Virus record (IMG/VR): IMGVR_UViG_3300008113_000059
Coordinates: 1-64,000 of that record
Length of the DNA stretch: 64,000 nt
DNA from: a virus
Direction: 5' to 3' (one strand)
The notes beneath the pieces are model-generated. The model had not been told where the DNA came from. It saw only the letters and a program-made list of their open reading frames with translations, and made no database searches. Shown here one piece after another: positions 1 to 64,000 of the stretch (the stretch's first letter is position 1; each line of letters begins with the position of its first letter). Position numbers and translations under genes: made by a program.

Positions 1-3000
1 ACTGGAACAAGTGGAACTTCAGGATCTAGTGGTTCATCAGGTTCATCAGGTTCATCAGGATCTACTGGAACAAGTGGCTCTTCAGGATCTAGTGGTTCAT
101 CAGGTTCATCAGGAACATCGGGCTCAAGTGGTTCTTCGGGAACTAGCGGAAGTTCAGGTACATCAGGAGCTTCGGCTGCGGTTGGTTGTTGGAATTGGGG
201 TTCTAATCCACCAGCTTCAGGAGAATTTAGAGGGAATGGTTCATTTTTAGGTCCAAGTACAAATACTCTATATGTTAGTGACATTACAAATGCTTCTGTT
301 GATTTAGATACATATTTGAATACTATTACTGTAGGTTCAGTTATTAAGATAAGGCTTGGGGCAGACACGTTTTTATTTCAAGTAACTTCTAATACGGACT
401 CTGGTACTTACCATACATTTGGAGTGACATATTTATCAGGTGCTGGTATTGGTCCTGCCCCTGGAGCATCTGGATGTTTTGATTTCTATGTAGCTGGTAC
501 TTCAGGAGCATCGGGTTCAAGTGGTTCATCAGGTTCATCAGGTTCTAGTGGAACTTCAGGCTCTTCAGGCTCTTCAGGATCTAGTGGTTCATCAGGATCT
601 ACTGGAACAAGTGGCTCTTCAGGATCTAGTGGTTCATCAGGTTCATCAGGATCTACTGGAACAAGTGGCTCTTCAGGATCTACTGGAACAAGTGGCGTCT
701 GGTTCAAGCGGTAGCTCAGGATCTGCCGGAACAAGCGGGCTTTCCATTACACCTGCTGGAAGATGGAGATGGGAAGTTTCCGCCACTCCTACATCGGGAA
801 GGTTTTATTTTAATAGTGGAAGCATCGGTGGTAATACAGACACGTTATACATTTCAGAAACAACTCTGAGTGGAATTGATTTCCAAGCAATATTAACTCC
901 TAGCATAATTAATAGCACTGTTTTAATAACAGATGCTAGTACGGGATCTCAATATTGGTTTTATACAATTACATCATTAGCTGATAGCGGTACTTATGCT
1001 ACAATAGGACTCACCCTACAAACATCCAATGCTTCCGTGGTTCCCCCTCCTAGTACCAATTATAATTTCTGTTTCTTAGTTGGTGCAAGGGGTGCTGCTG
1101 GTACAAACGGTTCTTCAGGAACAAGTGGAACTTCCGGTTCGAGTGGCTCTTCAGGAACATCAGGATCAAGCGGTTCTTCAGGAACATCAGGATCTACTGG
1201 AACTTCAGGATCTAGTGGTTCATCGGGATCTGCTGGAACAAGTGGAACATCAGGATCTAGCGGTTCATCAGGTTCATCAGGATCTAGCGGTTCATCAGGA
1301 ACCAGAGGTTCATCGGGAACTTCAGGATCTTCAGGATCTAGTGGTTCATCAGGTTCATCAGGATCTGCTGGAACAAGTGGATCTGGATCTGCTGGAACAA
1401 GTGGAACCTCTGTAGCTGTATCGGGTACTACTAACACTGTTGCTAAGTTTACAAGTTCTACAACTATTGGTAACTCAAACATTACTGATACAGGCACTTT
1501 AATTACATTAGGTTCCAATACTACTGTTAATGGTGCATTAGGTGTTGGTACGGGTGCAGCATTATCAGGTTACAATATAAATGCACTTAGAAATTTAACG
1601 GGTAGTTCAATCGTTGCGGGTATACAATCTGCGGGAGATCTTCAATCTGATGTTTTGCTTGAAGCTATGTATTTTAATACAATAGCATCAACACAAGCTG
1701 CTACATTTAATGTTCCAACTATTTCTCATTTTAGAGCTACACAAGGAACATTTGGCGCTAGTTCTACAGTTACAACACAAATAGGATTCCATGCAACTTC
1801 CACTTTAACGGGAGCAACTAATGATTATGGATTCTATGGAAACTTAGCTTCTGGTTCAAATATTTGGAACCTGTATATGAACGGTACTGCTAATAATTAT
1901 TTAGCAGGTTCTTTAGGTATAGGTACAGGTTCACTAACTGATAGAGTTTTAGCTATAGGTAAAACTATTACGGGTGGAACTACAGCTTATGGTGTAATAG
2001 CTGACAGTAATATTGGAAGCGGGGTAACAACAAATGCTATTTATTTTGCAACAAATTCAATATCTACATCAGGTGTTGCACAAACCTCTATAACACATTA
2101 TCTTGCTCAACAACAAACATATTCAGGAACTGTTACAAATCAATATGGATATTTTGTTGATTCAACATTAACAGGAGCAACTAATGATTATGGATTCTAT
2201 GGAAACTTAGCTTCTGCTGCAAATATTTGGAACCTGTATATGGCTGGATCAGCTTCCAATTATTTAAACGGTGTTTTAACTATAGGTACAGCATCACCGA
2301 GTGCTTCAGCTAAAGTACAAATAGATAGTACAACAAGTGGTTTCTTACCACCAAGGATGACTCAGTCCCAAAAGAATGCTATTGCATCTCCTGCAACAGG
2401 ATTAATTATTCATCAAACAGATGGTAGTGCGGGACCTTATTATTATAATGGATCAGTCTGGGTTCAGAATGGATCAGGATCTTCCGGAACAAGTGGATCA
2501 GGATCTTCAGGATCTAGTGGTTCATCAGGATCTTCAGGATCTAGTGGTTCATCAGGAACTAGTGGTTCATCAGGAACTTCAGGATCTACTGGAACAAGTG
2601 GATCTAGCGGTTCATCAGGATCTTCAGGATCTAGTGGTTCATCAGGAACTAGAGGTTCATCAGGAACTTCAGGATCTACTGGAACAAGTGGATCTAGCGG
2701 TTCATCAGGAACAAGCGGTTCATCAGGAACAAGCGGTTCATCAGGACCTAATGGTACCAATGGATCTTCCGGATCTTCCGGATTAAGTGGACTCGACGGA
2801 ACGGGAGGGTCTTCGGGAACTTCAGGATCAGGAACTGCCGGAGCTGATGGATCAAATTCTGGAAGATGGAGATGGCTCAATACATCATCCCCATCAGATC
2901 CGGGAGCTACTCGGTTCAGTTCAAACAGCTCTAATATATCGACTACAACATCGATAAGTATACATAATCAAAGTATTGCTACCAGTTACACTTCTTGGAT

Positions 3001-3570
3001 AAGCGCTTTAAATTCTGCTGCAGCTTTAGGAACATCCCTTTATTTGCAGGTATATCAAATTGGTAATACATCCATCTTAGGAACATGGACAGTAGCAAGT
3101 GCAACTACTTCGGGTGGTTATGGAATAGATCTGACTCTTAATGCAGCTTTAGTTGCTAACGGATCTTGGAGTGCATCTGATTATGCTATTTCCTGGGTGT
3201 TTAACGGAAGAATTGGATCTTCGGGAACTTCAGGAGCTTCAGGAGCTTCAGGATCAAATGGTACATCAGGATCTTCAGGATTGAGCGGAGCTAATGGTAC
3301 TTCAGGATCTTCTGGAACTTCAGGATCAAATGGTTCATCAGGAACTACGGGATCAAGTGGTTCATCCGGAACTAATGGATCAAGTGGTTCATCAGGAACT
3401 AGAGGTTCATCCGGAACTTCGGGATCAAATGGTTCATCAGGATCAAGTGGTTCATCAGGAACTAGAGGTTCATCAGGAACAAGTGGTTCATCAGGAACTA
3501 GAGGTTCATCCGGAACTTCGGGATCCTCTGGATCTTCTGGAACTGGTGGAGCTGCGGGAGCTGCGGGGGG
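1..3570 (+). repeat. Five blocks of low-complexity Gly-X-Y coding repeats
   Basis: Degenerate 9- and 18-bp units (for example GGATCTAGTGGTTCATCA) encode GSS/GTS triplets in blocks at about 1-180, 490-711, 1087-1411, 2470-2850 and 3217-3570. Near-identical units occur within and between blocks, so recombination, length variation and misassembly are all plausible here. These runs also create long out-of-frame open readings (VHQVHQ or DEPLDP type) that are not genes. Confidence 0.9.
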
Positions 3571-4504
3571 TGTAAGATATAACTTCTCAACATCAACAGT
3601 AGATGCCGATCCAGGAGCAGGAGTGGTTGCGTATAATAATGCAACAATCGCTTCTGTTACTCAACTTTTCTTTGATATTTTTGACCAGCTTGGAGGTTCA
3701 AGAACAGCATGGTTTGACACTTGGGATGATAGCACAACTCCAGGAAATAAGGGAACCGTTACTCTTTACAGTAGAGATACTGGAACAGTAGTTAATGTAT
3801 TCACAGTTACAGGTACAGTTACGGTTGCCGCGGGTTATTATAAAATACCTGTTTCATTTGTAAGTGGTACTCTCGGAACAAACGGCGCACAACTTTCTGT
3901 TCAATTCAACAGATCGGGTGATATAGGTAGTTCAGGTTCTTCGGGAACTTCAGGATTCGCTGTCAGCGCTAGCACTACTAATTCCACATTCTATCCGGTT
4001 TTCGTTTTAGGAACTGGTGTACAAACACCTTTTATTAGAACAACTGCTAATGCTTTTCAATTTAATGCTAGTACAGGTGTTTTAACAACCGATACATTAC
4101 AGAGTGATAACGATACTTACGTAAAGAGATCGCTGGGTGTTGGTATAACCCCATCAGCTACAATGGGAAGAATAGATGCATCAGGAGATATTATTGCATT
4201 CTCAACATCTGATATTAGATTGAAGCAGGATGTTAGCCCGATAGAGAACAGTTTAGAAAAACTTTCAACCATCTCTGGAGTTAATTATAAATGGAACCCT
4301 GAATTTAATAGCATCCATGGATATAAAGATAAACAAGACGTTGGAGTTATTGCACAGGAGATATTGGGTATTTTACCTGAAGCGGTTAGACTAAATGAAA
4401 CTGGATATTACTCCGTTAGATATGAAAGAATAATTCCACTGCTGATCGAAGCAATTAAGGAGCAGCAGAAACAAATAGATGAATTAAAATCCAAATTAAA
4501 ATAA
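1..4504 (+). CDS. Giant Ser/Thr/Gly-repeat tail fibre with C-terminal S74 chaperone (5' partial, frameshifted)
   Basis: The gene enters from the left edge. Long Gly-X-Y runs built from GSS/GTS triplets alternate with beta-rich modules that start with a GRWRW-type motif (about 181-490, 760-1080, 2860-3215). A duplicated segment with the shared motif ATNDYGFYGNLAS lies at about 1560-2300. The last ~98 residues, beginning at the Ser codon 4208 (SDIRLKQD, then GVIAQEI and a coiled coil), match the intramolecular chaperone/peptidase S74 domain, which trimerises fibres and then cuts itself off just before this Ser. Bases 1-714 are read in frame 1 and stop at 712-714. The rest is read in frame 2; deleting G697 restores one continuous Gly-X-Y reading. 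The product is probably a receptor-binding fibre. Whether the frameshift is real is open. Confidence 0.85.
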
Positions 4505-4505
4505 A

Positions 4506-5036
4506 ATGGGATTTGTAGTAAACAAGGAAATAACAGCAGATAACGGGGGTAATCTTTCCAGTTTTTATGTGAGAATAGAAAATTATGTTGTTAATAAAAT
4601 CACTGGATTTATGGCTGTTAGTATAGGACATTATTTAGATAAAGAAGCTGCAGCTCAACCATACATTGAGGATGGGATAGACTGTAGCGGTAGGATTGGT
4701 TTCACCCTTTCATACGATACTGTTATTAATTTACAATTACCAACCGTAAGAAGATATCCGCTTACTGAAACAGTGACTGTTCCAATACAGATTAAAATTT
4801 CTGACTGGTCTCATGAGTTGATAGAATATATTGATTTCGACGAGAATGGTAACGAGGTTATAAAAGAAAGACGGGAGTGGACTCAAATCGTTAGCTACGA
4901 AATGGAGGATCAGGAGAGAACAAGAATAAATATAGATCTTGTGAATGGTGATTTATACCAATATGCTTATAATAAATTAATAGAGGAATATAAGAATATA
5001 TTCGGAAGTGCAAACATTATAAACGAAACCATCTAG
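4506..5036 (+). CDS. Hypothetical protein, probably virion-associated
   Basis: 176 residues starting one base after the fibre stop, so it is translationally linked to it. The sequence is predicted mixed beta, with no signal peptide, no transmembrane segment and no motif I recognise. A charged stretch lies near residues 115-130 (FDENGNEVIKERREW). Position directly behind the fibre suggests a fibre partner, assembly factor or small baseplate protein, by inference only. Confidence 0.7.
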   Translation: MGFVVNKEITADNGGNLSSFYVRIENYVVNKITGFMAVSIGHYLDKEAAAQPYIEDGIDCSGRIGFTLSYDTVINLQLPTVRRYPLTETVTVPIQIKISDWSHELIEYIDFDENGNEVIKERREWTQIVSYEMEDQERTRINIDLVNGDLYQYAYNKLIEEYKNIFGSANIINETI

Positions 5037-5038
5037 AA

Positions 5039-5503
5039 ATGCCAGTATTATTAATTGGACCCTCGGATTTTAATATCGCTACAGAATTTACACAGTTAAT
5101 AGGAGTTAGCTCAACTAATGCTTCTTTTAAGAATATACTTGAGGATACCGATCCCCAGATTGGGGGTCTTAGTAATTTTTCGATGAATTATTATAATGGT
5201 GTTAATACTTATTTATTTAATTTAGCAATACAATCTTCTAACGGAACACGAGGTTATGTCGAGGTTATTTATCCCTGGTACGAAGCCTCGACGGGAACCA
5301 CAATTATCGGTAATAATAAACAGGCATTTGAAGCTTATAGTGGCAGTATAGATATAAGAGCAACAGGAATTTACCCGTATAGTTTTTCGTATTGGTATGA
5401 ATCCAGCTCCGCTACTTTTTACTATACCTCAACTTTAGCTTTTGCCTATAGTGATCCCGTAGTTCAGGATCCTTTTGCTTTATTTACTGCTTATTTTGCA
5501 TAA
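5039..5503 (+). CDS. Hypothetical small virion-type protein
   Basis: 154 residues, two bases after the preceding stop. It is rich in Ser, Thr, Tyr and aromatic residues with alternating beta-type patterns and no charged catalytic-looking motif. This resembles head or tail decoration or adhesin domains, but no family is recognised. It closes the fibre gene group before the modification island. Confidence 0.65.
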   Translation: MPVLLIGPSDFNIATEFTQLIGVSSTNASFKNILEDTDPQIGGLSNFSMNYYNGVNTYLFNLAIQSSNGTRGYVEVIYPWYEASTGTTIIGNNKQAFEAYSGSIDIRATGIYPYSFSYWYESSSATFYYTSTLAFAYSDPVVQDPFALFTAYFA

Positions 5504-5504
5504 A

Positions 5505-5518
5505 ATTATAAACTAAAT
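5505..5518 (+). promoter_or_regulatory. Recurrent ATTATAAACnAAA motif upstream of glycosyltransferase island
   Basis: The sequence ATTATAAACTAAAT lies 23 nt before the start at 5542. Close copies sit before the genes at 10758 (10720-10733) and 40092 (40065-40078). It could be a further promoter class or leader element. Evidence is only recurrence and position. Confidence 0.3.
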
Positions 5519-5541
5519 TAATAACACTTAAATTCCTAGAT

Positions 5542-6429
5542 ATGGAAACCCTATGGGTATTAGAGAATGTAAAAAAGGATCTTTGTTTTTATAATAGATT
5601 ACAGATTTGGTTGCTTGCAGCTTCTGTGTCTTTATGGAGAAAATATCATGTGAGTCATAAGACTGTTTTTTATTGCGATAATCTCACCTTTGATTACCTT
5701 GAAAATTTCGGTATTTTTCATTTGTGGCATGAGATTAGATCGCTTTCATATCCGGAGAAAATTAACAGGGAGATATTTTGGTCATCTCCAAAAACTAAAA
5801 TTATATCCGAAACTAAAATCCCCATACTTCTGGTTGATCATGATTTTTTAATCTTCCGTAATATCGATGAGATTCTTACAGATAAGCTCATATACAGCTA
5901 TGAAGAGAGATCAGATAATTGGTATCCTTCTGCGAATGACATTTATAATAGCAGATTAACAACCCCAATTACCAGAATCAATGATTTAGCAGCTAATGTG
6001 AGCTTTTTTTATTTACCTGATCCCGCATTTGCCAATAAATACGGTAGGCGGGTTCTTAAAAATCATGAGGAGTTTACATCCATGGATTCACCATATATCA
6101 CGACGAATCATATGATATTATCGGAGCAGTTAATGTTAAAGCAATGGTTGTGTTTGGAGAGCATACCACATCAATGCCTATCTAAAAACCTTTGGGATTG
6201 TAAAAAATCCGATTTTTATAATGATCTAACAGAATGCGGAATTTGGAATCTTAAAGAAACCCGGAGATCTTATAAACATTATGGAGTTGAGGAGGGAAGA
6301 ATTAGAGAACACCAGCCAGGCTACAATTATCAGGAAACAATTGATTTTTTAAAAAGATGTGTTACTGCGGGCGGGCTTATAGATGTTAAAGAATTGGAGA
6401 ATAGGATTAATACTGCATTAAACAAATGA
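5542..6429 (+). CDS. Putative GT-A-like glycosyltransferase 1
   Basis: 295 residues. A hydrophobic strand runs into an acidic DxD-type motif (PILLVDHDFLIF, about residues 94-105), the typical metal/nucleotide-sugar site of GT-A enzymes. The N-terminal part (WLLAASVSLWRK and FYCDN) fits the usual nucleotide-binding half. The next three genes carry the same hhhDxDhhI signature (LDQD, LDWD, IDWD), so they look like divergent relatives. The stop overlaps the next start (ATGA). Substrate unknown; nearby fibre genes suggest glycosylation of fibres, although host surface glycan modification is possible. Confidence 0.65.
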   Translation: METLWVLENVKKDLCFYNRLQIWLLAASVSLWRKYHVSHKTVFYCDNLTFDYLENFGIFHLWHEIRSLSYPEKINREIFWSSPKTKIISETKIPILLVDHDFLIFRNIDEILTDKLIYSYEERSDNWYPSANDIYNSRLTTPITRINDLAANVSFFYLPDPAFANKYGRRVLKNHEEFTSMDSPYITTNHMILSEQLMLKQWLCLESIPHQCLSKNLWDCKKSDFYNDLTECGIWNLKETRRSYKHYGVEEGRIREHQPGYNYQETIDFLKRCVTAGGLIDVKELENRINTALNK

Positions 6430-7415
6430 GAGCAATACACGTAAATTGGACCAAGCCATTTTTTCATAGGGATCGTTTAAGGGGACATGGATTTAACACA
6501 ACCAGAGAATTAAAATCTGAAACCTATGATCAACCTGACTATCAGATACTATACACCATGCTTTCAGCTATCCACTGGAAACGATTGAACGGACCTATTA
6601 AACTTTACACGGATTCTATTGGACTAGCATTTTATCAGCAATTCAGGATACCTGAACTTTATGATGATATTAATATTAATTTTTTAAACGGGTATTCAAG
6701 AACAGATGTCGATCCTGCACATTTTTGGACTAGCGGAAAAATAAAATGTTTAGCCAACCAGACATCACCATTTGTTTTTCTTGATCAGGATATGATAATT
6801 AGAAGTAAGCTTCCTGATGATATATTAAAATCGGATTTAACGGTTACTCACTGGGAAATACCTAGAGGATATTATTATTTTAGTGAGGATGATTGGAAAA
6901 AGGATATTTCACATATAGATTTTCCTCAAGGTTATCAGTGTTTTGATTGGTCTCCGAACACATCATTTCTAGTTTTTAATAATCTAAAGATATTAAGAGA
7001 GTATCACGATTGGCATAGAAAGTTGGTTGATACTAATGGCTCGGATACTCCCGAATGGTTTTGGCTTTTAACTGACCAAGGAATACTTGGACATATCATT
7101 AGACAGGGAGATTATAACACCAATACTTTAACAGATAAGATATATTTGGCCGATAGTAATTATGGTAGCGAATCTACCAGGTATAAGGGTCAGTCCGAAA
7201 ACTGGTATTATCCCATGAACCCTGACTATACCAAGGAGAATATAAGTTGGGAGCATGTCTGGATAGATAAAATTCATTATGGATGGCTTCCTGATTATAA
7301 AGAAAAACAAACGCAAAGATTTTTTGAAGAACTCATATTTTTGGGATATTCGGAATATCTAAGACATTCGAGATTTGTAAAATATTGGAATGAATACGGG
7401 AGTAAAAATAGTTAG
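6426..7415 (+). CDS. Putative GT-A-like glycosyltransferase 2
   Basis: 329 residues, overlapping the previous gene by four bases. The core motif is FVFLDQDMIIRSKLP (about residues 117-131), with the Asp-x-Asp in the same structural place as its neighbours. The N-terminal MRAIHVNWTKPF and the segment LYTDSIGLAFY resemble uncharacterised Bacteroidota proteins of the GT-A fold. The 3' end overlaps the next gene by 26 bases. No signal peptide or membrane anchor, so the product should act in the cytoplasm on nucleotide-sugar donors. Confidence 0.6.
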   Translation: MRAIHVNWTKPFFHRDRLRGHGFNTTRELKSETYDQPDYQILYTMLSAIHWKRLNGPIKLYTDSIGLAFYQQFRIPELYDDININFLNGYSRTDVDPAHFWTSGKIKCLANQTSPFVFLDQDMIIRSKLPDDILKSDLTVTHWEIPRGYYYFSEDDWKKDISHIDFPQGYQCFDWSPNTSFLVFNNLKILREYHDWHRKLVDTNGSDTPEWFWLLTDQGILGHIIRQGDYNTNTLTDKIYLADSNYGSESTRYKGQSENWYYPMNPDYTKENISWEHVWIDKIHYGWLPDYKEKQTQRFFEELIFLGYSEYLRHSRFVKYWNEYGSKNS

Positions 7416-8157
7416 AGCATACTGGGGGGAAAGCGATAAACTCAAGAGAGAGATCCCACCGATTCCGATTTATCCAAATCAGATAGTTTTTGTTTGGGGT
7501 TCTGCAAACGAGTCTTTCTTAAGATCTAGAGGATTCGATACTTTTTTGATGTCTGATGATATTCCGGAGTTTTATCGTTCGTATAATGGACAATTCTATC
7601 GTAAATTATTAGCACTGGATATGGCATTGAGTATGTTTGATGAGGTGATTCTTCTGGATTGGGATTGCTATATATTAAGAGAATTTGATAACGATTTCTA
7701 CGAATTTCTTAGTGAAAAACCAATTCAATGTCCATTGTACGGTCAATATGAAAAAATAGAGGAGTCATGGAGGGAAGTATTACAGCCAGAGAATCCTAAT
7801 AAGGAGGGATGGTATTTAATATGCAACGATACCTTTCCCAAATACACATGGAAACTTGGAACAACATTAGTAAGTCCAAATTTCTGTTTTGTTTATAGCA
7901 GAGACCGGTCCTTGGGTAAGAATCTGATTGACATAGCAAATAAGCATAAATTATCCGGATGCATAGAGGAGCACGCAATGTATTTGTATGCTAATTGTTC
8001 TCTTGATGATTATATAGGGAGATATCATCCTAAATTTTTATACGGGGTTTCCGAGGATGAATCGGGGAGTGACTTTTTAGTAAATAAGTCACAGAAAATA
8101 GTAAATGAATATCTGGAGAATTCTATTAAAATGACACATTATCTTAAACACATATAA
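7390..8157 (+). CDS. Putative glycosyltransferase 3 (paralogue of next gene)
   Basis: 255 residues. It begins VKIVRAYWGESDKLKREIPP and carries VILLDWDCYILREFD at about residues 94-108, a DxD-type donor site. It is clearly paralogous to the next gene, which has IKIIRAYWGDSEKLKNEIPP and FLRSRGF in the same places. Start and stop overlap both neighbours, indicating one operon. Family membership beyond the GT-A-like motif is uncertain; the sugar and acceptor are unknown. Confidence 0.6.
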   Translation: MNTGVKIVRAYWGESDKLKREIPPIPIYPNQIVFVWGSANESFLRSRGFDTFLMSDDIPEFYRSYNGQFYRKLLALDMALSMFDEVILLDWDCYILREFDNDFYEFLSEKPIQCPLYGQYEKIEESWREVLQPENPNKEGWYLICNDTFPKYTWKLGTTLVSPNFCFVYSRDRSLGKNLIDIANKHKLSGCIEEHAMYLYANCSLDDYIGRYHPKFLYGVSEDESGSDFLVNKSQKIVNEYLENSIKMTHYLKHI

Positions 8158-8921
8158 TGAAATCTGATATAAAAATAATTAGAGCATATTGGGGTGATTC
8201 GGAGAAGCTCAAAAATGAAATCCCTCCCCTGCCTATATATGATAATCAGATTGTATACGTGTGGGGTGAGAATAACGATAAATTTTTAAGATCTAGAGGA
8301 TTTAAAACAAGAATAGTAACCGATGATGATCCTTGTAAAATAGACCATAAAAATTCATTGATCAGAAAACTTATAGCTATAAAAATGGCATTGGATGAAT
8401 TCCATGAGATAATGTTCATAGATTGGGATTGCTACATATTGAGGGAGCTGGATGACTCATTTTATAAGTACATCTCAGATAAACCCACTCAAATACCTCT
8501 GTATGCACACCTTAGTAATCCTATCGATGGTATAGAAGAGTTTTACGTTAACTGTGAGCCCGAGCATGTTGAATTTAAGAATGAAGCGAATAGATATATT
8601 CTGAAATATAGCTGGAAATCTGATGATATGTGCATTCTACCCAACTTTGGATTTTTTTATAGCAGGGAAATCTCGATAGGAAGAGAGCTTCTCAGAATAG
8701 CTGTAGAGAATGACCTTAAAGGATGTGCTGATGAGGCAGCTATGTTCATATATGCTAATTGTGATCTGGAGGAGTATATAAAGAGATATCACCCAATTTT
8801 CGTTAACGGTGTTTCTGATATTATGACTTCGACAAATTTTAAAATATCAGAAATACAGAAAAGATTTAATAGTAGAATTAAAGATGTTTTAAATATGGAT
8901 CCATATCTGGAACACATGTAA
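8157..8921 (+). CDS. Putative glycosyltransferase 4 (tandem duplicate)
   Basis: 254 residues. Its ATG shares one base with the stop of the previous gene. It has the same N-terminal block, the same FLRSRGF, and IMFIDWDCYILRELD as the DxD segment. A conserved KRYHP block lies near the C-terminus in both copies. The pair looks like a local duplication followed by divergence in the middle third, which could mean different acceptor specificity. Confidence 0.6.
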   Translation: MKSDIKIIRAYWGDSEKLKNEIPPLPIYDNQIVYVWGENNDKFLRSRGFKTRIVTDDDPCKIDHKNSLIRKLIAIKMALDEFHEIMFIDWDCYILRELDDSFYKYISDKPTQIPLYAHLSNPIDGIEEFYVNCEPEHVEFKNEANRYILKYSWKSDDMCILPNFGFFYSREISIGRELLRIAVENDLKGCADEAAMFIYANCDLEEYIKRYHPIFVNGVSDIMTSTNFKISEIQKRFNSRIKDVLNMDPYLEHM

Positions 8922-8935
8922 GTATAAGTAAATTT

Positions 8936-9967
8936 ATGAAAGCATATTGCAGTTTACCTTTTGATAGAATAAAAATAGATTCCGACGGATCATTCCAATC
9001 TTGTTGTCATCAAACAACCTACTATGGCAACATTTTAACTGATGGTATAACGATAGATGAGGCTTTCAAGGGGAAAACATTGGTTTCAGTAAAGAACTCC
9101 GTAATGAGCTCTAAAATGCATCCTGGCTGCAACAACACTAAATGTCCGTTACACTTCACATCATTAGAAAGAAATGTTGATGTTACCCTGTCGAAATATC
9201 CTAAACAAATTGAACTTTCACTGCCATCTTCGTGGTGTAACATAGGTGGTTTGAACCCAACCCCTGACACTGCATGTATAATGTGTCCCAGATCTAGCGA
9301 AAGCTACATCACAAATTTTATTAATCTACCCGATAATACTAATTTGTTACTGGATATAATAAAACCCGCTATACCGTATCTGGAAACATTTACACTCTTA
9401 GGAATAGCTGAACCTTTTTATAAGGGAAGATTGTTTGATGTTTTTGATAGAATAGAATTTAAAAAATACAAGGACACAATATTATTTTGGACTTTTTGTA
9501 ATGGATCTTTATTTGGCGAAAAATACCAGGACATGTTTATAGATGAATACACCAATAAATCATGTATAGGATTTTCTATTGATGCTGCAACACCAGAAAC
9601 ATACATAAAGATAAGAAGACTCGATTATTATGCAACTATACAAAAGAATCTTGAGAGATATTTTAATAAAGTAAATAATATGAGCTATAAACGCGATTGG
9701 TCGTTTACAGCATATAATATTAACATGTTGAATCTCCATGAAATGGAGGATATGCTTAGATTTGGAAACAGTATAGGTGCAAATAAAGTACAATACACTC
9801 TAACATACATAAGCGATCCTGGAATGAAAATAAATAGGAATTTATTATGTAATTCCAAAAATTGGAATCTATTTTGGGAAAAACAACAGAGGATAGAGCA
9901 ATTAGCTTCTGAGTTAAATCAAAAGGTTGAATTTTATGTGCCATTCCACGGTGGGTTTTTAAAATAG
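8936..9967 (+). CDS. Radical SAM/SPASM-like protein
   Basis: 343 residues. The N-terminus looks like a SPASM/twitch-type iron-sulphur segment: CSLPFDRIKIDSDGSFQSCC, then GNI, an EAF-type helix and a distal CNNTKC (about residues 5-75). It is followed by WCNI... and CIMCPRSS (about 100-120), which resembles the radical SAM cysteine motif followed by PR, although C-x12-C-x2-C spacing is unusual. Radical SAM/SPASM enzymes modify peptides or sugars. Placed among glycosyltransferases and an oxygenase, it may modify a fibre or a sugar. Function unproven; the order (SPASM-like before the core) is odd. Confidence 0.55.
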   Translation: MKAYCSLPFDRIKIDSDGSFQSCCHQTTYYGNILTDGITIDEAFKGKTLVSVKNSVMSSKMHPGCNNTKCPLHFTSLERNVDVTLSKYPKQIELSLPSSWCNIGGLNPTPDTACIMCPRSSESYITNFINLPDNTNLLLDIIKPAIPYLETFTLLGIAEPFYKGRLFDVFDRIEFKKYKDTILFWTFCNGSLFGEKYQDMFIDEYTNKSCIGFSIDAATPETYIKIRRLDYYATIQKNLERYFNKVNNMSYKRDWSFTAYNINMLNLHEMEDMLRFGNSIGANKVQYTLTYISDPGMKINRNLLCNSKNWNLFWEKQQRIEQLASELNQKVEFYVPFHGGFLK

Positions 9968-9980
9968 TAAATGCAATATC

Positions 9981-10688
9981 ATGAACTTTAAACAGCCATT
10001 AATTCCAACCCCTGACGAATATGTTTTCCAACTTGCACCTATTCCTGTGTATCAAAGGATATTTGATGATGCCTTAACTGATAAAGTGTATAAATTAGGT
10101 CTGGAAGCATTAAACGATACACAAAAAAGAATGGGACAGGAATTACCGTTACAATATGATTCGGAACGGCAATCTACCTATGAGGTAAATTATACTAGGG
10201 AGGATCAATGGGTCGAGGACCATGAATTTCCTCCGATAGGAAGCCGTTTTTGGACTCCTCCTAATGATTTTCTTAATTATGATAATGAGCTGGTAAAAAT
10301 TATAAAAAGAAGAATAGAGGGAGGATTTTTACAATTATTAAAATCTATACAAATAGAGACTAAAAGCAAACCCGTCATAACGGAAAGTTGGCTACAGTAC
10401 TATGACCCATTTTCGGGTAGGGGTCACAATGCTCATAACCATTGTCGCTGGCATCACGGCGAAACGAAACAAATAATGTTTTCCGGAGGTTATTATTTAT
10501 CCGACGGAGATCCCATAGCGGATCATCCTTACAGCGGGGTATTTTCTTTTCATGTCCGCGGGATGAAGTATTACATTAGACCTAAAAAGGGAATGCTTTT
10601 AATATGGCCATATGATATAATTCATTCGGTGGAGCCTTTTTATGGTAGTAAAGAAAGAGCAGTTATAAACTTCAATATACAGATATAG
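9981..10688 (+). CDS. 2OG-Fe(II) oxygenase (prolyl-hydroxylase-like fold)
   Basis: 235 residues. The core reads W137 ... HNAHNHCRWHHG (149-160), SGGYYLSDGD (168-177), LLIWPYDIIHSVEP (206-219) and ERAVINFN (225-232). This is the pattern of phage-borne 2OG-Fe(II) oxygenases: proximal His ligands around 152/154, distal His215, and Arg226 for 2-oxoglutarate. Phage members of this group are common and their substrates mostly unknown. Here the neighbours are collagen-like fibres and glycosyltransferases, so hydroxylation of fibre residues is an attractive but unproven role. The N-terminal ~30 residues (QLAPIPVYQRIF) are typical of these proteins. Confidence 0.8.
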   Translation: MNFKQPLIPTPDEYVFQLAPIPVYQRIFDDALTDKVYKLGLEALNDTQKRMGQELPLQYDSERQSTYEVNYTREDQWVEDHEFPPIGSRFWTPPNDFLNYDNELVKIIKRRIEGGFLQLLKSIQIETKSKPVITESWLQYYDPFSGRGHNAHNHCRWHHGETKQIMFSGGYYLSDGDPIADHPYSGVFSFHVRGMKYYIRPKKGMLLIWPYDIIHSVEPFYGSKERAVINFNIQI

Positions 10689-10719
10689 GTACCCTAAAAT
10701 TAATTAATTTTTTGAAACT

Positions 10720-10733
10720 ATTATAAACAAAAC
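10720..10733 (+). promoter_or_regulatory. ATTATAAACAAAAC motif upstream of 10758
   Basis: Second copy of the ATTATAAACnAAA element, 24 nt before the ATG at 10758 and preceded by a T-run (10708-10713). Possible promoter for the second half of the modification island. Confidence 0.3.
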
Positions 10734-10757
10734 AGCTAAAAATAGTAAATTTTAAAC

Positions 10758-11030
10758 ATGAGCGAACAAATTAAATTACCAGAAGAATTGCTTTTAGAGA
10801 TCCAAGCTTTAAAAGACGAGTTAACAGAGAACGTTGTTAGAATCGGAAGATTGAATGTCCAAAAATCATTCTACGAGAAGGATTTGAAAATGATGAATAC
10901 TGAATTGGATTCTTTGTATGATATGGCTGAAGCTATTTCAAAAAAAGAGCATGCCTTAGAAGCTAAAGTTGTTAATGAATATGGTAGTGGCAAACTAGAT
11001 TTCGAATCTGGGGTTTTTACAAAATCTTAA
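10758..11030 (+). CDS. Small coiled-coil protein
   Basis: 90 residues, nearly all predicted helix with heptad-like leucines (LPEELLLEIQALKDEL) and a short C-terminal tail ending GSGKLDFESGVFTKS. No enzymatic motif. Such small coiled-coil proteins with a 'G.G.LD.ESGVF' tail are familiar from T4-like phages of Bacteroidota and other marine hosts, but I cannot name a role. Confidence 0.7.
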   Translation: MSEQIKLPEELLLEIQALKDELTENVVRIGRLNVQKSFYEKDLKMMNTELDSLYDMAEAISKKEHALEAKVVNEYGSGKLDFESGVFTKS

Positions 11031-11063
11031 ATGTCATCCTCTGAATCAACATAAAAGGGGGTG

Positions 11064-12011
11064 ATGAAAAAAATAATTTATATCACTCCCCATCTTTCCA
11101 CCGGAGGATTGCCTCAATATCTGTATAAAAAGATAGAGTCTTTCAATAAGGTGGCTGATGTTTATTGCGTGGAATACAGTTTTCATGGTGATGCATATGT
11201 TGTTCAGAGAAATAAAATAGCTGAACTTCTTGGAGATAGATTTATACCTTTATATGACAATAAGAACAAAATTATCGAATTATTGGAGGATATAAAACCT
11301 GATGTGATTCATTTCGAGGAGCTTCCTGAATCCTTCGTTAGTTCCGAATTATTAAATAGGATCTATAGCAATGATAGGAAATATTTTATATGTGAAACAT
11401 GCCACGGTTCAAATATACCAATAAGTGTTAAGCTATACAGACCTGATAAATTCATTATGGTTTCCGAGTGGATAGACAATAAGTTTAAACCACTGGGGGT
11501 ACCTTCCGATATACTGGAGTACCCTATTGAGGATCTAACACCTCTTAAGAAACATCATATGAATTTGCTTGGCTTATCGCCGGATTTCAAACATGTGGTA
11601 AATATTGGATTATTTACCTCCGGCAAGAATCAGAAAGAGGTTGTTGAGTACGCAAAGAAAACTGAGCATCTCCCAATAAGGTATCATTTCATTGGTAATA
11701 CCGCTGATAATTTTAAGGATTATTGGGAACCTATTCTGACTGATCTTCCTTCTAATTGCAGGATATGGGGTGAAAGAAATGATGTTGATTCATTCTATCA
11801 AGCTGCGGATCTTTTTCTATTTACCTCTATTTTTGAGCTAAATCCTCTGTCGATAAAGGAAGCTCTTTCTTGGAAGCTTCCTTGTATGTTTAGAAAACTT
11901 GATACTTACATGAGCACGTATGATGGATTTCCTAATGTTCATTATCTCAACGATGACAGGGAATCTAATATTTCGGAAATGCTAAAAATACTTGGTGTAG
12001 ATGGAAATTAA
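11064..12011 (+). CDS. GT-B glycosyltransferase (GT4/GT1-like)
   Basis: About 315 residues. MKKIIYITPHLSTGGLPQYL is the classical N-terminus of GT4 enzymes (Gly-Gly loop). The C-terminal half has VVNIGLFTSGKNQKEV, a donor-domain strand (RYHFIGN), a CRIWGERNDV-type segment and SIFELNPLSIKEAL, the E-x7-E nucleotide-sugar region. A GTG lies one codon upstream at 11061, but the ATG at 11064 is preferred. A purine-rich AAAAGGGG precedes it. It overlaps the heptosyltransferase gene by 11 bases, so both are probably made together. Acceptor unknown. Confidence 0.85.
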   Translation: MKKIIYITPHLSTGGLPQYLYKKIESFNKVADVYCVEYSFHGDAYVVQRNKIAELLGDRFIPLYDNKNKIIELLEDIKPDVIHFEELPESFVSSELLNRIYSNDRKYFICETCHGSNIPISVKLYRPDKFIMVSEWIDNKFKPLGVPSDILEYPIEDLTPLKKHHMNLLGLSPDFKHVVNIGLFTSGKNQKEVVEYAKKTEHLPIRYHFIGNTADNFKDYWEPILTDLPSNCRIWGERNDVDSFYQAADLFLFTSIFELNPLSIKEALSWKLPCMFRKLDTYMSTYDGFPNVHYLNDDRESNISEMLKILGVDGN

Positions 12012-13191
12012 AGAGCAGTCAATTAGCATATACTCCGATCTGGTTAAATACGACGAGATCCACTTTGAAGAGAATCTAAAAATTAGAGCTCATTTATCGT
12101 TTGATTATAATCCTAAAATAGAAATATCCGGTCCCTCTGGGATACCGGGAATCCCCAATTCATTTAATACATTCATAAGAGACAGCGGAGATCTTCTATA
12201 CACATCAACCATACACACCGTAATGTTTTCATCAGGACTCCGACGGTGGGTTTTTGATTGCGACATGGAAGTCAGAGACGAATCAAATAATATAATCTCA
12301 TCATTTAACCTTTTTGATAAATTTAAAACTGGTAAAGTTTTGGTTTCTATTGACAGCTCAGCATTAGGTGATACATTAGCTTGGCTCCCATATATAGAAG
12401 AATTTAGAAAAAAATATGCTGTCAACAACCTTATTGTAACGACATTTTGGAATCAGTTATTTGAGGGTCGATATGCCGATATAAAATTCAAACATCCTGG
12501 ATACAGGGAGGAAGAAATTGATGCAATTATTGGTGTTGGTTGGTACGAGGAGACTGATGCTAATGTTCATAAAAATGATCCCCGTTCTATACCAATGCAG
12601 CAGGTTGCATCTGATATATTGGGTGTAGAGTATGCTGGTGAAATTAAACCTATAATTAACAAGACCCTACTAAGTAGACCTACTGATAAGAAATACGTTT
12701 GTATTGCAACAGAATCCACAGCGGGTGCAAAATATTGGCATTATCCTGGAGGATGGCAAAGATTGGTTGATTTACTTAAATCAGTGGGTTACGATGTGAT
12801 TGTTATTCACAAACAACCAACTGATCTAAAGGGAGTCATAGATAGAACGGGGGATCTTCCGATATCGGAAAGAATAAGTGATCTACTGCAATGTGAATTT
12901 TTCATTGGACTTGGATCTGGTATGTCTTGGTTATCGTGGTCCTTGGAAGTTCCAACGGTCATGATATCCGGATTCAGTCTACCCACAATGGAGTTTTTAG
13001 ATAAAACTCTAAGAATAATAAATAAGGATGTTTGTCATGGATGTTTCTCAAACACATCATATAAATTTGACAGAGGCGATTGGTGGTGGTGTCCTGTTCA
13101 TAAAGGAACAGATCGCTACTTCGAATGCACAAGAACAATAAAGCCGGAAGATGTCTTCATAAAGATATTAGACTGGATTCCCACTCTTTAA
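12001..13191 (+). CDS. Autotransporter-type O-heptosyltransferase (GT9/BAHT-like)
   Basis: 396 residues. The N-terminal ~110 residues form a beta-rich domain. Then come VLVSIDSSALGDTLAWLPYI and a GT9 donor half (VCIATESTAGAKYWHYPGGW, CEFFIGLGSGMSWLSW). The C-terminus has CHGC, 15 residues, WWWCP, and FECT: four cysteines as in the iron-finger of bacterial autotransporter heptosyltransferases (TibC/AAH group), including SNTSYKFDRGDWWW. Those enzymes move heptose from ADP-heptose to Ser on beta-helical passenger repeats. Phage fibres nearby are Ser/Thr-rich and one is a predicted beta-helix. The family call is strong; the fibre as substrate is inference. Confidence 0.82.
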   Translation: MEIKEQSISIYSDLVKYDEIHFEENLKIRAHLSFDYNPKIEISGPSGIPGIPNSFNTFIRDSGDLLYTSTIHTVMFSSGLRRWVFDCDMEVRDESNNIISSFNLFDKFKTGKVLVSIDSSALGDTLAWLPYIEEFRKKYAVNNLIVTTFWNQLFEGRYADIKFKHPGYREEEIDAIIGVGWYEETDANVHKNDPRSIPMQQVASDILGVEYAGEIKPIINKTLLSRPTDKKYVCIATESTAGAKYWHYPGGWQRLVDLLKSVGYDVIVIHKQPTDLKGVIDRTGDLPISERISDLLQCEFFIGLGSGMSWLSWSLEVPTVMISGFSLPTMEFLDKTLRIINKDVCHGCFSNTSYKFDRGDWWWCPVHKGTDRYFECTRTIKPEDVFIKILDWIPTL

Positions 13192-13297
13192 AAATTAACT
13201 CTACCCGATTCAGTAACAACCTCCTCTGGATAGGTTATTCTTGTGCCTTGTTTATGAGATTCTGCTATACCTTTGAATTTCGCAATTTATTTATTTA

Positions 13298-13306
13298 GAT
13301 ATATAA
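13298..13306 (+). promoter_or_regulatory. Candidate late promoter box GATATATAA
   Basis: GATATATAA in the gap after the heptosyltransferase, 20 nt before the ATG at 13327. It is the same box found before several structural genes (19174, 24348, 35061, 37427, 53086, 56733, 60505). Confidence 0.55.
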
Positions 13307-13326
13307 TCTCACTTAAAAAATATCAA

Positions 13327-13662
13327 ATGTCAGAAATAAGAGAATATTTTACATGGGAGGGAAACACGTTAATATTCGGTGACAGAGATGGATACAAATG
13401 GGAAACAACCTATAAAATAGTCCAGGACGCTGCATCAGCCGTTAATCTGGCCAGTGGATATGGATTACATCCACTGGAAAACATCGAGAGGAAACTTCCG
13501 GGGAAAGAATTTAAACAGTTTATAAGGATCGTTTGTGAAGTTAACGGAAAGATATATACAGAGACTAGACACAAAGAGATAGCTAGAAAAGTCACTGTTG
13601 GTGATATAGAGAAAACCTTTGATAAATATAGCATAAAAATCGAGGTAAAAGATAATAAATAA
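13327..13662 (+). CDS. Small hypothetical protein
   Basis: 111 residues starting MSEIREYFTWEG. The frame stays open upstream to 13273, but that would place the GATATATAA box inside the gene, so the ATG at 13327 is chosen. Mixed alpha/beta, no membrane segment and no known motif. The stop is followed after three bases by the next gene. Confidence 0.7.
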   Translation: MSEIREYFTWEGNTLIFGDRDGYKWETTYKIVQDAASAVNLASGYGLHPLENIERKLPGKEFKQFIRIVCEVNGKIYTETRHKEIARKVTVGDIEKTFDKYSIKIEVKDNK

Positions 13663-13665
13663 GAA

Positions 13666-14382
13666 ATGATAACAAGATATTCAGATTTCGTTTTCAAACC
13701 AAAGCAACCATTGGCACCTTCTAATGGACCCATTTTGGAAAAAAAAGAGGTTAAAAAAGATGATAAACTATTGAAAGAAAATTTAATCGATGATGTTATC
13801 TCATCAAAGATGAAATTACCTATCCCTGTTGACATCAAAACAAATTATGGGAATGAGGAAGAGGAGGAGTTTGACGACGAAGAATATTACGGGGAACCAG
13901 TAGAAAAAACAATAACGGACTTTATAGACCCAGCTTATATAAAATCTACACAGCCAACTTTTATTTCTGAACCCGAAGAAGTTGTATCCGAGCCTATAAT
14001 CACGGAGCCACAAATTCCTATGGATCCGCTTGCTTATAAAATATTCAGAGACAAAGCGGAATCTTTCGAATGCAAGGTTATGATAGAGGGAAGCGATGTT
14101 AAAAACACTGCGGTTAGACTTATACTAGAATCCGAAGAATGGAACATATTCTTTAAAGGTTCCATAAGCGGAGGAGTTTGTAGGATACCTCTTAAAAAAA
14201 TATCAATATTATCACCGGGACTTAAAGGTGTAATTAAATTAGAGGTTGTTGTAGATGGGGAGATTTTCTATCCTTGGTACGAAACATTCCAAGTGCAAAA
14301 CAATAAGAATGTAAAGGTGGAAATATTATCACAAAAGCAAAATAACCAGGCACAATCAGGCACTAGAGTTAGAATTGCTTAA
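13666..14382 (+). CDS. Acidic-linker protein with C-terminal Ig-like domain
   Basis: 238 residues. The N-terminus MITRYSDFVFKPKQP is followed by a Lys-rich stretch, then a long acidic linker (NEEEEEFDDEEYYGEP, about 64-80) and a Pro/Glu-rich segment. The final ~110 residues look like a beta-sandwich (ECKVMIEGSD..., LKGVIKLEVVVDGEIFYPWY). T4-like phages carry related virion or scaffold proteins with this disordered-then-Ig layout. Exact role unknown; position before fibre genes suggests a virion component. Confidence 0.6.
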   Translation: MITRYSDFVFKPKQPLAPSNGPILEKKEVKKDDKLLKENLIDDVISSKMKLPIPVDIKTNYGNEEEEEFDDEEYYGEPVEKTITDFIDPAYIKSTQPTFISEPEEVVSEPIITEPQIPMDPLAYKIFRDKAESFECKVMIEGSDVKNTAVRLILESEEWNIFFKGSISGGVCRIPLKKISILSPGLKGVIKLEVVVDGEIFYPWYETFQVQNNKNVKVEILSQKQNNQAQSGTRVRIA

Positions 14383-14401
14383 ACGCAAAAAAATTTAATA
14401 A

Positions 14402-15540
14402 GTGTCAAATCCGTTAAATCTTACAGGCCAATTTATAGCCGACACGTATGGTAGATTATTGCAGACACAAGACAATAATGTCTATGATGGGGAGGGCAAT
14501 TATTTATATACAATAGGTGGAACAGGGGGAGGATCAGAAATTCCTGGTCCTACTGGTCCTACTGGTCCTACCGGACCAAGCGGTGCTATAGGAGCTATTG
14601 GTGTAACTGGAAATACTGGAGCAACAGGATCACAAGGTCCAACAGGATCACAAGGTCCAACAGGATCACAAGGTCCAACAGGATCACAAGGTCCAACAGG
14701 ATCACAAGGTATAATGGAGCAACCGGAACTATTGGAGCTACTGGACCAACTGGAACTAATGGGGCTATAGGAGCTACAGGCCCAACTGGAGCTAATGGTA
14801 ATGATGGTATTAGTGTTTCATATTATAGATATAAAGCAGGAACAAGCTCTCAAACTCCTCCCCCTGCGACGAATCAAATTATATGGGATAATGCTACCCA
14901 AATAAGCTCTACCATACTATACATTTCCCATTTAACGACGGATAATATAGATATAGATGTTTTTCTAGGTTTAATTACAACGGAGGATAATTTAATCATC
15001 CAGGACCAGAACAATTCTAGTAACTACCAAAAATGGTTGGTGAGTTCATCACCCACAATTATACCTAATAATTATGTTTCTGTACCAGTTACTTATGTGG
15101 AAGGTGGTTATTCATTTTCTGCTGGACAGGATATAATTCTAGTACCCCTATCTATTGGGATACAAGGTCCAGCAGGACCCACAGGAAACAATGGTGCTAA
15201 TGGAGCAACTGGTCCAACGGGAAATAATGGAGCAACCGGACCCACGGGATCCTCTGGTGAATATTCAATAACAACCACAACAACCACTTATAATATAGTT
15301 GATACCAGTGGGACTTTTATCTTAAAATGCGATAGCACGGGGGGTGAATTTCAAGTCAATTTACCAACAGCAATAGGAAATACAGCAACAATAGTCGTTA
15401 AAAAAACTGCTGGTACAGCAGCTGTTACAGTTAATGGATTTTCAACAGAAACTATTGACGATGGGCTTACCGCAGTAATAAATAACATATATGAATCAAT
15501 TACATTAGTTTCCGATAATTCAAACTGGTGGGTAATATAA
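14402..15540 (+). CDS. Collagen-like (Gly-Pro-Thr) fibre protein, frameshifted
   Basis: Starts at GTG 14402 with [20 protein letters not shown], a typical virion-fibre N-terminus. Then come Gly-X-Y triplets rich in GPT, SQG and ATG (14546-14810). Frame 2 runs off the collagen pattern after 14710 and stops at 14770, while frame 1 continues it cleanly from AAT 14713 ([14 protein letters not shown]) to 15540. One base is missing at 14711-14712, or a -1 shift occurs. After the repeat follows the same beta-module as in the first fibre ([18 protein letters not shown]), a second short collagen block and a C-terminal beta domain. Gly-Pro-Thr repeats recall Bacillus BclA, where Thr is glycosylated. 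Confidence 0.8.
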
Positions 15541-15554
15541 AATAAAGATTAAAA

Positions 15555-16001
15555 ATGGCATACAATCCTAATAATCCAAACGGACAAACAACTGCAGCAA
15601 ACTCAGCGCCAGTCGTTATTGCATCGGATCAGACTGCAGTTAATGCCTCCCTACAAGAGATTGCAACTGGAGGTGCATCAGTATTTCACCTTGTTTCTTT
15701 ATCAGGTACAAATCCTACAAATATAAAAAATGGACCTGGTAAGATAACCGGATGGTTCATTTATAATAACACAGGAGTTGTTAAAAAAGTTGCATTTCAT
15801 AATAATGCAGGTACACCAACAGCAGGAACAGGCGTTTATTTTTCAATCGTAATTCCTCCCCTATCAGCAGCTAATTGTTCCTTTCCCGCAGGAATAAATT
15901 TTTCAACTGGTATTGCAATAACTACAACAAGTGGTTTAGCAGATTCCGATACATCTATCGTTAATGCATCGGATCTTAGTATAAATATATTCTTTAAATA
16001 A
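15555..16001 (+). CDS. Small virion/decoration-like protein
   Basis: 148 residues. The N-terminus NNPNGQTTAANSAPVVIASD is a sequence style often seen at the start of phage head-fibre or decoration proteins. The remainder is a Ser/Thr/Ala-rich beta domain (KITGWFIYNNTGVVKKVAFH). It lies 14 bases after the collagen-like fibre stop and one base before the next gene's ATG, so it belongs to the fibre operon. Function inferred from style and context only. Confidence 0.6.
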   Translation: MAYNPNNPNGQTTAANSAPVVIASDQTAVNASLQEIATGGASVFHLVSLSGTNPTNIKNGPGKITGWFIYNNTGVVKKVAFHNNAGTPTAGTGVYFSIVIPPLSAANCSFPAGINFSTGIAITTTSGLADSDTSIVNASDLSINIFFK

Positions 16002-16002
16002 T

Positions 16003-16341
16003 ATGGCAAACATTCAATCAACAAACAAATTTACGTATCCATTGCAATGGAACATCGAAAAACTCAATGTAACGGTTAATACATTTCCTCTTTTCCCTGA
16101 AACTGTTGAAGTATTCTGGGAATTAATAGGTGGTGATTTTTCAAAAGAAGGTACTCTGATTATTCCTCAAGAAATAGTCTCTCAATGGGGAACTAACGAT
16201 TCGATATTGGAGGATTATGTTATCGAACAATTAAACTTAACTCGATCAATAACTGAAGAAACTCTACCAACCGAAGAAACTACACCGACGGAAGAAACTC
16301 CACCGACAGAAGAAACTCCACCGACAGAACCTATAGTATAG
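16003..16341 (+). CDS. Small protein with C-terminal PTEET repeats
   Basis: 112 residues. The first ~85 form a compact beta/alpha domain (ETVEVFWELIGGDFSKEGTLII) reminiscent of small phage tail or fibre proteins. The end is five tandem six-residue units of the PTEET type, encoded by 18-bp repeats at about 16255-16335. The Thr-rich tail is a possible glycan acceptor or spacer. The next gene begins two bases after the stop. Confidence 0.6.
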   Translation: MANIQSTNKFTYPLQWNIEKLNVTVNTFPLFPETVEVFWELIGGDFSKEGTLIIPQEIVSQWGTNDSILEDYVIEQLNLTRSITEETLPTEETTPTEETPPTEETPPTEPIV

Positions 16342-16342
16342 G

Positions 16343-19003
16343 ATGGCAATAAAGTATTGGTACGTAGCAAATAATGGTAGTGCCTCTTGGTCAACCGGTG
16401 GTAATTGGTACGATACTTCTGGAGGTCCACCAAATGGAGGCGTTGTTGTAGGTGCACCTACAGTAGATGATGATGCTATTTTAGATAGTAATTCTGGTAC
16501 TGGTACGATAACTATTACGTCGAATGCTTCGACTTGTCTTTCTCTTGATGCTAGTTCTTTTAGCGGGACTTTTGCCGGTACTGCTACTATTACAATCATA
16601 TATAGCTTATACCTCGGACCCAGTATGACTTTATCTCATACTGGTAGAATGGCTTTTGGAAGTGCAGCTTACGGACCTACTTATTCAGGTGTCCTAGATT
16701 TTTCTACTCAAACCGTTGTAGGTACTATAGTCTTTCAAAGTCCTGGATCTTATTGGGATGTCTATGATTTAAAAACCGTTTCTACATCTTCAGTTACTTT
16801 AAGTGGTGGAGAAATATCTACATACAATTCTAATAAACCATATGCATTAGAATGTGGTTTATTCATATCAACTGGGAGTGGGTCAAGAGCCTTCTGGGGT
16901 GGGTCAAGTGGTATAGATTGGAACATTACTGGATTTGGTACGGTTTGGAATGTTAGTGGAACAAATATCACTGCTGGGGATTATTATAATAACTATCCTA
17001 CCGGATACCTTAATATCACAAATTCATCCTCCAATACAAAAACCATTACGCATTCATTAACTGGATTTAATACTCCTTTCCAAACAACCCTAGGTGGAAC
17101 TGGTAATGGATCCTTTGTTATATCATCTAGTGCAGGGTTGAACGATTTTTATGTTACCAATACTGGAGGAGCTCAATTAACTTTTAATTCTTGTACTATA
17201 TACGGTAACTATTTCAGTTTTGGTAATTCTAATGTTAATTGGAATAGTACGAGTTCTGTTATAACATTCGTAAACACCGGTGATCTTGAATTCATCTTAA
17301 GTCCTAATAGTACTATTACCTTTTCAGGAGATATTGTAATGAATATGGCTGCCAATTCTTACATATATTACACGTCGAACGGTAAGTCTCTAACCGGAAC
17401 TTTTACTCTTAATAATGGAAGTACTCTATATGCTTATGATAGCTTTTCTTGTAATGGTACTTTTACGTTAAACTCGGGAATTGTAGAATATACTGGAGCG
17501 CCTATATCCATTGGTGCTTTATCATCAAGCAATTCTAATACTCGTACATTTTCTACTCCGACTTTATATTTAACGGGTACTGGTACTCTTATATCAGCAT
17601 CAGTTACAACCGGATTAACGTTTGCCGTTGACGATATTTATCTAACAAGCACGAGTTCATTATCAAAAACTGCATCTTTTTCAGGTATAATTTGTGCAAT
17701 AAACTCGGTAAATTTGGAAGGATCCGGAAGTAGTTTAACGTCGATGACATTCGCTGCTTCTTCGGTTACTACTCCTTATGTATACATACGAAAATTAGGA
17801 GGAACTTTAAACATAGGTACGAGTACGATGAGATCTTTAGTTTTTGTTGAGGGATCTACTATAACCTGGGCAAATGGTAGTAATGTACACACCATACTAG
17901 AAGATCTTATTTTATGTTCTTCTATGACGGTATCTACTTCGTCAAGTACCATATCATTTCCTTTAGCTAACGAGTATAGTTCCACTTTTGTTACTGCAAA
18001 TAAAACTTTTAGTGGAACTTTGAGTGTGTTAAACCCGAATGGATTGTTTGTTAATGGAAATTATACCTCAACTTCTACGAGTACTAGTGCAATAAGTGTA
18101 GCAACTCAAGGTTCGGTAACTTTCAGCGGTAACGTACAAGTTAGTAGCGGTAGTTTTGTTTCCAATAGTGGAACTTCTGGAGGTGGAGCTCAGGGTTTAT
18201 TTGCAAATGTAGATTTTAGAGGATCTCTAACCGCTAATGCCGTTTCATTTACCGATACATATGTTCAGTTACGAAACGCCACAGTAAATGGAGCTATGAG
18301 TTTTAGTACATATGGTTCAATGTATGTTTATCCAAATTCTACACTCAATCTAGGGTCATTTGCATCATCTACAGCCTCTGCCGTTAGAGATATAACATTA
18401 AACAATGCAATCATAAACCTTAATGGTATTGGAACAGTTTGGAATACCAGTTCCGGAGGAGCAAATTTAACTCTTAGTGCCGCTAGTTCTACCATAAACA
18501 TAACTAATAAAACATCCAATACAGTGACTGTATTATTAGGTAATGCATATGCTTATGGAAACTTTAATATTGATCGATCACAGCCTTATTCTGCCGGATT
18601 TGCTGTATCTACCATTGTTGGTGGGATTGGTGATTCATTTGCAAATTTTATAGATACCACGAAAATGACTCCTCCAGGAGCATTACATGATATAGTATTT
18701 TCCGGATCATCTTCTGCTACATACACTCAGATCCGAGAAACATTTAAAGTAGGTAATCCTGACAATCTTACGAGGATATATTCGAGTTCAGCCAATCCAT
18801 TTTATCTGCAAAAAACCGCATCAGTTTCTAATGGATTGGTAATTTGCTCAAATGTTTATGTTCAATTATCTAGAGTTCTTCCTACTAATACTTGGTATGC
18901 CATAGGTTCTACCACCAACACGACATCAAGTGATGGAGGATCTAATGTTAATTGGATATTCGGAGTTCCTTCGAGAAGATTAGGATCTCAAGGAGTAGGG
19001 TAA
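16343..19003 (+). CDS. Ser/Thr-rich predicted beta-helix fibre or adhesin
   Basis: 886 residues starting MAIKYWYVANNGSASWSTGG. The sequence is an unbroken series of short beta strands and turns rich in Ser, Thr, Gly and Asn (for example TFTLNNGSTLYAY, GTFTLNSGIVEYTG), with few charges and almost no helices. This is the pattern of right-handed beta-helix passengers and phage adhesins. No enzymatic motif is evident. It ends with ...RRLGSQGVG. It sits right after the collagen-like fibre group and before the neck gene. Its resemblance to autotransporter passengers makes it the best candidate substrate for the heptosyltransferase at 12001 (inference). Confidence 0.7.
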   Translation: MAIKYWYVANNGSASWSTGGNWYDTSGGPPNGGVVVGAPTVDDDAILDSNSGTGTITITSNASTCLSLDASSFSGTFAGTATITIIYSLYLGPSMTLSHTGRMAFGSAAYGPTYSGVLDFSTQTVVGTIVFQSPGSYWDVYDLKTVSTSSVTLSGGEISTYNSNKPYALECGLFISTGSGSRAFWGGSSGIDWNITGFGTVWNVSGTNITAGDYYNNYPTGYLNITNSSSNTKTITHSLTGFNTPFQTTLGGTGNGSFVISSSAGLNDFYVTNTGGAQLTFNSCTIYGNYFSFGNSNVNWNSTSSVITFVNTGDLEFILSPNSTITFSGDIVMNMAANSYIYYTSNGKSLTGTFTLNNGSTLYAYDSFSCNGTFTLNSGIVEYTGAPISIGALSSSNSNTRTFSTPTLYLTGTGTLISASVTTGLTFAVDDIYLTSTSSLSKTASFSGIICAINSVNLEGSGSSLTSMTFAASSVTTPYVYIRKLGGTLNIGTSTMRSLVFVEGSTITWANGSNVHTILEDLILCSSMTVSTSSSTISFPLANEYSSTFVTANKTFSGTLSVLNPNGLFVNGNYTSTSTSTSAISVATQGSVTFSGNVQVSSGSFVSNSGTSGGGAQGLFANVDFRGSLTANAVSFTDTYVQLRNATVNGAMSFSTYGSMYVYPNSTLNLGSFASSTASAVRDITLNNAIINLNGIGTVWNTSSGGANLTLSAASSTINITNKTSNTVTVLLGNAYAYGNFNIDRSQPYSAGFAVSTIVGGIGDSFANFIDTTKMTPPGALHDIVFSGSSSATYTQIRETFKVGNPDNLTRIYSSSANPFYLQKTASVSNGLVICSNVYVQLSRVLPTNTWYAIGSTTNTTSSDGGSNVNWIFGVPSRRLGSQGVG

Positions 19004-19066
19004 AAATATAAAAAGTTAAAATATACAAAAATAATTAAAAAGACATCCGTATAATAAACAGCAAAT

Positions 19067-19117
19067 TGATTAAACAATTTAATCATAATCATTGCGCATA
19101 ATTCCATTTACATGCGC
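19067..19117 (+). other. Two inverted repeats in the 197-nt gap before the neck gene
   Basis: TGATTAAA-CAA-TTTAATCA (19067-19085) is a perfect 8-bp stem. GCGCAT (19094-19099) pairs with ATGCGC (19112-19117) around a 12-nt loop. Neither has a T-run, so they do not look like ordinary terminators; an operator or RNA leader is possible. The rest of 19004-19200 is AT-rich and holds the promoter box at 19174. Confidence 0.4.
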
Positions 19118-19173
19118 CGGGTCATGTTATCAACCACAGACATTTCTTTGTCAATCATCCAAATTTAATCTCG

Positions 19174-19182
19174 GATATATAA
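19174..19182 (+). promoter_or_regulatory. Candidate late promoter box GATATATAA
   Basis: GGATATATAA, 18 nt before the ATG at 19201. It heads the neck-packaging-tail block. Confidence 0.6.
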
Positions 19183-19200
19183 AAAAAGTAAATATGGCTA

Positions 19201-21690
19201 ATGAATTTTTATCCGGAGAATAGATTTCCTAAGAAGGGCGAACCTGTCAATGACGGGAATGGCCAACAGTATGATTTATCAGAGCAGAGATATAATTACC
19301 ACGATGGTCTTCAGAACACCGATAAGGTAGTTAAATCATCGGTGGATAACATATTTTCAACACCCGGTGCAGCCGAGGCAAGAGCTAAACAAATCGGATG
19401 TGGTGGGTATCACGAGGTTATAATTAAGGGTGAAAAATACTATAAGCCCTGTGTAAGCTCAGGTTACTATGATCTGAGAATAGAACAGCTAGATAGCGCA
19501 TTAAACTTTACTTATATTGGAAATTATAGGGTTCTCTCGTGGGATAAACCATTTGAGAGAGTTACTAAATTTAAGGGTTGGATAATAGATGCCTCAAATA
19601 GCAATAATACTGGATCGAGATTAGACGCTAATGACATCTCCATTGATTTTAGATACAGCATAGATGGAAAGACATGGTCTTTATGGACTAATGTTGGTAC
19701 CGCTCTCGGCGGACTAACAAATGAATTTTCTGATCTTTTTGATATAATTTTAAATCCTGACAATAAATTCTACCCGGAATTTAGATTCACCTCAGTACTA
19801 ATTAATGAGGATGGAACTGTTATTTATAATAGTGATGAACCAATAGATCCAACAATTGTTATAGTTAGTTTCGAGTTGGATTTGGATTATGCACCAACTC
19901 CAGAAATTCCCATAGTTAAACCTGCTGCTATATGCTCCAATGAGGTTTCAAATAGACCTGTTGTTTTTTCTGATTGTAAATTCACATTTAATCCATATGC
20001 AGTAAACCGTGCGCTGAATCTATATCAGGATTTAAGTTTGATGGTTAATAATGTATTTGGCTTGGAAGCAAATTACTATTCTGTTCAACCACAAGCTAGA
20101 GGTAAGGATGTAGTTTTAAAGGAATACACTATATTTAATGTTGTTGACGAGAAATGTGTTAAGATACTCGTTCCGCAGAATCAGTTCCCTGATAATAAAA
20201 TAAACTTTGATCCTTTCGGGCTTCAGTTCGAGGAGCCTTTTGAGATACAAATAGACAAGAGATATTTTGAGACTATATTCGGAAGGGGATCTCAGCCTAG
20301 AAAAAGAGATATTTTATATTTCCCTATTACTAATAGAATATATGAAATAAATTCTATGTATTTATTCAGGGACTTTATGAACGCTCCTGTTTATTTTAAA
20401 ATAGAGCTTAGAAAATATAGTCCGAAAAGTAATACCTATTTTCAAGATCCTGCATACAAGGAGGAACTTGATGGTATAACATTGACTACAAGCGAATTAT
20501 TTGGAGCTGAAGTTAATGATGAGGAAATTAAAAGTTCTAAGCCTCAGCAATATGCAACCACAATAACACAGCTTTCGCAGGACCCTATTAGATCATACGT
20601 TTATAAGGATCTATCTATAATCGGATATGATCTAAATAATAACTGGACAATAGTTCTTAATAACTATTATGATTTATCAGAGGCATTTGCTGATAATTCT
20701 GAATTTGGATACGACCCTGATCGATATAGAAATGCAATTAGATACAAGAGGCTTCCTAAACTTGGTACCACCGATGAATTATCATACACTTGTTGGTTTA
20801 GTCTTAGAAATTTCTATGACAATCAGCAAATGTTAAAAAGAGCTTATCCGATATCGAATATAAACCTTGATTCATTCGATGCTGATTATTTATATTTCAG
20901 CAGCTACCCTAGGAGACATAGATTGGAAAAATGGCAATCATATGCTTCCAATCCTGAAGGATATGTTGCCATAAAGGGTGATAAATTACACTCTGGAGGA
21001 TATCAGGTTGTTGATGTTATTGATGAATATAGATTTACCGTTAAGAATAACAGCATGGATTTTGCACTCGGAACGATAGTTTGGAAAATGCAAAAAGCTC
21101 AGAGCAGGAATTTATTTAGCGGCCTTTATGAGAATGCGTCGGAAAACATAGAAGGATTTAGAGTTGATCTTGTGCACTCTGGTGTTATGGACGAGAATTC
21201 AAATCCTTTCTTAGGAGAGGGAAGTTTAGTAATAAGACTAAATGACAGAGTAATAAATTCACCGCTTCAATTCGTTCCTGAGTATGGTAGCTGGTATGGT
21301 GTTGTTGTAAACGTTTCTAATCTATATAAACAGATCGCTGCTAATATATGGGAAATGTCATATGACCCAGTCAATCCAAATGAACAGTCTAGTAAGCTAA
21401 ATAAGGTCCATGAGGAGGTTAGAATGATAACTAATCCGATAATATTCAATGCTCCGTCGGATGTCGTTACGGACACGCTAAGCCCATTTTATGGCACTGA
21501 TAACAACTCATATAAGATCTTCACTGGACCAATTTACCTTGGTAACGTGAGATTATTTAAAAATATGATAGATATAGATACACAATCAACGGTATTAAAC
21601 CAAAACATAGTAAGAGATGAACAACTTGCACACATTATAGACAATTCTAAACCACTATTGAATATTCCTAAGTTTGCAAGAAATAGATAA
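19201..21690 (+). CDS. gp14: Enlarged neck protein (gp14-like) with extra N- and C-terminal domains
   Basis: 829 residues against ~256 in T4 gp14. The gp14-like part spans about residues 270-425: YQDLSLMVNNVFGLEANYY, FGLQFEEPFEIQID, and PRKRDILYFPITNRIYEI, which matches the 'P.EGDLIYFP..N.LFEI' core of T4 gp14. An N-terminal ~270-residue beta region precedes it, and the last ~350 residues resemble a LamG-like sandwich (EGSLVIRLNDRVINS, PIYLGNVRLFKN). Synteny agrees: next come gp16, gp17 and gp18 homologues. An ATG at 19194 in another frame gives only nine codons. The role would be in the head-tail joint, with the extra domains perhaps decorating the neck. Confidence 0.65.
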   Translation: MNFYPENRFPKKGEPVNDGNGQQYDLSEQRYNYHDGLQNTDKVVKSSVDNIFSTPGAAEARAKQIGCGGYHEVIIKGEKYYKPCVSSGYYDLRIEQLDSALNFTYIGNYRVLSWDKPFERVTKFKGWIIDASNSNNTGSRLDANDISIDFRYSIDGKTWSLWTNVGTALGGLTNEFSDLFDIILNPDNKFYPEFRFTSVLINEDGTVIYNSDEPIDPTIVIVSFELDLDYAPTPEIPIVKPAAICSNEVSNRPVVFSDCKFTFNPYAVNRALNLYQDLSLMVNNVFGLEANYYSVQPQARGKDVVLKEYTIFNVVDEKCVKILVPQNQFPDNKINFDPFGLQFEEPFEIQIDKRYFETIFGRGSQPRKRDILYFPITNRIYEINSMYLFRDFMNAPVYFKIELRKYSPKSNTYFQDPAYKEELDGITLTTSELFGAEVNDEEIKSSKPQQYATTITQLSQDPIRSYVYKDLSIIGYDLNNNWTIVLNNYYDLSEAFADNSEFGYDPDRYRNAIRYKRLPKLGTTDELSYTCWFSLRNFYDNQQMLKRAYPISNINLDSFDADYLYFSSYPRRHRLEKWQSYASNPEGYVAIKGDKLHSGGYQVVDVIDEYRFTVKNNSMDFALGTIVWKMQKAQSRNLFSGLYENASENIEGFRVDLVHSGVMDENSNPFLGEGSLVIRLNDRVINSPLQFVPEYGSWYGVVVNVSNLYKQIAANIWEMSYDPVNPNEQSSKLNKVHEEVRMITNPIIFNAPSDVVTDTLSPFYGTDNNSYKIFTGPIYLGNVRLFKNMIDIDTQSTVLNQNIVRDEQLAHIIDNSKPLLNIPKFARNR

Positions 21691-21693
21691 AGT

Positions 21694-22476
21694 ATGCCAA
21701 GAAGAAAACCGAAACCGGAAAAAGTAGTACAGGAAAAAATAAAGGAGAGCTTAGATTCCATAATAATGGAGGAGTCATTGGACGATATTCTTCCTGGTAT
21801 AGACGAACTTCCTAGACTTAAAACTACGGAGATGATGGATTTCTCGGGAGAGAAATCAACAGCTCTATCTGATGCAAAAGCATTATTGGATTCAATAACC
21901 AACTTCTATGTTGATATGAATCACCCAGAATCACATGTTGAAAACAAAAAGAGAATGGACACGATGAATTTATCATCAATGATGTTCCAGCTTAAATCTG
22001 CTCAACATGCCATTACCAAGATACTTGAGGAGATTGATTTAGGTAACATGCACCCCCGTTTATTTGAGGTTCTTGCACAATTGCAGTCTCAAATCATGCA
22101 GATGCCCAAAGATTATCAGGCTTACCTGGAGAAAATGGAACAGAACTATAAGAAAACTAGAATAGAAATAGAGGAAAAGAAACACGCAAGCGGTGTTGTT
22201 ATGGATCAACAGCCAGGATCCGACGGTGTTTACATTTCAACCAATGTTTCTTCTGACGGTGGTCTAAGATCTAGAGGTACTCGAGGTATAATGGAAGGTC
22301 TTCGTGATATAATAGGATCAGAAATAATAGACATTAGACCAGAAGTTATAGATCCCAATGCTGTTGTTAATGCAAGAGATAAGAAAAAGATAGACTCGCA
22401 GAATCCGTTAAGAAAGGATGATGATAACTATGAAGATCCTGATGGATATACTATTGAGGATGATATACTAGAATAA
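21694..22476 (+). CDS. gp16: Terminase small subunit (gp16-like)
   Basis: 260 residues, immediately before the large terminase (one base between stop and ATG). N-terminal LDDILPGIDELPRL is followed by a helical core (MMFQLKSAQHAITKILEEI, then PRLFEVLAQLQSQIMQM), which parallels the 'SPRHMEVFATLMGQM' helix pair of T4 gp16. A disordered, charged C-terminus follows. It should form the DNA-recognition ring that stimulates the gp17 motor. It is longer than T4 gp16 (164), with extra tails. Homology is distant; order strongly supports the call. Confidence 0.75.
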   Translation: MPRRKPKPEKVVQEKIKESLDSIIMEESLDDILPGIDELPRLKTTEMMDFSGEKSTALSDAKALLDSITNFYVDMNHPESHVENKKRMDTMNLSSMMFQLKSAQHAITKILEEIDLGNMHPRLFEVLAQLQSQIMQMPKDYQAYLEKMEQNYKKTRIEIEEKKHASGVVMDQQPGSDGVYISTNVSSDGGLRSRGTRGIMEGLRDIIGSEIIDIRPEVIDPNAVVNARDKKKIDSQNPLRKDDDNYEDPDGYTIEDDILE

Positions 22477-22477
22477 T

Positions 22478-24301
22478 ATGGAAAACTTATTAGAGAGCGG
22501 GATACAACAGGAAACTACCTATTGGACAACCTCCAGAATAGATGAATTACTTAGAAGAGTTGACGAGGAAGGACTCGATTACAAGAGTGTAGATAATCCA
22601 TTTCATGATAATAACCCAGAATTAAAGAGAGCTAATATTCTTTGGGAGTACACCAATGAGGAAATTCTCGAAATGAAAAAATGTGCGGAGGACGTAACTT
22701 ACTTTTCTAAATATTGTAAAGTAATGACGGATACCGGTCTTGATTACATTAGGCTTAGAGACTATCAGGAATCGGTACTTAGAGAATATCAGGGAAGTAG
22801 ATTTAATATATTTCTTGCACCAAGACAGGTTGGTAAATCTATCACATCATCAATAATACTGGTTTGGTATCTTCTATTTAATCACGATAAGAATGCGATG
22901 ATTCTTGCAAACGTCGGGGATACAGCGGAAGAACTTATGGACAAGATAAAGGCAATTATAAAGGGATTGCCTTTCTTTCTGAAACCTGGTATAATGGTCA
23001 ATAACGTGATGTCAATGCGTTTTGATAACGGTTGTAGGGTTCTTGCTAAAACAACTACTAAGACATCAGGTATCGGTTTTACCATTCATTTTCTATACAT
23101 GGATGAGTTTGCCCACATTAATCCCAACTTCATTGAAGCTTTCTTTAGGTCAACATACCCAACTGTTTCCTCGTCCAAGGTATCGAGAATTATAGTTACT
23201 TCCACGCCCAATGGTATGAATAAGTTTTATGAACTTTATCAAGGTGCTCTTAATGGTGAAAATAGTTTTAATCCGATCAGGGTTGATTGGTGGCAAGTAC
23301 CAGGAAGAGACGAGGCATGGAAACAAAGGGAGATAGGTAACTTGGGTAGTGAAGAACTATTTAATCAGGAATATGGTAATCAATTCCTAAGTTCATCTAG
23401 CTTACTGTTAGGTTCAAATGAGCTTAGAAAAATAAGAAGAAATGAAACCGAATATTTTTGGAAAGAAATAGATTGTCTTCACGATAGCGGAATAAATTAT
23501 GAAAATTTAATATGGCATCCGAAATTTGACTTAGAAAAATGTGATTTACCGGGTAAGAAGTTTGTTCTCTCTATAGATCTAAGCGGTGGGGGAAGTGGAG
23601 ATTTTACCGTGATTAATATATTTAAAGTTACACCCCTTCCCATGGAAGTTATGGATAGAATAGAAGAATTTGAGGATGAGGCTGATTTCTTTGGGCTGGT
23701 TCAGGTTGGTGTATTCAGAGATAATGAAATAAAACTGGAGGAATTTACAAAAATTTTACAGCTAATGTGCACGGAGTTATTTACTGTTGATCGGGTAAAA
23801 GTAGCGCTGGAGATGAATTTCAAGGGTGAGCTTCTATATGATAAACTTATGCAGAGGGACGATTTCTTTGATGAGATGTTTTTATTTACTAAACATACAG
23901 AGAGCGCAAGGGTATTAAAAGCTGGGATAAAATACAACGAAAAGAATAAAATGAAATATTGTGAGATGCTAAGAAGTCTCATAAAGGGTGACCGTATATT
24001 AATTAACGAAAAGAAATGGACAGTTCCTGAACTTTTTACTTTCGGTTTAAATAATAGGGGTACGTACTCGAGTCAGAGCGGACACGATGATGTTGCTATG
24101 ACTCTGGTCAATCTCCCGGGATTATTTGATGGATATGACTTTAATCAGATAGTGGGAGATGTTTTCGATGAGCTCGAGGACAGTGCTTATAAGAATGCTA
24201 TAATCAGGAAGTTGGAGGGTGGACAGAGCCTAGATGAAGATTCGAGAGGACCCGTTACCAAGGACGGTAGAAGTTATGGGGATTTCAATAAACTAATGTA
24301 A
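22478..24301 (+). CDS. gp17: Terminase large subunit (gp17-like ATPase-nuclease)
   Basis: 607 residues, the size of T4 gp17 (610). ATPase: Walker A APRQVGKS (114-121), Walker B FLYMDE (205-210) and coupling motif TSTP (241-244). The RNase H-like nuclease has an acidic triad at LSIDLSGGGSGD (about 365-376), ALEMNFKG (about 442-449) and SGHDDVA (about 533-539). It packages DNA into the prohead through the portal and cuts concatemers. All expected motifs are intact. Confidence 0.96.
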   Translation: MENLLESGIQQETTYWTTSRIDELLRRVDEEGLDYKSVDNPFHDNNPELKRANILWEYTNEEILEMKKCAEDVTYFSKYCKVMTDTGLDYIRLRDYQESVLREYQGSRFNIFLAPRQVGKSITSSIILVWYLLFNHDKNAMILANVGDTAEELMDKIKAIIKGLPFFLKPGIMVNNVMSMRFDNGCRVLAKTTTKTSGIGFTIHFLYMDEFAHINPNFIEAFFRSTYPTVSSSKVSRIIVTSTPNGMNKFYELYQGALNGENSFNPIRVDWWQVPGRDEAWKQREIGNLGSEELFNQEYGNQFLSSSSLLLGSNELRKIRRNETEYFWKEIDCLHDSGINYENLIWHPKFDLEKCDLPGKKFVLSIDLSGGGSGDFTVINIFKVTPLPMEVMDRIEEFEDEADFFGLVQVGVFRDNEIKLEEFTKILQLMCTELFTVDRVKVALEMNFKGELLYDKLMQRDDFFDEMFLFTKHTESARVLKAGIKYNEKNKMKYCEMLRSLIKGDRILINEKKWTVPELFTFGLNNRGTYSSQSGHDDVAMTLVNLPGLFDGYDFNQIVGDVFDELEDSAYKNAIIRKLEGGQSLDEDSRGPVTKDGRSYGDFNKLM

Positions 24302-24347
24302 CGCATCATTTTTAATAATCCTCTTCAATAATTCTTAATTCTTTTTT

Positions 24348-24356
24348 GATATATAG
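24348..24356 (+). promoter_or_regulatory. Candidate late promoter box GATATATAG
   Basis: TTTTTTGATATATAG in the gap between terminase and sheath, 28 nt before the ATG at 24385. The downstream leader TAGAAGCAAAA recurs before the first tube gene (27750-27760). Confidence 0.6.
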
Positions 24357-24384
24357 TCTAGAAGCAAAAATATCTTGAAAAATA

Positions 24385-27300
24385 ATGGCAAATAAGGTAA
24401 AAATAGACTACTCGCAGTTTAGAGCGTCTGGAGTTTATACGTTGGAATTCGACGCATCACAAAATGTGATTCTAACATCACAAACTATTAGATTGGTGGT
24501 TGGATTCTCTAATAAGGGACCTTTCAATACACCGGTTTATATTCCTGACGTAACAACACTAATATCTATTTTTGGTGACGTAGACAGATCACTAGAAAAT
24601 AAGGGTTCCTTCTTTCAAAGATCGATACTAACTTGTTTAAATACAGGTCCGGTTTTTGCATTGAATCTTTTAAGATTGAATGACGACGAGGCAACCGCAA
24701 ACCCAGATAAGGTTACATATCAAGCATACTCTGTTGATACGGAGGAATCTAATGGAGTTGTAACAAACAGACTTTACTCATCTTATTATAATAAGGAGAG
24801 ATTTTGGTTTGCAGACCCTAATTACTTCCTTGCAACATTAAGTGTTTCAGATCAAGGAAAATTATTCAGTCTTACCAATTTGGGTAAATCCCCAATGAGT
24901 ATCATTACTAGAAAATCTACAGATTCTTCTAAACCTCTTAAAGGATATGATATATTCGCAATAGATTGGTATGGAGCTAATAATGTACCTAGCTTTATGC
25001 ACCCATATGATTACATCTCCGATTACTTTATCGATGTAATTGCAGTTTATGGAAACTGGACAAATTATCAGGCCCTAGCATTAGATCCTTATTACAGTAA
25101 ATACTTTACTAATAACGGATTTATTAAAAGTAGAATAGACGCGTTCCTTGCGGAGCCTAATGTTTCCATAGTTACTTCCGTTACTGGTTGTATTATACCT
25201 GACTTTGTTGATCTTAATGGAGTTAATCAATACATACAAACATTAGTTAATAATGACACGCCTTCAAGTGGTTTATTCTGTGCGATTGATGAAGTTGCAT
25301 TCGATTCAATTTGTAATAACCCTTCTAAAATAGATTTAGTCGGTAACCACTTAATTGATGAATTAACCGGAGATAGAGATCTTGCAACACCTAGAATTAA
25401 TTTCTTAAGTTATGATCAGGTACTAGTTGCTGACTACTTATATTCACAAAATGTTGTTGGTGTAACTGGAGCAACTGGATTTGTTAGTGCTACTGGTGCT
25501 ACAGTTTATGCTACCGGAGTAAAGGTAGGTACTCTTTTCACTCTTACTGAAACTGGTGTTACTGCCGGTGTAATAAACACTTCATTCGCGGCTTATAATC
25601 CTAATTCATTTGATGGTGGATTACATTATTTACAAACATTGGGTCTAACTGGTGCCACTGGTGGATTTAATAACGCTATACAAAAAGAATCTTTAAAAAG
25701 CTTCCTATCGGTTACGTCATCTAACGATGAGAAATTTATACTTGGTGTAGTTTCTGGATATACTGGTGGTTTAACCGGAGCATTACTAAACCAATTCTCT
25801 GAAGCTTCACTTGTTAAATTAAAAGTTACTGGAACTAAGGAGGTTTCTGGGGAATTAAGAATATTCTTTACCCACCCTCTAGATAACGCTTTCTATAGAG
25901 GACAAGGTATAGCAGTTAGCCCTACATACAACTTAACATCATATAATACCGGTGCATCTGGAAGTAATAAGCCATTCTATACGAATGCTTACCAATTCGG
26001 TAACTCTGATTATACTGATATTATTAGTGTAGCTACCCCTGACGGTGTTACTGGACCTGGTGCTCCCCTTGGAGTTTCTAATGTGCTAGTTGGTTATAAT
26101 GCTTCACCATTATTCCAGGATTATAAATATGCAAGAATTGCTGATGGTGACTTAGTTTGGAGAAACTCTGCAGGTACTAATCTTAGCTATGTAGGTTTCG
26201 AAACTACTGTTGATAGGGATCAATTTGACATGACATATCTTAGAACATTCAGTAATGTTGACAGGGACGATGCAACTATAGTAAATGTTCCTGCATTTGG
26301 TGCTACTTATGCTTCTGATAATGCAGGTCTTCCTGTAAGTGCACAAGCATTTGATATAATTTCACAGGAAGGATCTATTAATCAGTTCATAGATTGTACT
26401 AGAATAGACGTTACTACATTCTTGATAACTCAGGATAATCTTGGTAACGTGCCTTTATCCGTTGGAGATTTAGTTGTTTCTACCGATCTTGATATATGTG
26501 AACCAGTAACAGGTAACAGACAAAGCAGATTAGCTAAGGTTACTTCGGTTGCTACCACGACAACTCTTGGCACATACAGAGTAAAAGTAGCAAGACCAGC
26601 TCTTTATTATACTGCGGGTGTTGGACTTAGAGTTCAGAAATTTATGTCAATAGCTCAATTTACAAGATCTTTTGACTTCACATACTTAAGCGGATTCACA
26701 ATGACTGACTCACACAGACCTAACGGTAGTGATGCTAGGATTAGTGATATTCTTGATGTTATGTATGACACTAATATAGCTAAAACATTAGCTTCTAAAG
26801 ACGTTATATCGTTTAGATACATCGTAGATACTTTCGCTGGACAGATTCTACCTAACTCTAAATACCAACTTAGTAATCTTGCTAAATTAAGACAACAAGC
26901 TCTTGCTATTATAAATGCCCCTTCGATGGCACAATTTAGAGCTAGCACGGATCCTAGATTTACTGATGCTCCAACAGCAGCAAATCCATATCCAAAATTA
27001 AATACTGCTTATATCGCAGACGGTGGTAATTTATCACTTAATCCTACATATACTTTCAGTTTACCTACTGAAGATGATGGATCTAAATTCTGTGGTTTCT
27101 ATTCCCCTTTCATTACCGTAAGAGAATCAAATAGAAATGTGGAAGTTCCACCAGCAGCATACGTTTCTAATAACTTCCTTAGAAAATTCGCAAACGGTGA
27201 ACCTTATGCAATTATCGCAGGACAAAAAAGAGGGGTTATAAGCGGAGGAAATATCGTAGGTGTTGAATATGACTTTACCGATGAGGATAGAGGAAATTTA

Positions 27301-27732
27301 GAGCCTTTCGGTATAAACCCAATCATCAAGAGAAGAGGTATCGGTGTAGTTATCTTCGGTAACCAAACGGCTTACCAACAAGTTAACTCAGCTTTCAACT
27401 TAGTTCACGTAAGAGATCTTTTAATCAGTATAGAAAGCGACGTACAAGAAATATTAGCTAACTACCTATTTGATTTCAATGACGATTCAATAAGACTTGA
27501 AATTAAAACATTAGTTGATAATTACCTTGATGGTGTTAGAGCAGGTGGTGGTATTTATGCTTACCAAACTATAATGGATGCATCAAATAACACTCCGGCA
27601 ATCATTGATATGAATATGGGTATAATTGACGTTATAATCGAACCTGCTAGAGGAATTCAGAAATTCATTAATAGAGTTACTGTTACTAGAACTGGAGGAA
27701 TCGCAGCTGGAGGATTCGTACAATTTGTATAA
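24385..27732 (+). CDS. gp18: Contractile tail sheath protein (gp18-like), very large
   Basis: 1115 residues against 659 in T4 gp18. N-terminal ANKVKIDYSQFRASGVYTLE and VGFSNKGPFNTPVYI are typical for the sheath. The C-terminal ~250 residues hold the conserved core (GIGVVIFGNQTAYQQVNSAF, HVRDLLISIES, PARGIQKFINRVTVTR). The extra length lies in the middle, including Thr/Gly-rich stretches (GVTGATGFVSATGATVYATG) and several beta-type domains that likely face outward. It is followed by two tube genes, as expected. It forms the contractile tube around gp19. Confidence 0.93.
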   Translation: MANKVKIDYSQFRASGVYTLEFDASQNVILTSQTIRLVVGFSNKGPFNTPVYIPDVTTLISIFGDVDRSLENKGSFFQRSILTCLNTGPVFALNLLRLNDDEATANPDKVTYQAYSVDTEESNGVVTNRLYSSYYNKERFWFADPNYFLATLSVSDQGKLFSLTNLGKSPMSIITRKSTDSSKPLKGYDIFAIDWYGANNVPSFMHPYDYISDYFIDVIAVYGNWTNYQALALDPYYSKYFTNNGFIKSRIDAFLAEPNVSIVTSVTGCIIPDFVDLNGVNQYIQTLVNNDTPSSGLFCAIDEVAFDSICNNPSKIDLVGNHLIDELTGDRDLATPRINFLSYDQVLVADYLYSQNVVGVTGATGFVSATGATVYATGVKVGTLFTLTETGVTAGVINTSFAAYNPNSFDGGLHYLQTLGLTGATGGFNNAIQKESLKSFLSVTSSNDEKFILGVVSGYTGGLTGALLNQFSEASLVKLKVTGTKEVSGELRIFFTHPLDNAFYRGQGIAVSPTYNLTSYNTGASGSNKPFYTNAYQFGNSDYTDIISVATPDGVTGPGAPLGVSNVLVGYNASPLFQDYKYARIADGDLVWRNSAGTNLSYVGFETTVDRDQFDMTYLRTFSNVDRDDATIVNVPAFGATYASDNAGLPVSAQAFDIISQEGSINQFIDCTRIDVTTFLITQDNLGNVPLSVGDLVVSTDLDICEPVTGNRQSRLAKVTSVATTTTLGTYRVKVARPALYYTAGVGLRVQKFMSIAQFTRSFDFTYLSGFTMTDSHRPNGSDARISDILDVMYDTNIAKTLASKDVISFRYIVDTFAGQILPNSKYQLSNLAKLRQQALAIINAPSMAQFRASTDPRFTDAPTAANPYPKLNTAYIADGGNLSLNPTYTFSLPTEDDGSKFCGFYSPFITVRESNRNVEVPPAAYVSNNFLRKFANGEPYAIIAGQKRGVISGGNIVGVEYDFTDEDRGNLEPFGINPIIKRRGIGVVIFGNQTAYQQVNSAFNLVHVRDLLISIESDVQEILANYLFDFNDDSIRLEIKTLVDNYLDGVRAGGGIYAYQTIMDASNNTPAIIDMNMGIIDVIIEPARGIQKFINRVTVTRTGGIAAGGFVQFV

Positions 27733-27777
27733 TCAAATTTTCGAATATTTAGAAGCAAAAGATAAATATAATTAGAT

Positions 27778-28332
27778 ATGGCAGGATTATCACATTTTCA
27801 AAATTCACTATCAGGAATAAACAAGTTTGAACCGGTTTATTTAAACCAGTTTGAGGTTACTATTATACCTCCTGCTGCTGTTGCTGGCGGTGAGATATTA
27901 CTACAGCACGTTAATAAAGTTTCCGGCCTTTCTTTGGATAAAAACCCTAGTGTTATAGCACAAAAGTATAAATTTGCTAAAAGAAACTATGCTGGTGCTA
28001 AACCTGAGAACACATATATGGACGTAAGTTTAAGTTTTAGTGTCAATCTTAATGACGTTAATTCAATGTATGTCTTTAAAACACTAAGACAATGGTCTGA
28101 TCTTATCTATAACCCATTAACGGGTGCAATGGGACTTAAAAACGATTATACGGGTACTATCGTAATATCAATCTTTAACAAACAAGGTGATGTATACAGA
28201 AGAATAACTTGTAGAGATTGTTTTCCTACTAAACCTATAACCGCTATGAATTTAAGCTACATGTCAACGGATCTATATAAAATTGATGATATGTCTTGGG
28301 CGGTTGATTACTGGGAAGATCTATTCTTATAA
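27778..28332 (+). CDS. gp19: Tail tube protein 1 (gp19-like)
   Basis: 184 residues (T4 gp19 is 163). Shared blocks with the next gene are EPVYLNQFEV near the start, YKFAKRNYAGAKP, RQWSDLIYNPLTGAMG in the centre and a VDYWEDLFL end. The central block is the hallmark of T4-type tube subunits. It stacks as hexamers forming the inner tail tube. Position directly behind the sheath is canonical. Confidence 0.92.
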   Translation: MAGLSHFQNSLSGINKFEPVYLNQFEVTIIPPAAVAGGEILLQHVNKVSGLSLDKNPSVIAQKYKFAKRNYAGAKPENTYMDVSLSFSVNLNDVNSMYVFKTLRQWSDLIYNPLTGAMGLKNDYTGTIVISIFNKQGDVYRRITCRDCFPTKPITAMNLSYMSTDLYKIDDMSWAVDYWEDLFL

Positions 28333-28346
28333 AATAAAGAACAAAA

Positions 28347-28922
28347 ATGGCAGGATTACCACATTTTACAAACTCTAAAGCAGCGATAAACTACTATGAA
28401 CCGGTTTATTTGAACCAGTTCGAGGTGCTTATAAATCCACCATCGGGTATTGTTGATTCAGCTACCACATTTAAGGGTGAGAGTATACTAGCACAACAAG
28501 TTAAAGCTATAACTGGATTGGCAGTAGATATTGCTCCTGCTCAGACAGTTAATCAGCAATATAAATTTGCTACCAGAAGATATGCTGGAGGTGAGCCTTC
28601 TCAGAGTGATATGACACTTTCTATGGAATTTGAGGTTAACTTAAATGACGCTAATTCTATGTCTGTCTATAAAATTCTTAGACAGTGGTCCGATTTAATC
28701 TACAACCCACTTACTGGAGCGATGGGTATAAAATCTGACTATGTTGGATCTATGTCTATATCCATATTTAATAAAAGAGGTGATGTCTTTAGAAGAATAA
28801 GAATACCTTCTTGCTTCTTGAGTGAGCCTATAAATTCAATGGAACTTGATTATGAAACTCCGGCTATATACAGCATAAATGCTAGTTGGGTTTGTGATTA
28901 CTGGGAAGATCTATTCCTATAA
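28347..28922 (+). CDS. gp19: Tail tube protein 2 (gp19-like paralogue)
   Basis: 191 residues and clearly a paralogue of the preceding tube protein: EPVYLNQFEVLINPP, RQWSDLIYNPLTGAMGIKSD and CDYWEDLFL. It carries a small insert near residue 35-45 (GIVDSATTFKGES). Duplicated tube subunits could build the tube and a terminator or hub-adjacent ring, respectively. Its stop is followed by a strong terminator, so sheath and tubes form one transcription block. Confidence 0.9.
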   Translation: MAGLPHFTNSKAAINYYEPVYLNQFEVLINPPSGIVDSATTFKGESILAQQVKAITGLAVDIAPAQTVNQQYKFATRRYAGGEPSQSDMTLSMEFEVNLNDANSMSVYKILRQWSDLIYNPLTGAMGIKSDYVGSMSISIFNKRGDVFRRIRIPSCFLSEPINSMELDYETPAIYSINASWVCDYWEDLFL

Positions 28923-28951
28923 TACAATTTAAAAATATATTTTGAAAAAAA

Positions 28952-28975
28952 AGAGGCTAATTTGGCCTCTTTTTT
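28952..28975 (+). terminator. Intrinsic terminator after tail tube genes
   Basis: AGAGGC-loop-GCCTCT stem (28952-28957 with 28965-28970) followed by a T-run; an A-run before the stem makes it nearly symmetrical. Confidence 0.88.
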
Positions 28976-28983
28976 CATTTTTG

Positions 28984-28992
28984 GTTATATAA
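28984..28992 (+). promoter_or_regulatory. Variant late promoter box GTTATATAA
   Basis: One-mismatch copy of the GATATATAA box immediately after the terminator and 19 nt before the ATG at 29012. Confidence 0.45.
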
Positions 28993-29011
28993 TAGATAAA
29001 ATAAATTATTT

Positions 29012-30073
29012 ATGGATAACATATCTCCGGAAGAAATTCTCAAAAGAAAAGAAATGATGGGCGGCATAGAATATGACGACCCTACTGATGTACAATCTAA
29101 GCCAGAGGCGAAACCAGCTGAGACTCAACCAGTTTTGGGTGAACCTATAAAAACTGAGGTTGTCGAAAAAAATGTATATTCTGACCAGGCAGCAACACCA
29201 AATAATTTTGGCAAGGCACAATCGGTTTCCCCTGCATTCGATACAGGATGGAAGAATTTACCGGTTGATATATTACCTTCCAAAGGTGTATATTATCCCG
29301 AAGGAACAAAGTTAGCCATAAGATCTGCGGAAGTTAAAGAAATTAGGCATTTCTCCACTATTGACGATGATGATAGATTGGATATAGAGGATAAACTAAG
29401 CTATATTTTAGACAGATGTCTAAGAATGGATTTTCCTAATGAAGGTGTGGTATCGTATCTTGATCTAAAACAGGAGGATAGGTTTTTTATAATAATGGCG
29501 ATAAGGGATTTAACTTTTGTTAGAGGTGAGAATTCAATAATGCTTCAGACGTCAAAGAAATGCGACGAAACACCGGATTGTCCATTTAACAATGGTATTG
29601 AATTAAGAACTGGAGTTTTAAGTTCATATGAGCTGGATGACAGGATAAACAAATACTATGATGGCGAAAGCAGAACTTTTCTATTCGATGTAAAAAGAAT
29701 AGGAAAGAAAATTGAAATGTCAATCCCGAGTATAGGCGTTACAAAAGCAATCTCTAGATTTATTTCTGATATGAATAGAAAAAGTATTGAGATTGATGAT
29801 GGATTTTTAAAAATTGCTCCTTTTATATTTAATGAATGGAGAGAATTAACAAGCGATAGAATACTTACCAAAATGAGGGAAGCCGATTATTGGACAAAGG
29901 AAGAATATAGTTTGTATTTCGAGCTTTCAGAAAAGATCAGAATTGGCACTGAATTGGAAGTTAAACAAAAATGCCCTGTATGCGGTGACAAGGAGGTCAC
30001 CGCTGCGATCAACTTTCCCAGCGGGTTCAGATCTCTTTTCGTTATTTCAGATATCTTTGGAGAACTTCTTTGA
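29012..30073 (+). CDS. gp26: Baseplate hub/tail assembly chaperone (T4 gp26-like)
   Basis: 353 residues. After a disordered ~75-residue N-terminus comes LPSKGVYYPEGTKLAIRSAE, VKEIRHFSTIDDDDR and DRFFIIMAIRDLTFVRGE, the pattern of the T4_baseplate (gp26) family. Two possible zinc-binding pieces follow: CDETPDC near residue 188 and CPVCGDK near 320. It lies between tube and a tape-measure-like gene, where tail assembly chaperones usually sit. Its stop is CTT TGA, a potential +1 recoding site leading into 30072-30245. In T4, gp26 is needed for hub assembly. Confidence 0.7.
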   Translation: MDNISPEEILKRKEMMGGIEYDDPTDVQSKPEAKPAETQPVLGEPIKTEVVEKNVYSDQAATPNNFGKAQSVSPAFDTGWKNLPVDILPSKGVYYPEGTKLAIRSAEVKEIRHFSTIDDDDRLDIEDKLSYILDRCLRMDFPNEGVVSYLDLKQEDRFFIIMAIRDLTFVRGENSIMLQTSKKCDETPDCPFNNGIELRTGVLSSYELDDRINKYYDGESRTFLFDVKRIGKKIEMSIPSIGVTKAISRFISDMNRKSIEIDDGFLKIAPFIFNEWRELTSDRILTKMREADYWTKEEYSLYFELSEKIRIGTELEVKQKCPVCGDKEVTAAINFPSGFRSLFVISDIFGELL

Positions 30074-30245
30074 GATTAAATTTAGACTTTGGAAAGAGCA
30101 TGGATTAGATCCTGTTTGGGTAGAATCCATACCGTTTTACGAATATCAGATATGGCTAGACATGTTGAATGATGCTATAGATAAGGAGAATACGGAAAGA
30201 CAGACAGAGGATGGTGTTAAACAACTATTTAATCTGACTAAATAA
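30072..30245 (+). CDS. Probable +1 frameshift extension of the tail chaperone
   Basis: Frame 3 continues in good phage-like coding from GAG 30072 (EIKFRLWKEHGLDPVWVESI) to a stop at 30243-30245, about 57 codons. No ATG begins it; only TTG/GTG codons exist inside the overlap (29943, 29985, 30057). The upstream frame ends in CTT TGA, and a +1 slip of CTT onto TTT continues exactly here, as in the bacterial RF2 gene. GGAG lies five bases upstream of the CTT. A separate gene starting at TTG 30057 is the alternative. Frameshifted chaperones just before the tape measure are a general rule in long-tailed phages. Confidence 0.6.
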   Translation, partial: EIKFRLWKEHGLDPVWVESIPFYEYQIWLDMLNDAIDKENTERQTEDGVKQLFNLTK

Positions 30246-30269
30246 AAAATGGAATATATACATTAGTAT

Positions 30270-31832
30270 ATGGCAACGGATCAGAAACTTATATCATCCC
30301 TATTAGATCTCAGCAGAAATGTTGATAAGCTTTCTGGCGACATTAAAAAGAATACTTCAACGACCGCAGAGCTTGCCGAAACACAAACTAAAGCAGCCGA
30401 TAATACCAAGGATCTTGGTAAAATAGCTGAGGGAATAAAGGGACTTGATCTTGGAAGTTTAAAGGGTGAATTCTCACAATTAACAAAGGGAATAAGTGGA
30501 TTAGATTTTCAGGGTTTATCAAAGGATTTAAAATCTCTTGATTTTAAAGGATTAACTCAAGGTATAAAGGGACTAGATTTTAAAGAGCTAACTCAAGGTA
30601 TAAAAGGTCTAGATTTCAAATCCCTTGGTCAGGATCTTAAAAAACTTGACTTTAAGGATCTTGCTGGAAGTATAAAAGGTTTGGATCTGAAGGGAATATC
30701 CGGTGCAGCGAAGGGACTTGATATCGGCGGAATTGCTAATGCGGTAAAAGGTGGAGGAATAAAGAACGTAGTTTCAGGATCTCTTGGAGGACTGGCAAAA
30801 GGATTTGGTAAAAATATACTTGGAGGATTTGCAGAGGGTGGAAAGGTTGAAAAGACGGGAAACTATATTGTTGGAGAGAAAGGTCCGGAAATCGTTAATC
30901 TTACTAAAGGTGCCAATGTTATACCCAATGATATACTAAAAGCAAGACAGGATATACTAAAAAGACTAGGTCCCAATGCTCCAAGCGAAAAGGAAATAGC
31001 CGATAAAAGAAGGGAACTACTCGAAACTGATCCTACGATGTATGATCAGGATAACAATCCGCAGTGGCTCGAGGAGGATATTAATTCATATTTAGAGGGT
31101 TTAGATAAAAGTGCACTCTTCACGCAAGATAGTTTAAAGAGTTTAGTTGGTGCTCCGCCCAAGAAGGAAGAACCCGCGGTTGCTCCTATGAATAAAGCCC
31201 AAGATGTCAAGGCCGAAGCTAAAGTTAAGGAAAAAAGGGATGGCTTATTTTCTAAAGTATTTGGCAAGAAGAAGGATGAGACTGCTTCCAAGGAGGAAGA
31301 AAAACCTAAAGGGCCTTCGCTATTGGATAGAGGTAAGGATTTGCTTAAAAATGTTGATAAGTCAGCATTAATTAAGGGTGGACAGGATCTTCTGAAGAAT
31401 CCAACGGATCTTCTAAACAATCCCGCTGATCTTCTGAAAAGCGCTGGTGGGATTGGAATGCAAGCAATGCTTAAAAAGAAGGAAGAGGCTAAACCTGGTG
31501 AAATAAAAAATACTGTTAATAAATTATCTAAGCTTCCTGTACCAAAACAGCCCGCTAAGAATACACCAGATCCAACACCAACTGCAGAACCAGCTAATAA
31601 ACCATCCACTGTTACTAGCCAAACCGAGACTAATAAAGGTGAAGCTAAGACTTCATCCGCATCAGCAGCATCTACTTCTACTGCTGCTGCTTCCAGTGGA
31701 TCTGGAGGCATGAGTAAAGATGATGCTACCGAGATGAAATCTATACTTATGAGGATAGCATCACTATTGGAAGGTCCATTGAGTGTATCATCCATCGATG
31801 CACCATATAGACCTGATTCCAGAAGAGTGTAA
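30270..31832 (+). CDS. Tape-measure-like tail protein
   Basis: 520 residues. Residues ~45-155 hold a tandem repeat of the type LDFKxLTQGIKG (about seven to eight copies). Then comes GGFAEGGKVEKTGNYIVGEK followed by GPEIVNLTKGANVIPN (about 190-220). The 'GG.V...Y.VGE.GPEi...GA.vIPN' signature is typical of tail tape measure proteins. The rest is Lys/Ala/Pro-rich and disordered. Order (tubes, frameshifted chaperone, this gene) supports the role. The protein is short for a tape measure; alternatively it is a hub-associated relative. A candidate TATA box (GGAATATATA, 30251) precedes it. Confidence 0.6.
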   Translation: MATDQKLISSLLDLSRNVDKLSGDIKKNTSTTAELAETQTKAADNTKDLGKIAEGIKGLDLGSLKGEFSQLTKGISGLDFQGLSKDLKSLDFKGLTQGIKGLDFKELTQGIKGLDFKSLGQDLKKLDFKDLAGSIKGLDLKGISGAAKGLDIGGIANAVKGGGIKNVVSGSLGGLAKGFGKNILGGFAEGGKVEKTGNYIVGEKGPEIVNLTKGANVIPNDILKARQDILKRLGPNAPSEKEIADKRRELLETDPTMYDQDNNPQWLEEDINSYLEGLDKSALFTQDSLKSLVGAPPKKEEPAVAPMNKAQDVKAEAKVKEKRDGLFSKVFGKKKDETASKEEEKPKGPSLLDRGKDLLKNVDKSALIKGGQDLLKNPTDLLNNPADLLKSAGGIGMQAMLKKKEEAKPGEIKNTVNKLSKLPVPKQPAKNTPDPTPTAEPANKPSTVTSQTETNKGEAKTSSASAASTSTAAASSGSGGMSKDDATEMKSILMRIASLLEGPLSVSSIDAPYRPDSRRV

Positions 31833-31848
31833 AAAATATCGTTAATTA

Positions 31849-31880
31849 TTTTTTTATCTCGAGATATTTGATTACTTTTG
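31849..31880 (+). promoter_or_regulatory. Host-type (Bacteroidota) promoter, early class
   Basis: T-run ending 31855, 17-nt spacer, then TACTTTTG (31873-31880), matching the -33/-7 TAnnTTTG consensus. The ATG of the deaminase (31902) lies 21 nt downstream. The same geometry occurs at 45819 and 52298. Confidence 0.7.
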
Positions 31881-31901
31881 TAGGAATCAAAGTAGATAGA
31901 G

Positions 31902-32486
31902 ATGATCGGTCCAGGAAAGTACACAGAAGCAATTAATACGAAGCATTACGAAAACACAGAATTTCTGGATGAGAATTTTTTAAATCTCGATATTTGGAGG
32001 ATAACAAAAATCCCATATCATAATGATAACGGGTTTGTATATCAAGTATCTTCCCCAGCCGATAATTCGAATATAGCAGTGGATCAGAGAGACAGAATCT
32101 ATCTGGAGATGTCTAAAGTATGGGCCAAAAACTCATACTGCAAAAGAATGCAGGTCGGATGTTTAATAGTAAAAAATAAATCAATCATATCAGACGGATA
32201 TAATGGATCGCCCACCGGATTTCCCAATATTTGTGAAAGCGATGATAATGTAACTTTACCTTATATCCTACATGCTGAAGCTAATGCAATAACAAAATTA
32301 GCAAAGGGTACACAGGGATCAGAGGGATCAACACTATATGTTACTCTCTCACCATGCTTTGAATGCTCAAAGCTTATAATACAGTCGGGAATAAAAAGAG
32401 TTGTATTTACCGAGGTTTATAGAAAACCTGAATCAATATCTTTTTTAGCTGAGGCCGGAATAGAAATTTTAAAAATAAGTAAATAA
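31902..32486 (+). CDS. dCMP deaminase-like zinc enzyme
   Basis: 194 residues. The catalytic domain starts near residue 62 (RDRIYLEMSKVWAKNSYCKR). It shows HAE (124-126) and PCFEC (151-155), the zinc and proton-shuttle residues of the cytidine/deoxycytidylate deaminase family. The family turns dCMP into dUMP for dTTP synthesis, useful for an AT-rich genome. About 60 extra N-terminal residues are unusual; internal start codons are not obviously better because the promoter sits just upstream of 31902. Confidence 0.88.
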   Translation: MIGPGKYTEAINTKHYENTEFLDENFLNLDIWRITKIPYHNDNGFVYQVSSPADNSNIAVDQRDRIYLEMSKVWAKNSYCKRMQVGCLIVKNKSIISDGYNGSPTGFPNICESDDNVTLPYILHAEANAITKLAKGTQGSEGSTLYVTLSPCFECSKLIIQSGIKRVVFTEVYRKPESISFLAEAGIEILKISK

Positions 32487-32508
32487 TCCCTTAAACCCTT
32501 AATTAAAA

Positions 32509-33141
32509 ATGCAACAAAAAGAAAAAAACATCCAAAGATTAGCAGAGGATTTTATACTAGGCAGAGACGATAAAAGCTTCAAGTTTTTATTCGAAAGACT
32601 CAGACCAGGGGTACTTAATCATTGTTTTCTTATCTTGAAGGATCAGGATCTTGCAGAAGATTCATTCCTTAACACTATGGCCAAAATATGGCTAAAGATA
32701 GATCAATATAACGGGGAGAGAGGAAATTTCTCCACTTGGTGTTATAATATAGCTAGAAATGAATCCCTTCTGCTTATGAAATCAAGAAAGAGATATTATA
32801 GCCACAGCGATACTGAGCTTGAATATTTCTCATCCAAGAATACAATAGGAGATATCGGTGGTGAATATTTAATGGAGGACGATCCTTCATATGCATTTTT
32901 TAACGAGGGATCAAATCTTGATGATGTCTACGAATCTGTCCTTGATGAAATTAGGGATTTGCCTGAGTTATATCGAGACATCATGATAGACAGGGAGATT
33001 AATAACATGAAATATAAGGACATTGCTGAAAAATATGGTATCAAAAAGAGATCCATCGCAACAAGAATAAGAAGAGCCAGAGGTAAGATAAGAAAAAAGA
33101 TAGATGGAAACATTACAATAAATCTTGGGTATAAAAAATAA
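32509..33141 (+). CDS. ECF-type sigma-70 family RNA polymerase sigma factor
   Basis: 210 residues. Region 2: LKDQDLAEDSFLNTMAKIWL with NGERGNFSTWCYNIARNESL (about residues 43-86). Region 4: LPELYRDIMIDREINNMKYK then DIAEKYGIKKRSIATRIRRA, a helix-turn-helix (about 146-190). Regions 1 and 3 are absent, as in ECF sigma factors. A Ser/Asp/Glu-rich linker joins the domains. It probably redirects host RNA polymerase to phage promoters. It is separate from the gp55-like sigma at 40092; the division of labour is unknown. No anti-sigma gene was recognised. Confidence 0.85.
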   Translation: MQQKEKNIQRLAEDFILGRDDKSFKFLFERLRPGVLNHCFLILKDQDLAEDSFLNTMAKIWLKIDQYNGERGNFSTWCYNIARNESLLLMKSRKRYYSHSDTELEYFSSKNTIGDIGGEYLMEDDPSYAFFNEGSNLDDVYESVLDEIRDLPELYRDIMIDREINNMKYKDIAEKYGIKKRSIATRIRRARGKIRKKIDGNITINLGYKK

Positions 33142-33147
33142 AATTCT

Positions 33148-33588
33148 ATGTTTAGATTATTTAAAGTAATAAAAGAGATATCTCTTTATAGAGAATATGT
33201 TAAGATCATTAAGTCTGAAGAAATGAACTCTCCCATATGGGCAAGAAGAAATTTGAGACGCGATTATCTAAATAGGGTTTATACCGTTATTAATCTTCCG
33301 CCACAAATTCTTCTATCAACGGATCTTCCTAAGGAATCAAGACCCTCTTTTGTTATTAACGAGCTTAAGCCAACCAACGAATATTTTAAGACATTAAATC
33401 TGGAGGAACTACTAACCATGTGGATAGAGCCTGTTTCGGGGACTAACGACGAATCATATTTGGCAGTATACCAATTTCTTTTCAGACACATAACATGGTT
33501 ATGGATACTTAGATTTTTGGCAGAGATCAGCATTATAATTACTATTATTGCTAAGTTTGATTGGATAATAAGTCTTTTTTCTAAATAA
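33148..33588 (+). CDS. Small C-terminally membrane-anchored protein
   Basis: 146 residues. The first ~110 are soluble and basic (SPIWARRNLRRDYLNRVY). One hydrophobic segment, WLWILRFLAEISIIITIIAK (about 118-137), is a likely membrane anchor close to the C-terminus. The layout resembles small phage proteins acting on the host membrane. It overlaps the start of the next gene by one base. No family recognised. Confidence 0.6.
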   Translation: MFRLFKVIKEISLYREYVKIIKSEEMNSPIWARRNLRRDYLNRVYTVINLPPQILLSTDLPKESRPSFVINELKPTNEYFKTLNLEELLTMWIEPVSGTNDESYLAVYQFLFRHITWLWILRFLAEISIIITIIAKFDWIISLFSK

Positions 33589-34406
33589 TGGTCGAAGAGG
33601 TAGCTAAGGTAAAAAAGGACATCGAGTTAAAACTTGAGTTCTTTACCAATGACAATAAATTTAATTTTCATGAGGAATCCCACGTATACAGATACGATGG
33701 TATTAAATATGATTCGGTAACAACTTTTCTTAAAACTTTTAAAACCCCGTTCGATAGGGAATACTGGTCGAAAAGGAAAGCTCAGGAAAGGGGAGTTGAT
33801 GTATCAGTGGTTCTTAATGAGTGGCAGGGTAAAGCCGATGTTGCAAACAACCTTGGGACGAGAGTCCATAAATTTATAGAGGATTTCTGGAGCGGATTGG
33901 ATCCAGAGATTCCTGAGTATAATCCGGAGGATGAATACTCGAAGAGAGTCAATAAATTCATGGATCTTTATAATAGAAAGCTTAAGGTATTTGTCCCACT
34001 TAAATCTGAGTTACGTATTTTTTCCAGAAAATGGAGACTCGCGGGAACGATAGATCAACCATTTCTTTTTTGGGATGAAAAGAGACAGAAGGTATTTCTT
34101 ATAATAGGGGACTGGAAAACGAATGGTGACTTTAAACATGACGATCATCCTAAAGGAAGGTACAAGAAATTACTTAGACCTTTTGGTCATCTGTATGAGA
34201 ACCAGCATAATGAGTACTCGATACAAATAAGCTTGTATAGGCTTATTTTGGAGGAGGAGCTTGGTATAGATACGGAAAGTGGATTTCTTTGTCATATAGG
34301 ACCTGATAGCGACCCCAAAATATACCCAGCTAAGGATCTCAGAGAGCCTCTCAGAGCATACCTCGACCAAAATAGAAATAGTTTGGATATTTTTGATCTC
34401 GCATAG
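33588..34406 (+). CDS. PD-(D/E)XK nuclease (RecB/Cas4-like exonuclease)
   Basis: 272 residues. RecB-family motifs in order: LGTRVHKFIEDFW (His near residue 92), LAGTIDQPFLFW (motif with Asp near 152), LIIGDWKTNGD (the D-x-K core, near 170) and YSIQISLYRLILEEE (Gln-x3-Tyr motif, near 211). Many phages use such nucleases for recombination or for processing DNA ends. A helper protein (helicase, SSB) is not adjacent. Function as DNA exonuclease is likely; exact role unknown. Confidence 0.8.
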   Translation: MVEEVAKVKKDIELKLEFFTNDNKFNFHEESHVYRYDGIKYDSVTTFLKTFKTPFDREYWSKRKAQERGVDVSVVLNEWQGKADVANNLGTRVHKFIEDFWSGLDPEIPEYNPEDEYSKRVNKFMDLYNRKLKVFVPLKSELRIFSRKWRLAGTIDQPFLFWDEKRQKVFLIIGDWKTNGDFKHDDHPKGRYKKLLRPFGHLYENQHNEYSIQISLYRLILEEELGIDTESGFLCHIGPDSDPKIYPAKDLREPLRAYLDQNRNSLDIFDLA

Positions 34407-34453
34407 AAACAATTATTGATTTAAACAATAGAAATATAAAATAAAATAAAAAT

Positions 34454-34993
34454 ATGTCAACAAGTAAAAAGAAAGCGGAACCTATGGTATATGATTTACC
34501 GGGAGGATCAAACGAAGTGGATTTTGGTACATCTCCTATGGGAGAGATGATTGATCCAATTTTCTCATATGATGAGGTGTTGGTTAATCAGATCCAAGAT
34601 CAGATCGCAGCAAAGAAGGAAGAAATTAGAACTAAGGTTTATGCAGTTTCTTGCTCAGACGAGTTATTTGCTAAATATGAAAAATTCATGAGCGAGGATG
34701 CTGAATGGAATTCCACTGAAGCTTTGGGTATAGTCGAGGTAAACAAGCACTTACAGAAAATTAAAAAAGAGGGAATAAAGGATGGTGTTATCTATCTTGG
34801 AGCTTTACCTTTGGAAGCAAGCCATTATTTTTTAAGCAAATCTAAGGGTTCTGGACTTAAAAGCGCTGAGGATTTTTTAAGATTATTCAAGGCTTTTGAT
34901 CAGGCACTATCAGATGCTAAGACTGATGTTACTGAACTAAAGGATCTTGAAAAGAATCTAGCTGCTGCAATGCAGGGGGTTTCTCTTGGATAA
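34454..34993 (+). CDS. Conserved-looking phage hypothetical protein
   Basis: 179 residues, mainly helical after a disordered ~30-residue N-terminus. The middle helix QIQDQIAAKKEEIRTKVYAV and a Lys-rich loop are the clearest features. No motif recognised. It is followed by a strong terminator at 35016, so it ends the transcription unit that begins near 31873. Confidence 0.6.
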   Translation: MSTSKKKAEPMVYDLPGGSNEVDFGTSPMGEMIDPIFSYDEVLVNQIQDQIAAKKEEIRTKVYAVSCSDELFAKYEKFMSEDAEWNSTEALGIVEVNKHLQKIKKEGIKDGVIYLGALPLEASHYFLSKSKGSGLKSAEDFLRLFKAFDQALSDAKTDVTELKDLEKNLAAAMQGVSLG

Positions 34994-35015
34994 TTCCAAT
35001 AAAATTAGTAAAAAA

Positions 35016-35043
35016 GCTAGCCTAATATGCTAGCTTTTTTTTT
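35016..35043 (+). terminator. Intrinsic terminator
   Basis: GCTAGC (35016-35021) pairs with GCTAGC (35029-35034) across a seven-base loop. It is preceded by an A-run and followed by nine T residues. Confidence 0.9.
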
Positions 35044-35060
35044 GTCTGTAATTTTTTATG

Positions 35061-35069
35061 GATATATAA
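35061..35069 (+). promoter_or_regulatory. Candidate late promoter box GATATATAA
   Basis: GGATATATAA just after the terminator, 20 nt before ATG 35090. Confidence 0.6.
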
Positions 35070-35089
35070 AAAACAAAAAAAATTTTATT

Positions 35090-35389
35090 ATGAAAACAAT
35101 CGAAAAAATCAAAGCTAATTCTTGGGCTATCACACTTTTCCTTTTAATTATTTTATTTCTAAGACAGTGCGGAGTAAACAACAGTATTTCAAAAATAGAG
35201 AAGCAATCTAAAATTCAAAGTCTTCACATGGATTCAATTTGCACAAAAGCAGAGCTTAAAAGAGCAATAGAAATAGAGGGTCTAAAAGCAGAAAAAAGAA
35301 TGATTCAATCTACAGATAGAAGAATCATGGATGTTAATCGTCAATCTGAGATTGATGTCGAGATTAAAAAATTAGAAATATCTAAATAA
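35090..35389 (+). CDS. Small membrane-anchored coiled-coil protein
   Basis: 99 residues starting MKTIEKIKANSWAITLFLLI. The open frame extends upstream to 35027, but that would run through the terminator and promoter box, so 35090 is chosen. One transmembrane helix (residues ~12-25) is followed by a charged helical coiled coil rich in Lys and Glu. Its stop shares a base with the next membrane protein gene, so they are co-made. Confidence 0.65.
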   Translation: MKTIEKIKANSWAITLFLLIILFLRQCGVNNSISKIEKQSKIQSLHMDSICTKAELKRAIEIEGLKAEKRMIQSTDRRIMDVNRQSEIDVEIKKLEISK

Positions 35390-36198
35390 TGAAAAAGAAA
35401 ACGACAAGCTATTTTATAATAGGGACTTTTGTCACCCTATATCTTCTCGTTTCTGTCATATCGACTATCCACGTTATAGATTTCTTTAAGTTATCTAACC
35501 CTACATGGTTAGCTATAAGCTTAGCAATTGCATTTGAAGTAGGTGCAGCTGCTTCTTTAGCATCTATAATAACTCTGGATAAAATGAACAAGGGTATAGT
35601 TTGGAGTCTTTTTATTATATTGACTTTTATGCAAGCAATGGGTAATACCTATTATGCATATACGAACTTAGCAAACTTCCAGGGATGGATAGAGCTATTT
35701 GGATTGGCAGAAGAGGAACTGATATATCAGAAGAGAGTATTATCAGTAGTTAGTGGCGCTGTGCTTCCCATAATTGCTCTTGGATTTATTAAATCTTTAG
35801 TCGATTATATAAAACCTTCCGACGAGATTGTCAACGTTGATGTCACTGAAACACCGGTCGTAGAGGTTACCGAGGATATTACTGAGGAGATCGTTGAGGA
35901 TGATGATTATTTTGATGGCCTGTATAACATAGGGACATCGATTGCTGATATAAATCAGGTGACATCCAATGATGATTCGATTAAGATTAATAACGTTAAG
36001 TCAACAATACCTCTTGAAACTAGGAAATCCCATGTTAATCGGGAAGAAATAGAAGGTTATATAGACGGAACACAAACAATAGATGCGGGAAAATCAGATA
36101 TTCGTTTCGATGAAGAAACTGAAGCCGATACAATACCGATGGGAGAGGTATTAAAAAGCAGAAGTGATACTGCTTATCAAGACCCTACTAAATTATAA
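35389..36198 (+). CDS. Polytopic membrane protein with acidic cytoplasmic tail
   Basis: 269 residues. Four hydrophobic segments: about residues 8-28 (FIIGTFVTLYLLVSVIS), 40-62 (AISLAIAFEVGAAASLASII), 70-88 and 118-135. After residue ~145 the chain is soluble, acidic and Thr/Asp/Glu-rich. The layout resembles phage or plasmid envelope proteins, but no family is recognised. It may sit in the host membrane together with the preceding small protein. A lysis or superinfection role cannot be supported from sequence alone. Confidence 0.6.
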   Translation: MKKKTTSYFIIGTFVTLYLLVSVISTIHVIDFFKLSNPTWLAISLAIAFEVGAAASLASIITLDKMNKGIVWSLFIILTFMQAMGNTYYAYTNLANFQGWIELFGLAEEELIYQKRVLSVVSGAVLPIIALGFIKSLVDYIKPSDEIVNVDVTETPVVEVTEDITEEIVEDDDYFDGLYNIGTSIADINQVTSNDDSIKINNVKSTIPLETRKSHVNREEIEGYIDGTQTIDAGKSDIRFDEETEADTIPMGEVLKSRSDTAYQDPTKL

Positions 36199-36213
36199 AA
36201 TAACCAATAAGAG

Positions 36214-36888
36214 GTGGCTGATAACAACATAGACATTAATGATTTTGACGGGGGTAGCTCGAATACAGGTAATGATACATTTTTTGTAGGCGGAAGTGCA
36301 GGATTTGCATTAGACCCTTTAGCTGGTTCGACTGGTGGATTTAATACTGAATATATTAATATTGCACAGCAGGTTGACGATCTAGCTAGGATAGAGGCTA
36401 CTTTTAAGAGATTTAATGATCCCACGGAATTAAGATTCATAAAGGAATCTTTCGATGTCGTAAAACAGGATAAAACACTTGATATACTGAATGTTGTTGA
36501 TTTCTTTCACCCACTGCAGAGCTTTTCCGATTATCAGAAACAAACTATGGTAATAGCACCAAGAGCATCAGCTAACCTTGATCCTTCATCGTTCGTAAAC
36601 ACAAATGGCGAGGTATCTATGATTATAGCTAGAGCATATTATCTCCCTGAAACCCCAGATGAAAGCAAAATACTATTTTGGGATTATAAAGGGACGGAAA
36701 GAAACATTATGGGTGAGCTTATGATTTTAACTGGAGCTATCAAGGAGGGTTACAATTGGAGAGGATGGGACGTGGATCCGTTTAGCACTTATGGTCACAC
36801 AGGAAATGCCAATAGCGCATTGGGTGGATTTATTTTTACTAATCCCACCGATTACAATGTAAAATTAACAGTAATAACAGCAAACTAA
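36214..36888 (+). CDS. Virion-type protein A (paralogue of next gene)
   Basis: 224 residues, starting at GTG 36214 (MADNNIDINDFDGGSSNTGN). The C-terminal half has WDYKGTERNIMGELMILTGA, GGFIFTNPTDYNVKLTVITA, shared with the next gene as YMGELMVLTGP and GGMVFCNPSADFTVKLEILV. This is a predicted beta-sandwich. The N-terminal third is disordered and includes helix FKRFNDPTELRFIKESFDVV. Location among head genes suggests a head or tail accessory protein; identity unknown. Confidence 0.6.
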   Translation: MADNNIDINDFDGGSSNTGNDTFFVGGSAGFALDPLAGSTGGFNTEYINIAQQVDDLARIEATFKRFNDPTELRFIKESFDVVKQDKTLDILNVVDFFHPLQSFSDYQKQTMVIAPRASANLDPSSFVNTNGEVSMIIARAYYLPETPDESKILFWDYKGTERNIMGELMILTGAIKEGYNWRGWDVDPFSTYGHTGNANSALGGFIFTNPTDYNVKLTVITAN

Positions 36889-36889
36889 T

Positions 36890-37375
36890 ATGGCAACTCA
36901 ACCTATAAAATGTCCCTATGATTTACTGGAAGGATTCAGATTTTACAGAGGAAACCTTGTACTAGATAATGGTATGACAAATAATCCACAAGATTATCTG
37001 CTGATGAAGGATATCAAGATGAATATCGATAACTTTTCAAGAAGCAGAATAAGTCTAAAACCAGGAGCTTGTTTTCTTTTAAGCCAAACAGATATAGGGA
37101 ACAATCAGGGATATGTCTCTTTCATAGCTGTTAAAGCTGTATATCCTGATCTGACAGTAGAATCAAAAAAGTATATAAATTGGACATATCTTAATAATAC
37201 TAATTATATGGGCGAACTTATGGTTCTTACCGGACCAATGTTATCCTCAGTAAGCTCTACTCCTGAAGGCTGGAACTTATCCAAACCTAATGTTGTTTTT
37301 AATGACGGCGGAATGGTTTTTTGTAATCCTAGTGCTGATTTTACTGTCAAATTAGAAATATTGGTGTGCAAATAA
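36890..37375 (+). CDS. Virion-type protein B (paralogue of previous gene)
   Basis: 161 residues, ATG one base after the preceding stop. It consists nearly wholly of the beta domain shared with its neighbour (see the MGELM and FTVKLE blocks), without the long N-terminal part. The two probably make one structure, for example alternating decoration subunits. No named family. Confidence 0.6.
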   Translation: MATQPIKCPYDLLEGFRFYRGNLVLDNGMTNNPQDYLLMKDIKMNIDNFSRSRISLKPGACFLLSQTDIGNNQGYVSFIAVKAVYPDLTVESKKYINWTYLNNTNYMGELMVLTGPMLSSVSSTPEGWNLSKPNVVFNDGGMVFCNPSADFTVKLEILVCK

Positions 37376-37426
37376 TAAAATGTCCACCCAAATAAATATA
37401 TAGTAAAAGTTTCCTTCCCTTGGTTG

Positions 37427-37435
37427 GATATATAA
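37427..37435 (+). promoter_or_regulatory. Candidate late promoter box GATATATAA
   Basis: TTGGATATATAA, 21 nt before the ATG at 37457. An imperfect AAATATATAG lies ~35 nt further upstream. Confidence 0.6.
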
Positions 37436-37456
37436 TCAGTAAAAAAAAAGTAAACC

Positions 37457-39838
37457 ATGGACTTTATAAACCAAGTTAAAAAATTAAAAGAGCTAACAAA
37501 ATCAGCTGAGGTTAGATCCTTATGTGAGAGCTTCCTTAACGGTGGATCCGTTTCTAAGGATGAATTAGTAGCTTCTATCAATGAACATAACATTACCGAT
37601 ATGCAAGAAAATACACCAGTGATTAGTAGTCATGTGGATGCTATAAGAAAGGAAGAAAGCGAGATTTCAAAAAAATCTGCAGCTTCACTTATGGAATCAT
37701 GGGGCGGATTAGGAGGTAGAAATTCTTCTAATTCTGGATCATACACAGGAAAGAATGAAGATAAGAATGCTGAAAATGCTTCATCATTATTTGAAAGTAT
37801 TTCTAAATTGGATTCGAATGATGCTGTAACTAAATCTTTTGTTGAATCTCAGGGAGTTAAGAATCTTGGGATAATGGAGGCTATAAATAAGATCAAAGGA
37901 TCATCAATTTATACTTATCCTAAAGCTAAAATAGTTTGCGAGCAGTATCAGAATCTTTTAACCAATAGAGGCTTATCTGAATTTGCAGTTATCCATAACT
38001 TTATTGCAGAACTAGAATCTTTTAGCTGGGATACCTCAGTATTACCTATCGCGGAAGAACTTAAATCGAAAGCTGCAAAATACACTAGAGAAATTGAGAT
38101 TGCTAACGTTTTAGAAGCAATAAAAAATAGCGGTAGCTCATCATTCTATTCTGAATTATCAGAAACATTAAATACTTGGTTGGTATCTGAAAATAAATCG
38201 AATGGTCTTTTGGTTAAGAGTATATCTAAATGGAATTTTAATCCGGTTGTAAGAAACCTTGTTAATTTCTTAAATGTTAACGAGAGTAAAGATACTAGAA
38301 AATTAGAGATCCCAGTAAATGCTCAAGGAGAATCAAGTGTATCTAAAGTATATTCACCTGTATTATTCGAAAGTGGTAAAACATTCTTTTATCTTGGCGG
38401 TGTAATATTTGAAGCAACTGATAATGAATTAAGAAAATTAAGTGATAAAGAAGCTAACAGTCTTTCTCCTGATTATCTAAGATTAATAGAAACATCTAGA
38501 AAACAACATGTATCGGTAAACGAGAATGGTATCTCTATCAAGTTTGGTAAGAAGACGGTTAAATTGGTTGAGGAGAACGAGGAGATTTCGGTTTACTTAG
38601 GTAAGGATAAACTTAAATTTGGAAATACCGGTAATCTAGCTAAGATCTTAGGTCTTGAATCTAGCTCTTATTTTGGAGTTAATGAAAGTGAAGTAGTTGT
38701 TGACACAATGACACTTTATGCTAATTATTCAAATATAGTTGAATTGGATTTTGCTAAAGGTATCAATTCTAATATCTATGAAGGTGTAGGTGTTAATATT
38801 TTTAAATGGAACAATCAAATATACGTTCAGAAGATTAATGAGGGTATGAGAGAGAATTCTCTTTATAAAGTTAACGGAACTCAGGCAGTTACTATGGTTA
38901 AATCTTATCTTAGATACGACATTTCTGAGGGATTAACAGAATTCTTAGAAGGTGACCAGAGAATAAAATCTGTTATGATTAATGACAGAAATAAAGTTTT
39001 AGAAAACATATCTAAAATAGAAGGAGAACTTAATAAAATTAACGGATTAATCGAATCAAATTCTCTTTATAAAGGATCTGAACAAATAGTAACAGCTAAA
39101 GCTATGCTAGAAAAAGAACTTATGGTTCTTAGAGAGAAATGGAATCAAATAAATTCTGAATTAACAAATATCGAATATACCATAAATACTGCTGAAGAAC
39201 TTAATGTATTCGAGGATGAAAGATTCAATATTGGTGATTATATCAAAGTTAAAGAATCTGGTGAAACTGGAAAAATTATATCTGTTGATGGATCATCTGG
39301 AAGATATACTATTCTTCTTGATAACGGAAAAACATCTGATTTTTTAGTTAATGATATAACTGATTTGGAGGAGGCTTTAAGTCAGGCAGCAGAAAAAAAT
39401 GCTGACTCTGAGAAGGAATCTGAAGAAGGTGAAGAAGTTAAGGAGTCTAACAACCTAAACAAATCTGAATTAAGCATTGAGGAGCAAAAAAAGTTACTTC
39501 AGGATTTTGCTGATGGACACTCATTCTCTAAAGCACCAAGAGGAGAGGGAGATAAAGATATAGCAATGGAGCTTGATTCTCTTCACGGATACAATATCAG
39601 TATGAATGAGGGTAAAGAAAAAGCTAAGGGTGATTTGGCTAAAGCACCAGGTGATAATAAAAAGGAGAAAGCTAAAGTTGAAGGTGAAGACCTTTTAGAT
39701 GATAACGCACCAGATACTAAAGATAAAACTGATTTCGAAGGCGAAGACGCAGCTGGTAAGAACGATGAGATTGGATACAATCTAAGAGAATCTGAGGATG
39801 ATTCTTTAACGGAAGCTGACGACGTAAAAAAAAACTAA
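37457..39838 (+). CDS. Large head-region protein with repeated KAP linker; possible -1 frameshift at end
   Basis: 793 residues in the zero frame. N-terminus MDFINQVKKLKELTKSAEV. Long helical and mixed regions follow, then a KOW/SH3-like beta stretch near residue 590-625 (FNIGDYIKVKESGETGKI, RYTILLDNGKTS). The tail is acidic and disordered with repeated (S/A)KAP motifs (FSKAPRGEGD, LAKAPGDN). The zero frame ends at GTA AAA AAA AAC TAA; a -1 slip there adds 54 residues. Position between head proteins suggests an internal or core protein. No family recognised. Confidence 0.65.
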   Translation: MDFINQVKKLKELTKSAEVRSLCESFLNGGSVSKDELVASINEHNITDMQENTPVISSHVDAIRKEESEISKKSAASLMESWGGLGGRNSSNSGSYTGKNEDKNAENASSLFESISKLDSNDAVTKSFVESQGVKNLGIMEAINKIKGSSIYTYPKAKIVCEQYQNLLTNRGLSEFAVIHNFIAELESFSWDTSVLPIAEELKSKAAKYTREIEIANVLEAIKNSGSSSFYSELSETLNTWLVSENKSNGLLVKSISKWNFNPVVRNLVNFLNVNESKDTRKLEIPVNAQGESSVSKVYSPVLFESGKTFFYLGGVIFEATDNELRKLSDKEANSLSPDYLRLIETSRKQHVSVNENGISIKFGKKTVKLVEENEEISVYLGKDKLKFGNTGNLAKILGLESSSYFGVNESEVVVDTMTLYANYSNIVELDFAKGINSNIYEGVGVNIFKWNNQIYVQKINEGMRENSLYKVNGTQAVTMVKSYLRYDISEGLTEFLEGDQRIKSVMINDRNKVLENISKIEGELNKINGLIESNSLYKGSEQIVTAKAMLEKELMVLREKWNQINSELTNIEYTINTAEELNVFEDERFNIGDYIKVKESGETGKIISVDGSSGRYTILLDNGKTSDFLVNDITDLEEALSQAAEKNADSEKESEEGEEVKESNNLNKSELSIEEQKKLLQDFADGHSFSKAPRGEGDKDIAMELDSLHGYNISMNEGKEKAKGDLAKAPGDNKKEKAKVEGEDLLDDNAPDTKDKTDFEGEDAAGKNDEIGYNLRESEDDSLTEADDVKKN

Positions 39839-39999
39839 GCCGCAACTTCTATTTCGCTCCAAAGGCGGAAAATCAGAATAAGCCGGGCGAACCTTTTGTT
39901 CAATCTTCCGAAGGAAAACTTAGTAAAGCACCTGATGGAAAGAACATAATAGATGATGAAGAGGAAGATTTAGATACATCTGAAGAATCCAAAGAATAA
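39835..39999 (+). CDS. Probable -1 frameshift extension of 37457 protein
   Basis: Directly after the nine-A run (39826-39834), the -1 frame reads LSRNFYFAPKAENQ then GKLSKAPDGKNIIDDEEEDL and stops at 39997-39999. It repeats the LSKAP acidic-linker style of the upstream tail, so it is true coding. A AAA AAC is a classical -1 slippery heptamer, and the zero-frame stop follows at once. A homopolymer length error is the alternative. The terminator begins five bases after the stop. Confidence 0.65.
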   Translation, partial: LSRNFYFAPKAENQNKPGEPFVQSSEGKLSKAPDGKNIIDDEEEDLDTSEESKE

Positions 40000-40003
40000 T
40001 ATA

Positions 40004-40035
40004 AAGAATGTAGCTAATTGCTACATTCTTTTTTT
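40004..40035 (+). terminator. Intrinsic terminator
   Basis: AAGAATGTAGC (40004-40014) and GCTACATTCTT (40020-40030) form a perfect 11-bp stem with loop TAATT, followed by T residues to 40035. Confidence 0.92.
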
Positions 40036-40064
40036 ATGAAATCTTTCCCCTATTTTTAACTAAG

Positions 40065-40078
40065 ATTATAAACCAAAC
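40065..40078 (+). promoter_or_regulatory. ATTATAAACCAAAC motif before late sigma gene
   Basis: Third copy of the ATTATAAACnAAA element, 13 nt before ATG 40092 and after a T-run (40052-40056). Together with copies at 5505 and 10720 it may mark a middle-type promoter. Confidence 0.3.
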
Positions 40079-40091
40079 TAATTAAACTTTA

Positions 40092-40451
40092 ATGGCAAAA
40101 GAATATGTTAAAAACAGCGAATTATTAGCCGCTGTTATAGAATCCAAGAATAACGGTAAGCTTACTCCTGCTACTATCGGTATGTTTAATTTGATGATAT
40201 CTGGTATTGCTAAAAAAATGTCATATAAGGATCCTGAGGATAGAGAAGATTGCATGGCTTTTGCTATGGAAGATCTATGTAAATATTGGAATAGATTCAA
40301 TCCGGAGAAATCAAACAATCCTTTTGCTTATTTTACACAAATAGCTAAAAATGGATTTGCTAAGGGGTGGAAAAAATTACATCCACCAAAGAATCCCAAG
40401 ACAATACCATTTAGCTACATTACAGGAGACGATAATTCATACAACATCTAA
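40092..40451 (+). CDS. gp55: Late transcription sigma factor (T4 gp55-like)
   Basis: 119 residues. KEYVKNSELLAAVIESK aligns with T4 gp55 'YVNNKELLQAIIDWK'. Then come IGMFNLMISGIAKKMSY, CMAFAMEDLCKYWNRFNPEK and NNPFAYFTQIAKNGFAKGWK, matching T4 '[20 protein letters not shown]'. In T4, gp55 directs host RNA polymerase to TATAAATA late promoters. The protein is shorter than T4 gp55 (185) and lacks an obvious clamp-binding C-terminus. The GATATATA(A/G) boxes in this window are its likely targets. Confidence 0.85.
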   Translation: MAKEYVKNSELLAAVIESKNNGKLTPATIGMFNLMISGIAKKMSYKDPEDREDCMAFAMEDLCKYWNRFNPEKSNNPFAYFTQIAKNGFAKGWKKLHPPKNPKTIPFSYITGDDNSYNI

Positions 40452-40460
40452 TTAGGAGCT

Positions 40461-40946
40461 ATGACCGATATTAAAAAGGTAAAGCCTAATGGTGAATATC
40501 GATCTGGAAAATATGATCCTAAGAATCCCGAAAAGTATATTGGTGATATTCATAACATCATCTATAGATCTTCATGGGAGTATAGATTCTGTATGTATTG
40601 CGATACTAATGATGCTATACTTAAATGGAGTTCAGAGCCTGTTGCTATAGACTACTATAACCCACTTGATAAAAAAGAACATAAGTATAATGTTGATTTC
40701 TATATAAATGTTCTTAAGGAGGATCAACAAACACAGGACTGGATAATCGAGATAAAGCCAGAGAATCAAACAAAAAAACCTCTCTACGAGGGAACAATGA
40801 CAGTAGCAAAACTGAAGTCTTATAATAGAAATATGCAAATATGGATAACGAATCAGGCTAAATTTAAAGCTGCTAGGGATTGGGCTGAGAAAAGAGACTA
40901 TAGATTTGGTGTTATTGGTGAGGATTTCCTATTTAAAAGCAAGTAA
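40461..40946 (+). CDS. gp4: Head completion protein (T4 gp4-like)
   Basis: 161 residues. PEKYIGDIHNIIYRSSWEYR, ILKWSSEPVAIDYYNPLD, YNVDFYIN and WIIEIKPENQTKKP match T4 gp4 (150 residues: 'PEKYRGDPTNIIYRSSWE', 'IKWASEELVIPY', 'EVKPKNQTK'). The Asp...Glu-x-Lys core resembles a PD-(D/E)XK nuclease fold. It finishes packaged heads so that tails can join. It lies ten bases after the gp55-like gene, and its stop overlaps the next start by one base. Confidence 0.9.
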   Translation: MTDIKKVKPNGEYRSGKYDPKNPEKYIGDIHNIIYRSSWEYRFCMYCDTNDAILKWSSEPVAIDYYNPLDKKEHKYNVDFYINVLKEDQQTQDWIIEIKPENQTKKPLYEGTMTVAKLKSYNRNMQIWITNQAKFKAARDWAEKRDYRFGVIGEDFLFKSK

Positions 40947-41548
40947 TGTATAACGATTTAGTATTAGAATACAAGAATGATCCCAAGAACACTGGAAATA
41001 TTTATAATATAACCAATGATTTTTTTCTTGGTAAGTATTTTAAAAACGACAATCCCGATAAAAAATTCCAACCACCATTCGTTCCCGGAGAGATATATTC
41101 CTTCAATTATCAGACAGACAGCAAAATAACCAAGAAAAGACCATTCATAGATAGAATGCCTTTGGTTGTTTGCACCGATGTATTTGAAACGAAAGAAACC
41201 GGACTTATATTGAAGGGTATAGATATAATAACAGTCCCGCCTAGAACAAGAGTTGATATCCTCGGTAGGATATATGACAATTTTACTGAGCAGATAAAGA
41301 GTAATGATGCTTCATATACCGGAGGTGGTTCAAGAACACCCATAAATTTAAAGGATAATGTTTTAAGCAATCTTCTTAGGAATACCGGATATGCTGAATC
41401 ATTGTTTGGTTTTAAGACAGGATTCGCAAGGAATGTAAAAATAATAGACTCCCTGGACTGGCCTAAAGTGCCATATCTGGCGGTAAATTTTATAGAGGGC
41501 TTGAATGTGCAGGAGATATATAAACAATATCAATCGAAATTAATTTAA
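40946..41548 (+). CDS. Conserved T4-like phage hypothetical protein
   Basis: 200 residues. The motif FVPGEIYSFNYQTDSK ... FIDRMPLVVCTDVFETKETG and LKGIDIITVPPRTRVDIL resembles a protein seen in many T4-like genomes ('PG.iY.F.Y ... YD..PL ... G.N...lP...R'). Its function is unknown to me. It sits between gp4 and the portals, so a head or DNA-end role is possible. A late-type box lies in its 3' end. Confidence 0.65.
   Translation: MYNDLVLEYKNDPKNTGNIYNITNDFFLGKYFKNDNPDKKFQPPFVPGEIYSFNYQTDSKITKKRPFIDRMPLVVCTDVFETKETGLILKGIDIITVPPRTRVDILGRIYDNFTEQIKSNDASYTGGGSRTPINLKDNVLSNLLRNTGYAESLFGFKTGFARNVKIIDSLDWPKVPYLAVNFIEGLNVQEIYKQYQSKLI
41515..41523 (+). promoter_or_regulatory. Candidate late promoter box inside 3' end of upstream gene
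   Basis: GGAGATATATAA, 59 nt before the first portal ATG (41583). It overlaps coding (EIYK), so chance is not excluded. Confidence 0.35.
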
Positions 41549-41582
41549 AAATATCGATAGAATGAATAAATCAATTTATTAA

Positions 41583-43196
41583 ATGGCTGGTTTTGTAGAA
41601 AATAATAACACATCACAGACTCCTGTAATACAGAGGATCAGAGATTCCGTAAGGAAACTTAGTACCTTTGGTATGAAGTATGATGACATGGTTATCCGTA
41701 ATTCACAAGCAGTTGGTGTTACAGAGGCAGCTTTCTTAAATAAGAATAAATCTAATGTCGAGGACGAGAGCATGCTATGGACTCTTGCCAAGCAGGATAT
41801 ATCATCCCGACAATTTATAGGATATTTTGATAAGGACTACAAGGGGAAAAGAGATTTTCTTAGAAAGTTTTCGCTTAATCCCGAGATAGAGTGGGTTTTA
41901 GATACCGTTTGTGATGAGGCTATTTCTTATGATCCATCAAACTTTTTTGCTTATCCAGATTTTATAGATCTTAGTGATATTAACGATAAGCTTAAAGAGG
42001 ATTTGTATGACACCTATAAGACATTATACGACACATGGGGATTTTCTGATGATATTACTGCATGGCAATATTTTAGACAATTTATAATAGATGGATTTTT
42101 AGCATTCGAGATAATCTACGACGATAAGGGACAGAATATAATAGGATTCAAAGAGCTTGATGCTATTACACTTATTCCTAGCGTCGAGAAACAGATAGAC
42201 GGTAGCTTCATGAGTACATGGACACAATACCCTCAAGATCCTAAAAAGAAAAGAGTACTTTACGAACCTCAGATCATTTACATCTCCTATGCTAAGGGTA
42301 ATTCAATTTCAAGGATAAGTTACATTGAGAGATTAATAAGGCCGTATAACATCCTTAGAATAATGGAATACACCAGAGTTATCTGGTCTGTTATGAATGC
42401 TTCATTTAAACTTAAGATGACAGTTCCTATCGGATCTAAATCTCAACAAAAAGGTATGCAGACTCTAGGTGAGTTAATGAGTATCTACAAGGAGGACATT
42501 GAGCTTAATGATGAAAGCGGTGAATTAACAATAGACGGAAGACCTAAGATTCAGTTTTATAAGAATTATTTAATGCCATCGGGTGTAAATGGAACACCTA
42601 CTATAGAACCAATAACAACCGATGGACCTAACCTAAATGATCCGCAGCCACTAGCTTATTTCTTTGATAAATTTATACTGGAATCTAAAGTTCCTCCATC
42701 AAGATTTCATAATCCTGATGGAGGTAGCACATCTCCATATTCGAATGGTGCTGAAGGATTGGATAAGGAGGAAATAAGATTCTCCAAATTTATATCTAGA
42801 TTAAGATCAGTTTTCCAGGAGATAATGATTAAACCGCTTTGGATACAGATGGCAAAGAAATATCCCAAATTGGAAGACGACTTTATGTTTAAGAGCCAAT
42901 TGGGGCTAGATTATTTTTCTGATAACCCATTCAAACTTAACCAGGAAATGGATATGATGAATAAGAGGAAAGAAGGTATAGCAGCGATGGGTGGATTAGT
43001 CGGTGACGAAGAAAAACCATATTTTTCTAATGCTTTCCTTATCGAGACATTTCTTGGTATGTCTAAACAGGATATAGATGCTAATAAAGAAGCTATCGAA
43101 AGAAAGGAAAAGGAGAAGAAGAAAAAGGAGGAAGAAAAAGGCAAAGAAGGCGGAGAGAAAAAAGAGGGTGAAGAAGCACCCGAAGTAACACTATAA
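41583..43196 (+). CDS. gp20: Portal vertex protein 1 (gp20-like)
   Basis: 537 residues (T4 gp20 is 524). Shared with the next gene are KYDDMVIRNSQAVGVTEAAF, EWVLDTVCDEAISYDPSNFF, QYFRQFIIDGFLAFEIIYDD, IIYISYAKGNSISRISYIER and a final APEVTL. These are diagnostic of T4-type portal subunits. The C-terminal ~40 residues form a Lys/Glu-rich helix, then the shared tail. The portal is the dodecameric ring for DNA passage and for nucleating the prohead. Confidence 0.92.
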   Translation: MAGFVENNNTSQTPVIQRIRDSVRKLSTFGMKYDDMVIRNSQAVGVTEAAFLNKNKSNVEDESMLWTLAKQDISSRQFIGYFDKDYKGKRDFLRKFSLNPEIEWVLDTVCDEAISYDPSNFFAYPDFIDLSDINDKLKEDLYDTYKTLYDTWGFSDDITAWQYFRQFIIDGFLAFEIIYDDKGQNIIGFKELDAITLIPSVEKQIDGSFMSTWTQYPQDPKKKRVLYEPQIIYISYAKGNSISRISYIERLIRPYNILRIMEYTRVIWSVMNASFKLKMTVPIGSKSQQKGMQTLGELMSIYKEDIELNDESGELTIDGRPKIQFYKNYLMPSGVNGTPTIEPITTDGPNLNDPQPLAYFFDKFILESKVPPSRFHNPDGGSTSPYSNGAEGLDKEEIRFSKFISRLRSVFQEIMIKPLWIQMAKKYPKLEDDFMFKSQLGLDYFSDNPFKLNQEMDMMNKRKEGIAAMGGLVGDEEKPYFSNAFLIETFLGMSKQDIDANKEAIERKEKEKKKKEEEKGKEGGEKKEGEEAPEVTL

Positions 43197-43200
43197 TAAG

Positions 43201-44808
43201 ATGGCAGGATTTTTAGATTTTTTAAAACCGAATCAATCTGCACTGGGTAACATATTAAAAAACCTAGGCAACATATCAAAATTTGGTATGCAGTATGATG
43301 ATATGGTTGTGCGAAACTCACAAGCCATTGGTAAGACTGAGGGATTTTTCTATAATCAGGATGGGAACGGATTTACTGAGAATGATGCATTTTATTGGAC
43401 AGCTTCATATCAGGACACAAAGGTAAGAAAATACATTGCTTATTTCGATAGGGATTATATTGATAAAAGAAACTATCTGAGAAAGTTTTCACTAAACGGT
43501 GAGATTGAATTTATACTTGATACCATTACTGATGAGGCAATTACTTACGATGATAGAAACTACTTTGCTCAGCCTTCATTTATAAATATAGATCTTAAAG
43601 ATAAGATCAAGGATAAGATGGCTTCCCATTATAATAGGCTTTATAATGTTTTTGGATTTCAGAATACTGTATTAGCCTGGCAATACTTCAGACAATTTCT
43701 GATAGATGGATTTCTTGCATTTGAATTAATATATGATAATAAGGGTAAAGAAATTATAGGATTTAAAGAATTGGATCCGGGATCGCTTCAGCCAGTTGTT
43801 GAAAAGGTTGGTGAAAATGAACACAGACAGTTTTGGATACAATATCCGAAGAATCCACAAATGACAAGAAAGCTTACTAATGAACAGGTTATCTACATAT
43901 CATATGCCAAGGGAAATAGTATATCTAGAGTAAGCTATATAGAAAGACTTGTTAGATCATATAATATATTAAGAATAATGGAGAATTCCAGGGTGATCTG
44001 GAACGTTATGAATGCTTCATATAGATTGAAATTCATCATACCCATTGGGACTCAGTCTCCACAAAAGGCAATGCAGACTCTTGGACAACTAATGTCAAAT
44101 TATAAGGAGGATATTAATATTAATGATAACTCTGGTGAATTAACAGTAAATGGTAGGCCGAAGGTTCAATTTTACAAGAATTATCTATTCCCTGAAAAGG
44201 ATGGTGTATCTCCAGAAATATCTTCACTTAATTCGAGCGGTCCTGATTTCAATGTGATGGAGAATGTTTTATATTTCTTCAATAAATTAAAAATGGATTC
44301 AAAGATACCGTACGCTAGATTTGCATCAAAAAGTGGAACTCCTGCAACATATCAGATAAGTATAGATCAGCTAGAAAGAGACGAGATCAGGTTTGAAAAG
44401 TTTCTAAGAAGATTAAGATCAATATTTCAGGAGATCCTTGTAAAACCACTTTACATTCAGATGTGTTTAGACAATCCCGAGCTATCAAGAGACAAGAGTT
44501 TTAAAGCCAATATTGGACTTAATTATCACAGGGATAGCGAATTTGAAGAAATGGTTGAGATGTCAGGATATGCTAAAAGGAGCGAATTTATTAAAGGTCT
44601 AGAGGAACTAAAGGTAAAAGTTGGTGAGGAAGACAAAGCTTACTTCGATCCTGATTTCCTAGTTCAGAGATTTCTTGGGCTTAATCCCGACCAGATTAAG
44701 ATGAACGAGAAATATAAGGAGAAAGAAGCTAAGGCAGCTGCGCCAGCTGAGGGAGAAGCTGCTGCACCAGCAGAAGGCGAAGAAAAAGCTCCTGAAGTAA
44801 CACTATAA
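43201..44808 (+). CDS. gp20: Portal vertex protein 2 (gp20-like paralogue)
   Basis: 535 residues, starting four bases after the first portal stop. Same block order: QYDDMVVRNSQAIGKTEGFF, EFILDTITDEAITYDDRNYF, QYFRQFLIDGFLAFELIYDN, VIYISYAKGNSISRVSYIER, and the same APEVTL end. The N-terminal ~20 residues differ. Neither copy shows gaps in the core, so both look functional. Either a mixed ring or a second, specialised portal-like ring is possible. Confidence 0.9.
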   Translation: MAGFLDFLKPNQSALGNILKNLGNISKFGMQYDDMVVRNSQAIGKTEGFFYNQDGNGFTENDAFYWTASYQDTKVRKYIAYFDRDYIDKRNYLRKFSLNGEIEFILDTITDEAITYDDRNYFAQPSFINIDLKDKIKDKMASHYNRLYNVFGFQNTVLAWQYFRQFLIDGFLAFELIYDNKGKEIIGFKELDPGSLQPVVEKVGENEHRQFWIQYPKNPQMTRKLTNEQVIYISYAKGNSISRVSYIERLVRSYNILRIMENSRVIWNVMNASYRLKFIIPIGTQSPQKAMQTLGQLMSNYKEDININDNSGELTVNGRPKVQFYKNYLFPEKDGVSPEISSLNSSGPDFNVMENVLYFFNKLKMDSKIPYARFASKSGTPATYQISIDQLERDEIRFEKFLRRLRSIFQEILVKPLYIQMCLDNPELSRDKSFKANIGLNYHRDSEFEEMVEMSGYAKRSEFIKGLEELKVKVGEEDKAYFDPDFLVQRFLGLNPDQIKMNEKYKEKEAKAAAPAEGEAAAPAEGEEKAPEVTL

Positions 44809-44836
44809 TTATAAATCTTTTAAATTCCAGAATCGA

Positions 44837-45808
44837 ATGGGATTAAATATACAGCAAGAATTTTTAAAACCAAGAATATTAGTAATAGGTGACGTAATGC
44901 TGGATCATTATGTCATTGGATCCGTTTCCAGAATTTCACCAGAGGCTCCTGTTCCTGTATTACTAAAGGAATCTGAGCATTATTACCTTGGTGGAGCGGG
45001 AAATGTATTTTCGAATGTACATACCCTTGGAGGACGGAGTGATATACTATCAGTTATAGGTGATGATGATTCGGGTGATATTGTAATTGATATGGTCAAT
45101 TCAAAATCAAATTTAAGCAGCCTCCTAAAATCAGCATCCAGAAAAACAACATGCAAATCTAGATATATTGGCAATTCACATCAGCTTCTTAGGGTTGATG
45201 ATGAAACATGTGACAATATAGATATTGTTACTGCCAATTCCTTTATTGAAAAATTTGGATCCGTTATTGATCTATATGATTGTGTGGTAATCGAGGATTA
45301 TAACAAAGGATTGCTAACCCCTGATGTAATAAAACAATCAATATTGATAGCAAAATCCAGAAACAAGATAGTTATAGTCGATCCTAAGATCAAGAACATC
45401 GAGCATTATTCAGGATCAACATACCTCAAACCCAATTTTTCGGAGTTCTGTTCACTGGTGGATGAAAAATTGGACATATTAAATATCAATCATATAGTCA
45501 GCAAAGCAAGAGAAGTATTAATTGACATGTCAATTGAAGGAATACTGATAACACTATCCGATAAAGGTATTCTCTACGTTGATTCCGCTACACATCACCA
45601 CAGTCCAGGTTATCCGATTAATGTTTCTGATGTATCAGGAGCCGGTGATACGGTAACTGCAATGTTTGCACTCGCAACATGCTCTGGTATAGGTATAGAA
45701 AATACATTAGCTCTTTGTAATATAGCTGGATCTATAGCTTGCTCACAAATAGGAGCTGTATCTGTTAATATTTCAGATGTCATAAAAAATCAATATTTTA
45801 AATTCTAA
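44837..45808 (+). CDS. Heptose-7-phosphate kinase (HldE kinase domain-like, PfkB family)
   Basis: 323 residues. VIGDVMLDHYVIGSVSRISP then EAPVPVL (about 17-42) and GGAGNVFSNVHTLGG (52-66) form the signature of HldE/RfaE domain I. DVSGAGDTVTAMFAL (about 264-278) holds the catalytic Asp of PfkB kinases. The nucleotidyltransferase half of bifunctional HldE is absent, so it is kinase-only. It phosphorylates heptose-7-phosphate on the path to ADP-heptose. It pairs logically with the heptosyltransferase at 12001. Other ribokinase-type sugars cannot be excluded. Confidence 0.85.
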   Translation: MGLNIQQEFLKPRILVIGDVMLDHYVIGSVSRISPEAPVPVLLKESEHYYLGGAGNVFSNVHTLGGRSDILSVIGDDDSGDIVIDMVNSKSNLSSLLKSASRKTTCKSRYIGNSHQLLRVDDETCDNIDIVTANSFIEKFGSVIDLYDCVVIEDYNKGLLTPDVIKQSILIAKSRNKIVIVDPKIKNIEHYSGSTYLKPNFSEFCSLVDEKLDILNINHIVSKAREVLIDMSIEGILITLSDKGILYVDSATHHHSPGYPINVSDVSGAGDTVTAMFALATCSGIGIENTLALCNIAGSIACSQIGAVSVNISDVIKNQYFKF

Positions 45809-45818
45809 TAGCAAATTA

Positions 45819-45850
45819 TTTTTTTAAAACGGGTTAGTTTATTACATTTG
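45819..45850 (+). promoter_or_regulatory. Host-type (Bacteroidota) promoter, early class
   Basis: T-run ending 45825, 17-nt spacer, TACATTTG (45843-45850); ligase ATG 16 nt downstream. Confidence 0.7.
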
Positions 45851-45866
45851 TGAAAAATAAACTACC

Positions 45867-47198
45867 ATGATAGAAGAATTAAGACTATTTAAAAGGCTGG
45901 AACAACTTACCGGCGAGGGATCACAGAAAGCAAAGCAATTACTAATTAAGGAGAATCTTACTGAAAGATTTTCCTATATGCTCGATGTTTGTTACAATCC
46001 ATTTGTTACAACTAAGCTTCATAGGATATCATTTAATGAATATCTTGATGCCAATAATCATAACCATTGGGAAGATTTCATAAAGCTAGTAGAGGAGCTT
46101 AAAAAGGCACCTGCGGCAAATGATTTACTAAGGGGAAGAGCCAATACTTTAATATCACAAAAAATCTCGGATGATCCTGCTGAGGACGTGGAATTAAGAA
46201 ATATCCTTATGAAGATTCTTACAAAGAGAATGAATATAGGTATAGGTGCTAAGCTTATTAATAAAGCTGTTTCAAAGGATCTTATTCCCGATCCGTCTTT
46301 AATGCTAGCTACCGATGATCATTCAGCCATCGATAAATGGGATAAGATATATTGTGAGGAAAAGTATGACGGGGTCAGAGTTATAGCACTATATAAGAAT
46401 GGTGAATTCTCATACTTTACCCGTGCATTTAATGAATTGGATGCAACATGTTTTCCTAAAATAACATTTGACCTTAAAACTTGTATTATAAACAGCGGAT
46501 TGAATGGGGATTGGTTTTTTGATGGAGAACTAACAGATTTAAACAGAAAATCAGTTAGTGGTAAGGTTACACAGATTTTGAGAGGTACGGTTGATTCATC
46601 AATTGAGTCAGGTCTTCTATTCAATGTTTTTGATTTTGAGGAAGCATCCAGTCTGGAAAAAGGATCGGGAGTTATAGATTATTCGACAAGAAGAGAAACT
46701 CTAGAAACTATAATGAAATATATCGGCGATAATTCACCAGTAAAGCTTGCCCAAATGTGGGAGCTTTCTGATCCTAGTGAGGTAACACAAATTTATAAAA
46801 GAATCGTTGATATCGGGGGTGAGGGAGTAATTTGTAAGGACAATGGAATATACGAATGCAAAAGATCCAAGTCTTGGGTGAAATTCAAGGAGGTTAGCGA
46901 CTGTGATCTGGAAATAACAGGATGGTATCCCGGAGAGGGTAAAAGAGAGGGATATATCGGAGGATTTATTCTTACTGATAAATCAAAAACACTTAATGTT
47001 AAGGTTGGTGCGGGATTCACTGATAATGATTTAAAAACACTTAGCTCCGACGCAGATTCTCATATAGGAAAAATAGCTGCAATACAGTACAACGTTACTA
47101 TAACGGACAAGCATGGTAACCGTTCATTATTTCTTCCTAGATTTATAGAGATAAGAAGCGACAAAGATTCCCCGGATGATTTTTCATCAAAATTTTAA
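45867..47198 (+). CDS. gp30: ATP-dependent DNA ligase (T4 gp30-like)
   Basis: 443 residues. An N-terminal helical domain is followed by the adenylation motif EEKYDGVRV with the nucleotidyl-Lys near residue 167. Further motifs: FFDGELTD (III/IIIa), GEGVICKDN (IV) and SWVKFKEVSDCDLEITGW (V). The oligonucleotide-binding part ends with GGFILTDKSKTLNVKVGAGF. T4 ligase is 487 residues. It seals nicks during replication and recombination. Confidence 0.95.
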   Translation: MIEELRLFKRLEQLTGEGSQKAKQLLIKENLTERFSYMLDVCYNPFVTTKLHRISFNEYLDANNHNHWEDFIKLVEELKKAPAANDLLRGRANTLISQKISDDPAEDVELRNILMKILTKRMNIGIGAKLINKAVSKDLIPDPSLMLATDDHSAIDKWDKIYCEEKYDGVRVIALYKNGEFSYFTRAFNELDATCFPKITFDLKTCIINSGLNGDWFFDGELTDLNRKSVSGKVTQILRGTVDSSIESGLLFNVFDFEEASSLEKGSGVIDYSTRRETLETIMKYIGDNSPVKLAQMWELSDPSEVTQIYKRIVDIGGEGVICKDNGIYECKRSKSWVKFKEVSDCDLEITGWYPGEGKREGYIGGFILTDKSKTLNVKVGAGFTDNDLKTLSSDADSHIGKIAAIQYNVTITDKHGNRSLFLPRFIEIRSDKDSPDDFSSKF

Positions 47199-47231
47199 GA
47201 AACAAGATTTAAAATAGCAACTAAAAAGAGT

Positions 47232-48176
47232 ATGATACAAGAATTATTAACAGAGAAGCTTAGACCGAAGGAGCTGAGACATATGATACTTCCGAAGAGA
47301 ATATCAAATATATTCGAGAATGGATTAAACCAGAATGTTCTTTTAAGCGGTCCTCCTGGATGTGGAAAGACCACATTGGCTAAAATTTTAGCAGCACCAT
47401 ACCCACATATTTTTATCAACGGTTCGGATGAGAGCTCCGTAGATACAATTAGGGTGAAAATAAATGATTTCTGCTCAACTATATCGGTAATGGACGGTAA
47501 ATCGTCCAAGAAGGTAGTTATACTAGACGAGTTCGATGGTGTATCTGATCAGTTCCATAAAGCACTAAGGGGAACAATTGAAAAATTTGCTAGCAATACT
47601 AGATTTGTTGCAACGTGTAATTATATCAACAAGGTTCCCGATGCTATACAGAGCAGATTTGAGGTGATTGATTTCAATCCTGTTAGCAGTGAGGAGGAAG
47701 ACCTATTAAAGGCTGAATGGAATAAAAGAGTAAACCTAATACTTAGTAAGCTTGGAATTGAAATAGATGAAACATCTCTTTCTGAGTTCCAGAGAAACTA
47801 TTACCCGGATTTTAGATCTGCATTGAATAGAATACAGACATGGAGTATTGAGGGCATAAAGATTATTGATGCAAATAAGATTAATGAATTTGGATGGTCT
47901 TATGAGGAGCTATATAATCTTATAGTTTCTTCCAAGGACCCCGTAAAAAATTATCAGAGCATAGTTAGTGAATATCAGGGGAAGGTTGATGAAGTTATGT
48001 CAGCTTTGGGTAGTGAATTTATAAACTGGATTATTGATAATAAACCAGATTTAAGAAAAATTATACCTGGTACCATAGTTCTTGTTGCAGATCACCAGTC
48101 TCAAAGAAATCAGGTTATCGATCCAATGGTATCACTTTTGTCCCTGATTTTCCAGATACAAAAACTTGTGGATTAA
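47232..48176 (+). CDS. gp44: Clamp loader AAA+ ATPase (T4 gp44-like)
   Basis: 314 residues (T4 gp44 is 319). Walker A GPPGCGKT (40-47), Walker B VVILDEFDG (about 95-103), sensor ATCNYINKVPDAIQSRFE with the arginine finger SRF. It opens the sliding clamp for the replisome and for late transcription in T4. No gp62 homologue was recognised beside it; 49873 was considered but has no supporting motif. Overlaps the next start by one base. Confidence 0.93.
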   Translation: MIQELLTEKLRPKELRHMILPKRISNIFENGLNQNVLLSGPPGCGKTTLAKILAAPYPHIFINGSDESSVDTIRVKINDFCSTISVMDGKSSKKVVILDEFDGVSDQFHKALRGTIEKFASNTRFVATCNYINKVPDAIQSRFEVIDFNPVSSEEEDLLKAEWNKRVNLILSKLGIEIDETSLSEFQRNYYPDFRSALNRIQTWSIEGIKIIDANKINEFGWSYEELYNLIVSSKDPVKNYQSIVSEYQGKVDEVMSALGSEFINWIIDNKPDLRKIIPGTIVLVADHQSQRNQVIDPMVSLLSLIFQIQKLVD

Positions 48177-48712
48177 TGGAAAATAGTAAAAGAATAATCC
48201 TTGTTGGTAAGGGTGGATCGGGTAAGGATTATGCCAGAAAGCTATTGGAGGATGCAGGATTTAGATATTGTGTTTCCCATACAACTAGACCTCCTAGGGA
48301 GGGTGAGGTTAATGGCAAGGATTATCATTTCATAAGCAGAGATGCTGCTGCTCATCAATTTGCGGCAAACGATCTTTTCTATGAATATGTCATATTTAAT
48401 GGATGGGTATACGGAACTACAAAGGAGGAGTTTTTAAAATCTAATCTGTTTATAATGACACCATCCGGAATATCGAAGATTAAAGCAGCGGACAGAAAGG
48501 AGTCATTCATAGTGTATTTTGATATCGACGAGGAGACAAGAAGAAATAGACTTCTATCGAGGCGAGACGCAGATAATGTTGATAGAAGAATCGAAGCTGA
48601 CGAGAAAGACTTCGAAAACTTTAATGATTTTGATCATAGAATAGAGGATTCCAGTTTTAGTATAGATGATATTAATATTGGGAATTTTAAAATAGTAACA
48701 GTAGAACATTAA
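48176..48712 (+). CDS. gmk: Guanylate kinase-like nucleotide kinase
   Basis: 178 residues. P-loop VGKGGSGKD (10-18), then CVSHTTRPPREGEVNGKDYH, the GMP-binding 'S.TTR.pR.gE..G.dY.F' signature of guanylate kinases. Family length is ~200, so it is slightly trimmed. P-loop Asp instead of Ser/Thr at the last position is unusual. Expected role: GMP/dGMP to GDP/dGDP, supporting phage nucleotide supply. Confidence 0.85.
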   Translation: MENSKRIILVGKGGSGKDYARKLLEDAGFRYCVSHTTRPPREGEVNGKDYHFISRDAAAHQFAANDLFYEYVIFNGWVYGTTKEEFLKSNLFIMTPSGISKIKAADRKESFIVYFDIDEETRRNRLLSRRDADNVDRRIEADEKDFENFNDFDHRIEDSSFSIDDINIGNFKIVTVEH

Positions 48713-48717
48713 GAGAT

Positions 48718-49866
48718 ATGATCAATATTCTAGTAGATGGTAACTATATCTTTCATAAAACTTTTGGAGTTTTTGGTGGATATGGTAATGTGGATCCCGG
48801 TAAAATACTGAAGGATAAGAATGAGCAGGGTGCTTTTATAAGAAAAGTATCGACGGATCTCTGTTCGTCATTAAAGATGATTCCCCAGGGCGGAAGATTA
48901 ATATTCACTGCAGATAGCAGAAGCTGGAGAAAGGATGTGGAAATAGAGGATGGCGGGTATAAATCGGGAAGGGTTAAAGATGAAAATGTTGACTGGTCGA
49001 TATTTTTTGATCTCATGCAAGCATTTGGATCTCATCTAGAAAAGATGGGATTTATATTTTCTAAAGTTGAAGGAGCCGAAGGCGATGACTTACTTATGTA
49101 CTGGTCAGATTATTTTAATTCAAAGGGTGAAAGCTGTATTATTATAACTGGAGACAAGGATTTACATCAATTAGCAAATGTTTCAACCGGTGCATGGACA
49201 GCCATATGGAATAACAATTCAAAAAAGAATGTAATATCAGTTCCTAATGGGTGGAAAGAAACTTGGTTGGAAAAGAATGAGTCGGTAAACATATTTAATA
49301 TGGCATCCACCATATCTCCAGAGAAGGAGAGATTTAAAGACTTTTTGAAAAAAGTACAAATAGAGGATATACACAGCAAGCCTTTTATATTTAATAAAAT
49401 ACTTATTGGTGACAAAGGTGATTCTGTTCCTAGTGTTTGGTCATATGAACAAAACGGTAAAGTAGTAAACTTCACACAGAGAAAGGCAGATACTGTTTAT
49501 GAGGCATTTCTTGAATCCGAATGGTGTGATGAGCCATTCTCCACACTTATTAATTCCTCGGAAAGCGATGAATTTTTAAATTGGATAAGTGGATTGATTA
49601 TCAGGACATCCAAGGGAGTTGACAGCACGGAGAATAGAAATAAGGTAAAATCGAATATGCTTCGTAACTTTAAATTAATGTGGCTTGATTCTTCGATGAT
49701 ACCTGCATTTGTTGCTAACGGATGTAATGCAGAGATAAACAGAGGTATGTCAATGGAAAAAAAATCTGTATCATTGGACAGGATAAAAATCCTTGAAGGA
49801 ACCGAATGGGTCACTTCTGGATATCAGCCTAAAGGATTTGATCCATTCGAGAACTTTTTAAAATAA
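48718..49866 (+). CDS. rnh: 5'-3' exonuclease / RNase H (FEN family, T4 Rnh-like)
   Basis: 382 residues. Acid motifs: NILVDGNYIFHKTFG (Asp7), RLIFTADSRSWRKDV, VEGAEGDDLLMYWSD (about 118-132), IIITGDKDLHQLANV (about 142-156) and the H3TH segment KILIGDKGDSVPSVW. This is the order of T4 RNase H, which removes RNA primers from lagging-strand fragments. It has about 70 residues more than T4 RNase H (305), including an insert near 175-215. Confidence 0.9.
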   Translation: MINILVDGNYIFHKTFGVFGGYGNVDPGKILKDKNEQGAFIRKVSTDLCSSLKMIPQGGRLIFTADSRSWRKDVEIEDGGYKSGRVKDENVDWSIFFDLMQAFGSHLEKMGFIFSKVEGAEGDDLLMYWSDYFNSKGESCIIITGDKDLHQLANVSTGAWTAIWNNNSKKNVISVPNGWKETWLEKNESVNIFNMASTISPEKERFKDFLKKVQIEDIHSKPFIFNKILIGDKGDSVPSVWSYEQNGKVVNFTQRKADTVYEAFLESEWCDEPFSTLINSSESDEFLNWISGLIIRTSKGVDSTENRNKVKSNMLRNFKLMWLDSSMIPAFVANGCNAEINRGMSMEKKSVSLDRIKILEGTEWVTSGYQPKGFDPFENFLK

Positions 49867-49872
49867 TAACGG

Positions 49873-50295
49873 ATGCAACTATTTGACATAGTAAAAAATA
49901 TATTTTCTACAAATACTAAAACTTGGAAATCAGTAGGGAAGATCGACAAGTCTAGAAATTTCTTTATGATAAATAGGATAATGGCTATACAATTCCCTAT
50001 ACAGGCTAATCAATTCAACAAGTTAAAAATATCCCCACCCCTTGTAGTTGACTGGTGGAGAGACACACTATCGCATAGATTTAGTAAACCTCCCACTTGG
50101 ATCTATACCAAAACAAAAAAATCGGATAAGATCGAGAAGGATGATTCTGCGAAGGATTATCCGGAGATAGAGAGGTTTATAAGGGAAAAATATAAAGTTA
50201 CTAGCAGGGATCTTTCTCAAATAAAGAAATTTTATCCGGATAGATATCAGGCATGGATCATTGATGTCGGCGAGCAAGTTGGTATCCAAAAATAG
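49873..50295 (+). CDS. Phage hypothetical protein
   Basis: 140 residues. N-terminal KSRNFFMINRIMAIQFPIQA is followed by a basic loop and a helical end (REKYKVTSRDLSQIKKFYPD). No catalytic motif seen. It lies between RNase H and a UVR-motif gene, so it is probably part of the replication/repair operon. I considered a clamp-loader small subunit, but nothing in the sequence supports it beyond position. Confidence 0.65.
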   Translation: MQLFDIVKNIFSTNTKTWKSVGKIDKSRNFFMINRIMAIQFPIQANQFNKLKISPPLVVDWWRDTLSHRFSKPPTWIYTKTKKSDKIEKDDSAKDYPEIERFIREKYKVTSRDLSQIKKFYPDRYQAWIIDVGEQVGIQK

Positions 50296-50309
50296 AGATA
50301 TATAGAAAG

Positions 50310-50846
50310 ATGGGAAAAGGAAACAATAAACTTATAGATAAGGTAATTACCAGTTTGGATTGGGACTCTATTTACGAGGTCAATAAATGCTTCAAGCATG
50401 GTGTTGGTGACGGTATTTCTGCAATACCGGGTCTCAAAAGAAAATCATTCTCCGATGGGATAACAAAACTGGATATAAAGAACGAGCTAAAAAGTCTATT
50501 AAAATACGTTATAGACAATGATCTGAACGAGCTAATATATGGTTATTGGATGATATTTTGGACTAATGCCCAATGGTCGGAAGAATACCTTAATCAGTTG
50601 AAGGAGCAGATGGACGAAGAAGAGGATGATGACATTGATAATATTATATTAGATTCCACGCTGGAAGTAATATATTCACCGCAAAGAATTTGTGCTATTG
50701 AAAATTCACTACTAAAAGATTCGAAGAGCGAAGAATCCGACGAAATTAAACTGGAGATGATGCTAAGAAAAGCATTGGAGAAAGAACAATACGAGCTAGC
50801 ATCTAAAATAAGGGATGTTATAAAGTTGCAAAATAACAACGAGTAA
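50310..50846 (+). CDS. Protein with C-terminal UVR motif
   Basis: 178 residues. The last ~35 residues read MLRKALEKEQYELASKIRDV, close to the UVR motif ('LeeAiekEdYElAAklRD') that UvrB/UvrC use to interact. The middle is very acidic (MDEEEDDDIDN). The N-terminal half is helical with no nuclease motif. Near a UVDE-like gene, a DNA repair or protein-protein adaptor role is possible. Confidence 0.6.
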   Translation: MGKGNNKLIDKVITSLDWDSIYEVNKCFKHGVGDGISAIPGLKRKSFSDGITKLDIKNELKSLLKYVIDNDLNELIYGYWMIFWTNAQWSEEYLNQLKEQMDEEEDDDIDNIILDSTLEVIYSPQRICAIENSLLKDSKSEESDEIKLEMMLRKALEKEQYELASKIRDVIKLQNNNE

Positions 50847-50862
50847 TCGGATACATACATTA

Positions 50863-51342
50863 ATGAAATATGTAAAATCTATAAACGAATTTGATTCTAA
50901 TGCCTTTGGAGATAGCTACGGGTATGGAAGTGCTAATGGTGTATTTAAAATAAACTATAAGCCATTTGCCGATCTTTCGGTTTCAGTTGGATCCGATCCC
51001 AATATGGAAAGAACAGTGAAAGGATCTGAATTCCAGCTGGGTGATGTTGTTATAGGACAGCCTCTCGATTCAAAAAGAAAGGTTATCGGAGTTATAGTTA
51101 GATCATTTAGAAATCCCGATAATAAAGCTTATAGATATTTTATACAAGTTTACAATAAGGGTAAAAAGACCGAAAGAGTAATTGAAATAAAATCAAATGC
51201 TATAGAATTTGCGGAGGGTGGAGATCACGGTAATACAGAAACTAAAGCAAGCGATAAAAACAATACCTCGGTAGGCTCTGCATTTAATTCCAAGACCGTA
51301 TACAGTTCAAGCGAACTTGGTTTGGAAACTACCGGTGGATAA
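50863..51342 (+). CDS. Small beta protein with capsid-targeting-like N-terminus
   Basis: 159 residues. MKYVKSINEFDSNAFG resembles the 'MK.Y.EF...E' capsid-targeting peptides of T4 internal proteins. The central part is a beta domain (FQLGDVVIGQPLDSKRKVIG, RYFIQVYNKGKK), and the C-terminal tail is Ser/Thr/Asn-rich. It may be packaged in the head. It lies outside the main cluster of such genes (53110-64000), so caution is needed. Confidence 0.55.
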   Translation: MKYVKSINEFDSNAFGDSYGYGSANGVFKINYKPFADLSVSVGSDPNMERTVKGSEFQLGDVVIGQPLDSKRKVIGVIVRSFRNPDNKAYRYFIQVYNKGKKTERVIEIKSNAIEFAEGGDHGNTETKASDKNNTSVGSAFNSKTVYSSSELGLETTGG

Positions 51343-51394
51343 TTTATTAGGAAACTAATTTCCACAAATCGGATACAAAGAATAAACGTATCCA

Positions 51395-52297
51395 ATGATA
51401 TCAGGCACCAATCAACCGAATATTTCTTATTTAGGACTCCCAAAGGGGAGTATAAATGGTGAGTTTAGTATATCATCATATTCAGATATACTTTCCCTCA
51501 TTCTAGACGTCTGCATAATAAATTCGTCGATATCATCCAAAGTTATATGTTTGGATATAAATGAGCTTGATTTAAGCCCAGACTTTTTTCTTGATACCAT
51601 AGAAGAGGAAGATCCTGATATATCCGCCAGAATAAATGATATTAACGGGCTAATAAATAAGAACGATCTTAGGATATGCTTTTTTATAGGCAAGGATTAT
51701 TTCTTGGGAAGTCAGCTAGATCAGGTAAAAACAAGTACGGTAAGACTCCTTAATATACTATCATCAATATTGGATCTTCTTGGAGTCAATTATCCATCAA
51801 TTATAGTTAGAGTTGGTTCAGCTTATGGTAATAGAAGGAATACCATGAAGTCTTTCTGTGATAGAGTACTATTGCTAGATAAAACAACATCGGAAAAACT
51901 GTGCGTAATGAATGATGAAAAACCGAGTTTATTTTCCGTAACTGATCTTTTATCCGGCATTTACTACGAATCGGGAATACCATTATGCTTTAGATCCCTG
52001 CCCCATCAGTTTAATGCGGGTGGACTCAGTATAAGAGAAGCTTTATTTTTAGCAAGCTCCACATGGAAAAGAGGAGAGAGACCATTCTTTATTCACGGCG
52101 AATCATCCGATATAGATGCACATGGAATTTCTTTGTCACCAATACCTACAAATAAACTAACCAGAAGAATTCCAACTTTTGGTTTGGATTGTGATATTAT
52201 TATAGATTCTCCCGGCAGGGAATTGACATATATTGATTACGTCAAGAACCAGAAATCTCTTCCCCCCGTAGTAATAAATAAAATAATCAAGAAATAA
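51395..52297 (+). CDS. Divergent UV damage endonuclease (UVDE)-like protein
   Basis: 300 residues. Spacing and blocks resemble UVDE/UvsE: ISYLGLPKG at the start, IIVRVGSAYGNRRNTMKSFC, LCVMNDEKPSLFSVTDLLSG, YYESGIPLCFRSLPHQFNAG, and STWKRGERPFFIHGE. In classical UVDE these hold metal ligands (HVGG.YGDK, LENDD, FDYHHH). Here His is Arg, Glu is Met and FDYHHH is FRSLPH, so part of the metal site is gone. It is either a reassigned TIM-barrel protein or a subfamily with other ligands. UV nicking activity should not be assumed. Confidence 0.55.
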   Translation: MISGTNQPNISYLGLPKGSINGEFSISSYSDILSLILDVCIINSSISSKVICLDINELDLSPDFFLDTIEEEDPDISARINDINGLINKNDLRICFFIGKDYFLGSQLDQVKTSTVRLLNILSSILDLLGVNYPSIIVRVGSAYGNRRNTMKSFCDRVLLLDKTTSEKLCVMNDEKPSLFSVTDLLSGIYYESGIPLCFRSLPHQFNAGGLSIREALFLASSTWKRGERPFFIHGESSDIDAHGISLSPIPTNKLTRRIPTFGLDCDIIIDSPGRELTYIDYVKNQKSLPPVVINKIIKK

Positions 52298-52328
52298 TTT
52301 TTTATACCGTATATTGGTGTTATATTTG
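52298..52328 (+). promoter_or_regulatory. Host-type (Bacteroidota) promoter, early class
   Basis: T-run 52298-52303, 17-nt spacer, TATATTTG (52321-52328); exonuclease ATG 14 nt downstream. Confidence 0.7.
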
Positions 52329-52342
52329 TAAAAAATAGATGG

Positions 52343-53044
52343 ATGTTTAAAAAAGAGGTTATACAGAAGTTCCTATATTTCGATGTTGAGACTGCTGGAG
52401 TTTATCCGACACTATCAGATTTGGAATCTGGTAATGATAGACTTTTTTCAATGTGGAAAAAAAGAGAGGATTATTATAGAGGAGCATATCCAGCATTAGC
52501 TAATGAAGCTCCGGAGACGATATACAAACAGAAAGCTGGTTTGGAACCTGAATTTTCGAGAGTAGTGTGTGTTTCATTTGGGACATTCAATGACGACGGT
52601 GAGCAGAAGTTCATGTCATTTTCAGGAAGCGACGAGATTGATATACTTACCAAAACAAACAAGGTGCTTAATAATGCAATGGCAAAGAATTGGAAACTTT
52701 GTGGCCATAATATTAAGGGATTTGATGTACCATGCTTAGGTAAGAGAATGATCTATAATGGTATAAACCCTTCGGGTAATATACAAATCTGGGATAAGAA
52801 ACCATGGGAAGTTCCATATATGGATACATCGGAGATCTTTGCATTCGGGAGCTGGATTCAACAAAAGTATCTTAGCTTGGATCTTCTCACATGCTCGCTC
52901 GGTATAGATTCGCCAAAAGGAGACCTGGATGGCTCAAAAGTAAATGATACTTTTTGGGTAGAAAAGGATTATGAAAAAATATCAACCTATTGCGAAGCTG
53001 ATGTAAGAGCTGTCATGTTGGTCATGGAAAAGATCTGCTTCTAG
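52343..53044 (+). CDS. DnaQ-like 3'-5' exonuclease
   Basis: 233 residues. Exo I FLYFDVETAGVYP (Asp and Glu near 14-16), Exo II NWKLCGHNIKGFDVPCLGKR (Asp near 130), Exo III YEKISTYCEADVRAVMLV (about 213-230, Tyr-x4-Asp type). This fits the DEDD family related to the proofreading domain of B-family polymerases. It may act in repair or recombination. It has its own host-type promoter. Confidence 0.85.
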   Translation: MFKKEVIQKFLYFDVETAGVYPTLSDLESGNDRLFSMWKKREDYYRGAYPALANEAPETIYKQKAGLEPEFSRVVCVSFGTFNDDGEQKFMSFSGSDEIDILTKTNKVLNNAMAKNWKLCGHNIKGFDVPCLGKRMIYNGINPSGNIQIWDKKPWEVPYMDTSEIFAFGSWIQQKYLSLDLLTCSLGIDSPKGDLDGSKVNDTFWVEKDYEKISTYCEADVRAVMLVMEKICF

Positions 53045-53085
53045 AATAAATATCGCAAACACCAAATACCTTAAAAGCTTTTCTG

Positions 53086-53094
53086 GATATATAA
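53086..53094 (+). promoter_or_regulatory. Candidate late promoter box GATATATAA
   Basis: CTGGATATATAA, 15 nt before the GTG at 53110. It marks the change from replication genes to head genes. Confidence 0.6.
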
Positions 53095-53109
53095 AGGAAA
53101 GCTTTTTCA

Positions 53110-53925
53110 GTGAACGAGGTATTACATTTTTCAGATTTTTTAAAAAACAAAGGGATTTCTCTAAATGAAAGGGAGATAAGCCCATTTTATCATGATGTAC
53201 TAAATCCTGTATTTTGGACAAAAAAGAAGGATAGAAGCGGTGATGTAAAATGGGTATTTGATCAGAGGGTCAGAAGAAAGCTACTTAGAATAGCAAAAGA
53301 ATTCTTTTCCAAATTTTCGGATGTTCTCAAGGAAAAAAATATAGTTGATATCCAACTTACTGGATCCCTATCAAATTTCAACTACACAGATTTTTCTGAT
53401 TTGGATGTTCATATCATAGTCGATCTGAAAGGTATAGATGATGACAATCCACAAATTCTAAAACTTGCAATAGATGGAATAAGATTCGTATGGAATCTTA
53501 GACATGATATAGTTATTAGAGGATATGACGTGGAGTTATATGTTCAGAATGAGGACGAACCCCACACTGCATCTGCTCTATTTTCTTTGCTTAATAACGA
53601 ATGGATCAAGAAACCTGTCTATGATCCACCAACGGTTGATGAGATGGACGTTGATAAAAAATATTATGGTATAGTGTCAGATATAGAAAACCTGCATTCT
53701 AGACTAATGATATCAGCAGATCTTCCCACAAATGCTAGACAGCTATATAAGCGATGTGTTAAGCTCAAGGATAAAATCCAGAAAATGAGAAAAGAAGGTT
53801 TAGCCAAAGGTGGAGAAATGTCCGTTGGTAATCTTGCATTTAAAAAACTAAGAAACGAGGGATATATAGAAAAATTGATTGATATTATATCAAAGTCATA
53901 CGATAGGATTTACACAGAAAAATAA
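53110..53925 (+). CDS. Nucleotidyltransferase with capsid-targeting-like N-terminus
   Basis: 271 residues, starting at GTG (MNEVLHFSDFLKNKGISLNE), an N-terminus like packaged internal proteins with a possible LNE cleavage point. Then comes LTGSLSNFNYTDFSDLDVHI (about 79-98): Gly-Ser and Asp-x-Asp of the polymerase-beta-type nucleotidyltransferase fold. The third acid is probably in YDVELYVQ (about 140-147). Remaining residues are helical and basic. The fold transfers a nucleotide to protein, sugar or RNA. With the N-terminus it may be injected as an early effector, like Alt of T4 (inference). Confidence 0.7.
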   Translation: MNEVLHFSDFLKNKGISLNEREISPFYHDVLNPVFWTKKKDRSGDVKWVFDQRVRRKLLRIAKEFFSKFSDVLKEKNIVDIQLTGSLSNFNYTDFSDLDVHIIVDLKGIDDDNPQILKLAIDGIRFVWNLRHDIVIRGYDVELYVQNEDEPHTASALFSLLNNEWIKKPVYDPPTVDEMDVDKKYYGIVSDIENLHSRLMISADLPTNARQLYKRCVKLKDKIQKMRKEGLAKGGEMSVGNLAFKKLRNEGYIEKLIDIISKSYDRIYTEK

Positions 53926-53933
53926 GTTAAATA

Positions 53934-56696
53934 ATGATCATATTATTACCAAAGACTACAGAATATAAGATAGGCGAAGATTTCCCATTTCTTACAATAC
54001 CATTAGGAATGGAAGGTGCTGAAAGCGCTTCTTTTGAAGATTTTCAGTGGTGGGCAGAATCATCAAAATTTCAAAATTGGTTAAAGGCTAATCCTAGACA
54101 ATGGGTAGCTGACTCTGAGGATTTTACGAAGTATGGCACTGTAGAACAGTATCTACGTGAATGCTATGGATATCAAATAGAGGATATAAATAATATTGAT
54201 ATTAACATCAATGAAAAGAATGGGGTCGTTTCATTTTCTGAGTTTTCTAAATTAAATGAAGTTGAGCCTGCTAAGGCCTCCGGTGGTAATGATGCTGAAC
54301 AAAGGGAAGCTATTAAATTTCACTTTGCGTATAATAAACTAAGATCTGAAGGTAAACTCGATGAAACCCTAACTGCTAATGAAATACCTGGTGGATCTGA
54401 TAAGGCTATATTTATTTGTGGTGAGGATCCTTCGACGGGGGAAAACATACTAGAAACATTAAAAGCACTTAGAGCTACTGGATTTGGCAAGCAATCGACT
54501 CAATCAAAAATAGCTCTTGTTAAAATATCCGAAATGGTTCCAGGTGGACCTATTGGTGACGATGAGACTACTGAGTCACTAACTCAAAAGATAGTTGAGG
54601 ATGCTACTATACTTGCTGCAATGGGTGGAGCTGGTGTGGTTCTATACGGAACACTTAAGTATGCGGGTGGAGCATTTGTTGGGAGAAAGTTATTAAAATC
54701 AATATCAGGATTTAGTCCTGCAGCTAGAGCAGCAGCAGAGGGTGCTAGATTAATTAAGATTGCAGAAACAGCTACAAAAGTAGCAGCGGAAGCCACAAAA
54801 GCGGCTAAGACAGCTTCAGAAATAGCAGAAGCAGTCAGATTAACTAAACTTGCTAAGGACGCAACACAAGCAGCAGAAGCAGCAAAACTATTAGCTGACG
54901 CTGAAAAGGCAGCTAAATGGACAACCAGGTTTAAATCTGGTACCACATCAACTATTAAAAGTCTATGGAGCGGTGCAAAGGATATTGCACTTCTTAAAAA
55001 TACTAGGATCATTGGATCAGCTATAGGAAGAGGAATAAGAGGAGCAAAAGCAGCATACACATTAGGTAAGGTTGGCGTGGGTGGTGCTTTAAAGGCATTT
55101 GGTAAAGGACTTACTAGAGGAGCTACACAAGGTGGTGCTAAAGCTATACCTTTCGTTGGTGAGGTACTTATGATTATTGATGCTGTTGGTTCTACTTGGA
55201 ATTGGTACAGTAGCAATCAGGCTCCTAGATTTGGCGAGGTAGAATCGTTTGCTCATAATGAGATGGATCCTAAGAAAATTCCTATTGGATTACCTATTAC
55301 TGTATGTTGGTCTCAGCCAGCAGGTGGTGGATGGGGAACAGCAGTAAGCTTCCTATTTAGTAATGAAACTAGAACAACTGCTGAGATCATAAAAATCGCA
55401 GATAAGGGAACTTCTTCAATATTCATCGTAACCCAGATCAATGCTAAAGCAATGCAGGCTCAACTTGCTGAGCATGATTTAGTGCTGATGTCTTTGGACA
55501 ATAATGATATTGTAAATGACCAAGACGGAATTTTAAATACACTTGCAAGAGTAGTAGATAACGAGGATCTTGATTTTAAAATATCATATGTTGATGGTAT
55601 TGATAAAATAGCAACGCTATTTAATTTTCAAGGAATGTGTGACTGGAGCGTATTTGCAACAGCATTACAAAATGCTTCGGATCAGCTTATAGTTTCCGAT
55701 ACCAGTGCTCCTGAAACATATGAATTCTATTATACCAATAAAGACAATGATATAATAAACGTATCAGGAAAATTACTAACTGATGAGGAATTAAGATCAA
55801 CAAATCCAACTGATTTGCAAAACATATTCTATGCTGACGAAAGCAACGAGCCATTCGGAAGGGAGAATAAGAGCGAAAAAGTTAAGGAATCAGAGTACAT
55901 TGAATATGATACAATATTAAACGAATCTGAAGTTATAACAAGCGTATCAGAATTTACTGATAGATCAATGGGTTTATTTGAGGATAAATCAGGTTCTAAA
56001 AATGCACCGGATGCAATTAAATTAACTCACGAGGAAAATTCGACACCAGCAGCAGTTGCAATATATTTAGTAACTGACAGGGAGTATGCAAATCCTGATC
56101 TTAGAAAATATAGAAATGGGCTATTCACAAACTTTACAATCGATCCTAAAGATTATGGAGCTAAAAAGGATCAACCTATATCTGTTGAGGTTAATACAGT
56201 CAGAGAGGAAATTGGATCTCCCAAGAGAGGAGTTTATGTGTTTACTAAACCTAAACCTGAAAAAGAGGAAGAGGATATCGTTGTAGTAGTTAATCCTATA
56301 ACTGATGAAGATAAGGATAAAGATAAAGACAAGGATAAAGAAAAGGATAAAGTTAGCGATGATTATTACATCAAAGTTGATCCGAAGGACGTCCAGGTAA
56401 AAGATAGAAGAAGCTCTACTATTATTAGGGATAATTCAGTTATTGGAGGTGTAAATCTTATTGATAAGTTCTTAACAGACAAGGAGAAAGAAATATTGGG
56501 TATTCAAAACTGGAAGGCCATAACATTCGCAAAAGCTCTTCAGGATAATAGAGGCGATGTAATAGAAGTTAAGCTTAAGAATAGATTTGCATCATTTGGA
56601 GATAAAACTAGAAGATATAGAATTACGGATGGTGAGGCATTCCAAATAGCTAAAAAGTTCTCCGGAGAAGTGGAAGATAGAATAAAATATGAATAA
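53934..56696 (+). CDS. Large Ala-rich internal/ejection-type head protein
   Basis: 920 residues. Around residue 95-115 comes VSFSEFSKLNEVEPAKASGG, a CTS-like piece with a LNE site. Residues ~220-245 are hydrophobic (ILAAMGGAGVVLYGTLKYAG). Residues ~260-330 are an Ala/Lys/Glu helix (AATKVAAEATKAAKTASEIA style). About 360-425 holds Gly-rich basic helices and PFVGEVLMIIDAVGSTWNWY. A mixed domain follows, then a Lys/Asp repeat near 790-800. This layout fits proteins stored in the head and ejected or inserted in membranes. No enzyme motif recognised. Confidence 0.6.
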   Translation: MIILLPKTTEYKIGEDFPFLTIPLGMEGAESASFEDFQWWAESSKFQNWLKANPRQWVADSEDFTKYGTVEQYLRECYGYQIEDINNIDININEKNGVVSFSEFSKLNEVEPAKASGGNDAEQREAIKFHFAYNKLRSEGKLDETLTANEIPGGSDKAIFICGEDPSTGENILETLKALRATGFGKQSTQSKIALVKISEMVPGGPIGDDETTESLTQKIVEDATILAAMGGAGVVLYGTLKYAGGAFVGRKLLKSISGFSPAARAAAEGARLIKIAETATKVAAEATKAAKTASEIAEAVRLTKLAKDATQAAEAAKLLADAEKAAKWTTRFKSGTTSTIKSLWSGAKDIALLKNTRIIGSAIGRGIRGAKAAYTLGKVGVGGALKAFGKGLTRGATQGGAKAIPFVGEVLMIIDAVGSTWNWYSSNQAPRFGEVESFAHNEMDPKKIPIGLPITVCWSQPAGGGWGTAVSFLFSNETRTTAEIIKIADKGTSSIFIVTQINAKAMQAQLAEHDLVLMSLDNNDIVNDQDGILNTLARVVDNEDLDFKISYVDGIDKIATLFNFQGMCDWSVFATALQNASDQLIVSDTSAPETYEFYYTNKDNDIINVSGKLLTDEELRSTNPTDLQNIFYADESNEPFGRENKSEKVKESEYIEYDTILNESEVITSVSEFTDRSMGLFEDKSGSKNAPDAIKLTHEENSTPAAVAIYLVTDREYANPDLRKYRNGLFTNFTIDPKDYGAKKDQPISVEVNTVREEIGSPKRGVYVFTKPKPEKEEEDIVVVVNPITDEDKDKDKDKDKEKDKVSDDYYIKVDPKDVQVKDRRSSTIIRDNSVIGGVNLIDKFLTDKEKEILGIQNWKAITFAKALQDNRGDVIEVKLKNRFASFGDKTRRYRITDGEAFQIAKKFSGEVEDRIKYE

Positions 56697-56732
56697 TACC
56701 AAAAAAGATTAAAAAATCTCGATATCTCCATC

Positions 56733-56741
56733 GATATATAA
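56733..56741 (+). promoter_or_regulatory. Candidate late promoter box GATATATAA
   Basis: TCGATATATAA, 24 nt before the ATG at 56766. Confidence 0.6.
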
Positions 56742-56765
56742 GAAATATAAAAAGAAGATATAAAA

Positions 56766-58712
56766 ATGCCAACAACTCAAAAATTGAACGAAGATTTGGT
56801 CTTTATTCTTGAAAGACAGGAAAATATATTAGAGTCGAAGAAAAGCGATTCTGATGATTACGTCTTAGAAGGAACTGCTGCTGTTTTCGGAAAAGAGAAC
56901 AACAACAACAGAATTTACGAAGAAGCCGAATACCTTCCGCATCTGAACTACCTTAAAGAAAAGATAGCTCAGAAAAGATTGGTTGGTGAATTGGATCACC
57001 CTGAGAAATTTGACGTTTCTCTTAAGAACATTTCACACATAATCACCGATCTTAACTATGATAAGGGAAGCAGAGAGATTAAAATAAAAGTTAGACTTTT
57101 AGACACGCCAACAGGACAGATTGCTAAAAAACTTGTAGATGCAGGCGTTCCGCTTTCCATTTCATCAAGAGCTGCTGGTTCAGTTGGTAATGATAAAAAA
57201 GTTCAAATTAAAAAAATCTTCACTTATGATTTAGTTGCAGATCCTGGATTTCAGGACGCACAGCTAGAAAGAGTGTACGAAAGCGCTGGATATACATTTC
57301 AAGAATTCTTCCAATTAAGAGAGAATAGCTTTCTAAATGATTTAGTTTGTATGAATGAATCATTCGGACTAAAAAATGAATCTTCAACAAAGATATATAA
57401 AGTTGAAAATAACGAAGAATTTAATAAACTCGTATCACAATCAGACAAAAATAAGACAATCCTCATGGAGAATAATGAATTTGTTACTGCAGAAGAACTT
57501 AACCAGTATTCGATTTTCTTGAAAAAAGAAATGGATACGATGAAGTCCACAATAGCAGGAATTAAAGAACACAAAGAAACACTAAGCGAATCAGCTGAAG
57601 ACTCAAAAACAGCAGATTTAGAAGAAAGAGTAGCAAAACTTGAAAAGTACTCTGAGTACTTAGCAGAGAATTTGGACAACGCTATTAAGTACGGTGAGTA
57701 CTTAGCGGAGAATCTAGATTCTAGTATTAGCTATAGCAAATATTTGGCTGAGAATTTAGATAAGAATATTTCTTATTCTAAATACATCGCTGAAAATGTT
57801 GATAAGTCAATCTCCTATTCTGAGTATGTTGCTGAAAGCGTAGACAAGTCTATCGAGTATTCTAAATATCTTGCTGAGAAAGTAGATCAGAATATTCAGT
57901 ATTCAGAATACCTAGCAGAAAATGTTGACAAAGGTATCGCTTATAGCGAATATCTTGGAGAAAACCTAGATAAAGGTATTGCTTATACTGAGTACGTTGC
58001 AGAAAAATTAAACAACGGAATTGAGTATTCGGAATATCTTGGAGAAAATCTTAACAAGTCTATTGAATACTCTGATTATTTAGCAGAGAATGTTAACAGA
58101 GGTTTAAATTACTCTGAGTACTTAGCAGAAAAAATTAAAAGATCTATCTCTTACAGTGAGTACATCGCAGAAAACCTTAATACGGCAAAAATGGATACTA
58201 CAGAATCACTAAGAGAAAGCGTAGACCTTTCAGCACAAGCAGGATTAAACGAATCTGGATTTGCTGGAGATTATAACGGTCTTACAAATAAAATTGACAG
58301 TTTGATAGAATCAGTTAAAACACAAAAGACTGAATCATCTGTAAATGAAGCTTCTAAATTAATGGAAGCAGCCAACACTCAAAAGGCAGAACAAGTTCTT
58401 AACGAAAATGAGAACGAAAACAAAACAGGTATCAAGTTTATCGATGAGATGCCAGAAGAATATGCTCCAGTTTGGGAGTCGCTTAATGAAGGTCACAAGC
58501 AATCAATTATTGCTCAAGGAAGCTTTTATAAGTTAGACACAGCTTACCAGATCAAAAATTTCTGGTCAACACGTCAACTTGGAACTAAAACTGTTGGAGT
58601 TCAGAAATTGGACGAGAACGAGAATACAGCTCAACAAGCTACACAAGCTTATTCAAATGATTATATGAATTACATAGCTTCAGCATTAGAGCAAAAATTC
58701 GCAAGAAGATAA
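56766..58712 (+). CDS. gp21: Prohead protease (gp21-like) fused to a 13-repeat scaffold-like domain
   Basis: 648 residues. Residues 1-175 are the protease: EGTAAVFGKENNNNRIY, RLVGELDHPEKFDVS (His78), PLSISSRAAGSVG (Ser131-134) and YDLVADPGFQDA (Asp159), as in T4 gp21. From residue ~294 come 13 copies of a 14-residue helix unit (YSEYLAENLDKSI type), then a helical tail ending YMNYIASALEQKFARR, which resembles a gp22-type scaffold end. T4 makes these as separate genes 21 and 22. The fusion probably assembles the prohead core and then digests it. Confidence 0.85.
   Translation: MPTTQKLNEDLVFILERQENILESKKSDSDDYVLEGTAAVFGKENNNNRIYEEAEYLPHLNYLKEKIAQKRLVGELDHPEKFDVSLKNISHIITDLNYDKGSREIKIKVRLLDTPTGQIAKKLVDAGVPLSISSRAAGSVGNDKKVQIKKIFTYDLVADPGFQDAQLERVYESAGYTFQEFFQLRENSFLNDLVCMNESFGLKNESSTKIYKVENNEEFNKLVSQSDKNKTILMENNEFVTAEELNQYSIFLKKEMDTMKSTIAGIKEHKETLSESAEDSKTADLEERVAKLEKYSEYLAENLDNAIKYGEYLAENLDSSISYSKYLAENLDKNISYSKYIAENVDKSISYSEYVAESVDKSIEYSKYLAEKVDQNIQYSEYLAENVDKGIAYSEYLGENLDKGIAYTEYVAEKLNNGIEYSEYLGENLNKSIEYSDYLAENVNRGLNYSEYLAEKIKRSISYSEYIAENLNTAKMDTTESLRESVDLSAQAGLNESGFAGDYNGLTNKIDSLIESVKTQKTESSVNEASKLMEAANTQKAEQVLNENENENKTGIKFIDEMPEEYAPVWESLNEGHKQSIIAQGSFYKLDTAYQIKNFWSTRQLGTKTVGVQKLDENENTAQQATQAYSNDYMNYIASALEQKFARR
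57645..58190 (+). repeat. 13 tandem 42-bp coding repeats
   Basis: Thirteen in-frame units encode (E/S)Y(S)EY(L)AEN(L)DKSI. Tyr, Glu and Ala positions are kept in nearly every copy while DNA sequence varies, so selection acts on the protein. Period 14 fits a helical rod of two heptads per unit. Confidence 0.95.
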
Positions 58713-58740
58713 AAACAAATAAAAAAAAACAACTAATATC

Positions 58741-60444
58741 ATGAAATTGATTAACGAACAAGAAATCTATGATACCTGGTCTCCGATTATCGAGAGCAAA
58801 GCAGGAATCACTGATTCAAACAAAAAAGAGTGGTTGACTAAATATTGTCACTATCACTCATTAAACGAGTCTGCCGGAGCATATAACTCATTAGGAGTTG
58901 TTAACGGTATGGGTAACGTTGCTGCACCTTTATTCCCAACTAGCGCTGCTAATGCAGGATTCTACAATCAAGCTAACCAAGGTTCAGGAGATAAATTCCC
59001 TTCATTATTACCTCTAGCAATTCAGGTTGCTGCTAAAACAATCGGTTTTGATATCGTTCCAGTTATTCCTATGTCAGGTCCTACAGGTATCTTATCTTAC
59101 TTAGATTACGTATACGCAGGTGGTAAAACTTCAGGTGCTACTTCAGCTACTTCTGGTGACAGTTTAGCTAAAGCTCCTGCAATGATCAAATTCCCAGCTT
59201 ACCAAACATCTACAGGTATCACTGGTCCAGTTGCAACTACATTCACAGTAGGAACAACTTATACTGTAGGTCCAGTTGTTGGTGGAACATTAACATTAAA
59301 ATTCGTGGGTCTATCAAGAATTGATGGTTTCCCAATTTTCGAAATCATAAATATCACTGATGGTTTCAACGTAGCTGCTATTATTAACGGTACTGCTACT
59401 CAAATTGGTTCAACAGGATACTTTACAGGTTCAACAAACTCTGTAAATGGTTATGTTGCTCAATTGGTTAAAGCTTTAGAAGATCACGTACAAGGTTTCT
59501 CTGGTGCTGGTTTCAATGACACTGATAACTGGCAAGGTCCTTACGTTGATGGTACTAAAACTTACAACCCTATGTTAAGAGGAGTTGGAGAATCTACTTA
59601 CTACAACTCAATGGGTCTTTCGACTTTCACTAAGTTCGTAGAAGCTGAAACTTTCCAAGTTGCTGCTTCAGTTACAACTGAGCAAATCCAAGATCTTAAC
59701 AAACAATTCGGTATCGACGTTATTTCAATGATCGAGAACGCATTGGTTAATGAGGTTTCTCAAGCTATCAACAAGCACATCCTTTCAAGAGCATTCGCTT
59801 TAGGTTGGTCTAACCACACAACATTCAACAATGTAGAAAGCCAAAACTTGAACTTGAACTTAGTTATTAATGATACAACGCCTTCACCTGCTAATACATC
59901 AGCTTATGTTAACAAATCTGACAATCAGTTAAGTATGCCAATGCCTGTAGGTCCTGCTTTAACTTCTTATGAGAACTTATCAACTTTACAAAGAAGATTA
60001 TTCTCTAGAATTCTTGCAGCTGGTAACGTAGTAGCTAACAGAGGTAGAAGAGGTCCAGCTAACTTCATCGTAACAAACGCTGCAGTTGCAAGTGCGCTTC
60101 AAGATATCTCTCAGTTCACTTTCGCTCCATTCTCTAACACTTTAACTCAAAATAACGGTACTTTATACCCTGTAGGTTCTCTTGCTGGTATGACAGTTTA
60201 TGTAGATCAGAATATGAACTACAACGATACAAGAGTATTAGTTGGAAGAAAAGGTGGTGATGACGAACCAGGACTTAAATTCATGCCTTACATGATGGCT
60301 GAGTCTATTCAGACAATCTCTGAAGGTACAATGTCACCTAAGATCGCAGTTAAATCTAGATACGCTCTAGTTGAAGCTGGTATGTTACCTGAAACTATGT
60401 ACTTAACATTCTTTGTTAAAGTACCTACTGGTGGTTTAGCATAA
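58741..60444 (+). CDS. gp23: Major capsid protein (gp23-like)
   Basis: 567 residues (T4 gp23 is 521). MKLINEQEIYDTWSPIIESK is followed by CHYHSLNESAGAYNSLG, a possible prohead-protease site after Glu43. Core blocks: PLALQVAAKTIGFDIVPVIP-like (LPLAIQVAAKTIGFDIVPVI), GVGESTYYNSMGLSTFTKF, EQIQDLNKQFGIDVISMIEN and GLKFMPYMMAESIQTISEGT. Codon use is notably regular (ACT/GGT/CAA), as for a highly expressed gene. A terminator follows. It forms the HK97-fold shell. Confidence 0.95.
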   Translation: MKLINEQEIYDTWSPIIESKAGITDSNKKEWLTKYCHYHSLNESAGAYNSLGVVNGMGNVAAPLFPTSAANAGFYNQANQGSGDKFPSLLPLAIQVAAKTIGFDIVPVIPMSGPTGILSYLDYVYAGGKTSGATSATSGDSLAKAPAMIKFPAYQTSTGITGPVATTFTVGTTYTVGPVVGGTLTLKFVGLSRIDGFPIFEIINITDGFNVAAIINGTATQIGSTGYFTGSTNSVNGYVAQLVKALEDHVQGFSGAGFNDTDNWQGPYVDGTKTYNPMLRGVGESTYYNSMGLSTFTKFVEAETFQVAASVTTEQIQDLNKQFGIDVISMIENALVNEVSQAINKHILSRAFALGWSNHTTFNNVESQNLNLNLVINDTTPSPANTSAYVNKSDNQLSMPMPVGPALTSYENLSTLQRRLFSRILAAGNVVANRGRRGPANFIVTNAAVASALQDISQFTFAPFSNTLTQNNGTLYPVGSLAGMTVYVDQNMNYNDTRVLVGRKGGDDEPGLKFMPYMMAESIQTISEGTMSPKIAVKSRYALVEAGMLPETMYLTFFVKVPTGGLA

Positions 60445-60465
60445 TCTTAAACACACATAATATGA

Positions 60466-60497
60466 AAACCCTAGGATTTATCCTAGGGTTTTTTTTT
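60466..60497 (+). terminator. Intrinsic terminator after major capsid gene
   Basis: AAACCCTAGGA pairs with TCCTAGGGTTT across loop TTTA; stem at about 60466-60491, with T residues 60489-60497. Confidence 0.92.
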
Positions 60498-60504
60498 GTT
60501 TGGT

Positions 60505-60513
60505 GATATATAG
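60505..60513 (+). promoter_or_regulatory. Candidate late promoter box GATATATAG
   Basis: GGTGATATATAG directly behind the capsid terminator, 26 nt before ATG 60540. Confidence 0.6.
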
Positions 60514-60539
60514 ATGGTAAAAAAACAAATTGTGAGTAT

Positions 60540-61694
60540 ATGAAAAATATCCCTTCATTTAATGAATTTAAGAAATATGAGGATTTACTTGAGAAAGCCG
60601 ACCGTTCTTTAGTTCAGGAGTTAGTAAATATAGAGAAAGCCGATCCATATCATTCGGTTAACGAAGGTCATGTTATGAATGTTCTTAAGAATACTCTTTC
60701 CAAATTCTTTCTTGGTTCTACTTCAAGGATATCGATGATCGACGAGGCTAGAAAAATCATATTGGATCTTGAGCTTGATATAGTTGAAAAAAAGGATCAA
60801 TTCGAAAAAGATATAGAAAAATTGGATGTTCAGATATCGGAATTAACTAAAATCGGCGAAAAGGAAAAGATAGTAGCATTAGAAAAAGAAAGAGAGTCAA
60901 AAGCTAGAGAAATCGAAACTTATCTCAAAGCTCAAAAACTTAAGATAAGAAAATCTAAGGAAGTTGCTAATAAATTGGTTGATAACAACCCTAGAAGGAG
61001 AGAATATCTTGAGGCTGGTTATTCTGAGGATGCAATAGCAATTGCTGAACTTGAATATGAGTTAGCCAAAGATAGAGCTGAGGATCAGACTAAACTAAGG
61101 GATTATCTTGAGAGAATCAAGAAGGCCAAGGAGGATGCTGAAGCTAAAGCAAGAGATCTTAATGCTAAAACCGAGAAGGAAGCCAATAAGGACAAAGAAG
61201 AAACCAAGGAAGATATTTCTGTTGATCCCGAGAAGGAAAAGAGAAAAATTGCAAGCAGAAAAGGTAAGGATTTAATTCAGAGAAAAAATGAACTCGAGAA
61301 GGAGATTGTTGATATCAGATCTGATATCGAAAGAAAGCTAAGCCAATTTGAATCCAAGGCTATAAAAAGTCCCAAAACAATCAATGGTAAGTATATCGAG
61401 AAGATCAAGATAGAACTTCTTGAGATGAGTTCAGCTCTTGATGCTAAAGAGAATTTACTAAAAGCATTTAGAGAACTTGGTAAAGGTGAGGATGAGATAA
61501 CTAAAGTTTTAAGCAAAGAAAGCGATTTCACAAAACTTGCTAACAAGATAAATCAGGGAATACTTGATGGTGCTGATGCAAATTCAGGAACAAAAAAGAT
61601 TATAACTGATCTTTTCTCAACAATAGGATCAGGAGCTACCCCATCCGTTAGCCCACAGAATATTAAAAATGCTAAAACTAAATTAACTAAATAA
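60540..61694 (+). CDS. Coiled-coil internal head protein with capsid-targeting-like N-terminus
   Basis: 384 residues. MKNIPSFNEFKKYEDLLEKA is close to the T4 internal protein start 'MKTYQEFIAEA'. A VNE/G site lies near residue 41 (HSVNEGH). The body is a long charged coiled coil (residues ~60-320). The next genes share the same N-terminal style, so they form a family of core proteins made just after the capsid protein. Confidence 0.65.
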   Translation: MKNIPSFNEFKKYEDLLEKADRSLVQELVNIEKADPYHSVNEGHVMNVLKNTLSKFFLGSTSRISMIDEARKIILDLELDIVEKKDQFEKDIEKLDVQISELTKIGEKEKIVALEKERESKAREIETYLKAQKLKIRKSKEVANKLVDNNPRRREYLEAGYSEDAIAIAELEYELAKDRAEDQTKLRDYLERIKKAKEDAEAKARDLNAKTEKEANKDKEETKEDISVDPEKEKRKIASRKGKDLIQRKNELEKEIVDIRSDIERKLSQFESKAIKSPKTINGKYIEKIKIELLEMSSALDAKENLLKAFRELGKGEDEITKVLSKESDFTKLANKINQGILDGADANSGTKKIITDLFSTIGSGATPSVSPQNIKNAKTKLTK

Positions 61695-61695
61695 T

Positions 61696-62598
61696 ATGAC
61701 ACTTAAATTTAAAGAATGGGATGCTCTAAATGAGGCCAGTGTTTTTGATAAAATTAAGGCATGGTTTAGCAGTAATTTTGGTGGTGCAGTAAGTAAGCTG
61801 GACGGTTTACTTAGTGATTATAGATCTGCAGAATTGGAGTATGTTGACGAATGGCAAGAAATTGCTGAGGAGATGGATAAGCTTGATCTTGAAAGAGAAC
61901 AAACAAAAAGCGATCCTGCGGAGCTTAAGAAGATAGAAAGATATATTCAAAGAAATAGAGAAGTCTTAGCAAATTCCAAAAAAGCACACGCTAAGAAAAT
62001 AGATTACATGATGAATGTGGTTAGAGATGTTATAAGCGACAACAGCAAACTTAGAAATTATTGGGAAATGAATAAATCTAGGGTTGATGCTGACGTTTCT
62101 GAGGAGATGTATAAAAGATCTAAAGATCTTGCAGATCCCGTTTTTTCTGGTGGATTATATGACAAGTATAAAGCTGCTGTTTTACTTGCAAAGAAAAAAG
62201 ATACTGAATTTAGAGAAAAGTATGGTGATCTTATGGGGTCTGCTAAAAAGGAGCAAGTAAAATCATCACCAAAATCAAATTCTAGTCAATCTGCTAATGA
62301 AGCATCTGTTGATCTTTATATGACAATGTCTCTTTCCGATTTTACTGAATCTGTAGCCGATATGGAACCTGCACAAGCTAAGGCTTTGGCATCTACGTTG
62401 ACTAAGAAAAGAAACGATCTGTATACCGAGATGGAAATGGAAAGAGAAGCTCTAAATGACGCAATCTCTAAAAAGACTGGGGTCGGAGCAAATAGAGAGG
62501 ATTCTGCTAAGAAGATTAAAGAGATAAGAGAAAAGTACATGGAAGCTATCCGTGACTTAAGATCTAAAATAACAATAGCTAGACGTGCTAATGCTTAA
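61696..62598 (+). CDS. Coiled-coil internal head protein
   Basis: 300 residues. MTLKFKEWDALNEASVFDKI holds a possible LNE/A cleavage point at residue 13. A second NEA occurs near residue 203 (SANEASVDLYM). Helical throughout, Lys/Glu-rich, no catalytic motif. It begins one base after the previous stop and overlaps the next start. Confidence 0.65.
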   Translation: MTLKFKEWDALNEASVFDKIKAWFSSNFGGAVSKLDGLLSDYRSAELEYVDEWQEIAEEMDKLDLEREQTKSDPAELKKIERYIQRNREVLANSKKAHAKKIDYMMNVVRDVISDNSKLRNYWEMNKSRVDADVSEEMYKRSKDLADPVFSGGLYDKYKAAVLLAKKKDTEFREKYGDLMGSAKKEQVKSSPKSNSSQSANEASVDLYMTMSLSDFTESVADMEPAQAKALASTLTKKRNDLYTEMEMEREALNDAISKKTGVGANREDSAKKIKEIREKYMEAIRDLRSKITIARRANA

Positions 62599-62863
62599 TT
62601 ATAAACAATTCATATTAGGTGAAGCCGAAACATCGGACAACACAAAGGCTCAAGCAATTAAACTCGAGCTTTCTAAAAAATTCGACGAGATTTCTGAGGC
62701 AAAGAAATTGAAAAAAGAAGGCGATCCTAATTCAGAAATAGCTAGCATAGATAAACAATCTGCAATATACGTGGAGATATCAGCATTAATGAAATCCCTT
62801 TCCACTGAATTAAAAAATAATGCAGCTAATAAAGCTAGTGGTGGATCAACCAACATATATTAA
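62591..62863 (+). CDS. Small internal head protein
   Basis: About 90 residues. MLNYKQFILGEAETSDNTKA again shows the K-Y-x-x-F...GE-A pattern of capsid-targeting peptides. The start ATG at 62591 overlaps the previous stop; a GTG two codons upstream is less likely. The rest is one helix and a short tail. Confidence 0.6.
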   Translation: MLNYKQFILGEAETSDNTKAQAIKLELSKKFDEISEAKKLKKEGDPNSEIASIDKQSAIYVEISALMKSLSTELKNNAANKASGGSTNIY

Positions 62864-62872
62864 AAAACCAAG

Positions 62873-64000
62873 ATGATGAACAAAAACCCATATTTAAACA
62901 ATCCGGTAGCAAAATCTTTATTTGAAAGCTATAATGATATAATTTTCGAAAACGAGAAAGTTGATTCACTACTAAATAAGATATCCGATAATGCATTGGA
63001 TGCTTTTAAGGTTTTGACTTTTGATCTAGCACCAGCTAGAGATAGAAATCCTGATATCATGAGAGTTAAACTTTCTGATATTAGTAATTCAAAAAGTGTT
63101 AAAGAACTAACTGCAAAATTATTGGATTATGCTGATGATAACGATTTAGTCAATTCGAAATATTCGGAGGCTAAAAGATTATACCTGCAGGCTCTTGGTA
63201 AATTATCCGATGCACTAAATAGAGCTTCTGAGATAGGTAAAGGAAAAGATGAGGTAGTTTTAAAATCCTTTAAAATTGCTCCAATGAAGTTGCAGAATTC
63301 ACTCGATAGTATAGCTAAGCAAGCCGAAGAGGAGCTTAAATTGAAAAAGACTAATGAATCATTGCTTATTGGCGATAGTCCGTTAAACGAGTCTATATTC
63401 ACTGGCTACAGAGGAAGAATTGAGAATCTTAAAAAACTTCTTGCAAATCTAATAACATCATCGGAGGGTAAGGATCAGAAAAATGGTTACGGAAGAGATT
63501 GGAAAAGAACTTTTCTTGATCTTGATGAAAAAAGAAAGGTACTTGACACGACAAGAGGGGGATTTGGTGAAAAGGATAAATCAGCATTATCTGATCTAGA
63601 AAAGCAAGTTGAAAAATTCCAGGATGATTTTAATAAATCTGTCGTGCAGGCTGCTACAAGATCTCTGCAGAATTTGGAGGATGATGAAGAGGTTTACACT
63701 TCATATTCTGATGTTACTGAATTAACAAATAGTGCATTGGATCTTTTAACCAGAGCAAAAACACAATATGCTTTAGCTGCTAAAGAAATTAAGGATGAGC
63801 ACGAAGCGGAAGAAAATAACATGGTTAAAACATTATTTCCTTTAAAAAGAGGTGATACCGATGCCGATAAGAAAATAAAAGGAAGCGGATTAATATACGC
63901 TGTACAAAGTGCTTTAGTTAATGGTATACCATCGGCAGGAAAACTTATTAAATCTAAAGGAGGACCTAATGGTAAATATGGTCCAGCAACTAGTGCTGTT
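62873..64000 (+). CDS. Internal head protein with peptidoglycan-binding-like domain (3' partial)
   Basis: 376 codons are open to the right edge. ATG 62873 and 62876 are both possible. The body is helical, with LNES-type sites (for example SPLNESIF near 173). Near the window end, IYAVQSALVNGIPSAG then GGPNGKYGPATSAV matches the PG_binding_1 pattern ('LQ..L...G ... DG.yGp.T..AV'). A packaged or tail-delivered protein that touches the cell wall is plausible. The rest of the domain and any enzyme lie outside the window. Confidence 0.7.
   Translation, partial: MMNKNPYLNNPVAKSLFESYNDIIFENEKVDSLLNKISDNALDAFKVLTFDLAPARDRNPDIMRVKLSDISNSKSVKELTAKLLDYADDNDLVNSKYSEAKRLYLQALGKLSDALNRASEIGKGKDEVVLKSFKIAPMKLQNSLDSIAKQAEEELKLKKTNESLLIGDSPLNESIFTGYRGRIENLKKLLANLITSSEGKDQKNGYGRDWKRTFLDLDEKRKVLDTTRGGFGEKDKSALSDLEKQVEKFQDDFNKSVVQAATRSLQNLEDDEEVYTSYSDVTELTNSALDLLTRAKTQYALAAKEIKDEHEAEENNMVKTLFPLKRGDTDADKKIKGSGLIYAVQSALVNGIPSAGKLIKSKGGPNGKYGPATSAV

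Follow-up and report, generated by a model that had tools for sequence, protein, structure and literature searches.

The window analysed here is the whole stretch of 64,000 nucleotides of viral DNA (positions 1 to 64,000 of IMG/VR record IMGVR_UViG_3300008113_000059), in which nine co-oriented genes, several of them overlapping by a few bases, occupy positions 5542-13191 between two groups of fibre genes. Each open reading frame that an earlier note on this DNA had drawn in the island was recovered at its position, all on the plus strand. The genes of the island, their surroundings and a kinase gene further downstream are the following:

1-4504, plus strand: collagen-like (Gly-Ser-Ser / Gly-Thr-Ser) fibre gene with a C-terminal S74 chaperone domain (PF01391 E=3e-39, PF13884 E=5e-14)
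4506-5036, plus strand: 176-aa protein, function unassigned, fibre-adjacent in 14/20 GT-cassette loci
5039-5503, plus strand: 154-aa protein, function unassigned, in 5/20 GT-cassette loci
5542-6429, plus strand: putative GT-A-type glycosyltransferase, clustering with the 6426-7415 family once relatives are included
6426-7415, plus strand: putative DUF6734 GT-A-type glycosyltransferase (PF20508 51 bits, cut-off 27)
7390-8157, plus strand: small GT-A glycosyltransferase, predicted by AF2 and Foldseek
8157-8921, plus strand: small GT-A glycosyltransferase, paralogue of 7390-8157 (45% identity)
8936-9967, plus strand: divergent radical-SAM/SPASM-like protein (NF033640 50 bits, cut-off 170)
9981-10688, plus strand: predicted 2OG-Fe(II) oxygenase (PF13759 27.4 against a cut-off of 27; phrog_81 E=4e-19)
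10758-11030, plus strand: 90-aa protein, probably a coiled coil (by eye)
11061-12011, plus strand: GT-B glycosyltransferase (PF00534 E=2e-8)
12001-13191, plus strand: phage protein O-heptosyltransferase, assigned by family to the autotransporter O-heptosyltransferases (BAHT; TIGR04414 257 bits; TibC 4RAP E=8e-53)
13273-19003, plus strand: second fibre block, contig-specific, with collagen-like ORFs 14402-14770 and 15037-15540 and Ser/Thr-rich ORF 16343-19003
19201-21690, plus strand: 829-aa head-closure-like protein (phrog_679)
44837-45808, plus strand: predicted HldA-type heptose kinase (TIGR02198 307 bits; 4E84 E=9e-49)

The first fibre gene extends upstream past the contig start and its translation shows a frame change near position 700. 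The collagen-like repeats of this virus are rich in Ser and Thr, with little Lys or Pro. Both fibre groups that had been described as flanking a single island are real. To judge from relatives in which the island is split, however, it consists of two separable fibre-linked cassettes, one comprising BAHT and GT-B and the other DUF6734, the small GT-A and the 2OG oxygenase, and the second fibre group is specific to this contig. In other phages each of the two halves shows linkage to fibre genes, the opposite of the never fibre-linked islands that the earlier note had set against its own proposal. The Ser/Thr-rich ORF 16343-19003 had no family match, and the whole 13273-19003 block was missing from the close relatives (L004-L009), so that this block is not a conserved target of the island, as had been supposed for its beta-helix fibre; the ORF was also rejected as a general heptose acceptor, because of that absence and because no SLS repeat was found.

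Gene 12001-13191 scored 257.3 bits against the TIGR04414 profile, for which the curated equivalog cut-off is 200, and 10.7 bits against the profile of the LPS heptosyltransferase I WaaC (TIGR02193, cut-off 185). Judged by sequence, it is a true member of the BAHT family, which attaches heptose, a seven-carbon sugar, to serines of proteins, the known acceptors being bacterial adhesins (PMC4358343). The window enzyme has the catalytic Asp110 and the donor residues Thr226, Lys230, Arg286 and Trp305, and shares these, the four iron-finger cysteines and the profile match over cut-off with the bacterial BAHTs TibC and AAH, from which the roles of the residues are taken (PMC4358343). Among the phage homologues, the equivalents of D110, K230 and W305 and the four-Cys iron finger (Cys339/342/358/370 equivalents) are conserved in 56/56 and the Arg286 equivalent in 40/56. 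The stereoselectivity position TibC-300, by contrast, carries Gly in place of Pro or Ser in 44/56 of the phage sequences.

The phage enzymes also differ from TibC and AAH in their phylogeny and company, since they form a well-supported branch (support 100/99) apart from the bacterial, autotransporter-linked clade and have a GT-B partner and linkage to collagen-like fibres. Moreover, 24/30 bacterial genomes with a BAHT contain the SLS acceptor repeat of the autotransporters (TIGR04415) and 0/21 phage records do, which indicates that the phage possesses a BAHT and that the BAHT-autotransporter system is absent from it. The separate branch and the lack of SLS repeats both argue against heptosylation of host surface proteins (autotransporters or adhesins) as a means of blocking superinfection or adhesion, a reading that we regard as very improbable despite the bacterial adhesins known as BAHT acceptors (PMC4358343). 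A GT-B gene partners the BAHT in 47/56 nonredundant phage loci and the 90-aa protein family accompanies it in 35/56, and the BAHT and GT-B cassette matched at least 558 viral stretches. Carriers of BAHT include the cultured Microcystis phage Mel-JY01, and no description of phage BAHTs was found in the literature searched, most subscription papers and bioRxiv preprints being beyond its reach.

Collagen-like GXY runs lie near 37/53 phage BAHT loci compared with 6/35 tail-sheath control loci without BAHT (p=1.2e-6), and Ser-rich runs near 32/55 phage BAHT loci compared with 2/75 (p=2e-13), p values that are limited by the different sheath type of the control phages and by the non-independence of the phage loci. 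GXY runs occur at only 5/75 bacterial BAHT loci. The Ser-rich association goes with the BAHT, since 2OG and GT loci without BAHT, tested for GXY linkage, showed none (Ser-rich runs at 0/29 of the GT loci). In whole contigs, G[ST][ST] runs were present in 16/22 phages with BAHT and in 1/9 without it (p=0.004), and two of three supposedly BAHT-negative contigs with such runs were found to carry BAHT. One related contig (G025) shows the order S74 fibre, GT-B, BAHT and HldC-like gene.

Several observations count against the fibre as acceptor. No GXY run lies within reach of about 30% of BAHT loci; a contig end cuts many of these, though four (L069, L081, L088 and L112) are uncut. In two contigs (G022 and G023) the BAHT is located away from fibres, and the collagen of some BAHT lineages is of the GAQ type and poor in serine. 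To our knowledge, the BAHT acceptors known so far are also beta-helices and not triple helices. The Ser-poor collagens would suit a reading in which BAHT and its partners glycosylate another virion protein, such as a baseplate protein or the adjacent 829-aa head-closure protein, with the collagen-like fibre as a mere neighbour. The 829-aa gene lies directly 3' of BAHT in own-lineage relatives and its family is found in 31/56 loci; it is nevertheless absent from the other 25/56, whereas collagen-like genes accompany BAHT repeatedly in lineages that are not related, Mel-JY01 and the 735-kb phage LR756501 among them, and we find this reading improbable.

The suggestion that the added sugar is perhaps heptose gained support from the conserved BAHT residues and from the genes for heptose supply. 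The kinase at 44837 proved to be HldA-type, as had been noted, with TIGR02198 as its best match at 307 bits, just under the equivalog cut-off of 345, and E=9e-49 to the solved HldA structure 4E84, including a GAGD motif. HldA is present in all six own-lineage contigs of sufficient length, this contig included, and GmhA in two longer ones (G004 and G005). In the whole-contig comparison, HldA at 300 bits or more was found in 8/22 contigs with BAHT and in 0/9 without it, a borderline difference (p=0.07), and GmhA in four contigs. Some BAHT phages carry GmhA, HldA or HldC-like genes; most lack a full ADP-heptose pathway, which counts against the heptose reading.

As for the second cassette, all 20 nonredundant loci combine DUF6734, small GT-A and 2OG oxygenase genes, and 10/20 have an S74-tipped fibre immediately upstream (six Pfam-confirmed and four by eye). 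The four GT-A-like enzymes that had been proposed fared differently. For 7390 and 8157, the AF2 model of the 7390 family (pLDDT 93.8), whose top Foldseek matches are with few exceptions GT-A glycosyltransferases at probability ~1, and a D-W-D (DxD) motif invariant in 30 sequences indicate that both are GT-A glycosyltransferases, whereas for the 5542/6426 family the DxD is invariant in 33 sequences and the AF2 model of 6426-7415 is poor (pLDDT 43, six sequences). The family match of 9981-10688 and its ligand pattern (H-x-H, distal H and R, conserved in 7 homologues) mark it as a 2OG-Fe(II) oxygenase. The radical SAM chemistry earlier ascribed to 8936-9967 was not supported by a cysteine scan, the canonical CX3CX2C [4Fe-4S] motif being absent from 9/9 fibre-cassette members; the protein retains C101-X12-C114-X2-C117, and CX3CX2C is present in a distant homologue (L032). 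Profile searches with the two GT-A families, the 2OG enzyme and the radical-SAM-like protein gave no convincing solved relative, and the window DUF6734, 2OG and radical-SAM-like proteins had no match in the isolated-phage collection.

GT-A, DUF6734 and GT-B enzymes could use many substrates, and some related islands (L028 and L032) contain UDP-sugar dehydrogenase and carbamoyltransferase genes, as might be expected if the island enzymes remodelled glycans on the host surface (LPS or O-chain), for instance to exclude other phages, and fibre adjacency reflected a hypervariable host-recognition island. This is the published interpretation of the pelagimyophage host-recognition clusters (PMC7029224), where T4-like phages likewise have glycosyltransferase and radical SAM genes beside tail-fibre genes. 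Those clusters are a partial precedent for a combination of parts that the earlier note had thought undescribed in phages, although they are read as host LPS modification and no BAHT was found in the accessible part of that source. We consider host-glycan remodelling unlikely here, since BAHTs are protein-serine heptosyltransferases with an iron finger and not LPS heptosyltransferases, the Ser-rich collagen association tracks BAHT and not fibre regions generally, and the island genes are located among late structural genes.

Other viruses provide further analogies. In mycobacteriophages, phage-encoded glycosyltransferases modify structural proteins, namely capsid and tail-tube subunits (Freeman et al. 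2023, as cited in PMC12619734); structural proteins would be the targets here too, with the difference that the chemistry would be that of a BAHT, accompanied by enzymes for heptose precursors and by linkage to fibres. Mimivirus encodes collagen-like proteins together with an oxygenase and a glycosyltransferase, L230 and a collagen glucosyltransferase carrying out hydroxylation and glycosylation of collagen (PMC9546862). It is, however, a eukaryotic virus with hydroxylysine-linked sugars, unlike the Lys- and Pro-poor repeats described above.

Taken together, we favour as probable that the virus modifies its own virion fibres by adding O-linked heptose to serines of the collagen-like fibre. This refines the proposal of the earlier note, which has been strengthened in its fibre linkage and heptose and has lost its beta-helix target, radical SAM chemistry and single island. 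The island would then be a late-gene fibre-modification module of two cassettes. The phage would help to make the precursors of ADP-D-glycero-D-manno-heptose with its HldA (relatives have GmhA and occasionally an HldC-like enzyme for this), and its BAHT would transfer heptose from this donor onto hydroxyl groups of serines in a structural protein, with the Ser-rich, collagen-like, S74-tipped tail fibre as the likeliest candidate. The resulting glycan would probably be extended or diversified by the GT-B partner, and the second cassette (two GT-A families and the 2OG oxygenase) would further modify the neighbouring fibre, possibly by hydroxylation followed by glycosylation; the purpose may be fibre stability, protection or receptor specificity. 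How this arose is a matter on which we are evenly divided: an old tailed-phage BAHT branch could have exchanged the beta-helices of autotransporters for Ser-rich collagen-like tail fibres as its acceptor, some phages encoding ADP-heptose supply and this lineage adding a hydroxylase and glycosyltransferase cassette that decorates the same fibre complex.

Altogether, phage BAHTs form a distinct and widespread virus branch, usually found near Ser-rich collagen-like fibres, which suggests that these fibres are sugar-coated by their own virus. If this is true, protein heptosylation would reach beyond bacterial adhesins to virions, a use would be explained for the GmhA and HldA genes that phages carry, and glycosyltransferase islands hitherto read as host-LPS modification would acquire a chemical function open to testing. 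It would also hint at why uncultured phages so repeatedly have Ser-rich collagen-like fibres of great length. Since Mel-JY01 is both cultured and BAHT-bearing, the prediction could be tested on real virions.

The window comes from a T4-like myovirus and covers the leading 64 kb of an IMG/VR contig that is 91.8 kb long, with the following landmarks:

22478, terminase
24385, sheath
41583-43196 and 43201-44808, tandem pair of portal-like genes (phrog_213), an unusual duplication
58741, major head protein

Tail-tube-like paralogues also lie in tandem (27778-28332 and 28347-28922). All nine island genes (5542-13191) lie on the + strand, and short overlaps of a few bases between several of them give an operon-like arrangement.

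The strongest identification in the island is that of 12001-13191, which matches the autotransporter strand-loop-strand O-heptosyltransferase family (BAHT; TIGR04414, 257 bits, cut-off 200) and the TibC structure 4RAP (E=8e-53). It retains equivalents of every one of the residues whose necessity was shown by Yao et al. (PMC4358343): Asp110, Lys230, Arg286, Trp305 and the iron-finger Cys339/342/358/370. The product of 11061-12011 is a GT-B enzyme, that of 9981-10688 a 2OG oxygenase and that of 44837-45808 an HldA-like protein. The genes at 5542 and 6426 belong to DUF6734 and those at 7390 and 8157 to a second, separate family, the DxD motif being invariant across each; structure prediction for the latter family (pLDDT 93.8) gave top PDB fold matches that were nearly all GT-A glycosyltransferases. 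The 8936-9967 product is similar to radical SAM/SPASM proteins, but its motif does not support radical SAM chemistry, since all nine cassette members lack CX3CX2C and retain C-X12-C-X2-C instead. The chief alternative to fibre modification is that these enzymes remodel host LPS, which is how pelagimyophage islands of similar make-up have been read in print (PMC7029224); the generic glycosyltransferases are equally compatible with that function, but the BAHT does not fit it.

The earlier note had described a single modification island, and although the gene set is real in the window, its relatives split it into two cassettes. Scans of viral contigs by single query and profile found 31 DUF6734 loci, 76 2OG loci and no fewer than 558 stretches that encode BAHT. 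Of the 56 BAHT loci in the nonredundant set, 47 have the GT-B partner and 35 a 90-aa protein, and the GT-A/2OG set adjoins BAHT in the window's lineage only. DUF6734, the small GT-A and the 2OG oxygenase co-occur in 20/20 nonredundant loci, mostly without a nearby BAHT; just upstream lies an S74-tipped fibre in 10 (6 Pfam-confirmed, 4 by eye), LamG-like proteins (by eye) in 2, and other large proteins or the contig end in the remainder. The second fibre block (13273-19003) is absent in the close relatives L004-L009, where the 829-aa neck gene comes immediately after BAHT. Related islands also carry a carbamoyltransferase (L028:6049-7731, a full Pfam match; L032:7147-8718, with a similar start) and a UDP-sugar dehydrogenase (L032, 5999-7159) near the 2OG gene, which may represent further sugar-type modifications. 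A subgroup of GT-cassette islands encodes, alongside a second 2OG family, a protein with a heptosyltransferase-like start by eye and no Pfam match (L127:7765-8640 and relatives).

Collagen-like GXY runs (at least 10 triplets) occurred in 37/53 BAHT loci of at least 10 kb and in 6/35 control loci, these being BAHT-free surroundings of another T4-like sheath gene from a different phage group (p=1.2e-6, the phage loci not being independent). Ser-rich runs followed the same contrast (32/55 versus 2/75, p=2e-13, with the same non-independence) and were found in 0/29 DUF6734 loci without BAHT. IMG/VR contigs are partial, and many BAHT loci without a run are cut off 0.5-5 kb upstream of BAHT, in the region that would hold the repeat; a few complete loci genuinely lack a GXY run. 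When whole contigs were compared, 16/22 BAHT-positive and 1/9 BAHT-negative phages had the G[ST][ST] pattern (p=0.004), the negative set leaving out three contigs found to encode BAHT. One of these, G025, has the order S74-tipped fibre, GT-B, BAHT and HldC-like enzyme; the BAHT of the other two has no GXY run within the 19 kb covered. Contigs frequently break off within the Ser-rich collagen-like repeats beside BAHT (window position 1, the starts of the relatives L006 and L008, and many other BAHT loci), which means that metagenome assemblies systematically truncate these fibres. The window's own collagen-like fibre ORF changes frame at about 700 (660-760), within low-complexity repeats, probably through an assembly or sequencing indel, although it may be a frameshift in the gene proper.

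The acceptor repeat of bacterial BAHTs (SLS, TIGR04415) was detected in 24/30 bacterial BAHT genomes versus 0/21 phage records (p=5e-9), and GXY runs occurred in 5/75 genome-collection BAHT loci, mostly bacterial but including possibly misbinned MAG contigs. At least two of these five (L303, L309) resemble phage contigs binned into MAGs: both the Flavobacteriales MAG (L303) and the Bacteroidetes MAG (L309) carry the phages' own gene set together with collagen repeats, and L309 also T4-like structural genes by eye. An 87-sequence tree split 23 bacterial BAHTs, TibC included, from 64 others (support 100/99). Taken together, these contrasts indicate that phage BAHTs branch separately and have a different genomic partner; they do not show that the phage sequences share one origin, because the 64 comprise 56 phage sequences and eight from genome-collection contigs that fall inside.

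Regarding donor supply, HldA was present in 6/6 own-lineage contigs long enough to include it and, in a wider set, in 8/22 BAHT-positive versus 0/9 BAHT-negative contigs (p=0.07). GmhA was found in the phage contigs G004, G005, G007 and LR756504, with a weak HldC-like gene in G005; its absence from the window's contig is uninformative, because that contig ends before the GmhA position of its relatives. The GmhA match of another contig (G012:114587-114763) is interrupted by two TAG codons, which points either to decay of the gene or to a phage in which TAG encodes an amino acid. The phage of the window carries an asparagine-synthase/glutamine amidotransferase-like gene (G000 66140-67546, L002:2140-3546; TIGR01536, 207 bits). 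Many BAHT phages have no HldA-, GmhA- or HldC-type genes, and their supply would come from the host. Fibre modification is the most likely function overall: we infer that, with ADP-heptose as donor, the phage BAHT would heptosylate Ser residues of the Ser-rich collagen-like fibre, after which the GT-B would extend the glycan and the second cassette would add further modification to the fibre complex.
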